Part shown: positions 1 to 64,000 of the stretch, piece after piece
Numbering within the stretch: the stretch's first letter is position 1
Layout of the letters: each line of letters starts with the position of its first letter
Assembly (NCBI RefSeq): GCF_003855395.1
Contig: NZ_CP034015.1
Span: forward strand, 3,668,001 to 3,732,000
Source: Shewanella livingstonensis
GTDB taxonomy: Bacteria > Pseudomonadota > Gammaproteobacteria > Enterobacterales > Shewanellaceae
Length of the DNA stretch: 64,000 nucleotides
Reading direction: 5' to 3'
Program-made: the position numbers and the translations under genes
The notes under the pieces: model-generated
Told to the model about the DNA's origin: nothing
Seen by the model: the letters and a program-made list of their open reading frames with translations, nothing else
Databases searched by the model: none

Positions 1-1897
1 CTGGGCCTCAATTAAATCGGTTACCGGTAAAACCGGTATGCCAAAATGGTTAAGTGATTTACCCGAAGGTTCAGCCATTTTATTGATTGAGTGTCGAGCT
101 AACGATCCGCAAACCTTAGTAAAATACACGCAAGATGTGATTGAAAAAATAGCCCATATCGACACAGAACGTCCAACAGAATTCAGTAATGACCCTGCTG
201 TATTTGGTCAGTATTGGGCAATGCGTTCCGGTTTGTTCCCCATTATTGGTGGCGCGCGCCCTAAAGGCACCTCAGTTATTATTGAGGATGTGGCTTTCGA
301 ATTACAGCATTTAGCCAGTGCAGCAGCAGACTTAACTGCGTTATTCCATAAGCACGGTTACCCTGAAGGGGTGATTTATGGTCATGCGTTAGCGGGTAAC
401 TTCCACTTTATTATCACGCCAACGTTTGCCTCACAAGATGATATCAATCGTTTCCATGGTTTTATGCAAGATGTAGCTGAAATGGTGATCAATAAGTACG
501 ATGGATCAATGAAAGCTGAACATGGTACCGGTCGTGCGGTCGCCCCCTTTGTAGAAATGGAATGGGGAGCTGACGCTTACACGTTAATGAAGCAAATCAA
601 ACAGATATTCGACCCAAGTAAATTATTGAATCCTGGGGTTATCCTTAACGATGATAACTTAGTACATGTCAAAAACATCAAACCTTGTCCGGTGGTTGAT
701 GACTTTATTGATAATTGCATTGAATGTGGTTTTTGTGAAAAAACCTGCCCAACATCGGCGCTTAACTTCTCTCCGCGCCAACGTATTGCAGTATTGCGTG
801 AAATTGAACGTTTAGAGCAGTCTGGTGATAAGAAAGCGGCTGCAGAAATGCGTGCCAGTGCCAAATATGATGTGGTTGATACTTGCGCAGCGTGTCAGTT
901 ATGTACAATTGCCTGTCCGGTTGATAACAGTATGGGTCAATTGGTACGCAAATTACGCACCCCCTATATCACCACTACAGAGCAAAAAGTACTCGACTTC
1001 CAAGCCAAGCATTTTGGCGCTGTAAATCAAGTGATCAGCACTGGCTTTGATATTTTAGGTATTGTGCATAAAATAACTGGCGATGGTATCACCAACTCGT
1101 TGATGAAAGCCGGTCGTTTAATTTCCAAAGAAGTCCCTTATTGGAATCCAGACTTCCCTAAAGGTGGCAAAGTGGCTAAGCCATCAGCCCATAAACCGGG
1201 TCAACAAACCGTTTTATACTTCCCAGCTTGTGGTGGCAGAACCTTTGGCCCAACACCAAAAGATCCTGATAACCGCACCTTACCTGAAGTGGTTATCACT
1301 TTACTTGAACGCGCTGGCTACAATGTGATCATCCCAGAAAATACCCGCCATTTATGTTGCGGTCAGATGTGGGAATCAAAAGGTGACTTCAAAAACGCCG
1401 ATGCTAAGCGTGATGAACTTATTGACGCACTCAGTAAACAGTCTGAAAATGGCAAGGTGCCTATTATTGTTGATGCCTTGTCTTGTACTTATCGCACATT
1501 AACCGGTAACCCTAAGGTAAAAATAACCGATTTAGTCGAGTTTATGCACGACGAGATGTTACCAAACATGACGATTACTAAGAAATCGAACGTCACTTTA
1601 CACCAAGGCTGTAGTGCCCGTAAGATGAAATTGGAGCCTAAGCAGCAAGCTATTGCTGATGCATGTGCTAACCATGTGGTGTTACCTCAAGGGATTAGCT
1701 GTTGTGGCTACGCGGGTGAAAAAGGGCTTTATAAGCCTGAAATTAACGCCAGTGCACTGCGTAACATTAAAAAGCTCATCCCGGCAGAAACAAAAGAAGG
1801 TTACTACGCTAACAGAATGTGTGAAGTAGGCTTAACGCAACACAGTGGTATTTCTTATCGCCATTTAGCGTACTTACTCGAAGAGTGTACCCGTTAA
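1..1897 (+). CDS. dld: FAD/4Fe-4S D-lactate dehydrogenase, Dld-II type (5' end outside window)
   Basis: C-terminal part of a large FAD- and iron-sulfur-containing dehydrogenase, probably the quinone-linked D-2-hydroxyacid (D-lactate) oxidase called Dld-II in Shewanella. The frame is open from base 2, so the start lies outside the window. The visible part begins in the FAD-oxidase C-terminal domain (EHGTGR, then the FDPSKLLNPG motif). It continues with two 4Fe-4S clusters (CIECGFCEKTCP and CAACQLCTIACP) and ends with two cysteine-rich CCG modules (HLCCGQ and SCCGYAGEKG). The stop is directly followed by a miniature repeat and a terminator, so no lldEFG genes follow on this side. The YdiJ family has the same architecture and is the main alternative. 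Confidence 0.82.
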   Translation, partial: WASIKSVTGKTGMPKWLSDLPEGSAILLIECRANDPQTLVKYTQDVIEKIAHIDTERPTEFSNDPAVFGQYWAMRSGLFPIIGGARPKGTSVIIEDVAFELQHLASAAADLTALFHKHGYPEGVIYGHALAGNFHFIITPTFASQDDINRFHGFMQDVAEMVINKYDGSMKAEHGTGRAVAPFVEMEWGADAYTLMKQIKQIFDPSKLLNPGVILNDDNLVHVKNIKPCPVVDDFIDNCIECGFCEKTCPTSALNFSPRQRIAVLREIERLEQSGDKKAAAEMRASAKYDVVDTCAACQLCTIACPVDNSMGQLVRKLRTPYITTTEQKVLDFQAKHFGAVNQVISTGFDILGIVHKITGDGITNSLMKAGRLISKEVPYWNPDFPKGGKVAKPSAHKPGQQTVLYFPACGGRTFGPTPKDPDNRTLPEVVITLLERAGYNVIIPENTRHLCCGQMWESKGDFKNADAKRDELIDALSKQSENGKVPIIVDALSCTYRTLTGNPKVKITDLVEFMHDEMLPNMTITKKSNVTLHQGCSARKMKLEPKQQAIADACANHVVLPQGISCCGYAGEKGLYKPEINASALRNIKKLIPAETKEGYYANRMCEVGLTQHSGISYRHLAYLLEECTR

Positions 1898-1901
1898 GCT
1901 A

Positions 1902-2164
1902 GGGCCTGTTGATCGTTGCTGGTTAAATTTTGTTCGAGTTAAAAACCTTTTAATCGAGGTGAATGGATTGATGCCTAGTCATCTAAGCAAAATGCATTCA
2001 ACAAAGAGTAAAACGTTTTTAGCCGAACCCTTCGGGCAGCGTTTGTTGACCATTTTTAATGCGCTATCGACTTTTTATGTAGAATAACTACACCTCAAAG
2101 TCTCTGCCTTGTAGAAGTGGCCAGCAATTCGCTGCAAAAACAACCTTGAAAGATCAACAGGCCC
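1902..2164 (+). mobile_element. MITE-like element, copy 1 (263 bp, TA-flanked)
   Basis: Non-coding element with inverted ends GGGCCTGTTGATC / GATCAACAGGCCC, flanked on both sides by TA. It starts four bases after the dld stop. It matches the copies at 10802-11077 and 23970-24245 over nearly its whole length but has a shorter, diverged stretch near its right end (about 2110-2125). No transposase frame is present. Confidence 0.8.
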
Positions 2165-2210
2165 TAAGCTCTTATCATTATATGTTGTATAAATAATCGC
2201 TAGTACAAAC

Positions 2211-2245
2211 AAATAGGGCATTGATATCATATCAATGCCCTATTT
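2211..2245. terminator. Bidirectional terminator between convergent dld and yeiR
   Basis: Inverted repeat with 17-base arms (AAATAGGGCATTGATAT and its complement) around a single central base. A-tracts and T-tracts lie at the ends on both strands. It lies between two convergent genes, which fits a shared terminator. Confidence 0.8.
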
Positions 2246-2302
2246 TATCTCGTCTCGACAACGACTAATTCAAGAGTAATAATAACTGGTCACAATAAAA
2301 AA

Positions 2303-3394
2303 CTAAGTCAATAAACAGCTTAACAACTGCTGTTGCAATCGCGCGTTTTCAAGTGGCATATCGCTAATAATCTCAACCCGTGAATCTAGGGCATCATCTA
2401 GCTCATTAAGTACTAGCTTATCATCAACCATATTGACTCCTAATACTCCGTCACTGGTGATAACAATAGCTTTTAACCTAAGCACCTTGTCTATTTTAAC
2501 CGTGTCAATCCACGTCATAAAGCGTTCAAACTGAAAACAATGCACCGCAGAGAATACCCAGCCACTACTGTAGCAGCCCTCACCTTGATTAGTTTTATGC
2601 ATAAACCCTGTAGTATCAAACTCAGGACTATCAATATCACCCAGCGGTGGTTCGCTAGAAAGCCACTTATCCATAAGCGATTTATTGCCCAAAATCCGTT
2701 GACCCTTTATCACAGCTTGATACTTTGTCGGGGTATTTAAGTGCACTAATATCTGCTCAACTAAGGCAACATCAGTAAAGTGATTAGCAACAGTCATCAG
2801 CGGCGTTTGTTGTAATTGTAATTGGCTTAGGAATTGCTGTAATTGTAGATGATCGGAGTGTGTATAATATTGTGCTTTATTGGCCAACAGCACATCTGCC
2901 ATCTTTAATTGCTGAATAAAAGTATCATGATGTTGATAGCGCGGATCGCTGACTTTACGGGCATCAACTAGGCATACACTGCTTTGTAGATTGATCACAT
3001 GCTGATAATACTCAGATGTTAACAATTTAGCGATTTCTGCAGGATGGCCTAGGCCTGTGGGTTCTATCAGTAATCTATCCGGTTTAGTTTGCTGAATAAG
3101 CTGATTAATCGCCACTTGTGTAGGTAAGCCAGACACACAACACAGGCAACCGCCGGGCACTTCTTTTATCACCACGGTAGGCTTTTTTATTGGTGACTCA
3201 GAATCGCTAACGTCATCAGCATCAACAGTCGCATTTAGCAATCCACCATCAATACCAATTTCGCCAAATTCATTTACCAACACAGCCCACACTTCGCCCT
3301 TAGGCTTATGAGCTAATAATTGGCTAATGAGTGTGGTTTTACCCACACCCAAAAAACCAGTAATAATATTGGTGTTAATCGGTTTAGTGATCAT
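2303..3394 (-). CDS. yeiR: CobW/COG0523-family GTPase, YeiR-like
   Basis: P-loop GTPase of the CobW/COG0523 family (363 aa), closest in layout to E. coli YeiR, a zinc-binding GTPase thought to deliver metal to client proteins. Visible motifs are the Walker A GFLGVGKTT (about residues 14-22), NEFGEIGIDG, the metal-binding GGCLCC (CxCC) loop near residue 80, and PTGLGHP. The C-terminal CobW domain is present but less conserved. Unlike E. coli YeiR it has a roughly 15-residue acidic insert (DADDVSDSE) before the CxCC loop. Its ATG overlaps the rhlE stop by four bases (ATGA), so the two are probably translationally coupled. The exact client protein cannot be told from the sequence. Confidence 0.85.
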   Translation of the reverse strand: MITKPINTNIITGFLGVGKTTLISQLLAHKPKGEVWAVLVNEFGEIGIDGGLLNATVDADDVSDSESPIKKPTVVIKEVPGGCLCCVSGLPTQVAINQLIQQTKPDRLLIEPTGLGHPAEIAKLLTSEYYQHVINLQSSVCLVDARKVSDPRYQHHDTFIQQLKMADVLLANKAQYYTHSDHLQLQQFLSQLQLQQTPLMTVANHFTDVALVEQILVHLNTPTKYQAVIKGQRILGNKSLMDKWLSSEPPLGDIDSPEFDTTGFMHKTNQGEGCYSSGWVFSAVHCFQFERFMTWIDTVKIDKVLRLKAIVITSDGVLGVNMVDDKLVLNELDDALDSRVEIISDMPLENARLQQQLLSCLLT

Positions 3395-4662
3395 TTTTTC
3401 GCTTTAGCGTATTTGCCCTTTCGAGTAGGCTTAGCATCCGCTTGCGACGGCTTACCACGCTTATACTTAAGCACTTTTTTAGGTTTTTCCGGCGCCACAT
3501 CTCTATATCTGGCAGGTAATGGCGCCCCTTCTTCATACCCTGCAGGCACCATTATCGGTAATGATTGTTCAATAAGTTGCTCAATTGCAGCAAGTAACTC
3601 TAGCTCTTGCGGACTCACTAGCGAAATCGCTTCACCGCCGAGTCCTGCACGGCCAGTGCGTCCTACACGATGAACATAATCTTCGCACTCTTCCGGTAAT
3701 TCAAAGTTAATAACTCTTGGTAGCGCTTCAATATCAAGGCCTCTAGCGGCAAGGTCGGTAGCGATTAATACGCGTAATTGGCCTGCTTTAAATTCTTCTA
3801 AGGCGCGGTTGCGAGCGCCCTGGCTTTTATCTCCGTGAAATACTGATGCCTTAATGCCGTCTAAGCTTAACTCGCGATATAGATGATCGGCGGTTTCTTT
3901 GCGGCTGGTAAACACCATCACTTGTTGCCAGTTATGTTTGCCAATTAATTCAGATAACAATTCGGCTTTACGGCGGGTATCTACTTTATAAACTTGCTGA
4001 GCAACATTAGCGGCTGTGGTTTGAGTTTCAACATGAACAAATTCAGGATTGTTTAACATCTTAGCGGCAAGGACTTTAACCTCTTCAGAATACGTAGCCG
4101 AAAACATCATGGTTTGATGTTGTCTGGCAATTAAGCGTTTCACTTTTTCAATATCTTTTACAAAACCAAGGTCTAGCATGCGATCCGCTTCATCAATGAC
4201 TAAGTGAGTAACAAAAGATAAATCCAATTCATGCTGACCAATAATATCAAATAATCGCCCTGGCGTTGCCACCAACACATCCACGCCTTGTTCTAATGCT
4301 TTACGTTGTGGATTAATACTTGCGCCGCCATAAACCGCTAAGCTAGTGAGATCGATAAACTGGCTATATTTAACTAAATTTTGTTCAATCTGAATCGCTA
4401 ACTCACGGGTCGGCGTCATGATTAATGCCCGTAAACGCTGCGATGGCAGCAAGTCTACATTATCTTGTGCCATTAAATGACTTAGCAAAGGTAATGCAAA
4501 AGCGGCTGTTTTTCCGGTACCGGTTTCGGCACTGGCCAATACATCTCGGCCATCTAGCGCTAGTGGGATCACCGCTTGTTGGACAGGAGTAGCAGTTTGA
4601 TACCCAGATTGATTAACCGCATCTAGTAATAATGGCGATAACCCTAGCGACGTAAATGACAT
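3391..4662 (-). CDS. rhlE: DEAD-box ATP-dependent RNA helicase RhlE
   Basis: DEAD-box RNA helicase of 423 residues, RhlE subgroup, acting in RNA remodelling, ribosome maturation and RNA decay. The motifs appear in order: Q-motif region at the N-terminus, motif I AETGTGKT (about residue 45), PTRELA, TPGR, motif II DEAD, motif III SAT, and the C-terminal HRVGRTGRAG near residue 340. The tail is short, basic and lysine-rich (KPKKVLKYKRGK), as usual for RhlE. It overlaps the downstream yeiR start by four bases. Only a weak Shine-Dalgarno (GAG) precedes the ATG, but the N-terminus MSFTSLGLSPLLL fits the family. Confidence 0.93.
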   Translation of the reverse strand: MSFTSLGLSPLLLDAVNQSGYQTATPVQQAVIPLALDGRDVLASAETGTGKTAAFALPLLSHLMAQDNVDLLPSQRLRALIMTPTRELAIQIEQNLVKYSQFIDLTSLAVYGGASINPQRKALEQGVDVLVATPGRLFDIIGQHELDLSFVTHLVIDEADRMLDLGFVKDIEKVKRLIARQHQTMMFSATYSEEVKVLAAKMLNNPEFVHVETQTTAANVAQQVYKVDTRRKAELLSELIGKHNWQQVMVFTSRKETADHLYRELSLDGIKASVFHGDKSQGARNRALEEFKAGQLRVLIATDLAARGLDIEALPRVINFELPEECEDYVHRVGRTGRAGLGGEAISLVSPQELELLAAIEQLIEQSLPIMVPAGYEEGAPLPARYRDVAPEKPKKVLKYKRGKPSQADAKPTRKGKYAKAKK

Positions 4663-4796
4663 AACAGACTCAATAAAACAAATAAAAATAGGCCGCTATT
4701 GTATACTAATCTAAACAGCATTAACTATTACATTAGTGATGTCTGCAACCATATCATCCAGTGAGTCAGATCGATTTTAAATGGGCAGCCTCAATA

Positions 4797-7700
4797 CTAA
4801 TGGGATATCAGCTGACTCGCCGGCGTAGATAGCACTTTTTGTGCTAAATACCGTTGCTCAAAATCGTGACGGCATAATACATGCGAAAATAAATACCCTT
4901 GGCCATAATCACAACCAGCTAACGCTAACAATCGTCGCTGGCTTTCGGTTTCAACACCTTCAGCAATCACTTTAATTCCCAGTTTATGGGCCATCACAAT
5001 AATGGCTTCGCACAAATGAAGATCATTACTTTCTGTAGTCAAATTACTCACAAAACATTGATCAATTTTAAGGTAACTAATATTAAATTTCTTTAAATAG
5101 GGTAATGATGAAAAACCGGTACCAAAATCGTCGAGCGAGATTTGTATACCCGCTACACTATAAGCTTGTAATTTAGACTCAACGTTAGCGTCAACATCAA
5201 GCAATAAATTTTCAGTAATCTCGATACAAATATTATGGGTCATTAGTTCGAGTGAAGACATGTGTTGAAGCCAATTCTCAACCTCGCTAGACTCATCTCT
5301 AAACTGCACAGATGACATATTAATACTGATTTGAATAACGCAATTAAATTGCGTCTTCCATTTAGCCGCTTGCTCGCAAGCTTGATAAAATACCCAATTA
5401 CCAATATCAATGATCATCCCAGTCTCTTCAGCAATAGAAATAAAATCTGCCGGCGAAATTAAGCCCATCGTTGGATGGTTCCAACGTATTAACGCTTCCA
5501 CCTTGACAACCTGTTGAGTGGATAAATCCATAATAGGTTGATAATAAAGCTCAAATTGTTGCTGTATAATCGCAACTTTAAGGTCTTGAATCAGCATCAT
5601 CCGCTTTTGTGCATTATCTTGCATTGCAGAGGTAAAATAATTAAATCTATTACGACCATGGGTTTTGGCCGAATACATTGCTTGATCGGCATTTTTTAAT
5701 AATGCTTCCGTTGTCGTTGCATCATCAGGAAATAAGGTAATACCAATGCTGCCACTAATATAAGCGGTTTGGTCACCTAATAAATAAGGTTCAGCCAATC
5801 GCTTAAGTATTTGCTGTGCAACACGTTCAACACCATGAGTATCCTCAAGATTGGTCAACACTATGGTAAATTCATCACCACCAAGACGCGCGACAATGTC
5901 GGTTTCTCGTACGCAATGCTTTAAACGATCTGCTGTTTCAAGTAACAACACATCGCCCATATCATGGCCCATGGTGTCATTAATCTCTTTAAAATAATCT
6001 AAATCTAAAAACATCAATGCAAAATGATCATGTTGCCGCTCAGAGCTCAATACCTCTTGATTTAAAAATGTTAACAACATCCTCCGATTAGGTAAACCAG
6101 TGAGCGCATCATAATTGGCTTGGCGCCATATTAACTCTTCAGTTTGCTTTTTTTCAGTAATATCGGAAAATAATGCAACAAACCGAGCAGCCTGCGACTT
6201 GGTCCGAATAATTGAATTAATGGTTAATAAAATAAGGTAATTTTGACCATTTTTACGTCGCATCCACACTTCACCATGCCAATGCCCTTGCTGATTAAGC
6301 TGCTGGGCTAACTGTTGGTAAAAATGCTTAGGCTGCAGGTCAGTTTCAAACATCCGTAAATGTTGTTCTTGAATATCGGTTTTAGTAAACCCGGTAATAA
6401 AAGAAAATGCAGGATTAGAATCAATGATAATCCCTTTTGCGGTAAACACGCTCATCGCTTCGCTAGAGTTTTGATACACTGATGAAGCAATACTTAACGA
6501 ATCTTCTACCTGCTTAATATCAGTAATATCACTATGCGTACCACACATTCTAAGCGGTTTACCTTTGTCATCAACATCAACGACACTGCCCGTTTGCAAA
6601 ATCCAACGGCTACCACCGTGTATATTCGTTAATTGATATTCAACACGTTGGCTAATGCTGCGGCCTTTTATAATCTCATTAATACTGCGAAGAAACTTAA
6701 ATTTATCTTTTTGCTGTATCGCATTAATCCACCGTTCAGGATGCAGATTTAGCTCATCCATTGAGCAACCTAAAATGTCAGCACTGTATCGATTGGTACT
6801 AATACGATTACCTTGGATATCCCAATCCCACACACCTAGCTCACTACTATCAAGTACCAGTGCGAGTTGCTCTTTACTTTGCAGTAAAGCTTGCTCGGCT
6901 TGTTTTTGTTGGGTGATATCGAGAAAACCAGCAATCACCAAAAAGGTATTGTCTTGAACATGGCGACGGCACGCAATCGTCACATGGGTGTAAACAACCG
7001 AACCATCTTTAGCCATAAAACGCTTGTCAATTTCGTATTCGTTGAGTTCGCCTTTGAGCATTTTCTCGTACAGTAATAAATCTTTATTCAAATCGTCTGG
7101 ATGGGTTAACTCTGCCCAAGTTAACGACTTTAGCTCATTTTCGGTGTAACCAAACATCCGACATAAATAAGGATTAACTTTCAGCCAATATTTGGTTTTA
7201 GTGGTAATAGAAATACCAATATTACCAATATCAAATTGATTATTAAAAAGAAAGTCTTCTTGTAGTTTGACTTGTATATCGCGGCCACGAAATACAATTT
7301 TGGCAAGTAAATGACCAATAATCATGGTCAATAAAGGTAACACCATCATGATAGGTAATGCTAAAGCACTAATCGTTTGCAACGCTTGTTCAAATGGCAA
7401 TAAAAATAGCCATTGAAGCACGATGACATGCACAATTAGGCCAAAAATAAAAAATTCACGATAACTGATCTGATCCAATTGATGTCGGCGATACCTACGC
7501 CAAACTAATCCAATTAGCGCGCTGCCACTTAGCGAGAAGATACCAATCCATACCGCGACACCACCTAAGTTATAACGATATATTGCCATCATAATGGTTG
7601 CTATTAGTGTCGGGATCCCCCCAAAAAACAAACCACTTAAACAAAGCACCACAGAGCGGGCATCAAACAATATATCTTGTCGATAAACCAGTGGGTCCAT

Positions 7701-7865
7701 CATGATGATGACACCAATCGTGCCAATTAGTGCACCCATAAAAAGTTGCCATAAAACTGGCGTCACTTTATTTTGATGCGTAGGAGATATTGAATACACA
7801 TAAACTAGCGCAAGTAATAGCGCTGCATTTTCTAAAATTGAGAAAAAAACATTTAGATTAAACAT
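4797..7865 (-). CDS. 5TM-PAS-PAS-PAS-GGDEF-EAL membrane c-di-GMP protein
   Basis: Membrane-bound c-di-GMP turnover protein of 1022 residues. The first 195 residues form a hydrophobic multi-helix region resembling the 5TMR-LYT sensor of LytS/YhcK. Three PAS domains follow (about 205-320, 330-450, 455-575), with PAC-like ends such as GFLDITQQK. A GGDEF domain (GGDEF at 662-666, preceded by NYDALTGLPNR) and an EAL domain (about 760-1005, with VEALIRW and DDFGTGFSS) complete it. Both catalytic signatures are intact, so it could make and break c-di-GMP. It stands alone: rhlE lies downstream on the same strand, 135 bases away. The signal sensed is unknown. Confidence 0.9.
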   Translation of the reverse strand: MFNLNVFFSILENAALLLALVYVYSISPTHQNKVTPVLWQLFMGALIGTIGVIIMMDPLVYRQDILFDARSVVLCLSGLFFGGIPTLIATIMMAIYRYNLGGVAVWIGIFSLSGSALIGLVWRRYRRHQLDQISYREFFIFGLIVHVIVLQWLFLLPFEQALQTISALALPIMMVLPLLTMIIGHLLAKIVFRGRDIQVKLQEDFLFNNQFDIGNIGISITTKTKYWLKVNPYLCRMFGYTENELKSLTWAELTHPDDLNKDLLLYEKMLKGELNEYEIDKRFMAKDGSVVYTHVTIACRRHVQDNTFLVIAGFLDITQQKQAEQALLQSKEQLALVLDSSELGVWDWDIQGNRISTNRYSADILGCSMDELNLHPERWINAIQQKDKFKFLRSINEIIKGRSISQRVEYQLTNIHGGSRWILQTGSVVDVDDKGKPLRMCGTHSDITDIKQVEDSLSIASSVYQNSSEAMSVFTAKGIIIDSNPAFSFITGFTKTDIQEQHLRMFETDLQPKHFYQQLAQQLNQQGHWHGEVWMRRKNGQNYLILLTINSIIRTKSQAARFVALFSDITEKKQTEELIWRQANYDALTGLPNRRMLLTFLNQEVLSSERQHDHFALMFLDLDYFKEINDTMGHDMGDVLLLETADRLKHCVRETDIVARLGGDEFTIVLTNLEDTHGVERVAQQILKRLAEPYLLGDQTAYISGSIGITLFPDDATTTEALLKNADQAMYSAKTHGRNRFNYFTSAMQDNAQKRMMLIQDLKVAIIQQQFELYYQPIMDLSTQQVVKVEALIRWNHPTMGLISPADFISIAEETGMIIDIGNWVFYQACEQAAKWKTQFNCVIQISINMSSVQFRDESSEVENWLQHMSSLELMTHNICIEITENLLLDVDANVESKLQAYSVAGIQISLDDFGTGFSSLPYLKKFNISYLKIDQCFVSNLTTESNDLHLCEAIIVMAHKLGIKVIAEGVETESQRRLLALAGCDYGQGYLFSHVLCRHDFEQRYLAQKVLSTPASQLISH

Positions 7866-8269
7866 CTATACATTTTCCTTATCCATCCTTAACAAGCACA
7901 TTAGCATCCAAGCTGTCTCTGTTTAGTGTAGTAGAACCAGACTAACACTATGATTTTTTCATCTTTATACCGTAACTCATTCTATATATAAACAGCATAA
8001 AATTCATCTGAAATTTCGCAATGGCTGTTCGATAGAAATGGTATCTCAAGCTAACCCAATACAAAGATTCATAGTTTACTCATATAACCACTGCACCAAA
8101 ACAACATCAAGCAAGATCACAGTTACTTAAAAAATGCGGTATTTGTAATAAATTGACCTAATGATTATGACTTATTCGACGTTAACGAGCCCCACGTCAC
8201 ATAATCGCAGCCGCGTTATTGATAGCTTTAATACAGAGAAAATTCAATTTTATATAAAGGACAATTCAT
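7866..8269. other. Intergenic region between divergent c-di-GMP gene and yiaY
   Basis: 404 bases of AT-rich sequence between divergent genes. It must hold both promoters, but I see no convincing -35/-10 pair, operator palindrome or small gene. A good Shine-Dalgarno (AAAGGA) lies just before the yiaY ATG. Confidence 0.5.
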
Positions 8270-9418
8270 ATGGCGACTAAATTCTTTATTCCAAGTGTCA
8301 ACATTCTTGGTCAAGGTAGCGTAGATGAAGCGATTAAAGACATCAACGCATTTGGATTTAAAAAAGCACTCATCGTGACTGACAAACCATTAGTGAGTAT
8401 TGGTTTAGTCGCAAAGGTTGCTAAAAAGCTCAATGCTAATGGTATTGAAGTGGTCATTTTTGATGGTGTTCAACCCAACCCAACAACAGGCAATGTTGCT
8501 GCAGGTCTTGAGCTATTAAGAGCTAATCAATGCGACGTGATTATATCTTTAGGTGGCGGCTCACCGCACGATTGCGCTAAAGGGATTGCACTTGTGGCCA
8601 CTAATGGTGGCAATATTAAAGACTACGAAGGTGTGGATGTATCAACTAAGGCGCAAATGCCGTTAGTTGCCATTAACACCACTGCCGGTACCGCCAGTGA
8701 AATGACTCGTTTCTGTATTATTACCGATGAAGCAAGGCACATTAAAATGGCCATCGTCGATAAAAATACCACACCTATTCTATCAGTGAACGATCCTGAG
8801 TTAATGCTTGAAAAACCAGCATCACTCACAGCAGCTACAGGTATGGATGCATTAACTCACGCCATTGAAGCCTATGTTTCTATTGCCGCAAATCCAATCA
8901 CCGATGCATGTGCTATTAAAGCTATCGAACTCATTCAAGCTAATTTAATCAATGCCGTTATCCATGGCGATGACATTCAAGCTAGAGAAAATATGGCTTA
9001 TGCTCAATTTTTAGCCGGTATGGCTTTTAATAACGCCAGCCTTGGTTACGTGCATGCGATGGCACATCAATTGGGTGGTTTCTATGACTTACCACACGGT
9101 GTATGTAACGCGTTATTACTGCCACATGTTCAAACGTATAATGCCCAGGTAGTACCTAAACGTTTGGCTGACGTAGCTAAAGCCATGGGTGTTGATACCG
9201 CAGCAATGTCAGACGAGCAAGGTGCAAAGGCGGCAATAGATGCGATTAAGCTATTATCAAAAGCGGTTAATATTCCAGAAAATTTAACCCTCTTAGGCGT
9301 AAAAGCAGAAGATATTCCGACCCTAGCAGACAACGCACTGAAAGATGCTTGTGGTTTTACTAACCCTAAACAAGCAACACACGCAGAAATCTGCCAAATT
9401 TTTACTAACGCTCTATAA
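8270..9418 (+). CDS. yiaY: Iron-containing alcohol dehydrogenase, YiaY-like
   Basis: Group III (Fe-dependent) NAD(P)-linked alcohol dehydrogenase of 382 residues, the family's normal length. Long stretches match E. coli YiaY: FFIPSVN at the N-terminus, the nucleotide-binding [15 protein letters not shown] near residue 95, [11 protein letters not shown], and the iron-binding histidine motifs [14 protein letters not shown] and [16 protein letters not shown]. It is preceded by AAAGGA at good spacing and followed by a terminator at 9528, so it is probably monocistronic. The substrate is probably a short alcohol, lactaldehyde or a similar aldehyde; sequence alone does not settle this. Confidence 0.93.
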
Positions 9419-9527
9419 AACGTAACGGGGATTACAAACGTTGGTAAATGGATGAGTAGGCTGATTTTAGCTAACTGGCCCCATTGCTAAACCCCAGTAA
9501 AAGTTAACGTGTTTGACTGAACAACCT

Positions 9528-9557
9528 AAGCCTGTATCTATTTACGGGCTTTTTTTT
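9528..9557 (+). terminator. Rho-independent terminator downstream of yiaY
   Basis: Stem AAGCCTGTA / TACGGGCTT (one G-U pair) with a six-base loop, followed by eight T. It lies 110 bases after the yiaY stop. Confidence 0.75.
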
Positions 9558-9714
9558 AGCTAGCGTTTAATGTAAAAATCTAACAATGACAACAACTTAT
9601 TTTTAATTTAGTAAAAAGTGATGCTTAGATCTAAGTTCTTGAAATAAGGATTGACCAATACAAAAAATAAGGTCTATGATGAAAACACTTAGATAGCGAA
9701 TAGGTAGGTAAACA

Positions 9715-10080
9715 ATGACAGCAATCACTCATATATACAATTACACCGTTCGATGCCCGCATTATAAAGAAAACGAACAAACTGCAACATGGCTCAACCA
9801 TATCGAAGTAAATCAATCGTGTGAAATAGCACTAGACCGTATCACTAAGTGGCATAACCTTTCTGGCACTAAATCATTTGAAATCGACGATTTTGTGATC
9901 AGAAAAGCTGACAATGAAGAAGCTTATTTTGCGATGCAAAGTGACCGCCTTAAGCATGATGGCCATGCTCTTGTTACCTTTAAAATATATTTAGACAACT
10001 GCTGCCAAGATGCTTCTCCTAATAAAATTATGGAGCATTTAATCGATGACTATCAACAACGTATTTCAAAAATCGAATAA
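9715..10080 (+). CDS. Hypothetical cytoplasmic protein, 121 aa
   Basis: Unrecognised soluble protein of 121 residues with no signal peptide or membrane segment. It is preceded by a strong AGGTAGG Shine-Dalgarno seven bases before the ATG and followed at once by a terminator, which supports a real single-gene unit. It is acidic and polar, with histidines and cysteines scattered (CPHYKENEQ, DNCCQDAS) but no CxxC pair. Reading-frame use is like its neighbours. I cannot assign a function; the good ribosome site and terminator are the evidence that it is expressed. Confidence 0.7.
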   Translation: MTAITHIYNYTVRCPHYKENEQTATWLNHIEVNQSCEIALDRITKWHNLSGTKSFEIDDFVIRKADNEEAYFAMQSDRLKHDGHALVTFKIYLDNCCQDASPNKIMEHLIDDYQQRISKIE

Positions 10081-10108
10081 GATATTAAGTCTATTGCCAG
10101 CTAACATT

Positions 10109-10135
10109 AAGGAGCTTTCATAGCTCCTTATTTTT
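10109..10135 (+). terminator. Rho-independent terminator
   Basis: Stem AAGGAGCT / AGCTCCTT with a short loop, then an ATTTTT tract. It ends the 121-residue hypothetical gene. Confidence 0.8.
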
Positions 10136-10230
10136 ATACTTTTTCCTCGTTCCTTTTAACAACCAGTCCCCAGTTAACACTCACCAGTAATACTCATTTG
10201 ATTAAATAGTATTTATTAAGCGACATTGCA

Positions 10231-10599
10231 TTAAGCCGCATTAGCTCGTATACCATGTGGAATAGGTAAGCCATTTTCATTTACGTTAACAAATACCATC
10301 TTATCAATAAAAGCAATCGGTGCATGATTGATTTTATTACGTATTTTACAACGAACCGTGACAGAGCTTTGGCCTAAGCTCACTAATTCAAACCCAAACT
10401 CAATAATGTCGCCTGTTTGTGCTGGCGCCATAAAGTTAATTTCTGATATCACTTTAGCAATATGTAATTTGCTGCGCATTTGGCAACTGGCAAAAATAGT
10501 GGCTTCTTCGTTTACCCAACTTAATAACTGGCCACAACACAAGCTTTGAGTGCTATTAAGGTGAATCGGCATAACGATATGACGTGAGAAGTATTTCAT
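10231..10599 (-). CDS. Hotdog-fold acyl-CoA thioesterase, YciA-like
   Basis: Hotdog-fold protein of 122 residues resembling acyl-CoA hydrolases of the YciA/4HBT group, which cleave acyl-CoA to free acid and CoA. Evidence is the family layout: an N-terminal strand ending MPIHLNSTQ, the central helix segment CGQLLSWVNEEATIFA where the acidic catalytic residue falls, then INFMAPAQTGDIIEFG and VTVRCKIRN, both typical hotdog strands. Classic YciA has a GG in the helix-start motif; here it is CGQL, so substrate use may differ. A GAGG site precedes the ATG. It is flanked by gene-free sequence on both sides and is probably transcribed alone. Confidence 0.72.
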   Translation of the reverse strand: MKYFSRHIVMPIHLNSTQSLCCGQLLSWVNEEATIFASCQMRSKLHIAKVISEINFMAPAQTGDIIEFGFELVSLGQSSVTVRCKIRNKINHAPIAFIDKMVFVNVNENGLPIPHGIRANAA

Positions 10600-10769
10600 A
10601 GTGACCTCATTAACTGACTTATTAATTTAGCGTCGTTAGGCGCATACCTCTAAATAAGTAGCAATGATTAAGCCAAATATATTGAACCTTTAAAATCAGG
10701 CAGATAGGACAATTCGATAGTAATAACATTATCAATACGCACAATAAAAAGGCATTGTCGCACCAAAAA

Positions 10770-10800
10770 AGTAAAGGCCACACTCAATGTGGCCTTTACT
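10770..10800 (-). terminator. Minus-strand terminator hairpin, separated from ltaE by a MITE
   Basis: Perfect 13-base arms (AGTAAAGGCCACA and complement) around a five-base loop, with a run of A at 10763-10770 that becomes a U-tract on the minus strand. It is placed to end ltaE transcription, but an entire repeat element now lies between it and the ltaE stop. Confidence 0.75.
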
Positions 10801-10801
10801 A

Positions 10802-11077
10802 GGGCCTGTTGATCTTTCAAGGTTATTTTTGCAGCGAATTGTTGGCCATTACTCACATATACAACTGCGCGGCAGAGACTTCGAGATGTAGTTATTCTAC
10901 ATAAAAAGTCGATAACACAGTAAAAATGGCCAACAAACGCTGCCCGAAGGGTTCGGCTAAAAACGTTTTACTCTTTGTTGAATGCATTTTGCTTAGATGA
11001 CTAGGCATCAATCCATTCGCCTCGATTAAAACGTTTTTAACTCGAACAAAATTCAACCAGCAAAGATCAACAGGCCC
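10802..11077 (-). mobile_element. MITE-like element, copy 2 (276 bp, inverted, TA-flanked)
   Basis: Second copy of the GGGCCTGTTGATC-ended element, in opposite orientation to copies 1 and 3 and very similar to copy 3. TA flanks both ends within CTAG on each side. It lies 37 bases beyond the ltaE stop and directly against the terminator hairpin at 10770-10800. No gene is inside. Confidence 0.83.
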
Positions 11078-11114
11078 TAGACTGACTTACGCTTAAATAA
11101 ATTACGATTAAAAG

Positions 11115-12125
11115 TTAACGAATAATCTGTTTTAAAGTGTTAACAAAAGTACCAATATCACTAGCACTAATATCTTTATGGGTCACTAAGCGTAACTGTC
11201 TACTAGGGCTGATGATGATACCGTTCTGGGCCAGTTTTACAGCAAGTACTTTAGGATCAATATGCGCTGCTAATGTGGCAAATACCATGTTGGTCTGCAC
11301 CAAACTAACATCGACCGTAAATTCTGTCATATCGGCTAATAATACAGCTAAGGTATTAGCATTGTGATGATCATCAGCTAAACGGTCTACTTGCTCAGTT
11401 AAGGCTAACTTAGCCGCAGCAGCAATAATTCCCGCTTGCCTCATTCCACCACCAAGCATTTTACGCCACCGAGTCGCTTTAGCTATTAGTCGCTCATCAC
11501 CTAACAAAATCGAACCTATAGGCGCGCACAATCCCTTTGACAAACAGATTGATACTGAGTCAAAGTACTGGGTAATGTCGGCCATGGCAATGCCCTGAGC
11601 AACCGCAGCATTAGCAATACGGGCACCGTCTAAATGAATTTTAAGACCGCGATTAAAAGCAAGGCTTTGGGCTTGAGCTAAATAATCCTGGCTTAATACC
11701 TTTCCGCCAATAGTATTTTCTAAACTCAATAATCGAGTTTGAGCAAAATGCACATCATCAGGCTTAATTGCGGCTTCAATATCACTCAGTAATATACTGC
11801 CATCAGCTTGGTTATTCAGTGGTTGAGGCTGAATACTGCCTAACACTGCAGCCCCACCACCTTCAAACTTATAGTTATGAGCTTGTTGGCCGCAAAGGTA
11901 CTCATCACCACGTTCACAATGAGACATTAAGGCGAGTAAATTAGCTTGTGTGCCAGAACTTACAAACAAAGCACCATCAAAACCAAACATCTCAGCGGCC
12001 ATATCTTGTAAACTATTAACGGTCGGGTCATCACCATAAACATCGTCACCAACCTCCGCTCTAGACATGGCTAAACGCATTGCTTCTGTAGGCTGAGTAA
12101 CCGTATCACTTCGAAAATCAATCAT
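11115..12125 (-). CDS. ltaE: Low-specificity L-threonine aldolase
   Basis: PLP-dependent aldolase of 336 residues that splits L-threonine or allo-threonine to glycine and acetaldehyde. Family signatures are clear: MIDFRSDTVTQPT at the N-terminus, GDDVYGDDPTVN, LFVSSGTQANL near residue 60, HLDGARIANA with the PLP-contacting Asp, and SICLSKGLCAPIGS with the PLP lysine near residue 200. GAGGA precedes the ATG. It starts 30 bases after the tpx stop on the same strand with no terminator between, so read-through from tpx is likely. Confidence 0.93.
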   Translation of the reverse strand: MIDFRSDTVTQPTEAMRLAMSRAEVGDDVYGDDPTVNSLQDMAAEMFGFDGALFVSSGTQANLLALMSHCERGDEYLCGQQAHNYKFEGGGAAVLGSIQPQPLNNQADGSILLSDIEAAIKPDDVHFAQTRLLSLENTIGGKVLSQDYLAQAQSLAFNRGLKIHLDGARIANAAVAQGIAMADITQYFDSVSICLSKGLCAPIGSILLGDERLIAKATRWRKMLGGGMRQAGIIAAAAKLALTEQVDRLADDHHNANTLAVLLADMTEFTVDVSLVQTNMVFATLAAHIDPKVLAVKLAQNGIIISPSRQLRLVTHKDISASDIGTFVNTLKQIIR

Positions 12126-12155
12126 GCTGCATTTCTATCCTCATTCACTCAACCA

Positions 12156-12749
12156 TTACTTTGCTGCTGATGATATCTCTGTCAATGCAGCCAAAGCAGC
12201 ATCATAGTTTGGGTGCTCACTGACTTCCGTCACTAACTCTTGGTACTTCAGTATGCCTTGGGGATCAATAATAAAAATAGAACGGGCTAATAGACCACGA
12301 TCTTTGATCAACAAGCCATACTTTTCACCAAAGTCACGCCATACTGAATCTGACAACACTTTAATTTTATCGACATTTTCAGTTTGGCAAAAACGCTTTT
12401 GAGCAAACGGTAAATCTTCGCTAATGGTTAACATCACCACATCTGCATCGTATTTAGTAAATTCTTTATTAAACCGCTTGGTCTGTAATGCACATACGCC
12501 AGTGTCTAAACTGGGTACTGCACTAATCAAAACCGTCTTGCCTTTAAAGTCACTTAAACTGATGGGGTTAAACTTTTCATCGACCACAGTAAACAGTGGT
12601 GCGGCCGTATTTAAGCTCGGCATTTTACCCTCTAAAGCGACAGGATTACCGCCCATAGTAATCATGGTTTTTTCGCCAGCAAAACTGGGGGCGCTCATAA
12701 AAGATGAAGATAATAATGTGACCGCTGCAAAGATTGAAAATAGCTTCAT
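12156..12749 (-). CDS. tpx: Thiol peroxidase Tpx with an export signal
   Basis: Atypical 2-Cys peroxiredoxin that reduces H2O2 and organic peroxides. The first 24 residues (MKLFSIFAAVTLLSSSFMSA then PSFAG) look like a Sec signal peptide absent from cytoplasmic Tpx, so the mature enzyme is probably periplasmic. The peroxidase core follows: MITMGGNPVALEG, the peroxidatic Cys in SLDTGVCALQTKRFN, and the resolving Cys in RFCQTENVD. Usual Tpx has TPVC where this has TGVC. An AAGGAG site sits before the ATG, directly behind a terminator-like hairpin (12771-12790). A periplasmic electron donor would be needed; none is encoded nearby. Confidence 0.88.
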   Translation of the reverse strand: MKLFSIFAAVTLLSSSFMSAPSFAGEKTMITMGGNPVALEGKMPSLNTAAPLFTVVDEKFNPISLSDFKGKTVLISAVPSLDTGVCALQTKRFNKEFTKYDADVVMLTISEDLPFAQKRFCQTENVDKIKVLSDSVWRDFGEKYGLLIKDRGLLARSIFIIDPQGILKYQELVTEVSEHPNYDAALAALTEISSAAK

Positions 12750-12770
12750 GGAAAAACTCCTTGTATAAAA

Positions 12771-12790
12771 AAACCAGCAAATGCTGGTTT
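12771..12790 (-). terminator. Terminator-like hairpin in the tpx leader
   Basis: Arms AAACCAGCA / TGCTGGTTT followed on the minus strand by a T-tract. It ends the ompA-mscS unit yet lies only 22 bases upstream of the tpx ATG, so it also forms part of any tpx leader coming from upstream. Confidence 0.78.
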
Positions 12791-12815
12791 TTAAAATATT
12801 AACTTGCCTGCAATA

Positions 12816-13649
12816 TTATTTTGCTGGAACTTCTTTCACATGTAAATCCATTTGTGGGAATGGAATTTCAATATTTGCAGCATCTAGAGCGTTCTTAATT
12901 TGCTCAAGTAATTCAAAACGTGTCGGCCAGTAATCAGAAGTGTTAACCCAAGGACGAACCACAAAGTTAATTGAACAATCCGCCAATTCAGCTAAGCCAA
13001 TAGTATAACCAGGATCTTTCAATACTGATTGGTTGTTATCGAGCACATCGGCGATGACTTTCTTTGTTGTCGCAATATCTGCTGAATAAGACACACCAAT
13101 GACTAAATCAATACGACGCTTTTCCAGTGCAGAATAGTTAGTAATGGTACCGTTCATAATCGCTGAGTTAGGTGCAATTATCATTTTGTTATCACCGGTA
13201 CGTAAACGTGTTGAGAAAATAGTAATCTCATCCACAACACCTGCAACACCAGCAGCTTCAATAAAGTCACCAACACGACAAGGACGGAAAAGCACCATCA
13301 ATACGCCTGATGCAAAGTTCGAAAGCGAACCTTGTAATGCTAAACCAACCGCTAAACCTGCAGCACCAATAACCGCAACCAATGACGCGGTTTGTACGCC
13401 AACTTGACCTAGCGTGGCGACAATAGTAAATACAAAGACCAACATCCACGCTAAGTTTGCCACAAACGAAACGACTGTTGCGTCCACTTTACGATTAGTC
13501 AGTAATTTGGTTGTTATGCGTTTTGCTACACCGGAAAAATACTTACCGATGAGAAAAATAACAATAGCAGCTAGCGCTTTAAGACCATAAGTCATCAAAA
13601 ACTCAGGTGCCTGCTCCACTAAAGCGTCTAAACCTTCAAAATTTTCCAT
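12816..13649 (-). CDS. mscS: Small-conductance mechanosensitive channel MscS
   Basis: MscS-type channel of the inner membrane that opens on osmotic down-shock. Length (277 aa) and pattern match E. coli MscS: three N-terminal membrane helices, the pore helix with GVQTASLVAVIGAAGLAVGL near residue 95, then ALQGSLSNFASGV and FRPCRVGDFI, and a C-terminal beta/alpha cytoplasmic domain ending FPQMDLHVKE. I prefer the ATG at 13649 because GGAGAAGAG lies just before it; an in-frame ATG four codons earlier has no ribosome site. It follows the OmpA-like gene by about 20 bases and is followed by a terminator, so the two form an operon. Confidence 0.92.
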   Translation of the reverse strand: MENFEGLDALVEQAPEFLMTYGLKALAAIVIFLIGKYFSGVAKRITTKLLTNRKVDATVVSFVANLAWMLVFVFTIVATLGQVGVQTASLVAVIGAAGLAVGLALQGSLSNFASGVLMVLFRPCRVGDFIEAAGVAGVVDEITIFSTRLRTGDNKMIIAPNSAIMNGTITNYSALEKRRIDLVIGVSYSADIATTKKVIADVLDNNQSVLKDPGYTIGLAELADCSINFVVRPWVNTSDYWPTRFELLEQIKNALDAANIEIPFPQMDLHVKEVPAK

Positions 13650-13672
13650 TCTCTTCTCCATTTAAAGCAGTC

Positions 13673-14320
13673 TTACTCTGCCGATATAATAAATTCTACA
13701 CGTCGATTACGCTGGCGCCCTTCTACAGTGGCATTATCAGCTATCGGATTATTGTTACTCATGCCAACTATTGCAATTGACGTTGGTTGAAATTGGTACT
13801 CATTTACGAGTAAATCTTTAATGGCTGCAGCACGTTTAAGTGATAACGCCATGTTAACGGCATCACTACCGATATTATCAGTGTGGCCTTCTACACGAAT
13901 GGCTACTTGAGGATGTTGTTCTATATATTGTTGCACTCTAACTAACGTTGGCCGTTGAGTTAACAACACCTCTGACTTATCGAAATCAAAATACACAGGT
14001 TGAAGGATAGACCCAAAACAATCGACAGCTAAGGAAACATCTCGCTGCTGCCGACATTGTTCTGCAATAAGTGCAGCGTTATTCGTTATAGTCGCGCCTA
14101 ATTCAGCATCATCAAATTCATCGTCATCTTCAGCATCTTCATCAACGATTAATAACTCGGTATCAATACAACCGTTTGCCATAACAACACTATTCGTTGG
14201 AGTATCATTACAAGCATCTTTTTTATCGGGTACGCCATCAAAATCAGTGTCAATCCAAGCGTAAGCTGTGGAGATAAAACACCCAAATAAGATCAATATC
14301 ACCGTTCGAACGATAGTCAT
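13673..14320 (-). CDS. OmpA-family protein with thrombospondin-3-like repeat
   Basis: Exported peptidoglycan-binding protein of 215 residues. A signal peptide (MTIVRTVILILFGCFISTAYA) is followed by a calcium-binding type-3 repeat segment (DTDFDGVPDKKDAC), an acidic linker (DEDAEDDDEFDDAE) and a C-terminal OmpA domain (about 110-215). The OmpA domain shows VYFDFDKSEV, VEGHTDNIGSD and GRQRNRRVEF, the residues that hold diaminopimelate. There is no beta-barrel, so it is a soluble periplasmic or surface-tethered anchor. AAGGGGGA lies before the ATG. It is co-transcribed with mscS, which hints at a shared envelope-stress role. Confidence 0.88.
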   Translation of the reverse strand: MTIVRTVILILFGCFISTAYAWIDTDFDGVPDKKDACNDTPTNSVVMANGCIDTELLIVDEDAEDDDEFDDAELGATITNNAALIAEQCRQQRDVSLAVDCFGSILQPVYFDFDKSEVLLTQRPTLVRVQQYIEQHPQVAIRVEGHTDNIGSDAVNMALSLKRAAAIKDLLVNEYQFQPTSIAIVGMSNNNPIADNATVEGRQRNRRVEFIISAE

Positions 14321-14854
14321 AAATCCCCCTTCGACATGACATCGAAATTTGTTAATGAATCGTATTTTACCTGTTTTTTGCTTAAATTAAAAGACAACAC
14401 TTTATAATCAATACCTTGCGCATTGAGCCTTCAGTAAAGTTTATCTTAAGCATGATATGGATATCGGCTCTATGCCGGAAAACCTTATTGCCGCCTTAAT
14501 TATCCACTAACCAAAAATAACCAAAAAATTAACATCTGTACGAGTTAATTGTTTGCTTTGACACAATTTATAACAAGCTTAACCTCTCTGTTCCCCGCAT
14601 TAACATTGACTTTATTGCCTCTTAAAGGGTATATAAGGTTAGCTTTTTGATGTTTGGTCAGCTTTTGGCATCAAAATGACATTCTTTATTATAAAAAATA
14701 ACCAATAAAGTTGCTCAGTATTGCTTCATCACGAATAAATGTTCGTTATTTTAGGCTTTATTCGCTGAAGGAATCATAGACAACTCTTGAAAACAATTAT
14801 TTCTGTGATGATATTTTCTCACAGGCAATCACAAGCTTAAGGTGGAAAGACTTA
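14321..14854. other. Intergenic region upstream of POT transporter gene
   Basis: 534 bases between divergent genes with no open frame I would support. It contains a fair sigma-70-like promoter (separate entry) and a long leader for the transporter gene. A strong AAGGTGG ribosome site lies at its right end. Confidence 0.5.
14606..14635 (+). promoter_or_regulatory. Candidate sigma-70 promoter for POT transporter
   Basis: TTGACT and TATATA are separated by 18 bases, about 220 bases before the transporter ATG. It is found by eye and is one match in AT-rich sequence, so it is only a candidate. Confidence 0.35.
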
Positions 14855-16363
14855 ATGAGTGACGCAAAACCTCAAGGTACATTGTTTGGACACCCTAAGG
14901 GGTTGTTCTTACTTTTTACAACAGAACTATGGGAACGCTTTAGCTATTACGCAATGCGTGCCATTTTAGTACTTTATTTAGTCGATAAAGTACAAAATAA
15001 CGAAGCTGGTGGCGGCTTAGGCTGGAGCCAAGCTGACGCATTATCACTATATGGTACTTTTACCGGTTTAGTTTACTTAACACCATTGATTGGTGGCTGG
15101 TTAGCCGACAATGTACTTGGTCAACGTAAATCTATTTATATCGGTGGCTTTTTAATGGCTGCGGGTGAATTTACGCTAGCTGCACCACATAGCTGGATGC
15201 CGGGTTTAGAAACCACGATGTTTTATATTGGTTTAGGTACGTTAATTTTAGGTAACGGCCTGTTTAAACCAAATATCTCTACCATGGTTGGTGATTTATA
15301 TCCTGCGGGTGATCACCGTCGTGACGGCGCATTTACCATATTTTATATGGGCATCAACTTAGGTGCGGCGTTATCAGGCTTTATCGTAGCTTGGGCTTAT
15401 ACTTCATTTGGTCATGAAGTTGTTATTGGTGGTGAAGAAGTATTTATCAACAACTGGCAAGCAGGTTTCTTCTGCGCCGGTGTTGGTATGATTTTATCGT
15501 TAATTATTCAATTTTTCTTTGCCCAAAAATTACTTGGTGACATCGGTACTGAACCGGCAGCTAAAGTAGAACAAAGAAACAATGCAGCTAAAGGCAAAAC
15601 CAGAAGTGAACCACTAACTAAGGTTGAGCGTGACCGTATTAAAGTCATTATGGTAATGGGATTATTTACCATTATATTCTGGGCAGGCTTCGAACAAGCT
15701 GGCGGATTAATGAACTTGTTCACGAATAACTTCACCGACCGTATGATTGGTTCGTGGGAAGTACCTACCACTTATTTCCAATCGCTCAATGCTATCTTTA
15801 TTGTAGTTTTTGCTCCAGTGATTGCCTCTATTTGGATTCGCTTAGGTAAAAATGAACCTAACTCACCCGTTAAATTTGCGTTAGGTTTATTCCTACTGGC
15901 CATTGGTTTCTTATTCATGATGGGCGCTGTATTCGAAATGGGTGGCGACGCTTCAGTTAAATCAAGCATGTGGTGGTTAGTAGGAGCTTACTTCTTCCAC
16001 ACCATGGGTGAATTATGTTTATCACCAATTGGTTTATCGATGGTCACTAAACTGGCTCCACTGCGTATTGCATCATTAATGATGGGTGCTTGGTTCCTAT
16101 TTATTGCTGCTGCAAACAAAATTGGCGGCCTAGTTGGTTCGTTGATTGGTCATGGCGGCGAAGTTGAAGAACAACTTGCTAACGCGATGGCTATTTTTGC
16201 TGGTATCGGTATAACAGCGGTTATTTCGGGTATTATTTTATACTTAATGTCTGATAAATTAGTTACTTGGATGCATGGTGCTGAAGGCAAACATGACACT
16301 GAAGAGCAAATTTTAGAAGAAGAAATCGCAGTCACGGCTGAGCATGAAGCCATTAAGCGTTAA
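14855..16363 (+). CDS. Proton-dependent oligopeptide transporter (POT/PTR family)
   Basis: Inner-membrane proton symporter of 502 residues for di- and tripeptides. The POT signatures are present: ELWERFSYYAMRAILVLYL at about residues 25-43 (the ExxERFxYY proton-coupling motif), GGWLADNVLGQRKSIY, and FTIFYMGINLGAALSG (PTR2 signature 2). Twelve or more hydrophobic helices are visible and the C-terminal tail is acidic. AAGGTGG precedes the ATG and a terminator follows at 16388, so it is a single-gene unit. It resembles the DtpT group more than E. coli DtpA because of its longer central loop (about 225-260). Confidence 0.93.
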   Translation: MSDAKPQGTLFGHPKGLFLLFTTELWERFSYYAMRAILVLYLVDKVQNNEAGGGLGWSQADALSLYGTFTGLVYLTPLIGGWLADNVLGQRKSIYIGGFLMAAGEFTLAAPHSWMPGLETTMFYIGLGTLILGNGLFKPNISTMVGDLYPAGDHRRDGAFTIFYMGINLGAALSGFIVAWAYTSFGHEVVIGGEEVFINNWQAGFFCAGVGMILSLIIQFFFAQKLLGDIGTEPAAKVEQRNNAAKGKTRSEPLTKVERDRIKVIMVMGLFTIIFWAGFEQAGGLMNLFTNNFTDRMIGSWEVPTTYFQSLNAIFIVVFAPVIASIWIRLGKNEPNSPVKFALGLFLLAIGFLFMMGAVFEMGGDASVKSSMWWLVGAYFFHTMGELCLSPIGLSMVTKLAPLRIASLMMGAWFLFIAAANKIGGLVGSLIGHGGEVEEQLANAMAIFAGIGITAVISGIILYLMSDKLVTWMHGAEGKHDTEEQILEEEIAVTAEHEAIKR

Positions 16364-16387
16364 TTGGTTTTGATGTAGTTGTTATGC

Positions 16388-16428
16388 AAAAAAATCCCCT
16401 TCAAGTTTAACTTGTGAGGGGATTTTTT
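16388..16428 (+). terminator. Rho-independent terminator of POT gene
   Basis: Stem AAATCCCCTT / GAGGGGATTT with internal loop sequence and a TTTTTT tail. It lies 25 bases past the stop. Confidence 0.85.
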
Positions 16429-16449
16429 ATATACCTACATCAAGTGCAG

Positions 16450-16627
16450 CTAGGATAAGGAATAGAGCGCCTGCGGCTGTTAGAGTCGCTTCGCAGCTAG
16501 AGCAGACAGCGTCCTGGCAGGATCGCTTCGCTGCTAGAATGGACAGCGTTCTACTAGGATCGCTTCGCTATGCAGTTTGCTTTTATAGCCTCTAGCCGCG
16601 AAGCGTCCTAGCAGCGCAGCGCTCTAG
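16450..16627. repeat. CTAG-rich mosaic repeat, array 1
   Basis: Patchwork of short, partly palindromic modules rich in CTAG and CGCTTCGC-type words. Modules such as GCTTTTATAGCCTCTAG and TAGCAGCGC recur in the arrays at 23800 and 30198. No coding frame is visible. It lies between the POT terminator and the rssB stop. Confidence 0.75.
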
Positions 16628-16630
16628 GTT

Positions 16631-16697
16631 TCTAATGTCTAATGTCTAATGTCTAATGTCTAGTGTCTAATGTCTAATGTCTAATGTCTAGTGTCTA
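16631..16697. repeat. Heptanucleotide tandem repeat TCTAATG x9
   Basis: Nine uninterrupted 7-base units from 16631: seven TCTAATG and two TCTAGTG (fifth and ninth), then a partial unit. It joins the CTAG mosaic to the rssB stop. The TCTAGTG variants themselves contain CTAG. Confidence 0.9.
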
Positions 16698-16715
16698 GAT
16701 AGACTTAAACAATAA

Positions 16716-17837
16716 TCAGCGACACGCTAGCTGTATAAAGCCACCAGCCTTGATATCAGATTGATAAACGAGCCCTGTAAAGCGGTTCTCAAGCAGTTGT
16801 TGTTTATGCTCATGCAAATGCGTACCAATACAAATTTGTTCATCCCGCAATAAAGTACGAATGTGCATACTTGGCTTCCCCCATAACGAACAGCCAAGAG
16901 GAGCTGACTCTGGTAATGCCAAAGGCGTAAGGTCATTACCATTACGCAAATAGCACCTTAGCCCTTTGCCCGATTGCCCTATTAATAAGCGATACTGGCT
17001 TAAATCGATACACACATAAATAATATCAGTATTAATGTGCAGGCCAGATTTCACCATACGATCATTAAGATAAGCCAACATATTATCTGGTTCGATGAGG
17101 GTATTACTTAAACCATTTCTAAACAGTTTAAGTTTCTGATTAATAAAACTGCGTAACAATACACAGCCAAAAGCAGCGCTATTGTCCTCCGGAGAGAAGT
17201 GCGCCATGTACATAATTAAATGATCCTCACCCACCATAGTGGAATCGATAAAGTAAGCACTCACATCATTATTTTTAAACAGGCTGTAATTGATATCGGC
17301 TTTAGGGTAGTACACATGTGAAGCAGGAAATAACTGCTGCTGAACACTTTTAGCCGCTTGGGCATTTTGCTCAAGTAGAAAAACATTGTCAGTAAGCTCT
17401 TGATATGACAATTCATTCATTTCTTGTAAATGTGATTGCCCAGAAACATTCATAGGGGTAGATGCTGTCATCAACGCTTGCACAATCGCTTGTTCAATAA
17501 TCAATAAATCAGCGATTGGTTTAATCAAATAATCACTGGCACCAATGCGCAGAGCCTCTACTACATCAGACATCACATCATTACCAGAAATAACAATGGC
17601 GGGAATAGCGGGGTTAATATCTTGCATTTGCTTAAGCATCGACAAACCATCAAGACCAGGCATGCTTAAGTCGGCAATAACAATATCAAAAATGGCATGG
17701 GAAAAAAGCACAATGCCCTCATTCCCATTACATGCTTGTTGAACTCGAGCACCCTGAGCTTGCAAAAAATCGGTAACAACACCGCGAAATATCGGGTCAT
17801 CTTCAACAAAGAGAATTTCTACATCCGTTAGCGCCAT
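16716..17837 (-). CDS. rssB: Response regulator RssB-like, sigma-S proteolysis adaptor
   Basis: Two-domain protein of 373 residues: an N-terminal receiver (EILFVEDD, phospho-acceptor Asp in FDIVIADLSMPGLDG, Lys in YLIKPI) and a C-terminal degenerate PP2C-like domain (about 165-370). This matches RssB, which delivers RpoS to ClpXP. The PP2C half keeps the RssB-like helix VLLRSFINQKL but lacks obvious metal-binding aspartate pairs, so phosphatase activity is unlikely. I choose the ATG at 17837 because GAGG precedes it; a TTG five codons upstream has no ribosome site. A CrsR-like partner-switch regulator is the alternative, but no CrsA-like partner is adjacent. It lies 47 bases downstream of mlaA. 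Confidence 0.75.
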   Translation of the reverse strand: MALTDVEILFVEDDPIFRGVVTDFLQAQGARVQQACNGNEGIVLFSHAIFDIVIADLSMPGLDGLSMLKQMQDINPAIPAIVISGNDVMSDVVEALRIGASDYLIKPIADLLIIEQAIVQALMTASTPMNVSGQSHLQEMNELSYQELTDNVFLLEQNAQAAKSVQQQLFPASHVYYPKADINYSLFKNNDVSAYFIDSTMVGEDHLIMYMAHFSPEDNSAAFGCVLLRSFINQKLKLFRNGLSNTLIEPDNMLAYLNDRMVKSGLHINTDIIYVCIDLSQYRLLIGQSGKGLRCYLRNGNDLTPLALPESAPLGCSLWGKPSMHIRTLLRDEQICIGTHLHEHKQQLLENRFTGLVYQSDIKAGGFIQLACR

Positions 17838-17884
17838 ACCACAACCTCGCAAACATATACTTTCGAGGTGCCTGTATGCCTCGA

Positions 17885-18664
17885 CTATTCTAGCTCGTCT
17901 AAATACTCGTCAAGTAACTCATCGCTAGCTGGGTTAGATGGCACATCACCATCAAACACTTTGTAATCCATATGCTGCAAATAGGCATCTTTTACAAAAG
18001 CATAAGGGTCAAGAGCATTGTCTAATAACCTTTCTTGATCAATGGCTTTAGAACGAGCATCCAAACCTTTTAAGCCCCATTTAAGTACTGACTGCCAAAA
18101 CGTTAACTCCGATAAAGGAAAGTATAGACCATCCACCCAATCGGAGGCGATTTCTCTTGTCACTATTGGGCCATAAAATGGTGCCATAAAATAAGGACCA
18201 TTCGGGGTACCGTAATAGCCGAGTACTTCATTAAAATCCTCTTGTTTACGATGCATCCCCATCATGTCAGCAACATCCACCAACCCCAATAAACCTAACG
18301 TGGTATTAACCGTAAAACGACCGCCGGCATTAGCTGCCCAGCCCCACTTTCCCTGCAAGGTATTGTTCACCAACGAGCTAGGCTCTTCTAGGTTATAAAC
18401 AAAATTATTAACACCTGTTCTTACTGGATTAGGAACATAATCTTTATAACTATGAGCCACTGGGCGAATAATATATCTGTCTAAAAACAGATAATTAAAA
18501 TCCCACATTGTGCGGTTAATTTCTTCAAATGGATCGCGAGGATCATTATATTTGATTTCAACTGCAGGCAGCGATGATGCGATAACTTGAGGTGCTTCTG
18601 CTTGGGCATATACTGGTATGCTAACAGCAAAGATCACCTGAAGTAATATCCATTTATACTTCAT
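17885..18664 (-). CDS. mlaA: MlaA/VacJ-family outer membrane lipid-transport protein without lipobox
   Basis: MlaA removes mislocalised phospholipids from the outer leaflet of the outer membrane and passes them to the Mla pathway. Family motifs are clear: DPFEEINRTMWDFNY near residue 45, NTLQGKWGWAANAGGRF, TLGLLGLVDVA, and GTPNGPYFMAPFYGP. The start at 18664 gives a signal peptide (MKYKWILLQVIFAVSIPVYA) with a good AGAGAG ribosome site; a frame-open start 13 codons upstream spoils the signal. No cysteine occurs near the cleavage region, so unlike E. coli MlaA this is not a lipoprotein. The C-terminal tail is very acidic (DELLDEYLDELE). No mlaBCDEF genes are nearby. Confidence 0.88.
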   Translation of the reverse strand: MKYKWILLQVIFAVSIPVYAQAEAPQVIASSLPAVEIKYNDPRDPFEEINRTMWDFNYLFLDRYIIRPVAHSYKDYVPNPVRTGVNNFVYNLEEPSSLVNNTLQGKWGWAANAGGRFTVNTTLGLLGLVDVADMMGMHRKQEDFNEVLGYYGTPNGPYFMAPFYGPIVTREIASDWVDGLYFPLSELTFWQSVLKWGLKGLDARSKAIDQERLLDNALDPYAFVKDAYLQHMDYKVFDGDVPSNPASDELLDEYLDELE

Positions 18665-19007
18665 ATAACTCTCTTTAAAATGACAAAAGGTTCTACTCAA
18701 CAAACTGCTATTTCTGTCTTTTTATTAAAGCAATTTTTGTTCAAGTCGATATAATTTAACAGGCTAGTGTTAGGCTGTTATCTTACAATATTTAACAGTC
18801 GGGCGTTGTTAATACGTCTCTGTTACTGGCAATCATTCACTAAATGGTAATCCAAACCATATGAGTTGCCCCAATAACGGTAACAGGGGGCTAAGGATAC
18901 TGCGCCTTTTGACAATATCAATCAAAAATTGTAAATGAAGCAGATATTCTTAATTTACAATTTGGTTGATTTCTATAGATAAACACATTCGTTTGATAGG
19001 ATTTTTT

Positions 19008-21062
19008 ATGGCTGTGCCAACAACGCTTCCCAAAAAAGCGGTCAATACCGTCACATTTAAACCTGCAGATGCAAGTCAACAACCAGTGCCTCAAGATAAA
19101 AAAACGCAAATCGACAGTACTTCTTTGCCAACAAAAACAACAAACGATAAATCGGTTTCATCCACACCATCCTCCACAAAATCAGATTTAGCCGCAGCGT
19201 TATTACCTGTAAAGGTTTTGCAACCACCAACAAGCGCACAACTCAATGTAACCATTGAAAATCAGCAGTATCAGCTTAATAAGACCGCTGAATTACAAAA
19301 ATTATTGCAACAAACAACCCAAGTGGTAATAGCAAGTGATCAAGCTAAACTGGTCGCTCGAGCTACTGCCAGCGTAAATCAGCCAACAGCCCAGGCAGAG
19401 GTTATTAGCAACCAAGTAACGCCTTCAACACTGACTTCTGCGTCAACGGCTTCAGCTACAGTATCACCACCTCAAACGGTCACCACTCAGCTAGTGCTTT
19501 TGGCACAACCTATTCTGTTTGCCTTACCACAAGCTCTTGAGGAATTAGCAAAACAAAATGGTGTTTCAACACAACAACTAGCGACATTAGCAACAAGGGC
19601 TCAGGGTTATCCGCTGCCAACCGCCGTAATAGATCAAGGACAATTAACGTTTTTTGGAGGGACAAGTATTAAACTTGCGTCCAATACCTCTTTAAGCTCA
19701 GGGCAATATTTAGCCAAAGTTGTAGTACAAAATCAGCAACTGCAGCTCGCTCTCACACCTGTCATTGCAGAAATAAGCGTTAATTTAGCTAAACTCAATA
19801 GCCCTCAAACAATACAGCCTCTTCAAACAGAAAACATCGTTATCACTAAAAATGAACCGGCACAAATTCTTAGTCAATTTTTAAAAAAGCTAGAATCAAC
19901 CCCATTGCCTAGCAATAATAATGTGACTAAAGCAGGCGACACCTTAACCAATATCAATACAGGTTCGGCTAGCGTTATGTCTCAAATAGGCCAAAATAGC
20001 AGTACAGCAAAAACAGCCGTACCGATAACACAACAAGCGGCACCCACACTGCCACCAGAAACTAACCTAGCAAAAACGAGTATAGATAAGACGCAACCAA
20101 CAACGCCTCCTCAAAGCGCCATCACTTCGCCAAACACGCTCAAAGCAGACACGGCACCTATCATCATAAAAAATGATCTGCCCAATAAGTTAACTACCGA
20201 CCCAGCTCCAATTGAAGTTCTCAATAAAGCCTTATCTAAAGCAGGCGCTATGCCTATAAAACAGCAGCTAACTCAACAAATCCCGCATAACCTGGCCAGC
20301 GAACTCTTTAAACATTTACCACAAATTGGCCCACATCCATTAAGTGCATTAAGCGACCCTGCATTACTCAGTAGTGAACTATACAGTTTAGCGGCGCTCA
20401 ACCTTGCCCAGACTCAACTTGGTCATACAAGTAGCTCACAAACCTCACCACTATTTTCAGGTAGCGCAATCGCCAGCCTATTTCAAATATTATTAGGGGT
20501 AAAAACTAAATCAACAGGTACGGCGATCAGTGACAAACTTCAAGCCCACTTGGCACAATTACAACAACGTACCCTGAGTAAACTCAGCGCTAATTCAGGA
20601 TTATTAGCAGCTCTAGATAAGTTAGGTGGCACAGACTCACTCGCACAATTAGCCAGTAGTATTGCCCTATACCAACACGCAAGCACTGATCCTAATCAAG
20701 CCATGACATGGTACTTTGCCTTGCCCTACTCAATAAACCAGCGTGATGAGCAATTTGAAGGTAAATTTGAACAAGAAACAGATCCAAACACAGATAAAAA
20801 AGCTGGCTGGAAGCTACAGCTTAAATTTAACTTAGCTCAAGGCTCATTGTTGATTTGTGTACATAAGCAAGCAGAGGTGCTCGATATTCAATTTAAAGGC
20901 AATAACCAAATGCTACTTACTAAAGTAGAACGTTTTAACCAAGCATTATCAGAAAAAATATCTCAAATAGGTTTTACCCCAGGTAAACTTACAACTCAGT
21001 TAGCCCAAATCCCAGCAACCTTATTACCTGGCGACCACTATTTAGTCAAAACGAGAGCTTAA
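19008..21062 (+). CDS. FliK-like hook-length-control family protein
   Basis: Large low-complexity protein of 684 residues, rich in Q, T, S, P and A up to about residue 530. A folded C-terminal region (about 575-684) contains WYFALPYSINQRDEQFEG, GWKLQLKFNLAQG and an end resembling the FliK C-terminal domain. FliK switches flagellar export specificity through FlhB. The next gene is a stand-alone FlhB C-terminal domain, eight bases downstream, which strengthens the assignment. I use the ATG at 19008 (N-term MAVPTTLPKK) with GATAGGA before it. The pairing resembles the ylqG-ylqH pair of Bacillus. No flagellar structural genes are in this window. Confidence 0.72.
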   Translation: MAVPTTLPKKAVNTVTFKPADASQQPVPQDKKTQIDSTSLPTKTTNDKSVSSTPSSTKSDLAAALLPVKVLQPPTSAQLNVTIENQQYQLNKTAELQKLLQQTTQVVIASDQAKLVARATASVNQPTAQAEVISNQVTPSTLTSASTASATVSPPQTVTTQLVLLAQPILFALPQALEELAKQNGVSTQQLATLATRAQGYPLPTAVIDQGQLTFFGGTSIKLASNTSLSSGQYLAKVVVQNQQLQLALTPVIAEISVNLAKLNSPQTIQPLQTENIVITKNEPAQILSQFLKKLESTPLPSNNNVTKAGDTLTNINTGSASVMSQIGQNSSTAKTAVPITQQAAPTLPPETNLAKTSIDKTQPTTPPQSAITSPNTLKADTAPIIIKNDLPNKLTTDPAPIEVLNKALSKAGAMPIKQQLTQQIPHNLASELFKHLPQIGPHPLSALSDPALLSSELYSLAALNLAQTQLGHTSSSQTSPLFSGSAIASLFQILLGVKTKSTGTAISDKLQAHLAQLQQRTLSKLSANSGLLAALDKLGGTDSLAQLASSIALYQHASTDPNQAMTWYFALPYSINQRDEQFEGKFEQETDPNTDKKAGWKLQLKFNLAQGSLLICVHKQAEVLDIQFKGNNQMLLTKVERFNQALSEKISQIGFTPGKLTTQLAQIPATLLPGDHYLVKTRA

Positions 21063-21070
21063 TAGAGAAT

Positions 21071-21385
21071 ATGATGAAGGATGACTCAAAAAAAATACAA
21101 CAGGCTGTCGCACTTAGTTTTGATGGTAAAAGTGCTCCTAAAATTACCGCTACAGGCAAGGATTTAGTTGCCGAAGAAATGATATTAATTGCTAAAGAAG
21201 CTGGCATCCATATCCATCAAGACCCACATCTCAGTGAGTTTTTACAACTCTTAGAATTAGGCGACGAAGTGCCTAAGGAGCTATACCTATTAATCGCAGA
21301 GCTAATTGCTTTTGTGTACATGTTGGATGGAAAATTTCCTGAGCAATGGAGTAATCTTCATCAAAAAATCGTTGCCCAAGCTTAA
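21071..21385 (+). CDS. Stand-alone FlhB C-terminal domain protein (FhlB/YlqH-like)
   Basis: 104-residue protein matching only the part of FlhB after the autocleavage site: QQAVALSFDGKSAPKITATG aligns with the FlhB segment that follows NPTH, and DEVPKELYLLIAELIAFVYML aligns with its last helix. The membrane domain and the NPTH cleavage motif are absent. In FlhB this subdomain sets export specificity. It follows the FliK-like gene by eight bases and almost surely shares its transcript. Known relatives (Bacillus YlqH, FhlB proteins) have the same form. I infer an accessory export-switch role; no direct evidence exists here. Confidence 0.82.
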   Translation: MMKDDSKKIQQAVALSFDGKSAPKITATGKDLVAEEMILIAKEAGIHIHQDPHLSEFLQLLELGDEVPKELYLLIAELIAFVYMLDGKFPEQWSNLHQKIVAQA

Positions 21386-21467
21386 GTCATAAGCGTTAAA
21401 CCTTAAACCTTAAACCATAATAGAATAATTTATATAGCGTGAATAATGGGGTTATGAGTTAACAAAG

Positions 21468-21809
21468 TTAATGCAGTACAAATTGGTAAAACAGTCTTAT
21501 GGTAATAATAATGCCACCTAAAATAAGGCCTCCGAGACACAAACCAGCTAAATGATCTTGATCAAAATCGAGCCAATCATTAAATGCTGCATAATACCGT
21601 AATGATATGCCATACAACACAATCAGCGCTAAAGAGATAAAACTATATAAGTAGTGTTCTGGATAGAAAAGAGTCAATAATGGAATAAATGCCAGTGCAT
21701 AATCACTGCCCTTTTTTTGTACGTTACTTCGATTCACAATAAACACATCAATACACATCTGGATTGGAATATAAACTGCCAGCAATCCTAATAATCCAAT
21801 AAAATTCAT
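21468..21809 (-). CDS. Small integral membrane protein, unknown function
   Basis: Hydrophobic protein of 113 residues with four predicted membrane segments (about 1-18, 38-52, 56-72, 88-108). I use the ATG at 21809 because a very strong AAGGGGGG ribosome site lies before it. This ATG overlaps the stop of the preceding 65-residue frame as TGATG, suggesting coupling. It contains the charged pair motif DFDQDH between helices 3 and 4. No family is recognised. Convergence with the FliK/FlhB-like pair is tail to tail, 83 bases apart. Confidence 0.6.
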   Translation of the reverse strand: MNFIGLLGLLAVYIPIQMCIDVFIVNRSNVQKKGSDYALAFIPLLTLFYPEHYLYSFISLALIVLYGISLRYYAAFNDWLDFDQDHLAGLCLGGLILGGIIITIRLFYQFVLH

Positions 21810-22006
21810 CACGCCCCCCTTATTGGGCTGTGACAAATATCCATATCTACATTGCTGTAAATAATATTATCAAGAATAAAGTCGTCAACAAAAATAGCAG
21901 CATAAACGCCAAGACGAATAAGTAAATGATGAATAGCAAGGATCGGAGAAATAGAAAAAATATTAAGAGATAAAGCTTGGGTAACTCGACAATACAATCG
22001 CTTCAT
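21809..22006 (-). CDS. Possible small membrane-associated protein, 65 aa
   Basis: Open frame of 65 residues with a hydrophobic middle (NIFSISPILAIHHLLIRLG). Its only support is the TGATG overlap with the well-started membrane protein downstream and a weak GGA before the ATG. The composition is not decisive. It could be a leader that couples translation or a chance frame. Confidence 0.35.
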   Translation of the reverse strand: MKRLYCRVTQALSLNIFSISPILAIHHLLIRLGVYAAIFVDDFILDNIIYSNVDMDICHSPIRGA

Positions 22007-22075
22007 TACAAATCCATTTTACTAATGCATATCCATTACACATGTGCTAAAAAATAACTATTGAACAACTTCAAG

Positions 22076-22117
22076 TTCAACTTCAACTTCAACTTCAACT
22101 TCAACTTCAACTTCAAT
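22076..22117. repeat. Hexanucleotide tandem repeat TTCAAC x7
   Basis: Six perfect TTCAAC units and one TTCAAT from 22076, with a TTCAAG just before. It lies upstream of the 65-residue minus-strand frame. The unit length is a multiple of three and it is not inside a supported gene. Confidence 0.9.
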
Positions 22118-22169
22118 CTACGGAGTAAATCAACGCTAAAGCACTGTGGTCAACATCACTAACCACAAC

Positions 22170-22376
22170 TTATTTATACATTAATAATATATAAAAACAA
22201 TATTTTACAAACAAAAAACAACCAATAAATAATAGTTTTTTTGACTCATGTGCGGTATCAAGCCTAGAACAGTATTGCCAGCCAAGAAATGCGATATAAC
22301 TGAACGTCATAACCTGTTCTATTTTAAACATTCTAATTATGTATCTATACCAGCATAATGCATATAACTTTATCAA
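22170..22376 (-). CDS. Weakly supported small ORF, 68 aa
   Basis: Hydrophobic 68-residue frame whose ATG overlaps the stop of the frame at 22373-22582 by four bases (ATGA). It is rich in tyrosine, cysteine and phenylalanine with two possible membrane segments. There is no independent ribosome site. It may be a decayed gene remnant rather than a working gene. Confidence 0.25.
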   Translation of the reverse strand: MIKLYALCWYRYIIRMFKIEQVMTFSYIAFLGWQYCSRLDTAHESKKLLFIGCFLFVKYCFYILLMYK

Positions 22377-22582
22377 TGAACGCCTGACAAATGAACAATA
22401 TAACTAATATAACCAATATGACGATAGTTGAGATAACGAATACCATACTGCTTGAAAATTAATCGCACATATAGCCAAACAATCTCGATATGCAATATTT
22501 CGCATCCCGAGAAGTCATAAAATTCAAGATCGTTAATTTCTCCCGCATAAACGTCGTTACCATCTTTTGTGGTAATGTTCAT
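22373..22582 (-). CDS. Weakly supported small ORF, 69 aa
   Basis: 69-residue frame beginning MNITTKDGNDVYAGEI, whose polar start and hydrophobic centre look more protein-like than its neighbour. No good Shine-Dalgarno precedes the ATG. It overlaps the next frame by ATGA. The pair could be the two halves of a disrupted membrane protein; no family is recognised. Confidence 0.3.
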   Translation of the reverse strand: MNITTKDGNDVYAGEINDLEFYDFSGCEILHIEIVWLYVRLIFKQYGIRYLNYRHIGYISYIVHLSGVH

Positions 22583-22835
22583 AAAATAGCGGACTCATTA
22601 CTATCGTTTTTCTATTTTATAACCTAGAAACATATTGCTTGCCCCATTGCCCTAAGGAAGTTTCCATCAATATCTGCACTGTGCTGATGATATTAATAAG
22701 CAACTCGCCATAATCTTCAATGTCGGCTTTGTTCAATTATTCTACAAAAATATTAAAAAAATATTTTGAAGTGACTTGGATATAAAGTTAAGCCAAATTC
22801 AGCTAATAACTGAATAGTTAACGCAGGAAATAGTT

Positions 22836-23804
22836 ATGACAACCAACCTTAAACTGATATCCGTACTGACGGCTTGTTCTATCTTACCTGCTCATGCACA
22901 AATGGTAAGTTTTGATGATTACGGACCATTGCAGGTATACGCACAATCACCCATGCAGTCTATTAATCTGACTCCACTTTTACGCTCTGGCTTTTCGTTA
23001 CCCAAAGGGCAAAAAGAATGGTACATCACAGCTAATGTCGCCAGCGTCTGGTCTGAATCAGATGATCTGCTAGCCGATTACTACCAAAATGCAATCAGCA
23101 GTGGCCTAAAGTGGCAAATCACTGAAGATTTACTGCTTGATGCTAGTTACACTTGGCAATTTAGTGGCGATAACCATTTAGACTCATTAACAATGTGGTT
23201 TCACGATGCTTTTGGTTTTGATCAAAATGGACGTAACCAGCAAGCTAAACATCAAAACCAAATTCATTCGAACAAAAACGGTATTAATTTAGATAACTTT
23301 AGTGGCGAAACGCTCAACAATGCTCTTAATGCATACTTAGGCTACCAAGTACTACAAAATGAGCATCATGGCATTTCCGTCGGCGGTGCTCTGTACTATA
23401 AATATGTCGATTCGGGCCCATTTGTCGATGAAAGTCTTCAGCAAAGCCTACAAATCAATTATGGCTATCACAATGGTAATCATCATGTTAACTCAACCCT
23501 TGGAATCAGCTTCTTGCATAATAAGGAACCGGTATCGCAAAGGGCGTTTGAATCACATTATTTAATGCTAGGTCTCGGGTATGAATACCGTACTGGTCGA
23601 CACGGTTGGTTAGCTGAATACCACCGTTATGATGGGATGGTGAGCTGGGATGAGAACTTCTCAGAGGCATCTAATGAAGCATTACTAGGTTATCGCTATT
23701 ACTTCAACAGCAGCGCAATCGAATTCACTATGGTTGAGAACTTTTTAAACATGGATAACAGTGCTGACATTGCTTTTAACTTAGGTTATCGGCATAAGTT
23801 TTAG
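22836..23804 (+). CDS. DUF3187-type outer membrane beta-barrel protein
   Basis: Exported protein of 322 residues with a signal peptide (MTTNLKLISVLTACSILPAHA) and alternating aromatic beta-strands. It ends in GYRHKF, with the terminal phenylalanine typical of outer membrane barrels. The start (YGPLQVYAQSPMQSINLTP) and the WYITANVASVW strand resemble the DUF3187 family seen in marine gammaproteobacteria; the function is unknown. GCAGGAAA lies before the ATG. The stop codon TAG is the first part of the CTAG-rich repeat that follows, so the gene end abuts the array exactly but the protein looks complete. Confidence 0.72.
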   Translation: MTTNLKLISVLTACSILPAHAQMVSFDDYGPLQVYAQSPMQSINLTPLLRSGFSLPKGQKEWYITANVASVWSESDDLLADYYQNAISSGLKWQITEDLLLDASYTWQFSGDNHLDSLTMWFHDAFGFDQNGRNQQAKHQNQIHSNKNGINLDNFSGETLNNALNAYLGYQVLQNEHHGISVGGALYYKYVDSGPFVDESLQQSLQINYGYHNGNHHVNSTLGISFLHNKEPVSQRAFESHYLMLGLGYEYRTGRHGWLAEYHRYDGMVSWDENFSEASNEALLGYRYYFNSSAIEFTMVENFLNMDNSADIAFNLGYRHKF

Positions 23805-23968
23805 ACTCTAGGCCGCTTCGCTGATAGTGCGCTACGCTTTTAGGGCGGACTACGTCCTGCTAAGGACCGCTGCGCTGTTAAGCTTAGACTCTAGTTTCTG
23901 TGCGCTGCGCTTCTAGGCTTTAGCTTTTATAGCATCTAGCCGCGTAGCATCTAGCAGCGCAGCACTCT
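23800..23968. repeat. CTAG-rich mosaic repeat, array 2
   Basis: Begins with TTAGACTCTAG over the upstream stop codon, then GGCCGCTTCGCTGATAGTG, GGCGGACTACGTCCTGC, TAAGGACCGCTGCGCTG and TTAAGCTTAGACTCTAG. These modules recur in the same order in array 3. It ends in the CTAG into which repeat element copy 3 is inserted. Confidence 0.85.
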
Positions 23969-23969
23969 A

Positions 23970-24245
23970 GGGCCTGTTGATCTTTGCTGGTTGAATTTTG
24001 TTCGAGTTAAAAACGTTTTAATCGAGGCGAATGGATTGATGCCTAGTCATCTAAGCAAAATGCATTCAACAAAGAGTAAAACGTTTTTAGCCGAACCCTT
24101 CGGGCAGCGTTTGTTGGCCATTTTTACTGTGTTATCGACTTTTTATGTAGAATAACTACACCTCAAAGTCTCTGCCGCGCAGTTGTAAATGTGAGTAATG
24201 GTCAACAATTCGCTGCAAAAACAACCTTGAAAGATCAACAGGCCC
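23970..24245 (+). mobile_element. MITE-like element, copy 3 (276 bp, TA-flanked)
   Basis: Third copy of the GGGCCTGTTGATC-ended element, same orientation as copy 1. TA within CTAG flanks both sides. It lies between array 2 and the stop of the minus-strand REC-GGDEF gene (seven bases away). It is nearly identical to copy 2 in inverse. Confidence 0.85.
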
Positions 24246-24252
24246 TAGTTAC

Positions 24253-25200
24253 CTAGGTGTTTTCTTCTACTAAACAACCCAACACTCTATTTCGGCCTCG
24301 GTCTTTTGCTAAGTATAATTGTTTATCTGCCGTTTCAACTAAAATTTTATTCGGCATATCAAACATCGGTACTATGGTAGAAACACCTGCACTAATCGTG
24401 ACAAAATCTGATATTGGTGAATTTTTGTGAGCAATTTTCAATGACACTATGCTGTCAACAATTTGCTGAGCCACATAAGTCCCGCCAATTAAATCGGTAT
24501 TGGGTAACACACAAATAAACTCTTCGCCGCCAAAACGCGCCACTAAGTCATAAGGGCGGTTAACTGTGTCTTGTATCTTCTGTGCCACGGCACGTAAGCA
24601 AATATCGCCTTCGGTGTGACCATAGGTATCATTAAAATGCTTAAAAAAATCGATATCTAATAAAATAATAGTTAAAGGCTGTTTTTCACGCGCGCATTGT
24701 AGCCAACTTACGGGTAATACTTGTTCAAACTTACGTCGATTAGCCACGCCTGTTAATCCATCTAATAGGGCAATCGCTCGTAATAAATCAGAATTTAACT
24801 TCAATTTAATCTGATTTTTAATTCGTGCTTTAGTAATAACGGGGTTGATGGGTTTGTGAATAAAGTCGACCGCACCTAACTGAAAACCCTTAACCTCTTT
24901 ATCTTCATCAAAATGTCCCGACACAAAAATAACCGCGACATCTTCGGTCTCGGGATCATTTTTTAAATGCGCGCACACATCAAAGCCATTTAACATCGGC
25001 ATTTCAATATCTAACAGCACAATGTCTGGTTTGACTTTTTTCGACATATCAATGGCCTGGTGTCCATCTCGAGCCATATAAATGTCGTAATCAGCTTGTA
25101 ATAGTTGATGCAATATTTTGATATTAACAACCTGGTCATCAACTAACAGTATTTTACCTCTAACTGGCTCAGCACCAGAAATATACTCATCTATGAACAC
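24253..25200 (-). CDS. Response regulator with GGDEF domain (diguanylate cyclase)
   Basis: 315-residue REC-GGDEF protein. The receiver (about 15-135) has ILLVDDQ, the phospho-acceptor in DIVLLDIEMPMLNG and the Lys of FIHKPI. The GGDEF half has LDGLTGVANR and the active loop ARFGGEEF near residue 223, so it should make c-di-GMP when phosphorylated. The start is GTG at 25200 with AAGGAG eight bases before it, and that site overlaps the last codons of the hybrid kinase gene. Three bases separate the two genes, so this is the natural output partner of the kinase. Confidence 0.93.
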   Translation of the reverse strand: MFIDEYISGAEPVRGKILLVDDQVVNIKILHQLLQADYDIYMARDGHQAIDMSKKVKPDIVLLDIEMPMLNGFDVCAHLKNDPETEDVAVIFVSGHFDEDKEVKGFQLGAVDFIHKPINPVITKARIKNQIKLKLNSDLLRAIALLDGLTGVANRRKFEQVLPVSWLQCAREKQPLTIILLDIDFFKHFNDTYGHTEGDICLRAVAQKIQDTVNRPYDLVARFGGEEFICVLPNTDLIGGTYVAQQIVDSIVSLKIAHKNSPISDFVTISAGVSTIVPMFDMPNKILVETADKQLYLAKDRGRNRVLGCLVEENT

Positions 25201-25203
25201 GCA

Positions 25204-28200
25204 TCACTCCTTAATTATCGATTTTAATGTATCGATAGCATCCAAGAACTCAAGCTGACTCACTTGATTTTTTAATCTTAACCACTGCTTATCTGCCGCC
25301 ACATTGTTTAACAGGCGCTCAAGATATTCAATGGCATCTAAATTCTGATCAAGTAATAATTCCATTAAATGATTCATTTTATCAGCAGCTATACTTTGTA
25401 TCGGCAATGCGGCTTTATTATCTAGGGGGCTGGCAGTTAATACCGCACTCTCGTCTGGAAATAAAGTATCTAACATATGCAAACTATCATTAATCTGGCT
25501 TTGCATTTGGCTTAAACAAGTGACCGAATCCACATTAATAGCATTGTTTATATTTTGCTCTAGCATAGCAGCAAAAGCAGCGAGTCGTTTAGCGCCAAGG
25601 TTGCTGGCAGTACCTTTAATCGTATGAGCAATACTGCTAATCGCGTCATTATTTTGCTGTTCGAATGCTTGAGTCAGCATTGATAATTGCTCTGACATTT
25701 CTGCTGCAAAATGATGTTTTACATCAATGAAAAATGCAAGTTCACCGCCAAAACGACGCAAAATAGAATCAGGATCCTCTATAATCACATCATCGTCGCT
25801 GTCGCTCAACACCTCTGGTAACCCAATAGGTTGATTATCAACAATAGAATGATAGTAAGTATTATCTTCTAGGGTCAAGAGGTTAAGCATACAAGGTAAT
25901 AAAAGCGCCATGTCTATTGGTTTACCAATATGCTCATTCATACCGGCCTCAAGGCACAATGCTTTATCAGCAAGCGAAGCATTAGCCGTCATGGCTAAAA
26001 TCGATAAATCATTAAAGCGGCCATCTGCACGAATAAGCCTCGTGGCTTCAAGGCCATCCATAACCGGCATCTGCATATCCATAATCACTATATCAAATTG
26101 ATTATTAGATTTGGTAACCCAATCAACGCCTTCTATACCGTCATTAGCTAATGTAACAATAGCACCCTGTAGCCGTAACAATTCATCAATAACTTGTCTG
26201 TTCAGCTGGTTGTCTTCAACCACTAAAACCCTGACATCTTTTAGAACCAATTGAGTTATTTTTTTAGTCTGCAATGGTTGCTCTAAACCATTAATGGCTT
26301 GGTAAACTGCCTCAAGCATTAAATTGGCTGTAACAGGTTTGGTTAGCATACTGACAAAAGGCGCATGACTATATTGCTTGGTTTGCTCCATTACCTCGGC
26401 ACCATACGCGGTCAACATTATAATGGCAGGAGCTTTACCTGCTGCAAACATTGATTGAATATGGTTGGCCGTTTCCAAGCCATTCATATCAGGCATACGC
26501 CAATCCATAATAATGACATCATAATGGCTAGTAGCATTTAAGCTTTGATCAATAAGATTGATGGCCTGTTTACTATTATGGGCTTCATTAACATAGGCGC
26601 CATGGGCCATTAAGGTTTTTGATAATATTTTACGGCTCATCTTACTATCATCAACAAGCAGAATATTTTTACCCAACAAATCGATATCTACATCACTGTT
26701 TTTCACTTCAACAATGTTAAACGTCAAATCAAACCAAAAACGACTTCCCTCACCAATGTGACTCTTTAGGGTTAACTCTCCGCCCATCAACTCAACTAAA
26801 CGTTTAGTAATTGCTAGCCCTAATCCAGTCCCACCGAATCGTCTTGAGGTTGATGACTCAGCCTGAACAAAACCTTGGAAAATTTTATCCCCTTGCTCAG
26901 CACTAATGCCAATGCCCGTGTCGGTGATAGAAATGGTTAAATTAACTTGTTTTTCATTAGATTCATTGCAATGCACGCTAACAATTACGTGACCTTCTGC
27001 AGTAAATTTAATCGCATTACCGGCGAGATTTAGCAATACTTGGCGTAAACGAAGCTCATCACCTTCAATTAAGTATGGAATAGCAGGGTCTAAATCAAAA
27101 ATAACTTCTATATTTTTATTGTGTCCATTCGTCGCCAACATCACCGCTAACTCGCGCATTAAGGTTTCGAGTTGAAATGGGTGCAAATCAAGCTCTAACT
27201 TACCAGCGTCAATTTTAGAAAAATCTAAAATGTCATTTAATAGGCCCAATAATGACTTGGCAGCAATTTCGGCTTTTGTCACATAATCAACTTGTTGGCG
27301 GCTCATATCAGAGTGCTGGATCAGCTGTAACATCCCTAATACAGCATTCATTGGCGTACGAATCTCATGGCTCATATTGGCTAAGAAAGCAGATTTAGCC
27401 GCACTGGCGGCATCAGCAGCCTGTTTAGCTAAGCGCAATGTTTGCTCTAACTCGCGTTGCTCAGTAATGTCACGGTTAATACCAACAACCCGCACTGGCT
27501 TACCCAATTTGTCATAGCTAATTTGGGCTCCAGCCTGAATATAGCGAACTTGATTCGAACGGGTAATCACTCTAAATATAGGATCATAAGCAATGTTTAA
27601 GTTAATGGCTTGCTGTAAAGCAAATGTAGCCATATCAACATCATCAGGATGAATTCGTCGTTGCCAATGCTGGTAATTTAGCCCTTCTTCACTCAACGAT
27701 AATGGGTAATCGTACATGGCAAACATACGGTCATTCCATTGCAAGTCATTCGTATCTAAATCTAAATTCCAAATACCTAGCTCTGCCACTTCTGCCGCTT
27801 TGATCAGTTGATTACTGGCAGACACCAACTCTTCTTGTTGCTTAAGCATGGTATCAATGTTCACAGCAACGCCTAAATAACCAATAATCTCTCCGCTTTG
27901 ATCTCGCATAGCCGATACCGACAACGATACTTGGCACTGAGTAAAATCTTTACGGATATAGGTCCAAGTCCGAGTTTCAGGCCCTTGAGTTCTTGGCTTA
28001 TACACAAACACATCAAAAGTACTAATCTCTTCACCAAACTCTTCGCTTAACTCGATACTGCGTTGGTGAACTTCAGCAGGCACATGCATTATCGCCGGGC
28101 TTTGTTTACCAACAATTTCTTCAGCCTTATACCCGAGTAACAGCTCTGCACCACGATTAAACATAGTAATAATACCGTCATTACCCGTTGAGATAATGGC

Positions 28201-30093
28201 AATTTCTGTTGCCGCAGCAAGCACATTGGTGAGTAAAGAGCCGAGTTTATTTTTTTCTAGTTGGCTGTTTTTACGTTCGGTAATATCAATCCTCAATGCA
28301 ATACAGCGATCAAGGTTACCGCTTTGATCCATAACGGGTGCAATAACCGTATCGAGCCATTTAATATTACCCTGACTATCACGGTTACAAATTTCATCAT
28401 GCCAAGTCTGACCTGAATTAATGGTTTGCCACATGTTTTTCCAAAACGCATCATCATGTTCATTCGACTTAACAATTGAATGATTGTTACCAATCATCTG
28501 CTCTCGAGTAAAGCCAGAAGTTATACAGAAATAATCATTCACCGCTAAAATAACGCCATTTTTATCGGTTTCAGAATAAAGCAGCTGCTGATTGATGTTA
28601 TCAAGTAAGGTTTTGTTTTCTGACAGGGCTTGTTGTAATGCATGGGTACGTGCGGTAACTTTACGCTCAAGACTGGCATTAATGCTTAAAATTTGCTTTT
28701 CCGCATTAAGCTGAATGGTGATGTCTCGAATAGTCTGGCTGACGCCAATAATTTTGCCAAACTCATTGTAAATTGCCAGTGAGGTCATCGACGTTGACAG
28801 TAGTTCATTGTCTTTGCGTTTGTGTTGGCTAATAAAGTTTAATAATGACTTACCACTTAATACCTGATTAAATTGTTCATTCTCTGCATCAATACCGTCG
28901 TTAGGCACAATAAACGTGGTTTTTTTGAGGCCAATCACCTCACTTTTTTCATAGCCAAAAATCGTTATCGCACCATCATTCCAGCTGGTGATCACACCAT
29001 CACAGTCAAAACTAATAATAGCATCAAGTGAATGTTCTAAAATATTAGCGCGTCTTTCATTATCTTCTATAATCATACGCTTACGACCTAAAGCGTAACC
29101 GTAAAACCCAACAAACCCGCCGAGTAACAAACTAAAAATCACACCATAACTAAAAACGATCTTAGGTGAGGTTAAATGTAAACCACTAATAAACTCAGGA
29201 TAAGCTAATAGCGATACTTGCCATTTACGGCCAAAAATCTCGCGTTCTAAGGTGACGAAAAAAGATGATAACGGATTAAGATCATTCACATGGGTTTCAT
29301 AAAACATGACCTTGTTTTGATCATCGCTCACATCATTGATAAAAATTTTGGTCGTCTTACGGGATAGATTGATGTTATCAAAAACCTCATTAGCAACTAA
29401 TGGCGCATAACTCCAACCAAAAGCATTTTGCTCCCTTAACTCCGGCGTTGATGGGGTAAAACCTGTGCGATAAATGGGCATTAAAATCAAAAAAGCTTGT
29501 AACGGATGACCAGTGGCTTGTACTAAAGTAATCGGCCCCGTTAAGCGTACTTCACCGGTTAAATATGCTTGTTGCGCCGCATTTTTACGATTTTCTTCTG
29601 AGGCAATATCTAAGCCGACAGCGCCAACATTACGCTCAACGGGTTCAATGTAATCGATTAAATATCGCTCATCGTCATGAGGATTCAGCTGGCGGACACT
29701 GTAATCTGGCCAATCATCCATTTTGGCTTTAGCAACAAAATCTGCTTCATCAGCTTTAGGCACTCGGCGGATATAACCAAATCCTCGAGCGCCTGGAAAT
29801 TCACTTTCAATATCACGCGTTGAGCTATATTTGCTAAAAATTTCACGTGTGATGTTATCTTCACCAATGGTAGAAACGGCACCTCGGGCACCTCGTAAAC
29901 CATATTGGTACAATACGATACGATCAATAATATTATTGGCAACTTGTTCGGTCACCGCTTTGAGTGATTTTGTAATAATATCGTTATTTTGATTCTTAAC
30001 ACTTAAAGCAGTAACAAAACTAATGACTAAGCCAAAAGCAAATACTCCAATACCCAATTTAAGCGCATTTTTATAACTCGATAGTTTGGTCAT
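25204..30093 (-). CDS. CHASE-multi-PAS hybrid histidine kinase with two receivers and HPt
   Basis: Very large hybrid sensor kinase, 1629 residues. Order: membrane helix (about 12-32), periplasmic CHASE domain (about 45-290, with ARGFGYIRRV), second helix (about 310-335), four PAS domains (about 345-885), HisKA with SHEIRTPMNAVLGM (His near 910), HATPase (GIGISAEQG, GTGLGLAI), receiver 1 (Asp in IIMDWRMPDMNG near 1194), receiver 2 (Asp in IVIMDMQMPVMDG near 1338) and a C-terminal HPt domain (AHTIKGTASNLG, His near 1488). The full phosphorelay lies in one chain and can feed the REC-GGDEF protein encoded next. The ligand is unknown; CHASE domains usually bind small extracellular molecules. Confidence 0.93.
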   Translation of the reverse strand: MTKLSSYKNALKLGIGVFAFGLVISFVTALSVKNQNNDIITKSLKAVTEQVANNIIDRIVLYQYGLRGARGAVSTIGEDNITREIFSKYSSTRDIESEFPGARGFGYIRRVPKADEADFVAKAKMDDWPDYSVRQLNPHDDERYLIDYIEPVERNVGAVGLDIASEENRKNAAQQAYLTGEVRLTGPITLVQATGHPLQAFLILMPIYRTGFTPSTPELREQNAFGWSYAPLVANEVFDNINLSRKTTKIFINDVSDDQNKVMFYETHVNDLNPLSSFFVTLEREIFGRKWQVSLLAYPEFISGLHLTSPKIVFSYGVIFSLLLGGFVGFYGYALGRKRMIIEDNERRANILEHSLDAIISFDCDGVITSWNDGAITIFGYEKSEVIGLKKTTFIVPNDGIDAENEQFNQVLSGKSLLNFISQHKRKDNELLSTSMTSLAIYNEFGKIIGVSQTIRDITIQLNAEKQILSINASLERKVTARTHALQQALSENKTLLDNINQQLLYSETDKNGVILAVNDYFCITSGFTREQMIGNNHSIVKSNEHDDAFWKNMWQTINSGQTWHDEICNRDSQGNIKWLDTVIAPVMDQSGNLDRCIALRIDITERKNSQLEKNKLGSLLTNVLAAATEIAIISTGNDGIITMFNRGAELLLGYKAEEIVGKQSPAIMHVPAEVHQRSIELSEEFGEEISTFDVFVYKPRTQGPETRTWTYIRKDFTQCQVSLSVSAMRDQSGEIIGYLGVAVNIDTMLKQQEELVSASNQLIKAAEVAELGIWNLDLDTNDLQWNDRMFAMYDYPLSLSEEGLNYQHWQRRIHPDDVDMATFALQQAINLNIAYDPIFRVITRSNQVRYIQAGAQISYDKLGKPVRVVGINRDITEQRELEQTLRLAKQAADAASAAKSAFLANMSHEIRTPMNAVLGMLQLIQHSDMSRQQVDYVTKAEIAAKSLLGLLNDILDFSKIDAGKLELDLHPFQLETLMRELAVMLATNGHNKNIEVIFDLDPAIPYLIEGDELRLRQVLLNLAGNAIKFTAEGHVIVSVHCNESNEKQVNLTISITDTGIGISAEQGDKIFQGFVQAESSTSRRFGGTGLGLAITKRLVELMGGELTLKSHIGEGSRFWFDLTFNIVEVKNSDVDIDLLGKNILLVDDSKMSRKILSKTLMAHGAYVNEAHNSKQAINLIDQSLNATSHYDVIIMDWRMPDMNGLETANHIQSMFAAGKAPAIIMLTAYGAEVMEQTKQYSHAPFVSMLTKPVTANLMLEAVYQAINGLEQPLQTKKITQLVLKDVRVLVVEDNQLNRQVIDELLRLQGAIVTLANDGIEGVDWVTKSNNQFDIVIMDMQMPVMDGLEATRLIRADGRFNDLSILAMTANASLADKALCLEAGMNEHIGKPIDMALLLPCMLNLLTLEDNTYYHSIVDNQPIGLPEVLSDSDDDVIIEDPDSILRRFGGELAFFIDVKHHFAAEMSEQLSMLTQAFEQQNNDAISSIAHTIKGTASNLGAKRLAAFAAMLEQNINNAINVDSVTCLSQMQSQINDSLHMLDTLFPDESAVLTASPLDNKAALPIQSIAADKMNHLMELLLDQNLDAIEYLERLLNNVAADKQWLRLKNQVSQLEFLDAIDTLKSIIKE

Positions 30094-30452
30094 TTTTATC
30101 AGTAGTTAAGAGTCACAGACATTAACTTTGGACGAAAAATGCTTTTTTTACAAGCTAGACATTGAAAAATATAGTGTTTCCAAAATTGATTACTAATCTA
30201 GACCGCGGCGCTGTTAAGCTTAGACTCTAGGCCGCTTCGCTGATAGTGCGCTGCACTTCTAGGGCGGACTACGTCCTGCTAAGGACCGCTGCGCTGTTAA
30301 GCTTAGATGCTAGAGTCTAGCCGCATAGCGTACTAGCAGCGCTCTAGTCAGCTAGAATTCAGTCATCTAGGCTTTTGCTTTTATAGCCTCTAGCCGCGCA
30401 GCGTACTAGCAGCGCTCTAGTCGTCTAGCTTCTCATTTCCAGAGCGATATCT
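30094..30452. other. Intergenic gap, mostly CTAG-rich repeat
   Basis: Between the start of the hybrid kinase gene and the stop of the royal-jelly-like gene. Apart from the repeat array (30198-30428), about 100 AT-rich bases remain next to the kinase start and should carry its promoter. No clear promoter motif was found. Confidence 0.5.
30198..30428. repeat. CTAG-rich mosaic repeat, array 3
   Basis: Longest of three arrays. It shares with array 2 the ordered modules TTAAGCTTAGACTCTAG, GCCGCTTCGCTGATAGTG, GGCGGACTACGTCCTGC and TAAGGACCGCTGCGCTG. It shares with array 1 GCTTTTATAGCCTCTAG. The module ending TAGCAGCGCTCTAG occurs twice within it. No coding sequence is visible. Confidence 0.85.
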
Positions 30453-31541
30453 TTAACGTCCTACCGTCGTTTCGGTTAGTGCATCAAACTGAATAATATA
30501 ATAGCGACCATCACTTTTGTCTTGCTGGTTATTTACCGCAGGAGACTGATGTAACTTATTCACCGTGACCAATAGTTTTCCATCGGCTGTAGTTGAAAAA
30601 CCGTCAGACCAACTGAACTTATCATCATCTTGATATAAAATATGATATTGACGATCAGTGTCAATATAACCCACCGCGTTATGGCTAATGTCGGTAACAT
30701 AAATATTACCGCCATTATCAATGGTGATCCCATCACTAATTGGCTTATTGGCATAAAATTCCACTTTACTGCGCAGCATATTAGCCGACATTTTGGCATC
30801 CAGCAGGTACTGCGTGTGAACGCGATACAGCTTTTCACCACTTAACGCACCAAAGTAAACCCACTCATTACTCGGATCAATGGTTAATGAATCAACTCCG
30901 ATACGGATCGGTTGTCCGCCAATAGATAAAGTATTGCCATTAATCACAGTATCAACATCTTCTGGGCGAGTATAAACACTGCCGCCTAATACTCGTCTGG
31001 CTTTCCCTGTTGTTAAATCAACTACAATCAATCCCGCATTACTGCCACCAGCAGGATCGGTGATATAAACGGTTTCATGCTTTCTATCCACAGCAAGATC
31101 ATTTAAAAATGAATTTTTAGGTAATACCGGCGCCGCTAAAGAGATCATTTTATATAAGCTGTTTTGCTCAGTATCCCAACCAATAAGTCGACCAACACCA
31201 TCATCGGCAGAAGCCGTTTCTAACATCCATAAAATACCTTGTTCATCAATTACCACACCTAGCACAGGGTTAAGGTTTTGATTAAATGCAGTATCAGGAT
31301 AATCAACTATCGAACCATCCGTTTTAAGCTCAACAATTCTCGAATTAACACCGTAAAAGTGATGATTACTCATAAACACTCGTCCACTGGACGAAACCGC
31401 CACATTACCCGGAGGATGCTGGCCATCTAGCTCACGAAACACCGAGTAATCTGCCGCCAACACACTGCAACTGAGTAGACTACTGAGCAATGCTAATGAT
31501 GCTAAAATCGACTTTCTAGACATAAATAAACGTTTAAACAT
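30453..31541 (-). CDS. Exported major royal jelly/yellow-family protein
   Basis: Exported beta-propeller protein of 362 residues with a signal peptide ending near VLAADYS. It matches the major royal jelly protein/yellow family known from insects and scattered in bacteria: GNVAVSSSGRVFMSNHHF, PVLGVVIDEQGILWMLE, FLNDLAVDRKHETVYITD and a late SDGITIDNGGNIYVTDI blade. Bacterial members are uncharacterised; some insect relatives act as dopachrome-converting enzymes or amine binders. It starts 14 bases after the peroxiredoxin-like stop, so the two form an operon probably controlled by the divergent TetR gene. An in-frame ATG six codons further in is an alternative start. Confidence 0.78.
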   Translation of the reverse strand: MFKRLFMSRKSILASLALLSSLLSCSVLAADYSVFRELDGQHPPGNVAVSSSGRVFMSNHHFYGVNSRIVELKTDGSIVDYPDTAFNQNLNPVLGVVIDEQGILWMLETASADDGVGRLIGWDTEQNSLYKMISLAAPVLPKNSFLNDLAVDRKHETVYITDPAGGSNAGLIVVDLTTGKARRVLGGSVYTRPEDVDTVINGNTLSIGGQPIRIGVDSLTIDPSNEWVYFGALSGEKLYRVHTQYLLDAKMSANMLRSKVEFYANKPISDGITIDNGGNIYVTDISHNAVGYIDTDRQYHILYQDDDKFSWSDGFSTTADGKLLVTVNKLHQSPAVNNQQDKSDGRYYIIQFDALTETTVGR

Positions 31542-31555
31542 AATAAATCAAATCC

Positions 31556-32200
31556 TTACAGCGCTTTTAATGAGCTAATAATATCTTCAGGAGCAAGACG
31601 ATAAGTATAATCGGCATCTACAAATGCTTTAGCAATGATACCGTCTTTGGCGACGACAAATGTCGCAGCAAGCGGAAAATCAAATTGATCCGCACCGTTA
31701 TGCTTCTCTACCTCCACACCAAAGTTTTGATATAACTCACGCACTGACTCGGGTAACGAAAATACTAGCCCTAACTGTCTGGCATACTCGGCATTAACAT
31801 CAGACAATACATCAAATTCAAGCTCATTCTTTTGTGCAGTCGATAACGACATATCCGGTAATTCTGGCGTAATGGCCACCAAAGTTGCACCTAACTGTTT
31901 AAACTCCGCCAGGTGTTGCTGATAAGCTCGCAGTGCCAAATTACAATAAGGGCACCAACCTCCACGATAAAATGTCACCACTAATGGTCCTTTGGCTAAT
32001 AAATCGGCCAAATGACGCGTTTCACCCAATGAGTTAATTAACGAAAACTCAGCCAATTTATCGCCCGCTTTAGGAGCGCTATCAATAATGCCCGATAGCT
32101 TCAAATTCAATGTTGCATCCGACATAATTGCCAACGTCTGTGCAGGTAGGTTGGCTTTGGTAGCATCACGTTTTTCCGTGAGCTGAGCAGATAAAGACAT
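31556..32200 (-). CDS. Peroxiredoxin-like (AhpC/TSA family) protein
   Basis: Thioredoxin-fold protein of 214 residues of the peroxiredoxin-like group. The active site reads FYRGGWCPYCNLALRAYQ near residue 80, with a CxxC pair rather than the TxxC of classic peroxiredoxins. DKLAEFSLINSLGETRHL and LVAITPELPD also fit. There is no signal peptide. It is the first gene of a two-gene unit divergent from a TetR regulator; a TTGAA-N6-TTCAA palindrome lies 20 bases upstream of its ATG. It likely detoxifies peroxides or an electrophile sensed by the regulator. Confidence 0.85.
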   Translation of the reverse strand: MSLSAQLTEKRDATKANLPAQTLAIMSDATLNLKLSGIIDSAPKAGDKLAEFSLINSLGETRHLADLLAKGPLVVTFYRGGWCPYCNLALRAYQQHLAEFKQLGATLVAITPELPDMSLSTAQKNELEFDVLSDVNAEYARQLGLVFSLPESVRELYQNFGVEVEKHNGADQFDFPLAATFVVAKDGIIAKAFVDADYTYRLAPEDIISSLKAL

Positions 32201-32219
32201 AATAGTTTCTCATTTATTT

Positions 32220-32235
32220 TTGAATATGCGTTCAA
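32220..32235. promoter_or_regulatory. Candidate TetR operator 1
   Basis: Palindrome TTGAA-TATGCG-TTCAA, 20 bases before the peroxiredoxin-like ATG. It matches a second site at 32270 in arms, spacer length and flanks (TTT before, G after). Confidence 0.7.
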
Positions 32236-32269
32236 GATAGTGAAATAACTACTATTGCGCAAGCAGTTT

Positions 32270-32285
32270 TTGAACAATCATTCAA
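32270..32285. promoter_or_regulatory. Candidate TetR operator 2
   Basis: Palindrome TTGAA-CAATCA-TTCAA, 42 bases before the tetR ATG. It is exactly 50 bases from operator 1, centre to centre, or about five helical turns, so both lie on one DNA face. Confidence 0.7.
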
Positions 32286-32327
32286 GTAGTGGTAATATAG
32301 CAACACAAACGATTAAGGAACGATGTC

Positions 32328-32900
32328 ATGGCAAAGAAAAACTTTGAACGAGAAGACGTATTAGATAAGGTCATTACATTATTTTGGCAAAATGGCTATG
32401 CCGCGTCGAGTATTCAACAAATAACCAAAGCAACCGGACTAAAACCGGGTAGCTTATATTATGAATTTGAGAGTAAAGAAGGTTTATTCCAAGCCGCGTT
32501 AGAACGCTATGCCACATTTTCGATTGACGCTATTCATCAATCAATGGCCAATGCGCCCAGCGTAAACCAAGCGATTAAACAGATTTTGAATGACCTCATC
32601 GAACAATCAAAATCATGCGAATATTGCGGCTGCTTTTTAATAAAAACCCAGCTAGAACTAGCATCTCAAGGTAATAAGCTTTATCAGTTTGCCTCTGCCC
32701 AATTGGCACAAATAGAGCAAATTTACGTTACTTACCTAAGTAAAAGCGTTACTGAGGCTCAAGCGAAAGCCTATGCAGCACAGCTCATGACGGTGATATT
32801 TGGCATTCGTATTTATGGTTATCAGGCCGACTCAGCAGAAACAAGTGCCAATACAGTAACCGCATTATTGCCGTGGTTAACAACCATAGTCGAAGGCTAA
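32328..32900 (+). CDS. TetR/AcrR-family transcriptional regulator
   Basis: 190-residue one-component repressor. The N-terminal helix-turn-helix is typical (LDKVITLFWQNGYAASSIQQITKATGL in pieces, followed by GSLYYEFESKEGLF at about 43-56). The C-terminal ligand domain contains a cysteine cluster, SCEYCGCFLIKTQ, near residue 100, which could make it redox- or electrophile-responsive. It is divergent from the peroxiredoxin-like/royal-jelly-like operon with two matching palindromes in the shared 127-base gap, so it most likely represses that operon and itself. AAGGAA precedes the ATG. Confidence 0.9.
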   Translation: MAKKNFEREDVLDKVITLFWQNGYAASSIQQITKATGLKPGSLYYEFESKEGLFQAALERYATFSIDAIHQSMANAPSVNQAIKQILNDLIEQSKSCEYCGCFLIKTQLELASQGNKLYQFASAQLAQIEQIYVTYLSKSVTEAQAKAYAAQLMTVIFGIRIYGYQADSAETSANTVTALLPWLTTIVEG

Positions 32901-32960
32901 GCCAGTGATAGCCAGCGGTAGCTAAATCCTAGTCACGAAGTGTTTTATTGGTATTGCAGC

Positions 32961-34865
32961 TCAGTGACTGGGATCATTAACAAGATATAAGGATTCGATA
33001 GCCTCTGGCAGCATGGGTTTATACAAGTAAAAACCTTGAGCTAAATCGCATTCATAGGTCTTTATATAATCAAGCATAAATTGGTCTTCTACCCCCTCTG
33101 CAATTACTTTTAAACCGAGGTTATGACCGATGTCGATAATAGTTTTGGCAATTGCTGCCGATGAACTGCTGCTTTCAACATCTTGTAAAAATGCTTTATC
33201 AATTTTGAGATAATGCAACGGCAAAAACTGTAAGTAACTGAATGATGAATAACCTTTACCAAAATCATCCAGTGCGAAAGTAATTCCATACTCATTAAGC
33301 CGAAGCATGATGTTTTTAACACTGAATTTATCTTCCATAAAAATCGATTCAGTGAGCTCAATAATTAAAGACTTACCCTCTAATTTATGATGCGTTAAGG
33401 TATCAATTAAGTGTGTTATCAGAGCTTCATTTTGAAATTCTAAACAGCTTAAATTAATTGAAATAGCCAACTCACCAATACCAGCTTCTCGCCACTTTAC
33501 TAACTGTAAACAGGCTTTAGAAATGACCAACCGACCGATATCAATAATTAACCCGGTTTGTTCTGCTATTGGAATAAAGACATCAGGTGGGATCACGGTG
33601 CCATCTTCCTGGGTCCAGCGGCATAAAGCCTCAACACTAACAACCTTCATTGTGTGTAAATCAACTTTGGGTTGATAGACTAAATACAAGTCATTATTTT
33701 CAATGGCTTTACGCAGTGATTGTTCAATCGCCAGTTGAGTTAACGCTTCTTTCTCAAGTGCTTGGCTGTAAAAGTGGAAGCTATTTTTACCTAAAGACTT
33801 TGACTGATACATGGCTAAATCTGCTTTACGGATCAGTGCATTGGCATTGTTATCATCATTAGGAAAAATCGAAATACCGATACTTGATGTCACCACAAAT
33901 TGACGCGAACCAATAATAAAAGGCTGCTTAATCAATGCTAACAAGTCTTGGCAGACCTGCTTTATAACCATTTCTGACTCTATTTTTTCTAATACAATAA
34001 TAAACTCATCGCCGCCCTGGCGAGATAAGGTATCAAATTCGCGTAAGCGTCCTTGAAGTCGTCTTACAACTTCTTTTAACACCAAATCGCCAGCGTCATG
34101 GCCTTCTGTATCGTTAATTTTTTTAAAATCATCTAAATCTAAAAATAACACCGCTAGCTTGTTATTTTCTCTTTTACTCGAGGCAATAGAATGGCTAATT
34201 CTATCCAGTAATAATGCACGATTTGGCAAACCGGTAAGCGCATCGTGAAAAGCATGATATTCAATAGTCGCTTCATATTGCTTTTGCACTGTCACATCGC
34301 GAAAACACCACACCCGGCCAGAAATTTTCTCTTCTTGTATTTGCGGCAAAGACCTAAAATCAAAGAAACGTTTATCGAGTAATTCAATGGTGCCCGTTAA
34401 ATATTGAAATGGGTTTTGGTTAAGATCATCAATAATAGACAGCATATGCTGTTTGTCTTTTACGATGCTCATAAACTCTTCCCAGTGCGACACCGGTTTA
34501 AAACCACTTTCGTCAAAAAAAGCCTGTCCCATGCTATTAAATGACAAGAGTTCACCATTTAATGCATACACAAACAAAATTTCACCGGTTGAGTTGAAGG
34601 TCGCATTTAATAAACCAATAGAATGTTCAAGTTTATGTTGAACTTGTTTCATCTCTGCCAGCTGGCTCTTTAGGGTTTCGTTGCGCTCATTGAGCTCATT
34701 AGAGATAAGAAATAAAGATCGTTCTAACATTTTTACACTTTGCTCATGTTGAGCATAGGCGTCAGATATCGAAGATAACAAGTTATTATTGTCGGCAATA
34801 AATAACTCATCTTTTTGAGTGCGCTTAAGCTGGCGTAATAACAATTTATGCATTTTCAATATCAT
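32961..34865 (-). CDS. PAS-GGDEF-EAL protein coupled to a FIST sensor
   Basis: 634-residue cytoplasmic protein. An N-terminal coiled coil (about 25-75) leads to a PAS domain (about 80-195, ending RVWCFRDVTVQKQ), a GGDEF domain (DALTGLPNRALLL, active loop QGGDEF near 285) and an EAL domain (about 380-625, with VEALCRW and DDFGKGYSS). Both catalytic motifs look intact. Its ATG shares one base with the stop of the FIST gene (TAATG), so the two are translationally coupled. FIST proteins of the NosP type pass ligand signals to a neighbouring kinase or c-di-GMP enzyme, which suggests this enzyme is the FIST protein's output. Confidence 0.92.
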   Translation of the reverse strand: MILKMHKLLLRQLKRTQKDELFIADNNNLLSSISDAYAQHEQSVKMLERSLFLISNELNERNETLKSQLAEMKQVQHKLEHSIGLLNATFNSTGEILFVYALNGELLSFNSMGQAFFDESGFKPVSHWEEFMSIVKDKQHMLSIIDDLNQNPFQYLTGTIELLDKRFFDFRSLPQIQEEKISGRVWCFRDVTVQKQYEATIEYHAFHDALTGLPNRALLLDRISHSIASSKRENNKLAVLFLDLDDFKKINDTEGHDAGDLVLKEVVRRLQGRLREFDTLSRQGGDEFIIVLEKIESEMVIKQVCQDLLALIKQPFIIGSRQFVVTSSIGISIFPNDDNNANALIRKADLAMYQSKSLGKNSFHFYSQALEKEALTQLAIEQSLRKAIENNDLYLVYQPKVDLHTMKVVSVEALCRWTQEDGTVIPPDVFIPIAEQTGLIIDIGRLVISKACLQLVKWREAGIGELAISINLSCLEFQNEALITHLIDTLTHHKLEGKSLIIELTESIFMEDKFSVKNIMLRLNEYGITFALDDFGKGYSSFSYLQFLPLHYLKIDKAFLQDVESSSSSAAIAKTIIDIGHNLGLKVIAEGVEDQFMLDYIKTYECDLAQGFYLYKPMLPEAIESLYLVNDPSH

Positions 34866-35995
34866 TATTTCTCAGAAAGTAGCGTGACAGCCATAGTCTG
34901 GTTATGTAAACCACACCGACCAATAGATTTTACAGGTGATATCTCACCGTACGAATAAAAACCCGAAATAACGCATTGCTCAGGTAAGCCTTGTTTTATG
35001 ATTTCCAATTCTTCTTCAACCCGTTGCCCAAAGACTAATCGGCGACCGACACAACTGATTAAAATAGCTAACTCAACTGGCGTTTCGGTAAAAGATGCGC
35101 CGGCATTATCTGCCGCAAGTTGAGCCCCCTCCAGTAAATCTTCATAATTGGAATGCATTAACTGACATGTAGCACCTTCGGTCATGTTTCCGGCAAACAA
35201 CATACTTTTTTGCCGTTCATCAATCGATAATATAGTACGCACTACGTGTTCTTGCTCACCATGTTGTTGTAACGCTAGAGGATATAACAAAGCCGATGCA
35301 GGAAGACCCGAAGAAAACTCGCCTAAGAACTCCTTATATAAATCTAACGCTGGTCGCCCGTCGAGTTCATAAAGCACATTATCCGTCGATTTAGTGATCT
35401 CACGTTTGGGCCCAAATGGACGCCATCCTCCTAAGCTACCACAACCAACAGATAACCTTTCACCATAAAGCCCTACCAGTACAATAAGACCACTTTCTAT
35501 GCGCTTATTATGCCATACCGTGGTTTGGCTAAAACGTTCACCATCACCGGCTAACCCGCCGGTAGCCATCACGCCTTGAGGTAAATATTGCTGTAAACCA
35601 TCAACCAATTCAGAGCCATTAACTAACTGGCCATCAGAAATAACCAAAACATGCTTTAATCCATCTAGTGATAGTTCACCAACCAGCTGCTTGGCTAACT
35701 CGGTGCAATGCTCAAATTGGTTTATCGAATGACTCACCACTTGCACCTGAGTATGATCAAAATCAATCGCGGTGACACATATGCTGTTGTCATACAAACA
35801 ATCGTCTTGAATTTCTCCACTGGTACTGCAGCCAACAATCTGCGCATTCGGAAAAGCTATTGATAATTCATCGTTAAGCTGCTTGCTTAACATCAGTTCG
35901 GGTGAACCAAATGCTAATAACAGATTACTCGATAAACATTGGGGTAATGGTTTATCCCAATGACTATTTTGATATATTGTTTGAAAAACGTGCAT
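34865..35995 (-). CDS. FIST-domain sensory protein, NosP-like arrangement
   Basis: 376-residue protein with an N-terminal FIST domain (about 20-215: VGCSTSGEI, VLVISDGQLVNGSE, MATGGLAGDGERF) and a C-terminal FIST_C domain (about 225-365: GRPALDLYKEFLGE, CVGRRLVFGQRVEEE, GFYSYGEISP). FIST proteins bind small ligands; the NosP branch binds haem and nitric oxide and sits next to kinases or c-di-GMP enzymes. I use the ATG at 35995 because AAGGA precedes it; a GTG five codons upstream lies before that site. The order here, FIST then GGDEF-EAL with one-base overlap, fits a ligand-controlled c-di-GMP switch. Haem binding is not shown by sequence. Confidence 0.9.
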   Translation of the reverse strand: MHVFQTIYQNSHWDKPLPQCLSSNLLLAFGSPELMLSKQLNDELSIAFPNAQIVGCSTSGEIQDDCLYDNSICVTAIDFDHTQVQVVSHSINQFEHCTELAKQLVGELSLDGLKHVLVISDGQLVNGSELVDGLQQYLPQGVMATGGLAGDGERFSQTTVWHNKRIESGLIVLVGLYGERLSVGCGSLGGWRPFGPKREITKSTDNVLYELDGRPALDLYKEFLGEFSSGLPASALLYPLALQQHGEQEHVVRTILSIDERQKSMLFAGNMTEGATCQLMHSNYEDLLEGAQLAADNAGASFTETPVELAILISCVGRRLVFGQRVEEELEIIKQGLPEQCVISGFYSYGEISPVKSIGRCGLHNQTMAVTLLSEK

Positions 35996-36330
35996 TCGGT
36001 AATCCTTCACTAAAGAGATAGGCCATATTTTAGCCGAAACGATTACACCAAGTAATAACCACTAAGGATGGCTTGAGCAATTGAACATACCGTGATTGTT
36101 ATCTTAAAGTAAACCCCGTTTATTATGCTATTTTCATCCGTATAACGTAACAGTAAAAACGCATTTTAATGAGCAATGACGGTACACTTAATTAACAACC
36201 TGTCGTAAGAAAAACAACCGTTTTACAGCAAGCAGAAGACATTACTCATATACCACTGTATGGTATTATTTCAGGCGATTAAAATGGCTGGTCATTGGAC
36301 CCATCGTTCATACAATGTAAGGATTACTCA

Positions 36331-37380
36331 TTGCTTACTTCCATTAAAAAACACTTAAAAAGTAACGGTAACCTCAAACACGCTAGGGTCATTGCACTAT
36401 TTTCATTGGTGGGAATGGCCATCACTGGCGCTATGGGAATACTCAGCTTGTGGGGTAACAGCAGTACCTTAACAATAATCCTCTTTATTGCCAGCGCAAT
36501 CTACCTAAGCGCCTTTTTTTTATCAAAAAAATTCAGCTTAAAAGTCAGTGGGACTATCATCATTTATTCATTATATTTATTAATGTTTTATTTGGTCTTT
36601 AGCGGTGGAGTCGCACAAACTGGTCCATTATGGGTTTTCATTGTAGCCCCCGTTTCCGTGTATGTTTTAGGCTTACGCCAAGGCTTAATTAATCTGGCAG
36701 TATTTTTGAGTGTCGTCAGTATCATCATGTTTTTACCGCAACATGTTATTGAGCATGCATCGTACACTCCAGAATTTAAGTTGCGACTCATATTGTCATT
36801 TTTAACCATGACATTTTTATCTGCATTATACGAATACTCTAGAATGCAGTCTTACAAAAATGTCGTCGCGTTGAGTAGCAAATACCAACAATTAGCCATG
36901 TCCGATCCACTCACAAAACTCGCTAACAGACGTAATGCATCAGCAGTATTGCAACAAGAAAAGTCACGCGTAAATCGAAATAACGAGCCGCTTTCGGTAC
37001 TATTGTGCGATCTAGACCACTTTAAAGCGGTTAACGACAAATACGGTCATAACGCAGGTGATATGGTGTTAATGGAGTTGTCGCAAATATTTACTGATCA
37101 TGTCAGACAACAAGACTGTGTTGCCCGTTGGGGCGGCGAAGAGTTTTTATTTATATTGCCGCAAACATCCGCCGAGCAAGCCAACATTATCGCTGAAAAA
37201 ATTCGTGCCAGTGTGCAACAACACAGCATCATCTTTCACAAACATCAAATCAAAATCACCATTAGTATCGGCATAGCTCAACTCAGTGAAGATCAAAGTA
37301 TCGACGAACTGATCAACCACGCCGACAAAAACTTGTACCAGGCTAAAACCTTAGGCAGAAATCGGGTTCATCCCGGTTAA
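36331..37380 (+). CDS. Membrane diguanylate cyclase (6TM-GGDEF)
   Basis: Inner-membrane protein of 349 residues: about six hydrophobic helices (residues 20-185), a short linker and a GGDEF domain (MSDPLTKLANRRNA, active loop RWGGEEFLFILP near residue 268). It should synthesise c-di-GMP. No in-frame ATG opens the gene. I choose the TTG at 36331 because AAGGA lies eight bases before it; another TTG at 36295 has no ribosome site. It is divergent from the FIST operon and is the fourth intact GGDEF protein in this window. No RXXD inhibitory site is obvious before the GGEEF. Confidence 0.88.
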   Translation: MLTSIKKHLKSNGNLKHARVIALFSLVGMAITGAMGILSLWGNSSTLTIILFIASAIYLSAFFLSKKFSLKVSGTIIIYSLYLLMFYLVFSGGVAQTGPLWVFIVAPVSVYVLGLRQGLINLAVFLSVVSIIMFLPQHVIEHASYTPEFKLRLILSFLTMTFLSALYEYSRMQSYKNVVALSSKYQQLAMSDPLTKLANRRNASAVLQQEKSRVNRNNEPLSVLLCDLDHFKAVNDKYGHNAGDMVLMELSQIFTDHVRQQDCVARWGGEEFLFILPQTSAEQANIIAEKIRASVQQHSIIFHKHQIKITISIGIAQLSEDQSIDELINHADKNLYQAKTLGRNRVHPG

Positions 37381-37785
37381 ATAACATTTCTCAATCACAC
37401 TACCCCTTGATTAATCAATAATAGCCTACTGCTCTAGGGGCTGACCAAAATTATCATTCCAGTACCCTGTATTTGTCAGCACTAGCAGCCTAGCTATGCT
37501 TTATTTTTATCGCGACAAAATCGTTAAACACCGATGCATGACACTTAACCTAAAGTCCATCCCACTCAAAAATGACTCTGTAAAGTCAGTATCTAACTCA
37601 AAATTTGATAAAAACAATTGTGGTTTTTATTAATAATTACGTCTGTCGCAATCGATTCAACACCAAGGTATTTTCTTTGTTCATTCCTATCTGTACATCC
37701 TTTAAGGCTGATTATTTGACATAAAACTCATTAATTAAATAAGGATTGTTATTTGATAATTAAATTACGCATAAGGGTTCGTTAA
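37381..37785. other. Intergenic region with ECF-type promoter A
   Basis: 405 bases without a gene. The right half, from about 37586, matches the region before 39445 for roughly 90 bases, centred on the promoter motif at 37619. The left half shows nothing I can assign. Confidence 0.6.
37619..37646 (+). promoter_or_regulatory. Candidate ECF-sigma promoter A (TGTGG-N16-CGTCTGT)
   Basis: TGTGG followed after 16 bases by CGTCTGT, with a T-rich stretch right after the first box. The CGTC core is typical of ECF -10 elements. The motif is repeated with the same spacing at 39314 and 45321 and in degenerate form at 47676. It lies 140 bases before the 443-residue lipoprotein gene. Confidence 0.7.
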
Positions 37786-39117
37786 ATGACAAATATCTTT
37801 AAATTTTCTACTGTAGTCGCTGCAATTTTTATAGCCCAAGGTTGTACTCAAGGCCCTGATATTGGCAAGATAGATGATTCATCAATGCGTTATTTAGGCT
37901 CGAGTAAAGTCGATATTTATACACTCGATTCATCGGCAATCGAGGATTGGGCTGAAGCTAAAGCAGACTTCAAACGAAGAATGGAAGAAGTTACGGGCAC
38001 GAAGGATTTTAGTGATGCTGAAGCTGTCGTTGAAGCCGTTGACGATTTAATTGATGAAATGGATCTTGTTGATTTAGTCGATGACGTAAAGCCTTTTAAC
38101 CTAGTAGAGGCTAAAGCAAAACTGAAAGCGACCTATCAAGCACAACTTGATAACGAATTAGCACAGTTAGCAGCGAGTAAAGCTGAAAAAGATGCATTTC
38201 TTCCCACTTACAACGAATCTCTTGCTGCCTTTGAAAAAGGGAGATCTGATATTGAGTCATTTAAATCTCAAAGAGATGCGTTAAGTGATGCGTTTCAATT
38301 GGCAAAAACAGAAGCCATTAAAAGTCTGGCTGATGTAGGAGTTGATTCGGCTGGAAACATAGGTAAAAGATTAAATATTGATAGATTTTATAATACGTAT
38401 TCGTATAATTTTACCGAGGCATTAAAAGATAAAACGTGTCGCGAGTTAGACAGGAATTCAGGAAATAAACCAAATTCTATTTATTATTCAGATGCCCGTA
38501 TAACAGACGATAAATCAGAATTAGTTTGCACAAAAATTGCTTTCCCTTCTAGTTATGGGTCTGATAATACGGAAAACCAGAAACTTAAAGAACCACAAAT
38601 TAACGCAATTAAACTTGCCTTAAATAAAGCTCAATCGTATTTGCGAGACGCCAATCAGTTAATAAAACAATCCAACTCGTATTACCAAGACCATCCTCAG
38701 ATAGCTGATCTACATAACAGATACCAACGTAATGACAGAAGAATGCTAGAAAGCATTGAAACCAAAGTTAAATGGGCTCAAGACGCTGTGGATAGAGTGA
38801 TAATTCCTAGTGATGAAAAAATAGCTACCGAAGTTGCTTTTGAACATATGCGTACTTTGAATTTGTATTCGGAATTTCACTACAATAATATTCTTTTAAA
38901 TCAGCTAGATTATGTGGCTACTGTTAGCGCGGATGGGCGATTTAAGCTTGATAATAGTGAAAAATTTAATTTGTTAATTGCACGTCCAGAGAGAAAAATC
39001 AATCAAAAAGCCGCTTATAAAATAATTCGACTTGCTGAATTTGATGATAAAGCTTTAGTCACCATAGGGCTGAATGATATTTTGACATCAAAAGAATTCC
39101 AAACAATTACACTATAA
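37786..39117 (+). CDS. Coiled-coil lipoprotein, unknown function, 443 aa
   Basis: Lipoprotein with a signal peptide and lipobox ending at Cys20 (FIAQGC). No Asp follows the Cys, which points to the outer membrane. Most of the mature protein is predicted helical and charged, with coiled-coil-like stretches (about 105-185: EAKAKLKATYQAQLDNELAQ; also 285-350). Two further cysteines (CRELD, LVCTK) could form a disulfide. No known family is recognised. It is preceded by the ECF-type promoter A, and I see nothing obvious downstream in the transcript. By context it is part of the kinase/sigma regulon. It is somewhat more AT-rich than the flanking core genes. Confidence 0.8.
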   Translation: MTNIFKFSTVVAAIFIAQGCTQGPDIGKIDDSSMRYLGSSKVDIYTLDSSAIEDWAEAKADFKRRMEEVTGTKDFSDAEAVVEAVDDLIDEMDLVDLVDDVKPFNLVEAKAKLKATYQAQLDNELAQLAASKAEKDAFLPTYNESLAAFEKGRSDIESFKSQRDALSDAFQLAKTEAIKSLADVGVDSAGNIGKRLNIDRFYNTYSYNFTEALKDKTCRELDRNSGNKPNSIYYSDARITDDKSELVCTKIAFPSSYGSDNTENQKLKEPQINAIKLALNKAQSYLRDANQLIKQSNSYYQDHPQIADLHNRYQRNDRRMLESIETKVKWAQDAVDRVIIPSDEKIATEVAFEHMRTLNLYSEFHYNNILLNQLDYVATVSADGRFKLDNSEKFNLLIARPERKINQKAAYKIIRLAEFDDKALVTIGLNDILTSKEFQTITL

Positions 39118-39444
39118 ACTTGACCGATGGAGCCTGAAAATAATTTACAGGCTCCCAAAAACTAAAACGGTAATCCCCTAATATAAATCACTTATAGGAC
39201 TTTTTTAGTCAAAATGAGTTTGGCCACGCCGCAACTGTAATTCTTCAAATACTGTCGAACATCGCTCACTTTGCAATAAAATCAGTATCTAATTCAACAT
39301 TTTATAAAAAAATTGTGGTTTTTTTTTAAAACTACGTCTGTAGCAAACTGCACCTTTTCTAGGTATTTTTATCTGCTCGCATCGTCTGACATCTGCTTTT
39401 ACACCCTCTAGATGATTTATATTTGAGTTCGCAAAGGAAAATTT
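39118..39444. other. Intergenic region with ECF-type promoter B
   Basis: 327 bases without a gene. From about 39282 it parallels the region upstream of 37786, including TCAGTATCTAA, the promoter motif and a GGTATTTT block 27 bases after the CGTCTG start. The rest shows nothing assignable. Confidence 0.6.
39314..39341 (+). promoter_or_regulatory. Candidate ECF-sigma promoter B (TGTGG-N16-CGTCTGT)
   Basis: Same two boxes and spacing as promoter A, with a run of nine T after the first box. It lies 104 bases before the ATG of the 112-residue lipoprotein gene. Confidence 0.72.
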
Positions 39445-39783
39445 ATGCTGAAAAAATCTTTTATCGTTGCAGGTTTATCACTTTTACTCGCCGCTTGCGG
39501 GGGACATGGCTATGAAGGTCAATATGAGTCAAGCATCGAGGCTACCGGATTAGGCAGCTTAAATAGCATGATGCCTAAAACAACAATGTACATCGGCACT
39601 GATTACATTGAATCAAATGGTCAAAAAATAGAAGTCGAAAAAATCTACGTCAAAGAACAAGACGACAGAAAATTTTTAATCATGCAAACACAAGAAGGCG
39701 ATCAAGCCTACATCATCGATAAAGACGGTTCATTACTGATTAAATCAGGTCTTGCGACCATAAAATTTACCAAAGTTGATTAA
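39445..39783 (+). CDS. Small lipoprotein, unknown function, 112 aa
   Basis: Small exported lipoprotein: signal peptide MLKKSFIVAGLSLLLAAC with the lipobox Cys at residue 18 followed by GG, so outer-membrane sorting is likely. The mature part (about 94 residues) looks beta-rich (TTMYIGTDYIE, KFLIMQTQEGDQAYIID, ATIKFTKVD), like a small barrel or lipocalin-like fold, but I recognise no family. AAAGGAA precedes the ATG. It is the first gene of a unit under promoter B; a metalloprotease-like lipoprotein follows 34 bases downstream. It may be a partner or inhibitor of that enzyme, which is inference. Confidence 0.8.
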   Translation: MLKKSFIVAGLSLLLAACGGHGYEGQYESSIEATGLGSLNSMMPKTTMYIGTDYIESNGQKIEVEKIYVKEQDDRKFLIMQTQEGDQAYIIDKDGSLLIKSGLATIKFTKVD

Positions 39784-39817
39784 TGACACTCTGACCATGA
39801 AGAAAGTTGAAAATAAT

Positions 39818-41140
39818 ATGAAAAAATATACATCGTTAATCAGTATCGCATTATTATCTGCAGGATTAACTGCATGTGGTGGCAGCGACAGTAATGAAAA
39901 CACCGACGATTCAGTCAATACACCTAGCAATGGCAACGGCTCATCTTCTTCTGAGCAAAGTGTCTATATGGCCCCAACAGGTGAACTTGCTCAAAAAATG
40001 CTGGCGATAACCCCATCTGCATCAGATAACAGCGTAGAAGCTCAATGTTCGACAACAAGCAGTGTCTATGAAACGACTGACTTGTATGTAGGTTTCAGCT
40101 CAAGCGCCAAAAGTAATGGGAATGACGCTGATTTAATTTATGCAGCACAACTTACTCAAGTCGCCTTAAATGAACTGGTAACAGCGACGGGCTTAAATAA
40201 AAGCAATGACCTAAATTTGGATGGACAAAATAAGTGGGTAATTTGTCTCGATAATAATAAAACGGGTATTGGAACAAGCTCAATTGCCAGTATGACATTT
40301 AGCCCATTCGAGCTTGACGCAGATAGCTTCAAACTAGCAAAACATGAATTATTCCATGTTGTTCAATCCGAACTGCTTGAACAAAGTACTGTATATCTTC
40401 ACTTGCCTCGTTGGTTCCAAGAAGGCAGTGCAGAGTATTTTGCTTCAATGGATTCAAGTAATGTAAGCCGTTCATTATTAATGAACTTTACAAGCGATCT
40501 GGCAAGCAATTCCTCATTACAAGGGTTGCAATCAGCTTATGGCATTAACACCTATAATCACCAACAAGATATCTTAGAAGCCTATCCACAATACGATAAT
40601 AAACTATACTCAATCTATAAAACCTCGGTTAACTACTTAGTAGACAAAGGGTTAACTGATCAAGCACTTATCTCACTCATTAGAAATTCGTATCAAGCAG
40701 GACAAGATCCTCAAACAATGCCACAGTTTCACAGTGAAATCGCAATGTTGCAAGCAACAGGCGCATTCACACTGCCTTCTGGCTATGACTACACAGACCT
40801 ATTAACAACAGAAGGATACAGTGAACTAATCCTAAATGACTGGCTGAATACAGATCAATATTCAGCATCATTTACATCTGTTTCAGCGACAGTCACCATC
40901 GCCAGATTGTTTCTTATACCAACACTGGATCAAGAAAATGAGTATGAAGTTACGGTAAATACAGATCAGAGCGGCTATAGCTATGCCGTTGGCAGCATTC
41001 CAGATGGCGACTACCAGATTTACGCCATCGACACCGCTGATGAAAATGCTTATGGTCCAATGACACAATCCGTTGTTAATGGTGAATTAGGTGATATTGA
41101 TTTCACCGGTGTTAACGTTTGTGAAACCTGTGATGACTGA
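39818..41140 (+). CDS. HExxH metalloprotease-like lipoprotein 1
   Basis: Lipoprotein of 440 residues; signal and lipobox MKKYTSLISIALLSAGLTAC, then a low-complexity linker. The zinc signature HELFHVVQ (near residue 182) is followed about 27 residues later by LPRWFQEGSAEYFAS, whose Glu would be the third ligand, as in gluzincin (MA clan) peptidases. I place the start at 39818; an upstream in-frame start would bury the signal peptide. The C-terminal 120 residues look like a beta-rich domain ending in a CETCDD tail. It follows the small lipoprotein gene on the promoter-B transcript and ends at a strong terminator. The substrate is unknown. Confidence 0.8.
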   Translation: MKKYTSLISIALLSAGLTACGGSDSNENTDDSVNTPSNGNGSSSSEQSVYMAPTGELAQKMLAITPSASDNSVEAQCSTTSSVYETTDLYVGFSSSAKSNGNDADLIYAAQLTQVALNELVTATGLNKSNDLNLDGQNKWVICLDNNKTGIGTSSIASMTFSPFELDADSFKLAKHELFHVVQSELLEQSTVYLHLPRWFQEGSAEYFASMDSSNVSRSLLMNFTSDLASNSSLQGLQSAYGINTYNHQQDILEAYPQYDNKLYSIYKTSVNYLVDKGLTDQALISLIRNSYQAGQDPQTMPQFHSEIAMLQATGAFTLPSGYDYTDLLTTEGYSELILNDWLNTDQYSASFTSVSATVTIARLFLIPTLDQENEYEVTVNTDQSGYSYAVGSIPDGDYQIYAIDTADENAYGPMTQSVVNGELGDIDFTGVNVCETCDD

Positions 41141-41171
41141 TCTTTATTCGTTAGTTAAATGAGTTCAATAA

Positions 41172-41199
41172 AAAAACCAGACAGCTTGTCTGGTTTTTT
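41172..41199 (+). terminator. Rho-independent terminator of the promoter-B unit
   Basis: Stem AAACCAGACA / TGTCTGGTTT with a three-base loop and a T-tract. It lies about 30 bases after the metalloprotease-like gene. Confidence 0.88.
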
Positions 41200-41220
41200 A
41201 TTGGTGGTTAAACGTATCTT

Positions 41221-41485
41221 ATACCATTCAGCGTTAGTAAGTGATCTCTCAGCGAGAATTTAAAAGGACTTAAACAAGGCGAATGACTGAATGAATAGTT
41301 GTTCTCTTTCGAAGTCATGCAACGCAGTATAAGCCCTTTTAAAACTCGCCTGAAAGGAATGCCCCAGCGGCTTTTGCTCTGCGTTCTCGCTATTTGAAAG
41401 GGAACAACCATTACTACATAGCGACACCTTAATCAAAAACCGCTGGACGCATTCTGAGTGGTCACATATTAATTCGGAATGGTAT
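41221..41485. mobile_element. 265-bp fold-back repeat element
   Basis: Starts ATACCATTC and ends with the complement GAATGGTAT. It has a second, imperfect internal inverted pair, GTTGTTCTCTTTCGAA (about 41305) against TTTGAAAGGGAACAAC (about 41393). No gene is inside. It lies between convergent units (terminator and sigma gene stop). It is unrelated to the GGGCCTG element. Only one copy is in the window, so mobility is inferred from its ends. Confidence 0.55.
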
Positions 41486-41507
41486 TAAATCACTATCACA
41501 ACACCGT

Positions 41508-42116
41508 TTATGCAAACTCTCTAGACGGTTGAACAGACGGCTGCATGCGTTGCTTTAACCATGCTTTGGCAAACCGTAAATCATTTTCTACCGTTCTTAA
41601 AGACACTCCGAGTAACCTGGCAATTTCTTTGTTACTCTTTTGAGCAAAATAGCGTAAATCCAGTGCCTCTGCCTGCCTTGCATAGTGTTTAGAAAAGCCG
41701 TCCATTTCGAGGTACAAAATGATGCTATTAAAGTCATCCTCCAAAGATTGGCCTTTTTGATTAATCGCAATGGTTGATGACACTTTACTCATCCCCCTCG
41801 CCTTGCTCTTTACCGTCTTACGATAATGATCAATAAATAGGTTTCTCACCGTTGAATTTAAATAACTGTAAAACTCACGTAATGTTTCAACAGGTAAAGT
41901 TGACTCGGCGACCAACAACTTTTCATAGCAATCATGCGTTAAATCCGTAACAGACAAAGATAAAAATGCAGTATTTACATCCTCAGGCAGATTGTCATAA
42001 TGAATATTGGCATACTCTTTTATTTTAATATAAGCCAATTCCATCAATACCTTCGTTGGCTCAGGCTCGCCATTCTGCCAAGCTTTAATTAAACACAACA
42101 CTTCACTTTCTGTCAT
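41508..42116 (-). CDS. ECF-type sigma factor paired with Ser/Thr kinase
   Basis: Extracytoplasmic-function sigma factor of 202 residues. Region 2 (LSVTDLTHDCYEKLL, then LNSTVRNLFIDHYRK) and region 4 (DLRYFAQKSNKEIARLLGVS then RTVENDLRFAKAWLKQRM) are both present. Region 2.2 has SVTDLTHD where most ECF factors have an acidic D-x-E-D stretch; the threonine (residue 57 from this start) falls on an acidic position. In Vibrio parahaemolyticus EcfP a Thr at this kind of position is phosphorylated by PknT to switch the sigma on. I use the ATG at 42116 (GGAG before it); a TTG two codons earlier is possible. It follows the kinase gene by 23 bases; no anti-sigma gene is present. Confidence 0.85.
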   Translation of the reverse strand: MTESEVLCLIKAWQNGEPEPTKVLMELAYIKIKEYANIHYDNLPEDVNTAFLSLSVTDLTHDCYEKLLVAESTLPVETLREFYSYLNSTVRNLFIDHYRKTVKSKARGMSKVSSTIAINQKGQSLEDDFNSIILYLEMDGFSKHYARQAEALDLRYFAQKSNKEIARLLGVSLRTVENDLRFAKAWLKQRMQPSVQPSREFA

Positions 42117-42139
42117 TAACAAGCTCCTTTGAATCTATA

Positions 42140-44992
42140 TTAACTGCTGCGTTTCGCTAAACCCACAGACCGTTCAGCAACCACTACGTCATCCACCAGC
42201 TGCTGGTATTGCTTATACCAATTACTATTACTCTGAATATTTCGGTTATCTAACAGTGTTTTAATCTGGGTAATGTTGCGCTTTGAAAACGCTATATTGC
42301 GGTAATTCAGGGCGATGTTGGCTTCTTTTATCAATACATCAAGACGATTAGCAGAATTGCGACGCTCTTTTGCTCCCCACGTAAACTGAGGTAATGCAGC
42401 TAACACAATGTCAGAGTCCGCTTCTGTGCTTACGCTTTCACTTAGTAAATAGGCAAGTTCAAGTTGTTTCTTATTGTAAAAATAAACATCTCGCTTTGCT
42501 GTTGTAGTAAGCACATCTTGCGATTGCAAATAATCAATACGCGTTAGTGCTAAGTCCTGGCTTGTGACTAAGTTCAGTAAATAAGTATTGAATGCGGGTG
42601 TAAATAGCGCTGTTGTTCGCTCTGAAATATTGTCTTTGCCACTCACCAGCCCATCAACATCATTTAAAATTTGAGTCACAATCGCGGGCAAGTTTTCAGG
42701 GGCTTTCCCAATAATAGACAAATACTCATCTATAATTTTTGCTGCTAACGTCACCGATGCAATGTCCCGCTTATCAGTACCAAGGGTTAAATACACATTA
42801 AACAACCGATTAGCATATTGTTGATATTGTTCAAAATCCCCTATGTTGTATAACGTGAACAACAGTACCTCAAGCGAATTCAGATATAAACCGGGGTTAG
42901 TCGCCAAATATGTTTCCGCTAACGTGACACCGTCTACCGCCGCTTGATAACTTAATTGCGGCGCATCATAAGCATAAAAACCAGCAATCATGCGATAAAA
43001 GTAAATATTATTAGGATGTTGTTCACCGACAATTTTTTTGTGGTTATTCAGCGCCTGGTTCATTACACGCTGTCCTTCTTCAAATCTGTCTAATTCTATG
43101 TACGCCCGGCCTAATACCAACTGCTTTTTTAACACTTCAATTTGGTTGTTCAAACCAGTATAAATCTCGACCGATTGATTAAGGGCAACAGCGGCTTCTT
43201 CAATAAGTGGTTTATATTGAGAGTCAAAAATGAGTTCATCGGTTTGCTCAAAGTTAAACTCTATCCCAATGGGTATTTGATTCTCTAGCGCACCACCAAG
43301 TGCCCCAAGCACATTACCTTTAAGCTCATCGGTTAATTCACTCCAATAATGGGCTTTGATATTTCTCAGTAAATTAATGTGTTGTAACCCCATATCGCTG
43401 GGCATACTTTGATATAAATGGTATTTCTGGCCATTAAGGTAATTGTGATAAAAAATGGCTTGCAATGGTGTATCAGGTAACCCCTCAACATCCGAAAATG
43501 TTAAATGGTCAAGTAACACACTTGTATTAGGGTCAATCAAACTAAATTCATTTGAATAGTTGTACAATTGCACTAATTGTCCACCTGCTTTAAAAGCCGT
43601 ATCAGCGTCGTTTAATAATGCAACGTTATTTATCACTTCTTGATACAGAACTTTAGCTTGTGCAATATTACCAATAGACTCATAACTATCAGCCAGAGTC
43701 AGTTTGATTTTCGCAATAGAATCGGCATTAAGGACTTTATCATCTTTGACGATTTTTTTAGCATTATCTAATAAATCTACCGCGAGTAACTCTTTACCAT
43801 TCGATTTTTTTAAGTCTGCCATTTCCAATAGCTCAGATAACTTTTTTACCACCAAGTCAGACTGATTCTTAGCCACTTTAAGGTCTTCAAACTGTATATA
43901 TAAATTCACAGTTAGATAAGTTATCGCGGCTAAAAAACTCACCGCTGTCAATGTTGGGATAGGGTATCGCTTAAAAATAAACTTTGTTAATTTAAACCTA
44001 TAACTGCCCGAATACGCAGTTACATTTTGATGACTTAAATAGCGTTCAATATCATATTTAAGATCTAAAACAGAAAGATAACGTAACGAACTATCAAGGC
44101 TGGATGCTTTATCAGCAATCGCATGTAACTCCACACTTTTGCCATATTCATCTGAGCAAAGCAGTAAGTCTTTTAAAATTAACCCAAGTGAGTAAATATC
44201 ACTTGTTGTATTGGCAAGTTCGCCGAGTTTAACTTCTGGGCTGGCATAAATGGGGGTTAACGCCTTAACATACGTTTTGTATATCTGTTGGCTTGGTTCG
44301 TCACTATTACAAAAGATACGCGCAATACCAAAATCCAATACCTTTATTTGATTGCTATTATCGACCAGAATATTGGCGGGTTTAAGATCTGCATGAACAA
44401 TTTGATTTTGGTGCGCATGATGAATGGCGTCACATAAGCTACAAAAAACGCTTAACTTATCTTTTAATCGAACGCTGTTATCGGCCCATAACGTTGAAAT
44501 TGGCTTTCCATCAACGAGCTCCATCACAATGTAAGAATAACCTTCAGCGGAGATCCCCGCGTCAAAAACCTTACCAATATTAGGATGATTGAGCTTTGCC
44601 ATAAAGCTGGCTTCACGAATTAAGGCTTCTTTACCTATAAATGACTCTAATTGATGATTAATAATTTTAACAGCCACTTTCTGTTCAAATTTCTCATCAA
44701 TTCTATCGGCTAAATAAACGGCTCCCATGCCACCTTGGCCAATGAGTTCCACCAATTTAAATGCCCCCACAAAACAGCCTGTTAACGCGGTCACATGGTT
44801 AGATAAGCTGTCAAACTGGTCTGCCATTAATCTTGACCAATCATGTTCAGCAAGCTCGTTGTCATTGGTAATAAGCACATTAATTTCATCAATTAATGCT
44901 TGTTCACCTTCACACTGCTGATGAATAAATGCACGTTGTTGTGTAGCAGGAAGTGAGATTGCTTGAATAAAAATATCGTAAAGTGAAGTCAC
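42140..44992 (-). CDS. Transmembrane Ser/Thr protein kinase with large C-terminal sensor region
   Basis: 950-residue PASTA-less bacterial Ser/Thr kinase. After about 65 N-terminal residues comes a complete kinase domain (about 70-330): glycine loop GQGGMGAVY, VAVKI lysine, catalytic loop HADLKPANIL, DFG in LDFGIA and YASPEV. The catalytic loop has HAD instead of HRD, making it a non-RD kinase. One membrane helix follows (about 350-370, PTLTAVSFLAAITYLTVNLY), then nearly 580 helical residues resembling TPR repeats, presumably in the periplasm. The start is GTG at 44992. With the downstream sigma gene it forms a kinase/sigma operon like PknT-EcfP. Confidence 0.9.
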   Translation of the reverse strand: MTSLYDIFIQAISLPATQQRAFIHQQCEGEQALIDEINVLITNDNELAEHDWSRLMADQFDSLSNHVTALTGCFVGAFKLVELIGQGGMGAVYLADRIDEKFEQKVAVKIINHQLESFIGKEALIREASFMAKLNHPNIGKVFDAGISAEGYSYIVMELVDGKPISTLWADNSVRLKDKLSVFCSLCDAIHHAHQNQIVHADLKPANILVDNSNQIKVLDFGIARIFCNSDEPSQQIYKTYVKALTPIYASPEVKLGELANTTSDIYSLGLILKDLLLCSDEYGKSVELHAIADKASSLDSSLRYLSVLDLKYDIERYLSHQNVTAYSGSYRFKLTKFIFKRYPIPTLTAVSFLAAITYLTVNLYIQFEDLKVAKNQSDLVVKKLSELLEMADLKKSNGKELLAVDLLDNAKKIVKDDKVLNADSIAKIKLTLADSYESIGNIAQAKVLYQEVINNVALLNDADTAFKAGGQLVQLYNYSNEFSLIDPNTSVLLDHLTFSDVEGLPDTPLQAIFYHNYLNGQKYHLYQSMPSDMGLQHINLLRNIKAHYWSELTDELKGNVLGALGGALENQIPIGIEFNFEQTDELIFDSQYKPLIEEAAVALNQSVEIYTGLNNQIEVLKKQLVLGRAYIELDRFEEGQRVMNQALNNHKKIVGEQHPNNIYFYRMIAGFYAYDAPQLSYQAAVDGVTLAETYLATNPGLYLNSLEVLLFTLYNIGDFEQYQQYANRLFNVYLTLGTDKRDIASVTLAAKIIDEYLSIIGKAPENLPAIVTQILNDVDGLVSGKDNISERTTALFTPAFNTYLLNLVTSQDLALTRIDYLQSQDVLTTTAKRDVYFYNKKQLELAYLLSESVSTEADSDIVLAALPQFTWGAKERRNSANRLDVLIKEANIALNYRNIAFSKRNITQIKTLLDNRNIQSNSNWYKQYQQLVDDVVVAERSVGLAKRSS

Positions 44993-45002
44993 GTTCCCGC
45001 CT

Positions 45003-45245
45003 GTGAATGAGAGTTATATCCGTATAAAGATGCCTAAAATGCTCAACAACACGCAAATAATGAAACCATATAAACACCAAAGCTATGTTATTAATCTTTC
45101 ACAAAATCAACATGTCGTTATTAGTGCTGCACCGTTAACGTTTACGCAGCAACATAGGGTAATTGACTCCTTGATCAAGCGTATCGCAGAGTCATCACAA
45201 AGTATGACACCGTGTAATTTGATGACTATATCCTTAACTGTTTAA
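45003..45245 (+). CDS. Possible small protein, divergent from the kinase gene
   Basis: Open frame of 80 codons from a GTG, with in-frame ATGs at 45030, 45039 and 45060. The part after 45060 (MKPYKHQSYVINLSQNQHVV) looks protein-like but no clear ribosome site precedes any start. It lies in the 514-base gap between the kinase gene and promoter C. It may be a real small gene or chance. Confidence 0.28.
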   Translation: MNESYIRIKMPKMLNNTQIMKPYKHQSYVINLSQNQHVVISAAPLTFTQQHRVIDSLIKRIAESSQSMTPCNLMTISLTV

Positions 45246-45320
45246 AAGTCTATAACAGACTGATTTAAATGCTTAAAATTTGACCTGAAACGCTATAATA
45301 TAAAAAATATTCGATTCTGA

Positions 45321-45348
45321 TGTGGTTTTTTTTAAAAAATCCGTCTGT
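45321..45348 (+). promoter_or_regulatory. Candidate ECF-sigma promoter C (TGTGG-N16-CGTCTGT)
   Basis: Both boxes and the 16-base spacer match promoters A and B. A GGTTATTTT block follows 26 bases after the CGTCTG start, close to its place in A and B. It lies about 205 bases before the second metalloprotease-like gene. Confidence 0.72.
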
Positions 45349-45554
45349 AGCCATTCTCTGTAAATTGGGTTATTTTTTTATAGGGTGTTTGCGCATTCAT
45401 GTCCCCTTTACTGCTCATTGCGAGTAATTAATTGGGTACTAAACACTGAGGCTGAAAACAACGAAGCATTGTTGTTTTTACATTAGCTTTTATCACCACA
45501 CATTTAATGTGTGGATGGATATTAATGGCGTTATTGAGATTCTGTGACATTAAA

Positions 45555-46697
45555 ATGAAAAAACATTCTTATACATTATTAGCATCATTGGTGTTATCGG
45601 CTTGTGGTGGCGGTGGTGCTGACTCAGAAAAAGAAACCGATGTCCCATCAGATACAACACCATCTAAAACCTATGTGTCTGGTAATACGGTGCAATCTGG
45701 TAGTGCTGGCTATATAGAATATCCAACAGAAGATGTAGGTCAGGGTTATTACTGTAATGGTAGTTCTGACAAGTATTTTGAAAGCGAATTTGTACGAGTT
45801 TATGCTAACAGCGCAGTTGGCAATAATGACTTAATGGCTGTTGCAACAATTGTTCAGAACAACATGTCTTTTTCCTACGGGAAAATGAACTTTACCACGG
45901 CATCCCTAAAAGAATTTATGCCGCAATACGCACCAACTATCGCAAATCGTTTTTTACAAACAAACGAATACAATGATGAACTTGCGTATAACTATGTCTA
46001 TACCGGCATTCATAAAGATCTTGATTGGAAGTCAATGACCGCTAGCGATGTTATCTATGGCATTCCAGATCATTATCAGTCTCTTGACACTCAGGGCGCT
46101 ATTGACACGGCTTTAATTCTAACCGAAAAATTTAGCGAACTATCAGGAACGGAAGTTGAAAAACGCAGCGACAAAGTTATTGTCTGTCTTGCTGGACACA
46201 TGAACAAAAGTCGTTTTGCTGAAGGGACATTTCGAGGGCTAAACTTCGCTGAGCCAGAAACGGATAGTCGTGTATTAGAATCAGTATACACCAAGCACGA
46301 GCTTATTCACCATGTTCAAATGCAACACTATCGAGTCACTGATGGTTCTGTTATAGGCATATACAACCTTCCGTACTGGCTTGTAGAAGGTCAGGCAGTG
46401 TATCTTTCAGGCCAATCAATAGCTAAACGAAGCGAAGTATCAAATACATCAATTGATGATATGAACAACGCATCAGATAAAAACTTGTACTATGAAGAAT
46501 ATGGGTTGGCTTATAGCTATCTTCACCTAAATAACGATATTGATACCATAAACAAGTTATATTCAAATACAGCAAGCGGTATCACTAGTTTTGAGTCAGC
46601 GTTTGATGCGCTTGGATTAAAGAATCATTATGGGCAAGTAATGACTTACAGTTCATTTAAATCAAATTATCAAACATGGGTAGCCGACTGGAAATAA
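45555..46697 (+). CDS. HExxH metalloprotease-like lipoprotein 2
   Basis: Lipoprotein of 380 residues with signal and lipobox MKKHSYTLLASLVLSAC followed by GGGG. The zinc motif is HELIHHVQ, near residue 248, and LPYWLVEGQAVYLSG lies about 20 residues beyond, giving the third-ligand Glu as in lipoprotein 1. The catalytic segments thus align with those of 39818-41140 though the rest is diverged, so the two look like distant paralogues. I use the ATG at 45555 because it starts a clean signal peptide; an upstream frame-open ATG would not. It is under promoter C and appears to be a single-gene unit. Confidence 0.8.
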   Translation: MKKHSYTLLASLVLSACGGGGADSEKETDVPSDTTPSKTYVSGNTVQSGSAGYIEYPTEDVGQGYYCNGSSDKYFESEFVRVYANSAVGNNDLMAVATIVQNNMSFSYGKMNFTTASLKEFMPQYAPTIANRFLQTNEYNDELAYNYVYTGIHKDLDWKSMTASDVIYGIPDHYQSLDTQGAIDTALILTEKFSELSGTEVEKRSDKVIVCLAGHMNKSRFAEGTFRGLNFAEPETDSRVLESVYTKHELIHHVQMQHYRVTDGSVIGIYNLPYWLVEGQAVYLSGQSIAKRSEVSNTSIDDMNNASDKNLYYEEYGLAYSYLHLNNDIDTINKLYSNTASGITSFESAFDALGLKNHYGQVMTYSSFKSNYQTWVADWK

Positions 46698-46825
46698 TAT
46701 AAATTAGGGGCAGCGATAAGTTACCCTAATTTCAAATTAAACGTCTATCTCCTAGTAACACATTTATCTTGCACAATAACATTTTTCTCATTGCAACAAT
46801 TTTAACAAATGTATAAAGGGTAATC

Positions 46826-47491
46826 ATGAGTAGTCATAGAATAGTAAAAAATAAATCATTTGGCCTATACTTTCTTTCATTTATGGTCCTATCTCCAATT
46901 TGGATTTTTTTAGGATTAATAATTGGTGGTTTTTTAGGTTATCAATACAATAGCACCGCGTTTTTCTTTGGGTTGATATGCTCTCCTATAGCATTAAGTT
47001 ACTTTCATACATCTAGGAAAATAAATAAACTCAACGAGTCTGCTGACTTACTTGAGAGTAATGTAAAAAAACTGCTTGAGAATACCGACTACTATTACAC
47101 TTCCGCAGGTAGTGCTATGGGTGTTGATGTTGTAAATAACATTATTGTCGTTGTTGCTACTGATAGAAAGTTAAAATTATTATCACCTATAACTTTTGAC
47201 GCAAAAATCATAAAGGATTACAAAGCCTACTCTCCTGGGCATACCTTAACAGATGTCATTGGCCATGCTAGTACAATGGATAAACACAGTGTTTTAACAA
47301 AAAACATTAACTCTCAGGTTAATTCTAGTCTTGAAACTGGACTTTATTTTAGTTTAGACAATATTTTAATGCCAAAAGTGTTTGCGAAAATGGAGTATAA
47401 TGAAGCAGAGAAGTGGCTTTTGATTATAGAGAAAATATTAAACCAAACAATTGAATCTCAACCGTCACCAATGTTTTATCCGCCACAATAA
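46826..47491 (+). CDS. Membrane-anchored hypothetical protein, 221 aa
   Basis: Protein with two adjacent membrane helices near the N-terminus (about 13-35 and 44-60) and a cytoplasmic or periplasmic soluble part of about 160 residues with a beta-rich pattern (VDVVNNIIVVVATDRKLKLL) and a helical end (YNEAEKWLLIIEKILNQ). I do not recognise the family with confidence. AAGGG precedes the ATG. It lies between two units with ECF-type promoters but has no convincing copy of the motif itself; a lone CGTCTAT upstream lacks the partner box. It may simply be a passenger. Confidence 0.7.
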   Translation: MSSHRIVKNKSFGLYFLSFMVLSPIWIFLGLIIGGFLGYQYNSTAFFFGLICSPIALSYFHTSRKINKLNESADLLESNVKKLLENTDYYYTSAGSAMGVDVVNNIIVVVATDRKLKLLSPITFDAKIIKDYKAYSPGHTLTDVIGHASTMDKHSVLTKNINSQVNSSLETGLYFSLDNILMPKVFAKMEYNEAEKWLLIIEKILNQTIESQPSPMFYPPQ

Positions 47492-47675
47492 TATGATGAA
47501 TTAATTATAATACCTGGCAGGTAAAGTTGGCAGTTAATTATTACCAAGTATTTTGTTAAATAGGTGGCAATAATGGACAGGGTAACCGCATGAGTGTGCG
47601 TTTTTTGTTCATAATGAATAGTATCAATACAGAACCACTTCCAATCATTCATGAAATGATAACGTTCTGAACAAA

Positions 47676-47703
47676 TGTAGTTTTAAAAATATACTGAATC
47701 TGT
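47676..47703 (+). promoter_or_regulatory. Candidate ECF-sigma promoter D, degenerate (TGTAG-N16-AATCTGT)
   Basis: Aligns base for base in spacing with promoters A-C but has TGTAG for TGTGG and AATCTGT for CGTCTGT. It lies about 190 bases before the lipoprotein-subtilisin operon. The loss of CG in the second box may weaken it. Confidence 0.5.
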
Positions 47704-47756
47704 TCGTAAAACGTTCGCGATCTCGCCCTGCAATAATGGATTATGCAATTAGATTT

Positions 47757-47798
47757 AAATAACAAATAACAAATAACAAATAACAAATAACAAATAAC
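47757..47798. repeat. Heptanucleotide tandem repeat AAATAAC x6 in a gene leader
   Basis: Six perfect AAATAAC units between promoter D and the lipoprotein ATG at 47893. It would be transcribed into the leader if promoter D is used. Confidence 0.92.
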
Positions 47799-47892
47799 AT
47801 AGTAATTAATTAATGCTGAATTATTTAAAAGAATCAGTATTAATCAATTATATATGTCCAGTTTAATCAACTCTGTTAATCGAGATTATATA

Positions 47893-48843
47893 ATGAAAAA
47901 GAACATCGCTCTGTTTATTTATACTGCGGTTATAACCGTTTTTCTTTCTGCTTGTGGTGGGGGCAGTGACAGCGATGAAAATGATAGCTCCTCGGTAACA
48001 CCAACGCCACCAGTAACCACACAGCCATCTCAACCAATGACAGTTAGTACGTCTTTGATTAGCACCTCAGTAGATGAGCTAGGCTCAGTTTCTGGCTCAT
48101 TCTCAGCAGGCAATGTTAATGGCACACTGTCGGCAACAAGTAGCTATTCAGGCAAAGGAAAAGTCAAAATTGATGTTAGTGGTAATTCAGTTAATGTGAC
48201 CTTTACTGCCCCTGAAATGAACAACGATCTCATTGAGCAGTTTGTCGTTACCGCTAAAGACAGCAAAACTTCACATACCGTTACGTTCACGGCCAATGTT
48301 AAAAACACATCAGCCGTCAGTAAGGTTTCGTTTTTAACCGCCTACGCATCATCAGTGAGCCAAAAATCATTATTTGCTGACATGACGAATATTTACCGCT
48401 TTTACAGTAGTGCTGGGGTGTATGTTGGCGAAACAACAGCATCCGATGCAGATGATTATCAAGATGCCTTTAGTGACTCGCAAACAGTGGCATACAGCAC
48501 CTTAGCCAAAAACAGTTCTTACTCTTCAGCAGCAATCACCAAAATGCTTGCAGACTACAAGACTGGCGCACTGAGTGAGACCGATATTGATTCAACTATA
48601 AGCGGCTTGCAAACCTACATTCTTTCAATCAACACCACTTTGGCGACAAAAATCAGTGATATTGCAGCGCTTTCAGACAAGCTACCGGTGTTTACTCCGG
48701 GTGAGTTAAGTATGACCTTGACTGGCATGTCATCTTTAATTGGTAATCCATCCATGGGCTCATATGTGAACGGCCAGTGGGTTTTTAATAGCGAATTTGC
48801 GTTAATCGGCAAAATCATTTCATCAACTTGTGCCGCAGAATAA
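47893..48843 (+). CDS. Ig-like lipoprotein paired with subtilisin-like protease
   Basis: 316-residue lipoprotein with signal and lipobox MKKNIALFIYTAVITVFLSAC then GGGSD. After a Thr/Pro/Ser-rich linker comes a beta-rich domain (about 45-140, with VSTSLISTSVDELGSVSG, VDVSG-like strands and FTAPEMNND) resembling a cadherin/Ig-like fold. The rest is mainly helical (about 145-290). No family is recognised. It is the first gene of an operon with the secreted subtilisin-like protease, 22 bases apart, so a chaperone, inhibitor or anchor role for that protease is plausible but unproven. I choose the ATG at 47893 as the start of the signal peptide. Confidence 0.75.
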   Translation: MKKNIALFIYTAVITVFLSACGGGSDSDENDSSSVTPTPPVTTQPSQPMTVSTSLISTSVDELGSVSGSFSAGNVNGTLSATSSYSGKGKVKIDVSGNSVNVTFTAPEMNNDLIEQFVVTAKDSKTSHTVTFTANVKNTSAVSKVSFLTAYASSVSQKSLFADMTNIYRFYSSAGVYVGETTASDADDYQDAFSDSQTVAYSTLAKNSSYSSAAITKMLADYKTGALSETDIDSTISGLQTYILSINTTLATKISDIAALSDKLPVFTPGELSMTLTGMSSLIGNPSMGSYVNGQWVFNSEFALIGKIISSTCAAE

Positions 48844-48865
48844 CGCTGTATTACCGGAGAATATC

Positions 48866-50371
48866 ATGAAAAAATTAACTACCTTATCAATGGCAATACT
48901 CGCGTCTTTCGTAGCAACAGCAGCAATGTCTGCGCCAAAAGAAACGCAGATTACTGAACGTTACTTTACGCCACAGCTTGCGCCCCAGCCTACTGGTAAA
49001 CAGTCTGTGTCATCTGATGGCTCATTGCCTAACGATGCTGAGTTTCAACGCCTACAGTATTCTTACATGCACTCTTCATTAACTGAGGCAACGGTCGGCA
49101 ATTACTTTATTGGCTCGTGGCTAAAATCACAAACCAAGCAGACAAAAAAAATCCGTGTTGGAGTTGTTGATGTGGGATTTGCTCCTCATCCTGATATCAA
49201 CTACGCGAATGAAAGTGCCGACTTTTTTGAAAATGACAATGATGCATACAGTGAAAAGATAATGCGTGAGTCATCCTCATGCACTCCTCACGGAACGTAT
49301 GTCGCTTCAATCATTGCAGCAAAAAGCAATAATGGCGTGGGTATCTTTGGTGCTGGCAATAACGTTGAAGTCGTCCCAGCACGAGTGGCTGCCTGTGGCC
49401 AAGGAAGCAACTTTGAAACAAGTGACGGCATAGCTTGGCTGGCTGGAAGAAGTTTTGCTGATGAAGGTATCGCCGATATCAGTCATTCTGTTGATGTTAT
49501 TAATGTTAGTCGTGGTGGTTATGGTGGATGTCCTATCGATATTCAGGAAGCAGTTGATTATGCTATGTCAAAAGGCATTACCGTTGTCGCTTCAGCAGGA
49601 AATGGTAACGTCGAAACAGAACTTTCGTGGCCGGCAGGCTGTAAGGGTGTTATTACTGTTTCTGCTACTGATATAAACGACAACCAGGCAAGCTTTACAA
49701 ATTATGGGCATGCAAATGACATTACTTCTCGCGGAGTTGATGTTGCCCTTTATGGCTTAGATGATCCATCTTTGCCTAATAAGACATACATTGGATCAGG
49801 AACATCATTTTCTGGCCCTCTAGTCTCATCAGCGATTGCCAACGTACTTAGTGTTACTGACGGGCTAACGCCAGCAGAAGTGAAATACCTTCTTTTATCA
49901 ACATCTACTGAGTTTAGTGACACCACAACGTGTACTGTTGATAGCTGTGGTGAAGGTCATCTTAACAATGACAAACTTGTTGAAGCGGGTGAACTTTATC
50001 AGGCGGGCAATTTAAGCTACATCAAGCAGGCACTTCCTTATGGTAATGCATGTGATAAACAGCTACTGATTGAAACATTTGGCGAGTCACTTCCGTTATG
50101 CGGAATGCTTGAATTAACACTGAATGCGCTTGGTACAGAAAGAGATCATGTAACCTATAACGTCTATCGTGCACCAAAAGGCACCGCTATTGATGTGAAT
50201 GACAGTGCCACTGAGTTATTCATCAGTGACACGAAAAAGACAACACAGCTAGTACCTGATTTCGATATCGAATCATTCGACTATGGATTTACAGTGTGCT
50301 TCTCAGATGATTGTTCTGATGATGTTATTCACATCACAACATACGAAGAAAAAGACGCTAGCTGCGAATAA
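48866..50371 (+). CDS. Secreted subtilisin-like (S8) serine protease
   Basis: 501-residue exported S8 protease. Signal peptide MKKLTTLSMAILASFVATAA ends near AMSA; GGAG lies before the ATG. The triad is visible in order: Asp in VGVVDVGFAPHPDI (near residue 110), His in CTPHGTYVASIIAA (near 147), Ser in GSGTSFSGPLVSS (near 314). The oxyanion Asn is in VASAGNGN. About 110 residues follow the catalytic domain, with several cysteines, and look like a beta-rich accessory domain. The pre-catalytic part is only about 75 residues. It is the second gene of the promoter-D unit and ends at a strong terminator. Confidence 0.92.
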   Translation: MKKLTTLSMAILASFVATAAMSAPKETQITERYFTPQLAPQPTGKQSVSSDGSLPNDAEFQRLQYSYMHSSLTEATVGNYFIGSWLKSQTKQTKKIRVGVVDVGFAPHPDINYANESADFFENDNDAYSEKIMRESSSCTPHGTYVASIIAAKSNNGVGIFGAGNNVEVVPARVAACGQGSNFETSDGIAWLAGRSFADEGIADISHSVDVINVSRGGYGGCPIDIQEAVDYAMSKGITVVASAGNGNVETELSWPAGCKGVITVSATDINDNQASFTNYGHANDITSRGVDVALYGLDDPSLPNKTYIGSGTSFSGPLVSSAIANVLSVTDGLTPAEVKYLLLSTSTEFSDTTTCTVDSCGEGHLNNDKLVEAGELYQAGNLSYIKQALPYGNACDKQLLIETFGESLPLCGMLELTLNALGTERDHVTYNVYRAPKGTAIDVNDSATELFISDTKKTTQLVPDFDIESFDYGFTVCFSDDCSDDVIHITTYEEKDASCE

Positions 50372-50406
50372 ACAATAACGATTTCATGATAAAAAACCGA
50401 TAAAAA

Positions 50407-50440
50407 AAACGGTCATCGTATTCACGATGACCGTTTTTTT
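50407..50440 (+). terminator. Rho-independent terminator of the lipoprotein-subtilisin unit
   Basis: Stem AAACGGTCATCGT / ACGATGACCGTTT with a four-base loop and a seven-T tail. It may also serve the convergent minus-strand gene. Confidence 0.9.
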
Positions 50441-50461
50441 GTATTGAAACTACCTAGTAGA

Positions 50462-52249
50462 CTATAGCTTTAAGAAAGGTTCTCTTGCACGTTGACATTG
50501 TTGTAGCGTGTCGTATAAAGAACCTAGCGCAAGGGTACGACGTTTTTGATTACTACGATTAAACTTCGATTTTATAATGATTAATAATATAAAAACGAGG
50601 GTAAAGAGCACTAGTGGTGAGTAATTAATGGGAATATGCAACATATCAGTCAGTTTAAATACTGGGTAACCCACTGCATACGGAATAATAGAAAAAATAG
50701 CATTCATGACGGGTTGAAAATATACGGTAACCGCAATGGCTAATATTAAAAGCATTAAAATAATCATCTGACTTTTATTTGACGTCCTGCTCCAATGCGT
50801 TGCGGTTTCAGGTTTTATCGTTTCATTCTTATTAATATTAAAATAAAACTCATTGTAATCGTCATTGGTATCACGACCTTCGACCCTACTGTAACCTAAT
50901 AAAATCCAATCACCGATATCTGCAGTACCTAAAAGTGATTGAGGTGCCTTAAACGCTTTTTCTTCCCCTTCTGGAGTTTCGACCATCAATTCGCCATAAA
51001 TACTAGAGTCTCGTTGACGATGACTTGTGGTGGTGGTGTTGTACTCTGAGCGAATAGTCATGCCATAGTGATTTTTATAATCGGTACGTGTTGTTCTCGA
51101 ACTAACTTGCGTATTGTCACTCACGTCTGATTGGACACTCTTATCAATCACTTTCACAAGTTGGGAATAACTGGTAATTGTGCAAGGGAAATGAGACACC
51201 AATACATGCTTATGCAAGTAATCACTCTCATTGTGCGTAATGAAAGGGTGGCAAGTTTGCTGTATTTTCTCTTGTCTTGTGAGGCGCGAAGGTGGCACAA
51301 CACGCTCAATGGTATTGTTGCCAAGCTCTGTTAACGAATGAGTGTCACGTTCGTTATGCGCTTTGTTAGCGTCCACAATCAATTCACTGGCCATCTCGTT
51401 GATTTGCAATGCGCCACAAGATGAGCAATACCGGTATTGGTTATCGTTAAGCGCATCACAATGATGGCAGTACACATCGTCTTTTTTGGCTTGTCGAGCA
51501 CGCTGGTTATAGCCCATGTCGTCTATCGACACACTTAATATACGTTTCGTTGTATTCTTTATTTCATCTAATCTTGCGGTCTCTGCATCAAATGTTTTTG
51601 TGCGGCGGCTGATCCACATTGATGAGCTAATAATGGTAGCGATGACGGTGAGTGTCGCACCCAACTCAAAGGGGTATAACGCAAAATACCCCCCTATAAC
51701 ACCCAATATACAACAAAGAAATAAAGCACTGATAAAAATACCGAATTTAGAAAAATCTTCAACGCGATAACCAGGTTCACGTATAGATTCCTGGCCACTA
51801 TCACGATGAAAAACGACAACGGGAGCAAGCTCATTATGAGTCACTAAGTTGGCTTCACTCTTATACGCTAATGGATAATTAGCACTGTAGTCGGTTGGCA
51901 TTAAAATAGTTATCACATCGCCTTTGACGACTCGAGCAAGCGAGCTGTCTTCTGCGCTGATACTGACCGTTTTTTGCTCACCATTTTCATTGTTAAATGT
52001 TAAAAACCAGTATGAATAATATAACGTTTCGCTATTACTTCCGCCGGATTGAAAACGGCGTTTGTAATAATGCGTTTTTTCTACCCAACCAGTATAAATC
52101 GTCGCATTAGGACAATGTACTTTTAGTTCATCAATAATATCTGGATGTAATACAGTTATTGATTTTATGGTGACAAGGTTATCTATTTTATCGCCACAAT
52201 CTGGGCAATAGTGATCTTCAATCGTCAGCGTTGTCGTGCAATGTTTCAT
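50462..52249 (-). CDS. Double zinc-ribbon membrane protein, unknown function
   Basis: 595-residue protein with two zinc-ribbon-like cysteine sets: one at the N-terminus (Cys4, then CPDCG at 15-19) and one near residue 260 (CHHCDALND then CSSCGA). Four hydrophobic segments lie at about 165-190, 195-215, 495-515 and 545-565, so the ribbons and the central region face the same side, probably the cytoplasm. The middle (about 355-480) is beta-rich with a repeated polar loop. No family is recognised. AAAGGA lies before the ATG. It is downstream of the vWA/OmpA operon on the same strand, 241 bases away. Confidence 0.75.
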   Translation of the reverse strand: MKHCTTTLTIEDHYCPDCGDKIDNLVTIKSITVLHPDIIDELKVHCPNATIYTGWVEKTHYYKRRFQSGGSNSETLYYSYWFLTFNNENGEQKTVSISAEDSSLARVVKGDVITILMPTDYSANYPLAYKSEANLVTHNELAPVVVFHRDSGQESIREPGYRVEDFSKFGIFISALFLCCILGVIGGYFALYPFELGATLTVIATIISSSMWISRRTKTFDAETARLDEIKNTTKRILSVSIDDMGYNQRARQAKKDDVYCHHCDALNDNQYRYCSSCGALQINEMASELIVDANKAHNERDTHSLTELGNNTIERVVPPSRLTRQEKIQQTCHPFITHNESDYLHKHVLVSHFPCTITSYSQLVKVIDKSVQSDVSDNTQVSSRTTRTDYKNHYGMTIRSEYNTTTTSHRQRDSSIYGELMVETPEGEEKAFKAPQSLLGTADIGDWILLGYSRVEGRDTNDDYNEFYFNINKNETIKPETATHWSRTSNKSQMIILMLLILAIAVTVYFQPVMNAIFSIIPYAVGYPVFKLTDMLHIPINYSPLVLFTLVFILLIIIKSKFNRSNQKRRTLALGSLYDTLQQCQRAREPFLKL

Positions 52250-52450
52250 TCAATAATCCTTTATTTTACGCAATGCGCTTTGTTGTCCGTACAAACATCA
52301 AGACGTTAAATTAAGTGATGGTGCGACTAGGTTAGTTAGTGGCTTATTTAGCGGTAGGCTTGCTATTAATAAATCAATCTTCGTTAACGCCGTGAGTAAA
52401 CGTTGGCATTAATGTCACGTTTGCCCAGCAGTACACAAACTGTATAAATG

Positions 52451-52487
52451 ACACCGCCTGTATCGCTAGGCTCTACAGGCGGTGTTT
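52451..52487 (+). terminator. Strong hairpin after the vWA gene, U-tract on plus strand
   Basis: Perfect 12-base arms ACACCGCCTGTA / TACAGGCGGTGT around an 11-base loop, then TTTTTA on the plus strand. It lies immediately behind the vWA gene stop, which is on the minus strand, where the tail is only moderately U-rich. It may stop plus-strand antisense transcription or act in both directions. Confidence 0.6.
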
Positions 52488-52490
52488 TTA

Positions 52491-53330
52491 TTACATATCA
52501 ACCATTAACACAGGTTGCCCAAATGCTTTTAACTTCGCATTAGATTGCTTAAAGTATTGGCTCCAAAATTGTTTTAATGGCAGCATTTTCTCACCGCCAC
52601 GAAACCCTTTTGTGTCCGACGCTATCCAACCTGCGCCAAGTACATAGATATCAGCCTGATTAAAGTCACTGAGCATATTTGCCTGAGTCACTTTGGTGAT
52701 TTCTTGTTCTGGTGCAATGGTTTTCAATGAGTTGCTGGCATAAAAACTAGTCACGTCTGAGTTTTCAACCATGTCTGACACTAACAATAATACACGGCGA
52801 CCTTCACTGTCGGCGGCGACTATCGGTGCAATAACTTGTGATAGATTTGACAATATTTCCGTTTTTGGCACATCAACAGCGTCTTTTTTAAAGGACTGAA
52901 TAATGCTCGAGTCCACTTTACGCTGCACAAACGTGCCTTGTTGGTTCATGCAATTATCAAACTTTCTCAAGAGCTTTTTCGATACATCATCACGATCTTC
53001 AATATCGGTATCTAACTTACCCGTGAACAATATATTGGTATAAAAATCTTCTACGTAGGCACTAAAATTAATGATGGTAATTTTGTCGCCCGGTTGTAAA
53101 AAAAGCTGCACTTTTTGATGCACAAGCTTTTTAATATTCATGTCAGGCGAAAACGTGCCATCAATTGCCACAAATAGATGACGTTCAGCGACTTGAGTTG
53201 CCGTTTGAGGATTGACTTTAGCATAGTCATAACAACTTTTAATATCATTTCGTTCAGCAGCAACACCATACTGAGTCGATGCTAGAAATAATGCACTACA
53301 TAATCCTATCTTGGTTGCATTTAATGCCAT
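52491..53330 (-). CDS. Exported von Willebrand factor A-like protein
   Basis: 279-residue protein with a signal peptide (MALNATKIGLCSALFLASTQYGVAA). A vWA-like core follows: FVAIDGTFSPDM carries the start of a metal-ion site (DxTxS), ITIINFSAYV and RRVLLLVSDMVENSD are the following strands. The DxTxS differs from the usual DxSxS. Its ATG shares one base with the stop of the membrane protein gene (TAATG), so the two are coupled. With the OmpA-like lipoprotein and the membrane protein it forms a three-gene envelope operon. Function unknown. Confidence 0.75.
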   Translation of the reverse strand: MALNATKIGLCSALFLASTQYGVAAERNDIKSCYDYAKVNPQTATQVAERHLFVAIDGTFSPDMNIKKLVHQKVQLFLQPGDKITIINFSAYVEDFYTNILFTGKLDTDIEDRDDVSKKLLRKFDNCMNQQGTFVQRKVDSSIIQSFKKDAVDVPKTEILSNLSQVIAPIVAADSEGRRVLLLVSDMVENSDVTSFYASNSLKTIAPEQEITKVTQANMLSDFNQADIYVLGAGWIASDTKGFRGGEKMLPLKQFWSQYFKQSNAKLKAFGQPVLMVDM

Positions 53331-54949
53331 TAGCTCATCTCCTGCATTAACTCTTTACGTAATCGCTCACGCATTTGCTCTTCGGTTTCAACCACTTTTT
53401 CAGCTTTGCTTTTAGCGATTTCAGCGAGCAACTCTTGACGAATTCGCGCTTCTGCTTCGGCTGACGTTTCTACTGCTGCAACGGCTGGTGCCACAACGGT
53501 TTCAACAACAATGGTTTCTGGCACAACGACTGCGTCTAATACAGGTGCAACGAGCTCTGCTGGTGTAGGAGCGACTGCTGCTTCGGGGTGAGCATTAGAA
53601 GCATGTAATGCCCTGTTATCAATTTGAGTTTGGTGCTCTCTTCGTCGAGTCGACTGGTCAAATTTAGTTTCGGCTGCCCCAAGCTCTTCCATGTATGTTA
53701 AAAATGAGCGATCGCCGCAGGCTTCTAATACGTGCAACACTTTAGGATCTTGACAGTTGGTTTCTGCACGCTGATTCATTTTTTGTTGCAGGTTGGTCAA
53801 TCTTTTTTGCGCAATACGAGCAACTTGTTGCTTCAAACGGGAGTAGTGGGCTTTAAATTCTCGCTCACTTTTAAAAGGACCAATTTCTTTACGTGCATCA
53901 CTAGAGTGTTTACCGGCAAAACCGGTTTTAAAACCGATTAAAATGCCGAATATTTGTAATAGCACAAATAAGAACGCCAAGAAGATAAATGTACCCCAAC
54001 CACCTTTTTTCTCACGGTCCCATATATCTTCATCACTTTTAGCATCGGTCTCTTGCTTATTTTGTAACAATATAGCGGGTACAGCTTCTGCGTATGGATC
54101 TTGTTCTTGATACATAGAAGAGCTAGTGTCAATAATCACCGTTTCAATATGCTCTCGTTCTAATACTTGACCGCGTACGTATGTTGCCAGTACCGCGATA
54201 ACGATAATTGCGACAGCAGTAATAATAGTCACCAAGTAACGTGGTTTCACCTCAGCATTGGTCGCGATACGATTAATTAGCTGCTTATATTGTGGCTCAG
54301 CATCATCTTCAAATGTTTTATCTAAATTAATACGGGTATTGGGCGCAAGTTCAGGTGTATTTCGATCTCTGTTTTTCGCATTTTTCCACCATACTTTTGC
54401 TTTTTTGATTAGCGAGTTACCGTGAAGTTCATGCCCCGTAAAGTGAGTTAAGCCCACAAGCAGTACTGAAATAATAAAGGCTATACCGATAGCACCTTGT
54501 TGCTGCATCGATTCAGATGCGCCCGGAATGGTAAAACCAGACAGTACATAACTGAACCCCATAGCTTCAACAAACACTAATGCGGCAATGAGCACCCAAC
54601 CAATGGCGTGCAAGTTATTACGGCCATTTTCAGTTACTTTGCCAAGATAATCTTGGCTTTTAGCAAATAACTCTTCATCTTTATTCACTTTTTCATAATG
54701 ACTGGCAAAATCAGCACATAATGACACTTCACTGTTTAACCATGTTTTATTGTACACTTTTACGGGTGTCTCATAATCTTTTGACAAACGCTTCTCTTTA
54801 CCGACCAAGGGTAACGAGTAATACACATTGAGCCACCAAAAACTGACTTTATCCCACCAAATGGTGATCATGACGATCAACATCAAAGTCGTTAGCAGTG
54901 CAGATACTAATATTCGGTATTCATTAAATAGGGTTGTTAAAAAATCCAT
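53330..54949 (-). CDS. Multi-pass inner-membrane protein with charged C-terminal tail
   Basis: 539-residue protein with about five membrane helices (residues 13-35, 113-138, 150-172, 240-262, 318-340). Helix four is followed by an exposed loop with the sequence IDTSSSMYQEQDPY. The C-terminal 200 residues are cytoplasmic-looking: a basic coiled coil (FKAHYSRLKQQVARIAQKRL), a linker rich in Ala, Val and Pro (about 440-480) and a charged helix (EAEARIRQELLAEIAKSKAE). No family is recognised. GGAG precedes the ATG. It is the middle gene of the OmpA-lipoprotein/vWA operon. Confidence 0.75.
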   Translation of the reverse strand: MDFLTTLFNEYRILVSALLTTLMLIVMITIWWDKVSFWWLNVYYSLPLVGKEKRLSKDYETPVKVYNKTWLNSEVSLCADFASHYEKVNKDEELFAKSQDYLGKVTENGRNNLHAIGWVLIAALVFVEAMGFSYVLSGFTIPGASESMQQQGAIGIAFIISVLLVGLTHFTGHELHGNSLIKKAKVWWKNAKNRDRNTPELAPNTRINLDKTFEDDAEPQYKQLINRIATNAEVKPRYLVTIITAVAIIVIAVLATYVRGQVLEREHIETVIIDTSSSMYQEQDPYAEAVPAILLQNKQETDAKSDEDIWDREKKGGWGTFIFLAFLFVLLQIFGILIGFKTGFAGKHSSDARKEIGPFKSEREFKAHYSRLKQQVARIAQKRLTNLQQKMNQRAETNCQDPKVLHVLEACGDRSFLTYMEELGAAETKFDQSTRRREHQTQIDNRALHASNAHPEAAVAPTPAELVAPVLDAVVVPETIVVETVVAPAVAAVETSAEAEARIRQELLAEIAKSKAEKVVETEEQMRERLRKELMQEMS

Positions 54950-54972
54950 TTTTACTCCATAACACTTATTTG

Positions 54973-56514
54973 TTATAACAATTTAGGTTCAAAGTTAGCT
55001 TCGTAAACTGTTTTATTTTTTTCATAATATAATTTGCCAGCGATCGCCTTTGCCGTTTTATCAATTGGCATAACAATATCCATGCAACGAACTGGAGCAT
55101 TACGGTCCGTAGAGAAAACGCGGTATAATAGACCTGTTTCGCCGTAATAGGTTTCTATTGAGCTATTGACTTGGTAGCTTGGGGTGTCTTGTGTTTTACC
55201 ACTATCAAAATCTTTCCAAATGTTAATCACCGGCGCTGTAACCGCAGCGCCACCATTACTGATAACAGCAACAGGCGTAAGGCCAATATAATGACCATTG
55301 ACTTTTTCAACCCACACAGTGCCATTCATGCCAGGTAAGTAATCACCAGTATTGTAATCACTCTTTTGATAACGATCGCCGGTTGCCAGGCTCTTGACCT
55401 CACCATCAACTCGAGGACCTTCTGCAGCACAATTTAAATTTGATATTTCTGATGCATACGCTTTACTAAACAGGGCAAAACTATCTTGCTTTCTCTCACC
55501 CACTAAATACGCAAAATTTGATGCTATTTGGGTCATTTCTGTACCACCAAAATCGACACTTGGTACCTTAAGGCTGGTAGGCTTGACCAATTTTTTCACT
55601 TGAGCTTGAGACACCTTGGCTAAATCAATTTGAGGGGTTTGTGACCCCGAGCTTGAACGTGTTGTTTCTTTTGCTGGCGCTGCAACCGAATTAACCCGGT
55701 CTTGTGAGCGACGAGATAGATACGCTAAGTTTGATTTTTGTTTTGATGAATATGCGAGTAATTGTTCTGGTTTGCCAACAATCTCAATGACTTCAACTCG
55801 ACGGTTTTGAGCTTTACCGGATTCAGCGCGATTGGCCGCGACAGGCTGACTTTCACCAGCACCTTGGAAATATAATCGCTCCGGTGCAATGCCCGCTTCA
55901 CTGAATATTTGGGCAACGTATCGTGCTCTTTGCTCGCTTAAACTTTGATTCAACTCTTCACTGCCACTAGAATCTGTATGGCCGGTTATCAAGATGTTTG
56001 CTGATGAGTCTTTGTAAATCTCTGACAATTTTTGAAACTGTACTTTGGCTTTATTGGTTGCGATAGCAGAACCCGAAACGAACATGGTGTCATCGTTACT
56101 TGAAATGGTCGCCGCCATGCCGACATCCTGGTAGTCGGCGTACTTTTCTGCATCTTCACCGGTGACCGTATTGTCGGTGGAGTTGATGAATATACTCGAT
56201 GGAGAATCTTCAGCAGTACTGGTACTAATCGAGGCATATTGGATATTGAGGTTTTCGGCTTTGGCTAATGCTTCTAAGGCTTCGCGTTTTTTCTGAACAT
56301 CATACCCAATCGTACAACCAATCGCGGCCCCAGCAGCGGCACCATAGGCAATCCCGTCCTTACCAGCAATATAATTACCCAGTAATGCGCCTAAACCCGT
56401 ACCGATGGCACAACCAATCAATGTTTCTTTATTTTTTTTCAATGGATCCGTTGATACACAACTGGTCAGTGAAAAAACGACAGCTACGGCTACCGCGATA
56501 GGTTTTATTTTCAT
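54973..56514 (-). CDS. OmpA-domain lipoprotein with glycine-zipper segment
   Basis: 513-residue lipoprotein; lipobox FSLTSC with Cys at residue 19. A glycine-zipper stretch (about 32-75: GCAIGTGLGALLGNYIAGK and GAAAGAAIGCTIGYD) resembles that of SlyB/OsmB-like proteins. An OmpA peptidoglycan-binding domain follows (about 140-250: ILITGHTDSSGSEELNQSLS, GAGESQPVA, NRRVEV). A long C-terminal region (about 300-513) is unique and ends in a beta-rich domain. I use the ATG at 56514 because AAGGA precedes it; another ATG ten codons upstream does not give a signal peptide. It is the first gene of a three-gene operon. Confidence 0.85.
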   Translation of the reverse strand: MKIKPIAVAVAVVFSLTSCVSTDPLKKNKETLIGCAIGTGLGALLGNYIAGKDGIAYGAAAGAAIGCTIGYDVQKKREALEALAKAENLNIQYASISTSTAEDSPSSIFINSTDNTVTGEDAEKYADYQDVGMAATISSNDDTMFVSGSAIATNKAKVQFQKLSEIYKDSSANILITGHTDSSGSEELNQSLSEQRARYVAQIFSEAGIAPERLYFQGAGESQPVAANRAESGKAQNRRVEVIEIVGKPEQLLAYSSKQKSNLAYLSRRSQDRVNSVAAPAKETTRSSSGSQTPQIDLAKVSQAQVKKLVKPTSLKVPSVDFGGTEMTQIASNFAYLVGERKQDSFALFSKAYASEISNLNCAAEGPRVDGEVKSLATGDRYQKSDYNTGDYLPGMNGTVWVEKVNGHYIGLTPVAVISNGGAAVTAPVINIWKDFDSGKTQDTPSYQVNSSIETYYGETGLLYRVFSTDRNAPVRCMDIVMPIDKTAKAIAGKLYYEKNKTVYEANFEPKLL

Positions 56515-57686
56515 GTCATTCCTTAACAAGGCGATGCTCCACAAGAATACTTTCGTATGATTAACTATTGTTAACGATTAGAAAGAGATTCAGTTAAAAA
56601 GTCAATTAAAAAAAGGGGTTAGTTTGACAATGTTCAATTAAAAAATGAATCAGAACACTTTTTGGTCGATTATATTTTGTTGCCAGCTCATATTGTTCTT
56701 TTAAGCAACTGAGCTTGTCATAATCAATTGTTGCGGCTCATGATGGGAATGATATGGCCAAAAAGCTTACCGTTATATCATTGTAAACTGATGTGTTATG
56801 ACATTATCTGGCCAACTGAATTCAGTTAGCCGCGTTAAGCTCGTTAAGCTATGAGACAATTATGCCAACTCCCGTTCGTGTTTTTGTTGTCAATGGTGTT
56901 CACGCGAACAAAACCTAAATATCCACTTCATGTGATTTCTATCAGCGGCGAAAAAGTCCTACACGCAGAGTCAGTACCCATTTTCCTCATAAGCTGATGT
57001 AGATTTTAATACCATTAATTTTGATGAATGGATTGCTCTAACTGCCACGGGGAGAAATGCGCATTAAATAGGTGGAAAACTGAATTAATTAGGTGGTTAG
57101 GTGGAGTTTCACACAGGGCAAGGCTAAAATACCCGCCCCCTAAAATAGGCTGCCTCGGCTAAAGTGTCCACATCATAGAATCAAGAAAAAATAGTTCTAG
57201 GCTATTTTACACATGCAAACAAGCAAACCCTATGCCCCTGATTTAAAATAACCTTTTCACTTAACGCGATTTCCTCCTGAGACTGAAAATGGCCAAAAAG
57301 CCAGCCATTGAGACACCATTATCAGACGTTGCAAAATGAGACCTCTGACGTGGGGGGCCTAAGAATAGGTCAGATGGGATCTGTTTTATGCGCTGAATAA
57401 GCCCCTTCTCGATAACAGAAAGCCATTTCCTTCGCTCTGCAAGGCAAGGTTAACCGACAGACCGTTCATTATTGGCAGCGGTTTGAAATACACATGGGTT
57501 AGGTTTACAGCACCTGTTGTCACGAGTGTTTTCCATCACTGGAACGACACATGCCCATCCAATTGATATAGGTCGTCACTCTTTACGTCACATGTTATCT
57601 CGCGCAGCAGCGAGTAAAGAGTGACAACCTCGTTATCAATATGTCATTACATGCTTATCCATTTGGCTTGGTAAGAAAGCACTTAC
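56515..57686. other. 1.2-kb gene-poor region
   Basis: No frame with gene character. It contains a 12-base perfect inverted repeat (GTCACTCTTTAC at 57575 and its complement at 57614) and a TTAAATAGGTGG word shared with 47550. Two very short starts at 57213 and 57289 (MQTSKPYAPDLK, MAKKPAIETPLSDVAK) stop almost at once. It may hold decayed mobile-element remnants, but I cannot identify a family. It must include the promoter of the OmpA-lipoprotein operon near its left end. Confidence 0.45.
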
Positions 57687-60155
57687 CTACTTATCTGTCG
57701 TCTCAGGGTAAAGGCTGTTCCACCATTGTGGCTCGTCTTTAAGTTTCATATCAAACCAGGCCATGGTGGTGTTCCACCAATCAAAGCGCGCCTGGCGGGT
57801 ATTGATGTGATGGTCTTGATCATTAAACTCCACCAGCTCCACCTCTTTACCCAACAACTTAAGTGCGGTGTACATGTAATGGCTTTCGCCCACCGGCACG
57901 TTGGTATCGGCATTGCCGTGGATCAGCAATAACGGCGTAGTGATTTTATCGGCATGATAAAGCGGACTTTGCTCGACATAAAGCTCAGGATTATTCCACG
58001 GAAAACTGCCGCGACTCGCGACGCCAGAATAGCCATACCCCCACCAGCCATGACCCCAGTACGATGATAAATTACTGATCCCCGCATGTGACATCGACGC
58101 GGCAAAAATATCGGTTTTTGTCGCCAAGTACATGGTCATAAAGCCGCCATACGACGCGCCCATGTTACCGACTCGTTTTGCATCAACATAGCTGTGGGCA
58201 TTCAAGAATGCTTTAGTGCCTTCAATAATGTCGTCTGCACTGTACTTGCCCCAGGCATTAACATGACGTCCGCTAAAGGCTTGGCCGTAGCCGGTGGCAC
58301 CATTAGGTTGCAACACATACACCACATACCCTTGGGCTGCCCATAAATTAAATGGCCAGCGGCCAGTAAAGTGACGCCCTACCGGTGAAGTGCCGCCATA
58401 GTAGTACACCAATGCAGGGTACTTTTTATTGGCATCAAAATCGGCAGGTAGGTACACACGGCCGTCAATGTTATGCCCATGCTTGTTGGTAAAATCAAAA
58501 TCTTCAATTTTACCTAAACGCGTATCGGCATAGTTTTGCTTTTGGCTGTCAAATAACACCTGTTTACGGCTTGAATTAAGCGACATACGGTAAGCTTTTT
58601 GCGGCGCAGTGGCCGAGGTGCCTGCAACCACTAAGGTCGGCGAAGATTGCTTGGTGGCCACACTGAAACCGTCAACCATATCGACACCGGTGTCGATGAG
58701 GCTAAAACGGCTTTTACGCTTATCAAACAAGTAAAGCGGTGAGCGATCGCCTTCGGTAACGGTGACCAATAAATCATCATTTTCAAGCTTGATCATGCTG
58801 CCAATGGCTGGGTCGAACGCTTTGCTTAATGCACTGACATTGCCCTTAGCATCACGCCAATATAACTGACCATCATAATCATTGACCTCAATGTTGGGGT
58901 CTTGCATGCCTGTGCCGTCCATAAAGCGCGGCCCAGCGGTAATGTACATGCCATCATCTGCATATAAAGCACCACTGAAGCTGCGATATTCACCAATTAT
59001 AGTTTCGCTTAAATCCGCTACCTTAAGTTCGATGAGCTGAGTGATACCATGAGCTGGTGCTTTGTAATCCACAGGTGATCGAGTCAGCAACAAGCTGCCG
59101 TTATCGGCATTACTGTCTAACAGCGAACTGGTGATTTTACTGTCGGTAAGTTGGCGAATAAACCCCGAGGCCACATCTAATTGATAAAGCTGACTATTGT
59201 TACGCCAATAACTCCAGCGATCTTCCAATGCTTGAAAACGCTTTGAGGTGGCTTTGTCATCTGCTTTAAACGGCTTTTCCCAACTAAACAGTAAACTGTC
59301 GCCAAACCACTGTAACCCAGACACATTATCAAGCTCAGTGGCGGCAATATCGATAGTTAAATCAGCGACATTGAATAATTGAATTTGCTTGTTAGCCACA
59401 AACGCGAGGTGTCTTGAATCATCAGACCATACCGCACTGCTCGGGCGGCTATCTTGCCAGCGATAAATTACGCTGTTGTCTGGCAATTTGCGCAGCTCTG
59501 TCACTTGGATCGGTTTATCGCCCTGAGCGGCTTGATACTCAATGGTTGATTGCAGTAGATATTTACCATTTGGCGATAAGGTTAAATTGCTAATCACTTT
59601 TGAGTCAAAAAGCTGCTCTGCCGATACGCGTTGTGTTTGTTGCGCGGTAACATCGAGCTCATCAACATCGCTTTTACCTTGCCAATCGAGGCCAAAAGGC
59701 ACGTCTTTTTGTAAGCCATCTGCAAGCAACATGAGTTGATAATCACCGTTAGCAAGTTCAAGCTCGACCTTGTCGGCTGATTTCACTAACTGGCCATTAA
59801 GGTACACCTGAGGGTTTTCAAGGCCTTTAACGGTTAATGTACCTTGCGTAAATCGCTGTGTAGAAACAGGTAAACGATAAGCTAACCAGCCCTCTCCTTC
59901 TACTTTCGATGTGGCGGCTTGCCAGGAAAGCGCTTGATTAAATACCCTAACCTTACTGGCCTTATTTGCTTGACTGAGCTTTGCCACTACATTGGCACGC
60001 AAGGCATCGGCTTGAGCGCTTTTAGATAACGTCGTAGCAGAGGCTTGTGTCACAGGGCCAATACGCTCAATGTGCTTAGCATCAATCTCGACGCCGTGAG
60101 CCATGCCCGAAATGGCCATCGCTAAACTGGTCAATACCAGAGAAAAAGCTTTCAT
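57687..60155 (-). CDS. Exported S9-family prolyl-oligopeptidase-like peptidase
   Basis: 822-residue serine peptidase of the S9 (dipeptidyl-peptidase/acylaminoacyl-peptidase) group with a signal peptide (MKAFSLVLTSLAMAISGMAHG). The N-terminal half has repeated beta-propeller strands. The C-terminal alpha/beta-hydrolase domain shows GNMGASYGGFMTMY (Ser near 667), LIHGNADTNVPVGES (Asp near 750) and NDQDHHINTRQAR (His near 783), an intact triad. It probably degrades short peptides in the periplasm. AAAAGGA precedes the ATG; a 15-base tandem repeat lies immediately upstream of that site. It stands alone on its strand. Confidence 0.92.
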   Translation of the reverse strand: MKAFSLVLTSLAMAISGMAHGVEIDAKHIERIGPVTQASATTLSKSAQADALRANVVAKLSQANKASKVRVFNQALSWQAATSKVEGEGWLAYRLPVSTQRFTQGTLTVKGLENPQVYLNGQLVKSADKVELELANGDYQLMLLADGLQKDVPFGLDWQGKSDVDELDVTAQQTQRVSAEQLFDSKVISNLTLSPNGKYLLQSTIEYQAAQGDKPIQVTELRKLPDNSVIYRWQDSRPSSAVWSDDSRHLAFVANKQIQLFNVADLTIDIAATELDNVSGLQWFGDSLLFSWEKPFKADDKATSKRFQALEDRWSYWRNNSQLYQLDVASGFIRQLTDSKITSSLLDSNADNGSLLLTRSPVDYKAPAHGITQLIELKVADLSETIIGEYRSFSGALYADDGMYITAGPRFMDGTGMQDPNIEVNDYDGQLYWRDAKGNVSALSKAFDPAIGSMIKLENDDLLVTVTEGDRSPLYLFDKRKSRFSLIDTGVDMVDGFSVATKQSSPTLVVAGTSATAPQKAYRMSLNSSRKQVLFDSQKQNYADTRLGKIEDFDFTNKHGHNIDGRVYLPADFDANKKYPALVYYYGGTSPVGRHFTGRWPFNLWAAQGYVVYVLQPNGATGYGQAFSGRHVNAWGKYSADDIIEGTKAFLNAHSYVDAKRVGNMGASYGGFMTMYLATKTDIFAASMSHAGISNLSSYWGHGWWGYGYSGVASRGSFPWNNPELYVEQSPLYHADKITTPLLLIHGNADTNVPVGESHYMYTALKLLGKEVELVEFNDQDHHINTRQARFDWWNTTMAWFDMKLKDEPQWWNSLYPETTDK

Positions 60156-60172
60156 TACATGTCCTTTTGTTT

Positions 60173-60247
60173 TAATTAACCAGTGCGTAATTAACCAGTG
60201 CGTAATTAACCAGCTTGTAATAAATCAGTTTTTAATAGGCCAGTTAA
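60173..60247. repeat. 15-bp tandem repeat in the S9 peptidase leader
   Basis: Five 15-base units: two exact TAATTAACCAGTGCG, then TAATTAACCAGCTTG, TAATAAATCAGTTTT and TAATAGGCCAGTTAA. It begins 18 bases upstream of the S9 ATG, just beyond its ribosome site. Confidence 0.85.
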
Positions 60248-60282
60248 TTATTTTTAGTGAGTTATTTATTATTCATCGCTAT

Positions 60283-60969
60283 CTATTTTCGATAATCGCT
60301 AAGGTAAACCACATTCGTGGTGTCTACCGGGCCATCTTCAACATCAAGATCTTGTAACCAGGTATCGATAAACACATCGTTAGCAAAAAAGTGGCTACTG
60401 CGCCCTTTTGCATTTCGAGGGAATTGTCCCATAAAGGCGCTAAATTCAATAAACTGATTGGGCATTAACAACATTCCATCTTTATGACATTGTTGCTCTA
60501 AGTGCCAGGCAACTTCGTTTAAATGCCCTTGTACGCTACGATCACCTCGTGGATGAAATGCACAGGTAGTAAATTTATCGTGATATCGTGCGATGGCTAA
60601 GTCAGCCTCAACACTATCAACGCCTTTTTTATTGGCTAAAAACATAAAATTAGACAGCATCATTTTCTCGAACATATTGAGAAAATCAATTTCATCACCC
60701 TTTTTTGTCGCCAAAAATGTCAAGCAATAGCGGCTAACATAATCCATCACTAATAAGTATTTTTTGCGCTTAACGGTGACACAATGCACCACCCAATGCC
60801 ATTGAATGCCATCGTGCTCATGCGGTTCAACATCTAAAGGGAAAACAGGAGTCGCGACTGACTCAGCAATGGTTTTATGCGGTGCAGCCTCTAAACAAGA
60901 CAACACTTCGCCTTTGCGAGTGACACTAAAAAACTCTGCAGCCGCTTTGGTACAGTTAAACACTAACAT
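60283..60969 (-). CDS. Conserved hypothetical protein, possibly DUF6933
   Basis: 228-residue soluble protein beginning MLVFNCTKAAAEFF. It contains WHWVVHCVTVKRKKYLLVMD and ends VVYLSDYRK. The N-terminal pattern recalls the DUF6933 family, which has no known function; this is a memory-based resemblance and not strong. I use the ATG at 60969 (weak GGA before it); another in-frame ATG six codons upstream is possible. No signal peptide. It lies upstream of the S9 peptidase gene on the same strand but is separated by the tandem repeat, so co-transcription is uncertain. Confidence 0.65.
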   Translation of the reverse strand: MLVFNCTKAAAEFFSVTRKGEVLSCLEAAPHKTIAESVATPVFPLDVEPHEHDGIQWHWVVHCVTVKRKKYLLVMDYVSRYCLTFLATKKGDEIDFLNMFEKMMLSNFMFLANKKGVDSVEADLAIARYHDKFTTCAFHPRGDRSVQGHLNEVAWHLEQQCHKDGMLLMPNQFIEFSAFMGQFPRNAKGRSSHFFANDVFIDTWLQDLDVEDGPVDTTNVVYLSDYRK

Positions 60970-61206
60970 CAGCAATCCATCGAACATAAGCCAGAAATTG
61001 AACTGATTATATCAACAACAGGATATTAACGACCACTACACAAGGTTAATTAACGCCAAATATCATGCTTAGTTTGTAAGCGCTTATTATCAGTAGCATT
61101 GCTCGTGAGCACCCGCCCCGTTTGCCATCGCATGATAATGGTTATCTCGCAAAATACTGTATCCACTGCTAAGTTAACGAGGTACTCATTCAATTCAAGG
61201 ATTAAC

Positions 61207-62616
61207 ATGCAGATCATTCACCATGGCGCGGTTAATGGAGTAACGGGGTCTTGCCATCAGCTCGACATTAACCCACAACACCCAAGCAGTTACCTTATCG
61301 ATTGTGGCTTATTTCAAGGGGCTGAAACCGCAGGTCAAAACTCAGCGGATCAATTGCAAATAGACTTCACTATCGACAATATCAAAGCGTTAATCGTCAC
61401 TCATTGTCATATCGATCATGTTGGCCGAATTCCCTATCTACTCGCAGCAGGCTTTAATCAACCCATTTACGCCACTACGGCAACCGCGTCGTTATTGCCA
61501 TTAGTGATTGAAGATGCATTAAAAGTGGGCGTGACTCGCGATAAAAAGCTGATTCAAGCGTGTTTAAATCAGCTCAACAAACTCATTGTGCCGATAGATT
61601 ACAACCAATGGATTTCACTGCCTGTTAATCTGAGTTCCAATGCGACTCAGCCTGTTAATCAAATTAAACTCAAATTTAAACCTGCGGGGCATATTCTTGG
61701 TTCAGCCTATGTCGAGCTTGACCTAAAAGGGCCGAATAACAAACATCGAGTGGTATTTTCAGGTGACTTAGGCGCAACCTATGCACCTTTACTTCCCAGC
61801 CCTAAAAGCCCTTACCGAGCAGATACCTTAGTCATTGAATCAACCTACGGCGATAAAAACCATCAAGGCCGCAAAGATCGCAGCAAACAGCTTAGGGGGA
61901 TTATTAAAAAAGCGGTACAGGACAATGGCGTGGTATTAATCCCTGCATTTAGTATCGGACGTACACAAGAGTTGCTCTACGAGTTTGAACACATCATTTA
62001 TCGTAATCAACACAACCCCATGTGGCAAAATATCGACATTATTGTCGACTCCCCCATGGCAGCAAACTTCACCCAAAAATACAGGGAATTTAAGAACCTG
62101 TGGGACAAAGAGGCTAAGCGAAAACTTAAACAAGGCCGTCATCCGTTAGATTTTGAACAACTCACCACCATCGACAGCCATCAAGATCACTTGGCGGTGA
62201 TCAACTATTTAGATTCGGTCAATAAGCCCGCCATCATCATTGCCGCATCGGGCATGTGCACGGGAGGCCGAATTAGCAACTACCTTAGCCGCTTTTTACC
62301 CAAAGCCACTACCGACGTATTATTTGTCGGCTACCAAGCTAAAGGCACCACAGGTCGAGACATACAAGAATACGGACCTCAAGGCGGATACGTGTATATC
62401 AACGAACAAAAGATTGATATTAACGCCACGATTCACACCATCAGTGGTTACTCCGCTCACGCAGACCAACACAACCTCATCAATTTTGTTAAACGCATGC
62501 ACCACAAACCTAAACATATTCGTATTGTTCATGGCGATGATGAGGCTAAACAAGCGTTGGCCTCAGCATATCAAGCATTGTTACCCATGGCAGAGATTGA
62601 GATCGGTAAAGCCTAA
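61207..62616 (+). CDS. MBL-fold beta-CASP RNA hydrolase-like protein
   Basis: 469-residue metallo-beta-lactamase-fold protein of the CPSF73/RNase J-like beta-CASP class, predicted to cleave RNA. Motifs: VTHCHIDHVGRIPYLL (zinc site, near residue 62), PAGHILGSAYVELD, FSGDLGATYAP, the beta-CASP segments VLIPAFSIGRTQELLYE and IIIAASGMCTGGRISNYL, and the RMMBL end ISGYSAHADQHNL. I use the ATG at 61207 because AAGGA precedes it; the frame is open 36 codons further upstream without a ribosome site. Single-gene unit by spacing. Bacterial members of this branch are poorly characterised. Confidence 0.9.
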   Translation: MQIIHHGAVNGVTGSCHQLDINPQHPSSYLIDCGLFQGAETAGQNSADQLQIDFTIDNIKALIVTHCHIDHVGRIPYLLAAGFNQPIYATTATASLLPLVIEDALKVGVTRDKKLIQACLNQLNKLIVPIDYNQWISLPVNLSSNATQPVNQIKLKFKPAGHILGSAYVELDLKGPNNKHRVVFSGDLGATYAPLLPSPKSPYRADTLVIESTYGDKNHQGRKDRSKQLRGIIKKAVQDNGVVLIPAFSIGRTQELLYEFEHIIYRNQHNPMWQNIDIIVDSPMAANFTQKYREFKNLWDKEAKRKLKQGRHPLDFEQLTTIDSHQDHLAVINYLDSVNKPAIIIAASGMCTGGRISNYLSRFLPKATTDVLFVGYQAKGTTGRDIQEYGPQGGYVYINEQKIDINATIHTISGYSAHADQHNLINFVKRMHHKPKHIRIVHGDDEAKQALASAYQALLPMAEIEIGKA

Positions 62617-62662
62617 CAACACCAAACGGCAATCAAAAACAGTTCACCGGTGAGATGACAAG

Positions 62663-64000
62663 TTAATGACCAAATTTAACTCTGACACCTGCGTTAGCAA
62701 TAAACCCATCATTACGTGACCAGATATCAGTAGTCCATTGGCCGCTAGGCGATCTATTAGGCAGTAACATAGGATGTTCATCGGTTTGTTTTACATCGAG
62801 TAAGTTTTCTAAGTTAATAAACCAACTGACTCTGCCAACAGTAATTTCGCCCATTAAACCCAGATGCCAATAAGGATTGGTTTCATCAATATAAGGGTTA
62901 TCGTTAACGTTTTGAGTACCGGTATAATAAGCTTCAAAGCCCGCTCTAAAATTGCCATGTTGCTCCCACATAGCGACAAAACCACCAGAGTGACGTGGTG
63001 TTAAGGCAATGGCTCTTCTGCCGTCCCCGTCGGGTGACACTTCAGTTGCATCTAGATACAAGTAACTTGCGGTCAACTTAACATCGCCTAAATAGTAACG
63101 CAGCAACACTTCAGAACCACGGATCTGACTTTCGCCGGGTGCATTAACCAACCTAACAGCGTCTAAGGAACCATCGTTATTGGCAGAGAAAGCCTCTAAA
63201 CCCGTGACGTTATCCACATTCGAGCCAAACAAGGTCAAACTCGTTTCCACATCATCAAAGGTATAACTCACATCAAGCGAAGCCGTTTTCGCGCGCTCTT
63301 CTTGTAAGTTGTCAATCGGCGCTAACCTTGATAATCCTGCAGCCTCAATCTCTTCAACAAACGGTGTAGGAGCAAAGTACCCTTCCCCATAAGAGCCTCT
63401 TATGGTTAAGTCACTTGGGCGATAAAGCACCGACACTCTTGGGCTAAATTGAGTACCATATTCACTGTGATCATCAATGCGCGCACTGTAAGAAGTGGTG
63501 ATTTGGTCTGTCAGCTCATAATCAAGTTGAGCAAATGCACCCGGCACTTTATAAGAATAATCAAACTCAGGAAAAGTCTCAGAGGCAAAAATTTCAGACT
63601 GATAGGCTAAACCAACAACCCAATCACTGTTATCGGTATAACCTGCGATGCTATTTTCAAGTAAATAACTCTCGTGTTGGTCTTCTTCTATATCGGCACC
63701 ATAAACATGCACATGATCTTGTACCATCGCCGATGCGCGAGTATTAAACGTCAGAGTCTCCAGTAACGGCATACTAAACACAAGGCCGCCATCAAGCCGG
63801 TCTGAATCTTGCGATTGCTCAAACGAAGTACCATCAGCGACCGTATTATCACCTAAAGTACCGCCAGTACGCTGCTCGGTCATAAACCCGCTAGTCACAT
63901 ACAGTGTTTGTCCTTCTTGCCCTTCCCAAAATAATCGAGGACGTACAGTGTATCGCTCATAACCTGCCAGATCGATCCAGCCGTCATCATCTATATCTTG
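62663..64000 (-). CDS. TonB-dependent receptor, C-terminal part (5' end outside window)
   Basis: Outer membrane TonB-dependent receptor, cut by the right edge; the frame stays open to base 64000. The visible part (about 445 residues) is the beta-barrel: many alternating strands such as DYELTDQITTSYSARID and VSVLYRPSDLTIRGSYGEGY, the family motif ending in PTPFVEEIEA, and the C-terminal strand NAGVRVKFGH. The plug domain and TonB box lie outside. An upstream Asp-rich turn (QDIDDDGWID) is visible at the edge. The ligand cannot be told; siderophore, haem or carbohydrate uptake are all possible. Confidence 0.85.
   Translation of the reverse strand, partial: QDIDDDGWIDLAGYERYTVRPRLFWEGQEGQTLYVTSGFMTEQRTGGTLGDNTVADGTSFEQSQDSDRLDGGLVFSMPLLETLTFNTRASAMVQDHVHVYGADIEEDQHESYLLENSIAGYTDNSDWVVGLAYQSEIFASETFPEFDYSYKVPGAFAQLDYELTDQITTSYSARIDDHSEYGTQFSPRVSVLYRPSDLTIRGSYGEGYFAPTPFVEEIEAAGLSRLAPIDNLQEERAKTASLDVSYTFDDVETSLTLFGSNVDNVTGLEAFSANNDGSLDAVRLVNAPGESQIRGSEVLLRYYLGDVKLTASYLYLDATEVSPDGDGRRAIALTPRHSGGFVAMWEQHGNFRAGFEAYYTGTQNVNDNPYIDETNPYWHLGLMGEITVGRVSWFINLENLLDVKQTDEHPMLLPNRSPSGQWTTDIWSRNDGFIANAGVRVKFGH

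What the first reader, a model, noticed from the sequence alone, without database searches (positions are those of the whole stretch)
37619..50371. A self-contained Ser/Thr-kinase/ECF-sigma regulon of envelope proteases
Four transcription units around a kinase-sigma operon share a two-box promoter, TGTGG-N16-CGTCTGT, at 37619, 39314, 45321 and (degenerate) 47676, all with identical spacing. CGTC is a typical ECF -10 core. The units encode five lipoproteins and one secreted S8 protease; two of the lipoproteins carry HExxH plus a downstream Glu motif. All four are absent from the other intergenic regions I scanned by eye. I infer that the kinase senses an envelope signal, activates the sigma, and induces three proteases with partner lipoproteins. 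The system as a whole is not one I recognise.
Basis: partly seen in the sequence, partly recalled or inferred. Interest (0 to 1): 0.88.

Follow-up and report, generated by a model that had tools for sequence, protein, structure and literature searches.

The report
Kinase-switched sigma factor controlling envelope proteases
A bacterial membrane kinase and its partner sigma factor sit among lipoprotein and protease genes that share a promoter sequence also found beside the same sigma factor in distant relatives, so this is probably a small self-contained switch of a recently discovered kind, with a new set of targets.

Summary
The core observation holds. TGTGG-N16-CGTCTGT occurs exactly three times in the 4.84-Mb genome (37619, 39314, 45321), each before a lipoprotein unit beside the kinase-sigma operon. 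The fourth, degenerate site (47676) is chance-level.

Nine genomes found here carry a close sigma. In eight, TGTGG-N16-CGT lies before lipoprotein genes near it (G282 has none). Ten such regions give 10 of 10, the best dyad tested; 100 shuffles reached at most 7. Sites also precede a phosphatase-sigma operon in two relatives. One site about 16 kb from a sigma led to another HExxH lipoprotein.

The sigma has an invariant Thr where ordinary ECF sigmas have DAED, as in kinase-activated ECF43 sigmas (EcfP, EcfK). The kinase resembles PknS in layout. Best reading: a transmembrane Ser/Thr kinase phosphorylates the sigma, which switches on lipoproteins, two with a gluzincin metalloprotease motif. The S8 protease is tied to the system only through relatives. 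Phosphorylation, promoter use and proteolysis are inferred. Signal and purpose are unknown; I favour defence against envelope-active peptides or predators.

New variant of a known kind: known type of switch, apparently new promoter and regulon.

The parts
37619..37646 (+). promoter site 1, TGTGG-N16-CGTCTGT (-35 and -10 boxes of the sigma, inferred)
   Evidence: exact match, 1 of 3 in the genome; conserved in relatives
37786..39117 (+). lipoprotein, 443 aa, target of site 1; no Pfam match
   Evidence: lipobox; relatives at 51-95%
39314..39341 (+). promoter site 2
   Evidence: exact match
39445..39783 (+). small lipoprotein, 112 aa, first gene behind site 2
   Evidence: lipobox; 36% identical homolog in the L052 target operon
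39776..41140 (+). HExxH lipoprotein, second gene behind site 2 (likely ATG 39818)
   Evidence: HELFH plus downstream Glu; related to 45507
41508..42122 (-). ECF sigma factor with Thr at the DAED position (Thr59 of the ORF, Thr57 from the likely ATG 42116)
   Evidence: PF07638 67.5 bits, cut-off 21.1; Thr invariant in 32 of 32
42140..44992 (-). transmembrane Ser/Thr kinase, TM about 348-366, TPR-like region beyond it
   Evidence: Pkinase 132.9 bits, TPR matches below cut-off; TM; catalytic residues invariant in 7 of 7 aligned
45321..45348 (+). promoter site 3
   Evidence: exact match
45507..46697 (+). HExxH lipoprotein, predicted gluzincin fold, target of site 3 (likely ATG 45555)
46826..47491 (+). 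predicted membrane protein, 221 aa, between two units; membership unknown
47854..48843 (+). lipoprotein partner of the S8 protease; membership by relatives only
   Evidence: lipobox; homologs beside S8 in L019 and L155
48830..50371 (+). S8 serine protease with signal-like start; membership by relatives only
   Evidence: PF00082 149.3 bits, cut-off 21.8; D114, H154, S326 invariant in 3 of 3

Best explanation
A self-contained envelope-sensing switch. The transmembrane Ser/Thr kinase senses something outside the inner membrane with its TPR-like region and phosphorylates the neighbouring ECF sigma at the Thr that replaces the acidic DAED position, which lets the sigma bind RNA polymerase. The holoenzyme reads TGTGGTTTTT-N11-CGTC promoters, found exactly in this genome only at the locus, and induces outer-membrane lipoproteins, two with a gluzincin metalloprotease motif. 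The S8 protease and its partner lipoprotein belong to the regulon in two relatives and may still belong here. Shown by sequence: the sites, their conservation, the gene content, the Thr, the kinase layout. Inferred: phosphorylation, promoter use, proteolysis, sorting to the outer membrane, and purpose. For purpose I commit to inducible defence against envelope-active peptides, bacteriocins or predators (about 0.35). The confidence below is for the regulatory circuit.
For: Three exact sites in 4.84 Mb, all at the locus. TGTGG-N16-CGT in 10 of 10 target upstream regions, top dyad, shuffles at most 7; spacer 16 gives 16 hits over nine loci, other spacers 0-5. Over 394 genomes, four relatives with the close sigma have exactly one extended site each, beside the sigma, against 49 matches in 388 genomes without it. 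Loci of close sigmas other than the window: 12 short-motif hits in 140 kb, 11 of them upstream of genes; loci of distant sigmas: 3 in 129 kb. A site 16 kb from a sigma stands before an HExxH lipoprotein operon. Thr at the DAED position in 32 of 32 and 38 of 38 rows; A, M, E in three ordinary ECFs of the genome. Kinase beside the sigma, with one TM helix and TPR-like matches, best solved match 9eed_A.
Against: No expression or biochemical data. G282 has the kinase-sigma pair but no site. The upstream regions were chosen partly after the motif had been seen, and three come from one genome. Asp follows the Thr, so the sigma keeps a negative charge there (as EcfK does). The window's own kinase-sigma operon has no site. 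No dedicated phosphatase was found in this genome. With one mismatch there is no excess of sites over the control in any of 8 genomes. The sigma falls short of the TIGR02999 cut-off (104.7 against 126.15 bits), and its profile has no match among solved structures.
Confidence: 0.8

Rival explanations
1. The circuit is as stated, but its job is nutrient scavenging: surface proteases digest external protein and a TonB receptor takes up the products.
For: A TonB-dependent receptor lies beside the kinase in L019 and L155; two protease classes are among the targets.
Against: TonB receptors were seen in 2 of the 9 loci only, and not in the stretch 35500-52500 of the window. Several targets are not proteases.
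Confidence: 0.2
2. The circuit is as stated, but its job is quality control of the outer membrane, like an extra RpoE-type stress response.
For: Targets are lipoproteins and proteases; weakly BamE-like and thioredoxin-like (both below cut-off) proteins stand behind sites in L021 and L019.
Against: Close sigma in only 1 of 152 genomes of the family, so the function is accessory; no general chaperone or LPS gene was seen behind the sites examined.
Confidence: 0.2
3. The TGTGG-N16-CGT sites are not promoters of this sigma but operators of another regulator, or remnants of gene duplication.
For: Sites 37619 and 39314 share about 35 further bases upstream, which suggests duplication. G282 has the sigma without a site.
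Against: Site 45321 and the sites in other families lack that flank but keep both boxes and the spacer. The layout is that of an ECF promoter (typical CGTC -10, recalled), and kinase and sigma are the regulators common to the loci.
Confidence: 0.08
4. Kinase and sigma are neighbours, but the sigma is controlled by its level or an unseen anti-sigma, not by phosphorylation.
For: Asp60 keeps one negative charge; T51A of EcfK still works in X. citri (PMC13147305 section 8).
Against: Invariant Thr, adjacent kinase in all nine loci with the kinase broken in L018 and possibly L155, a phosphatase gene beside the sigma in three. Linker Ser/Thr sites as in EcfK could also serve.
Confidence: 0.12

Closest known systems
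PknS-EcfK of Xanthomonas citri (ECF43)
   Same: Kinase with N-terminal extension, kinase domain, TM helix and extracytoplasmic TPRs next to an ECF sigma with Thr at the DAED position followed by an acidic residue (QATE there, SVTD here). Best solved-structure match of the window kinase is 9eed_A, 364 aa; the PknS paper contains that code twice and solved PknS 1-364, so I take it to be PknS.
   Different: EcfK controls a type VI secretion system; here the targets are lipoproteins and proteases around the sigma. No EcfK sequence was compared directly.
PknT-EcfP of Vibrio parahaemolyticus (ECF43)
   Same: Kinase-activated sigma without an anti-sigma; Thr at the same motif position (STTA) (passages).
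   Different: EcfP confers polymyxin resistance; its motif has no acidic residue. Its promoter and regulon were not available to me (original paper not held as far as searched).
RpoE-type envelope stress sigmas
   Same: ECF sigma, envelope targets including proteases (recalled).
   Different: No anti-sigma gene seen beside the sigma; kinase instead; DAED motif altered.
Gluzincin metallopeptidases (M30 lugdulysin, M9 collagenase, M1)
   Different: 8-15% identity in the rows shown, no Pfam match, lipid-anchored; substrate unknown.

Membership tests
ECF43 sigma factors | Ser/Thr kinase gene beside the sigma gene | tested here: met
   (nine loci; kinase ORF split by a transposase in L018 and in two ORFs in L155)
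ECF43 sigma factors | DAED motif replaced, with Thr at the phospho position | tested here: met
   Thr in 32 of 32 and 38 of 38 rows; Asp retained next to it, as in 15.8% of ECF43 and in EcfK
ECF43 sigma factors | placement in the ECF43 group by its model or tree | not tested
   no ECF43 model or named reference sequence at hand; own tree shows one clade of nine (97/89) apart from two other Thr-bearing groups, with long-branch warnings
ECF43 sigma factors | phosphorylation of that Thr by the kinase switches the sigma on | not testable with these tools
   needs biochemistry
TIGR02999 ECF sigma subfamily | score over the curated cut-off | tested here: not met
   104.7 bits against 126.15
PknS-type receptor kinase | active kinase domain, one TM helix, extracytoplasmic TPRs | tested here: met
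   Pkinase over cut-off, TPR matches under cut-off; TM; catalytic residues kept, HAD in place of HRD
MA(E) gluzincin peptidases | HExxH plus downstream Glu | tested here: met
   invariant in 10 of 10 aligned
MA(E) gluzincin peptidases | peptidase fold and assignment to a family such as M30 or M9 | tested here: inconclusive
MA(E) gluzincin peptidases | zinc-dependent proteolysis | not testable with these tools
   needs assay
S8 subtilases | domain over cut-off with Asp/His/Ser triad | tested here: met
   149.3 bits, cut-off 21.8; D114, H154, S326 invariant in 3 of 3

The most novel reading that the evidence does not exclude
This clade is a reversible phospho-sigma circuit with built-in feedback. 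In three relatives a calcineurin-like phosphatase gene directly precedes the sigma, in two of them behind the sigma's own promoter motif. In four relatives the induced lipoprotein carries the same C-terminal beta domain as the extracytoplasmic end of four of the clade's kinases (for example 33% over 210 residues), so the product could compete for the kinase's ligand or dock on it and set the response. In the window, protease lipoproteins would play that part by destroying the ligand.
Probability: 0.22. Interest if true: 0.75.

Novelty: new variant of a known kind. Interest (0 to 1): 0.58.

Why it matters
Activation of a sigma factor by direct kinase phosphorylation has been worked out in very few systems (those named). 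Here a compact locus offers kinase, sigma, a fixed-spacing promoter and targets together, repeated with variations in nine genomes, so it could be rebuilt in a laboratory host and tested as a whole. It predicts the promoter specificity of a phospho-activated sigma clade and ties it to uncharacterised lipoprotein proteases.

Tried and rejected
Fourth promoter at 47676: rejected. Wider regulon in the own genome: degenerate patterns gave no more matches than the reversed control; I looked at one near-miss only (L156, TGTGGATTTTT-N10-CGTC) and did not assign it to a gene. Homology of the 37786 lipoprotein to the third lipoprotein of L052: nothing beyond the signal peptide region. Small lipoprotein 39445 against the beta-domain lipoproteins: signal peptide only. 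Predicted fold of the L054 beta-domain lipoprotein: low confidence, no match at E 0.001 or better. Site before the window's kinase-sigma operon: none. Cognate phosphatase in the window's genome: only a partial match, 35% over about 68 residues of a 273-aa frame. Motif near the 37786 homologs of G064, which lacks the close sigma: none. Solved structures related to the sigma profile: none at E 0.001. Literature: no ECF43 promoter motif and no matching regulon seen in the listings and abstracts or in the passages read; the ECF reclassification paper is not held and subscription papers are mostly missing, so absence from print is not shown.
Full report
WHAT IS THERE. The window lies in a 4,839,879-base single-contig genome. 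The closest sigma relative is named Shewanella frigidimarina (89%), so the genus is probably Shewanella; I did not confirm the name otherwise. The kinase (42140-44992) and the sigma (41508-42122) lie on the minus strand, flanked on the plus strand by lipoprotein genes at 37786, 39445, 39776, 45507 and 47854 and an S8 protease at 48830. A 221-residue predicted membrane protein without a Pfam match (46826-47491) sits between two units.

THE MOTIF IN THIS GENOME. TGTGG-N16-CGTCTGT is exact at three places in the window, and these are the only exact matches in the genome; the reversed control pattern has none. Looser matches carry no signal: up to 2 mismatches, 6 in the window against 2.9 expected, reached by 8 of 100 shuffles; up to 3 mismatches of an extended pattern, 71 in the genome against 119 for the control. 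The site at 47676 has 3 mismatches, two in the CGT core, and scores 5 of 8 core letters by hand, a score that at least three other positions in that upstream region reach. I do not count it. A weak terminator-like stem (5 pairs, 47587-47600) lies before the 47854 unit, so read-through from site 3 is neither shown nor excluded.

THE MOTIF IN RELATIVES. Close sigmas (E below 1e-40) were found in 1 of 152 genomes of the window's family, 6 of 394 sampled from its order including its own, 4 of 395 sampled from a second family and 3 of 24 of a third: nine different genomes after overlap (G000, G448, G875, G523, G753, G269, G281, G240, G282). Eight of nine have TGTGG-N16-CGT upstream of lipoprotein genes beside or near the sigma; G282 does not. 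I scored 330-base stretches around the starts of ten target genes (three in the window, one in each of seven relatives). TGTGG-N16-CGT is in 10 of 10 and is the top dyad among all 5-mer/3-mer pairs with spacers 10-22; in 100 dinucleotide shuffles the best dyad reached 7 once, 6 seven times, 5 in 61 and 4 in 31. Over the nine loci, spacer 16 gives 16 hits and the other spacers from 8 to 24 give 0 to 5. Cautions: the regions were chosen partly after the motif had been seen, three come from one genome, and the L155 site lacks the T tract.

INDEPENDENT CHECKS. TGTGGTTTTT-N11-CGT[AC] over 394 genomes of the order: 51 have a match, 56 matches in all. The own genome has three; G448, G269, G281 and G240 have exactly one each, next to the sigma; G282 has none. 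The other 49 matches are spread over 388 genomes (0.13 each) and I did not examine them. With one mismatch none of 8 genomes shows an excess over the reversed control. In 31 loci of distant sigmas (129 kb) the short motif occurs 3 times; in 8 loci of close sigmas other than the window (140 kb) 12 times, 11 of them upstream of genes by my reading. In G523 I looked at all four exact extended sites and one of six one-mismatch sites: two exact sites lie before lipoproteins at the locus, one before a protoglobin-GGDEF gene, one inside an ORF (L139); the one-mismatch site, chosen because it lies about 16 kb from the sigma, stands before a small lipoprotein followed by an HExxH lipoprotein 38% identical to that of L052.

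TARGETS. HExxH lipoproteins related to 45507 stand behind the site in L052, L019 and L168. The small lipoprotein 39445 has a homolog in the L052 run of genes (36%). The pair 47854 plus S8 has homologs in L019, as second and third genes behind the site, and in L155, directly behind a site. That is the only reason I keep the S8 unit. In the three Psychromonas-type genomes and G523 the target beside the sigma is a different lipoprotein. Protein searches returned 7 relatives of 45507 (one the window's own) and 4 of 37786; the first missed the L052 and L019 relatives and the second scored a capped list, so the families may be larger than that.

SENSOR-LIKE TARGETS AND PHOSPHATASE. The C-terminal 200 residues of that other lipoprotein are homologous to the C-terminal extracytoplasmic part of the kinases of L019, L018, L054 and L020 (L018 lipoprotein against L019 kinase: 33% over 210 residues, E 8e-27). 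No such match was seen for the window's kinase. A calcineurin-like phosphatase gene (PF00149) directly precedes the sigma in G448, G875 and G523, and in the first two a site lies 68 bases from its start. The other six genomes show only short partial matches.

THE SWITCH. Ordinary ECF sigmas use an acidic DAED motif to bind RNA polymerase; ECF43 members replace it and carry a Thr that the neighbouring kinase phosphorylates (PMC8999054 passages; PMC13147305 section 8, first part). Here the motif is SVTD. The Thr is invariant in 32 of 32 close relatives and in 38 of 38 rows of a wider set, while three ordinary ECFs of the same genome have A, M or E there. Asp follows the Thr, like the Glu in EcfK's QATE. 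In that wider set a kinase motif was seen within the short flanks of only 7 of 29 distant loci (flanks 1.5 kb, one motif tested). The kinase keeps the Lys, Asp, Asn and DFG residues in the 7 intact kinases aligned; its catalytic loop reads HAD (5) or HGD (2), not HRD. It has one TM helix and sub-threshold TPR matches beyond it, the layout described for PknS (passages). The nine sigmas form one clade (97/89) apart from two other Thr-bearing groups; the tree carries long-branch warnings. Without ECF43 references I cannot say whether it is a subgroup or a sister group.

PURPOSE. Not shown. Rare occurrence and the known roles of the two best-studied relatives, polymyxin resistance and resistance to amoebae, make an inducible defence the likeliest use. 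Nutrient scavenging and envelope quality control remain open.

VERDICT. A real, conserved regulon around a phospho-switched ECF sigma; three sites, not four; a known type of switch with an apparently new promoter and target set.

Noticed in passing
window 37585-37618 and 39282-39313: The sequences just upstream of sites 1 and 2 are nearly identical over about 35 bases; site 3 does not share them. Recent duplication or an upstream element.
   Followed up: no
window 34865-37380: A FIST-domain gene and a MASE6-GGDEF diguanylate cyclase gene lie just before the locus.
   Followed up: no
window 36000-48999: G+C is 0.34-0.40 across the locus against about 0.40-0.43 in the stretch after it, in keeping with an accessory region.
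   Followed up: no
L018:6578-9965: The kinase gene of the Psychromonas arctica locus is in two pieces around an IS1595-type transposase ORF at 7637-8554.
   Followed up: partly
L152:8861-10168 and L153:9256-9807 (G064): Homologs of the 37786 lipoprotein lie in two very similar regions upstream of a TraG_N-domain gene, one copy cut short beside a transposase ORF; no close sigma and no motif there.
   Followed up: partly
L132:1501-2730 (genome of L021): A full site TGTGG-N16-CGTCTGT stands before a protoglobin-GGDEF gene, which may tie the sigma to cyclic-di-GMP in that genome.
   Followed up: partly
L019:6355-9192 and L155:6066-8900: TonB-dependent receptor genes lie beside the kinase in two relatives.
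   Followed up: no
L019:1162-3568: A site on the minus strand (3568) precedes a thioredoxin-like protein (below cut-off) and a 460-aa protein without a Pfam match.
   Followed up: partly
window 42140-44992: The kinase's catalytic loop reads HAD where most Hanks-type kinases have HRD (HRD recalled); 5 of 7 aligned relatives have HAD, 2 HGD.
   Followed up: no
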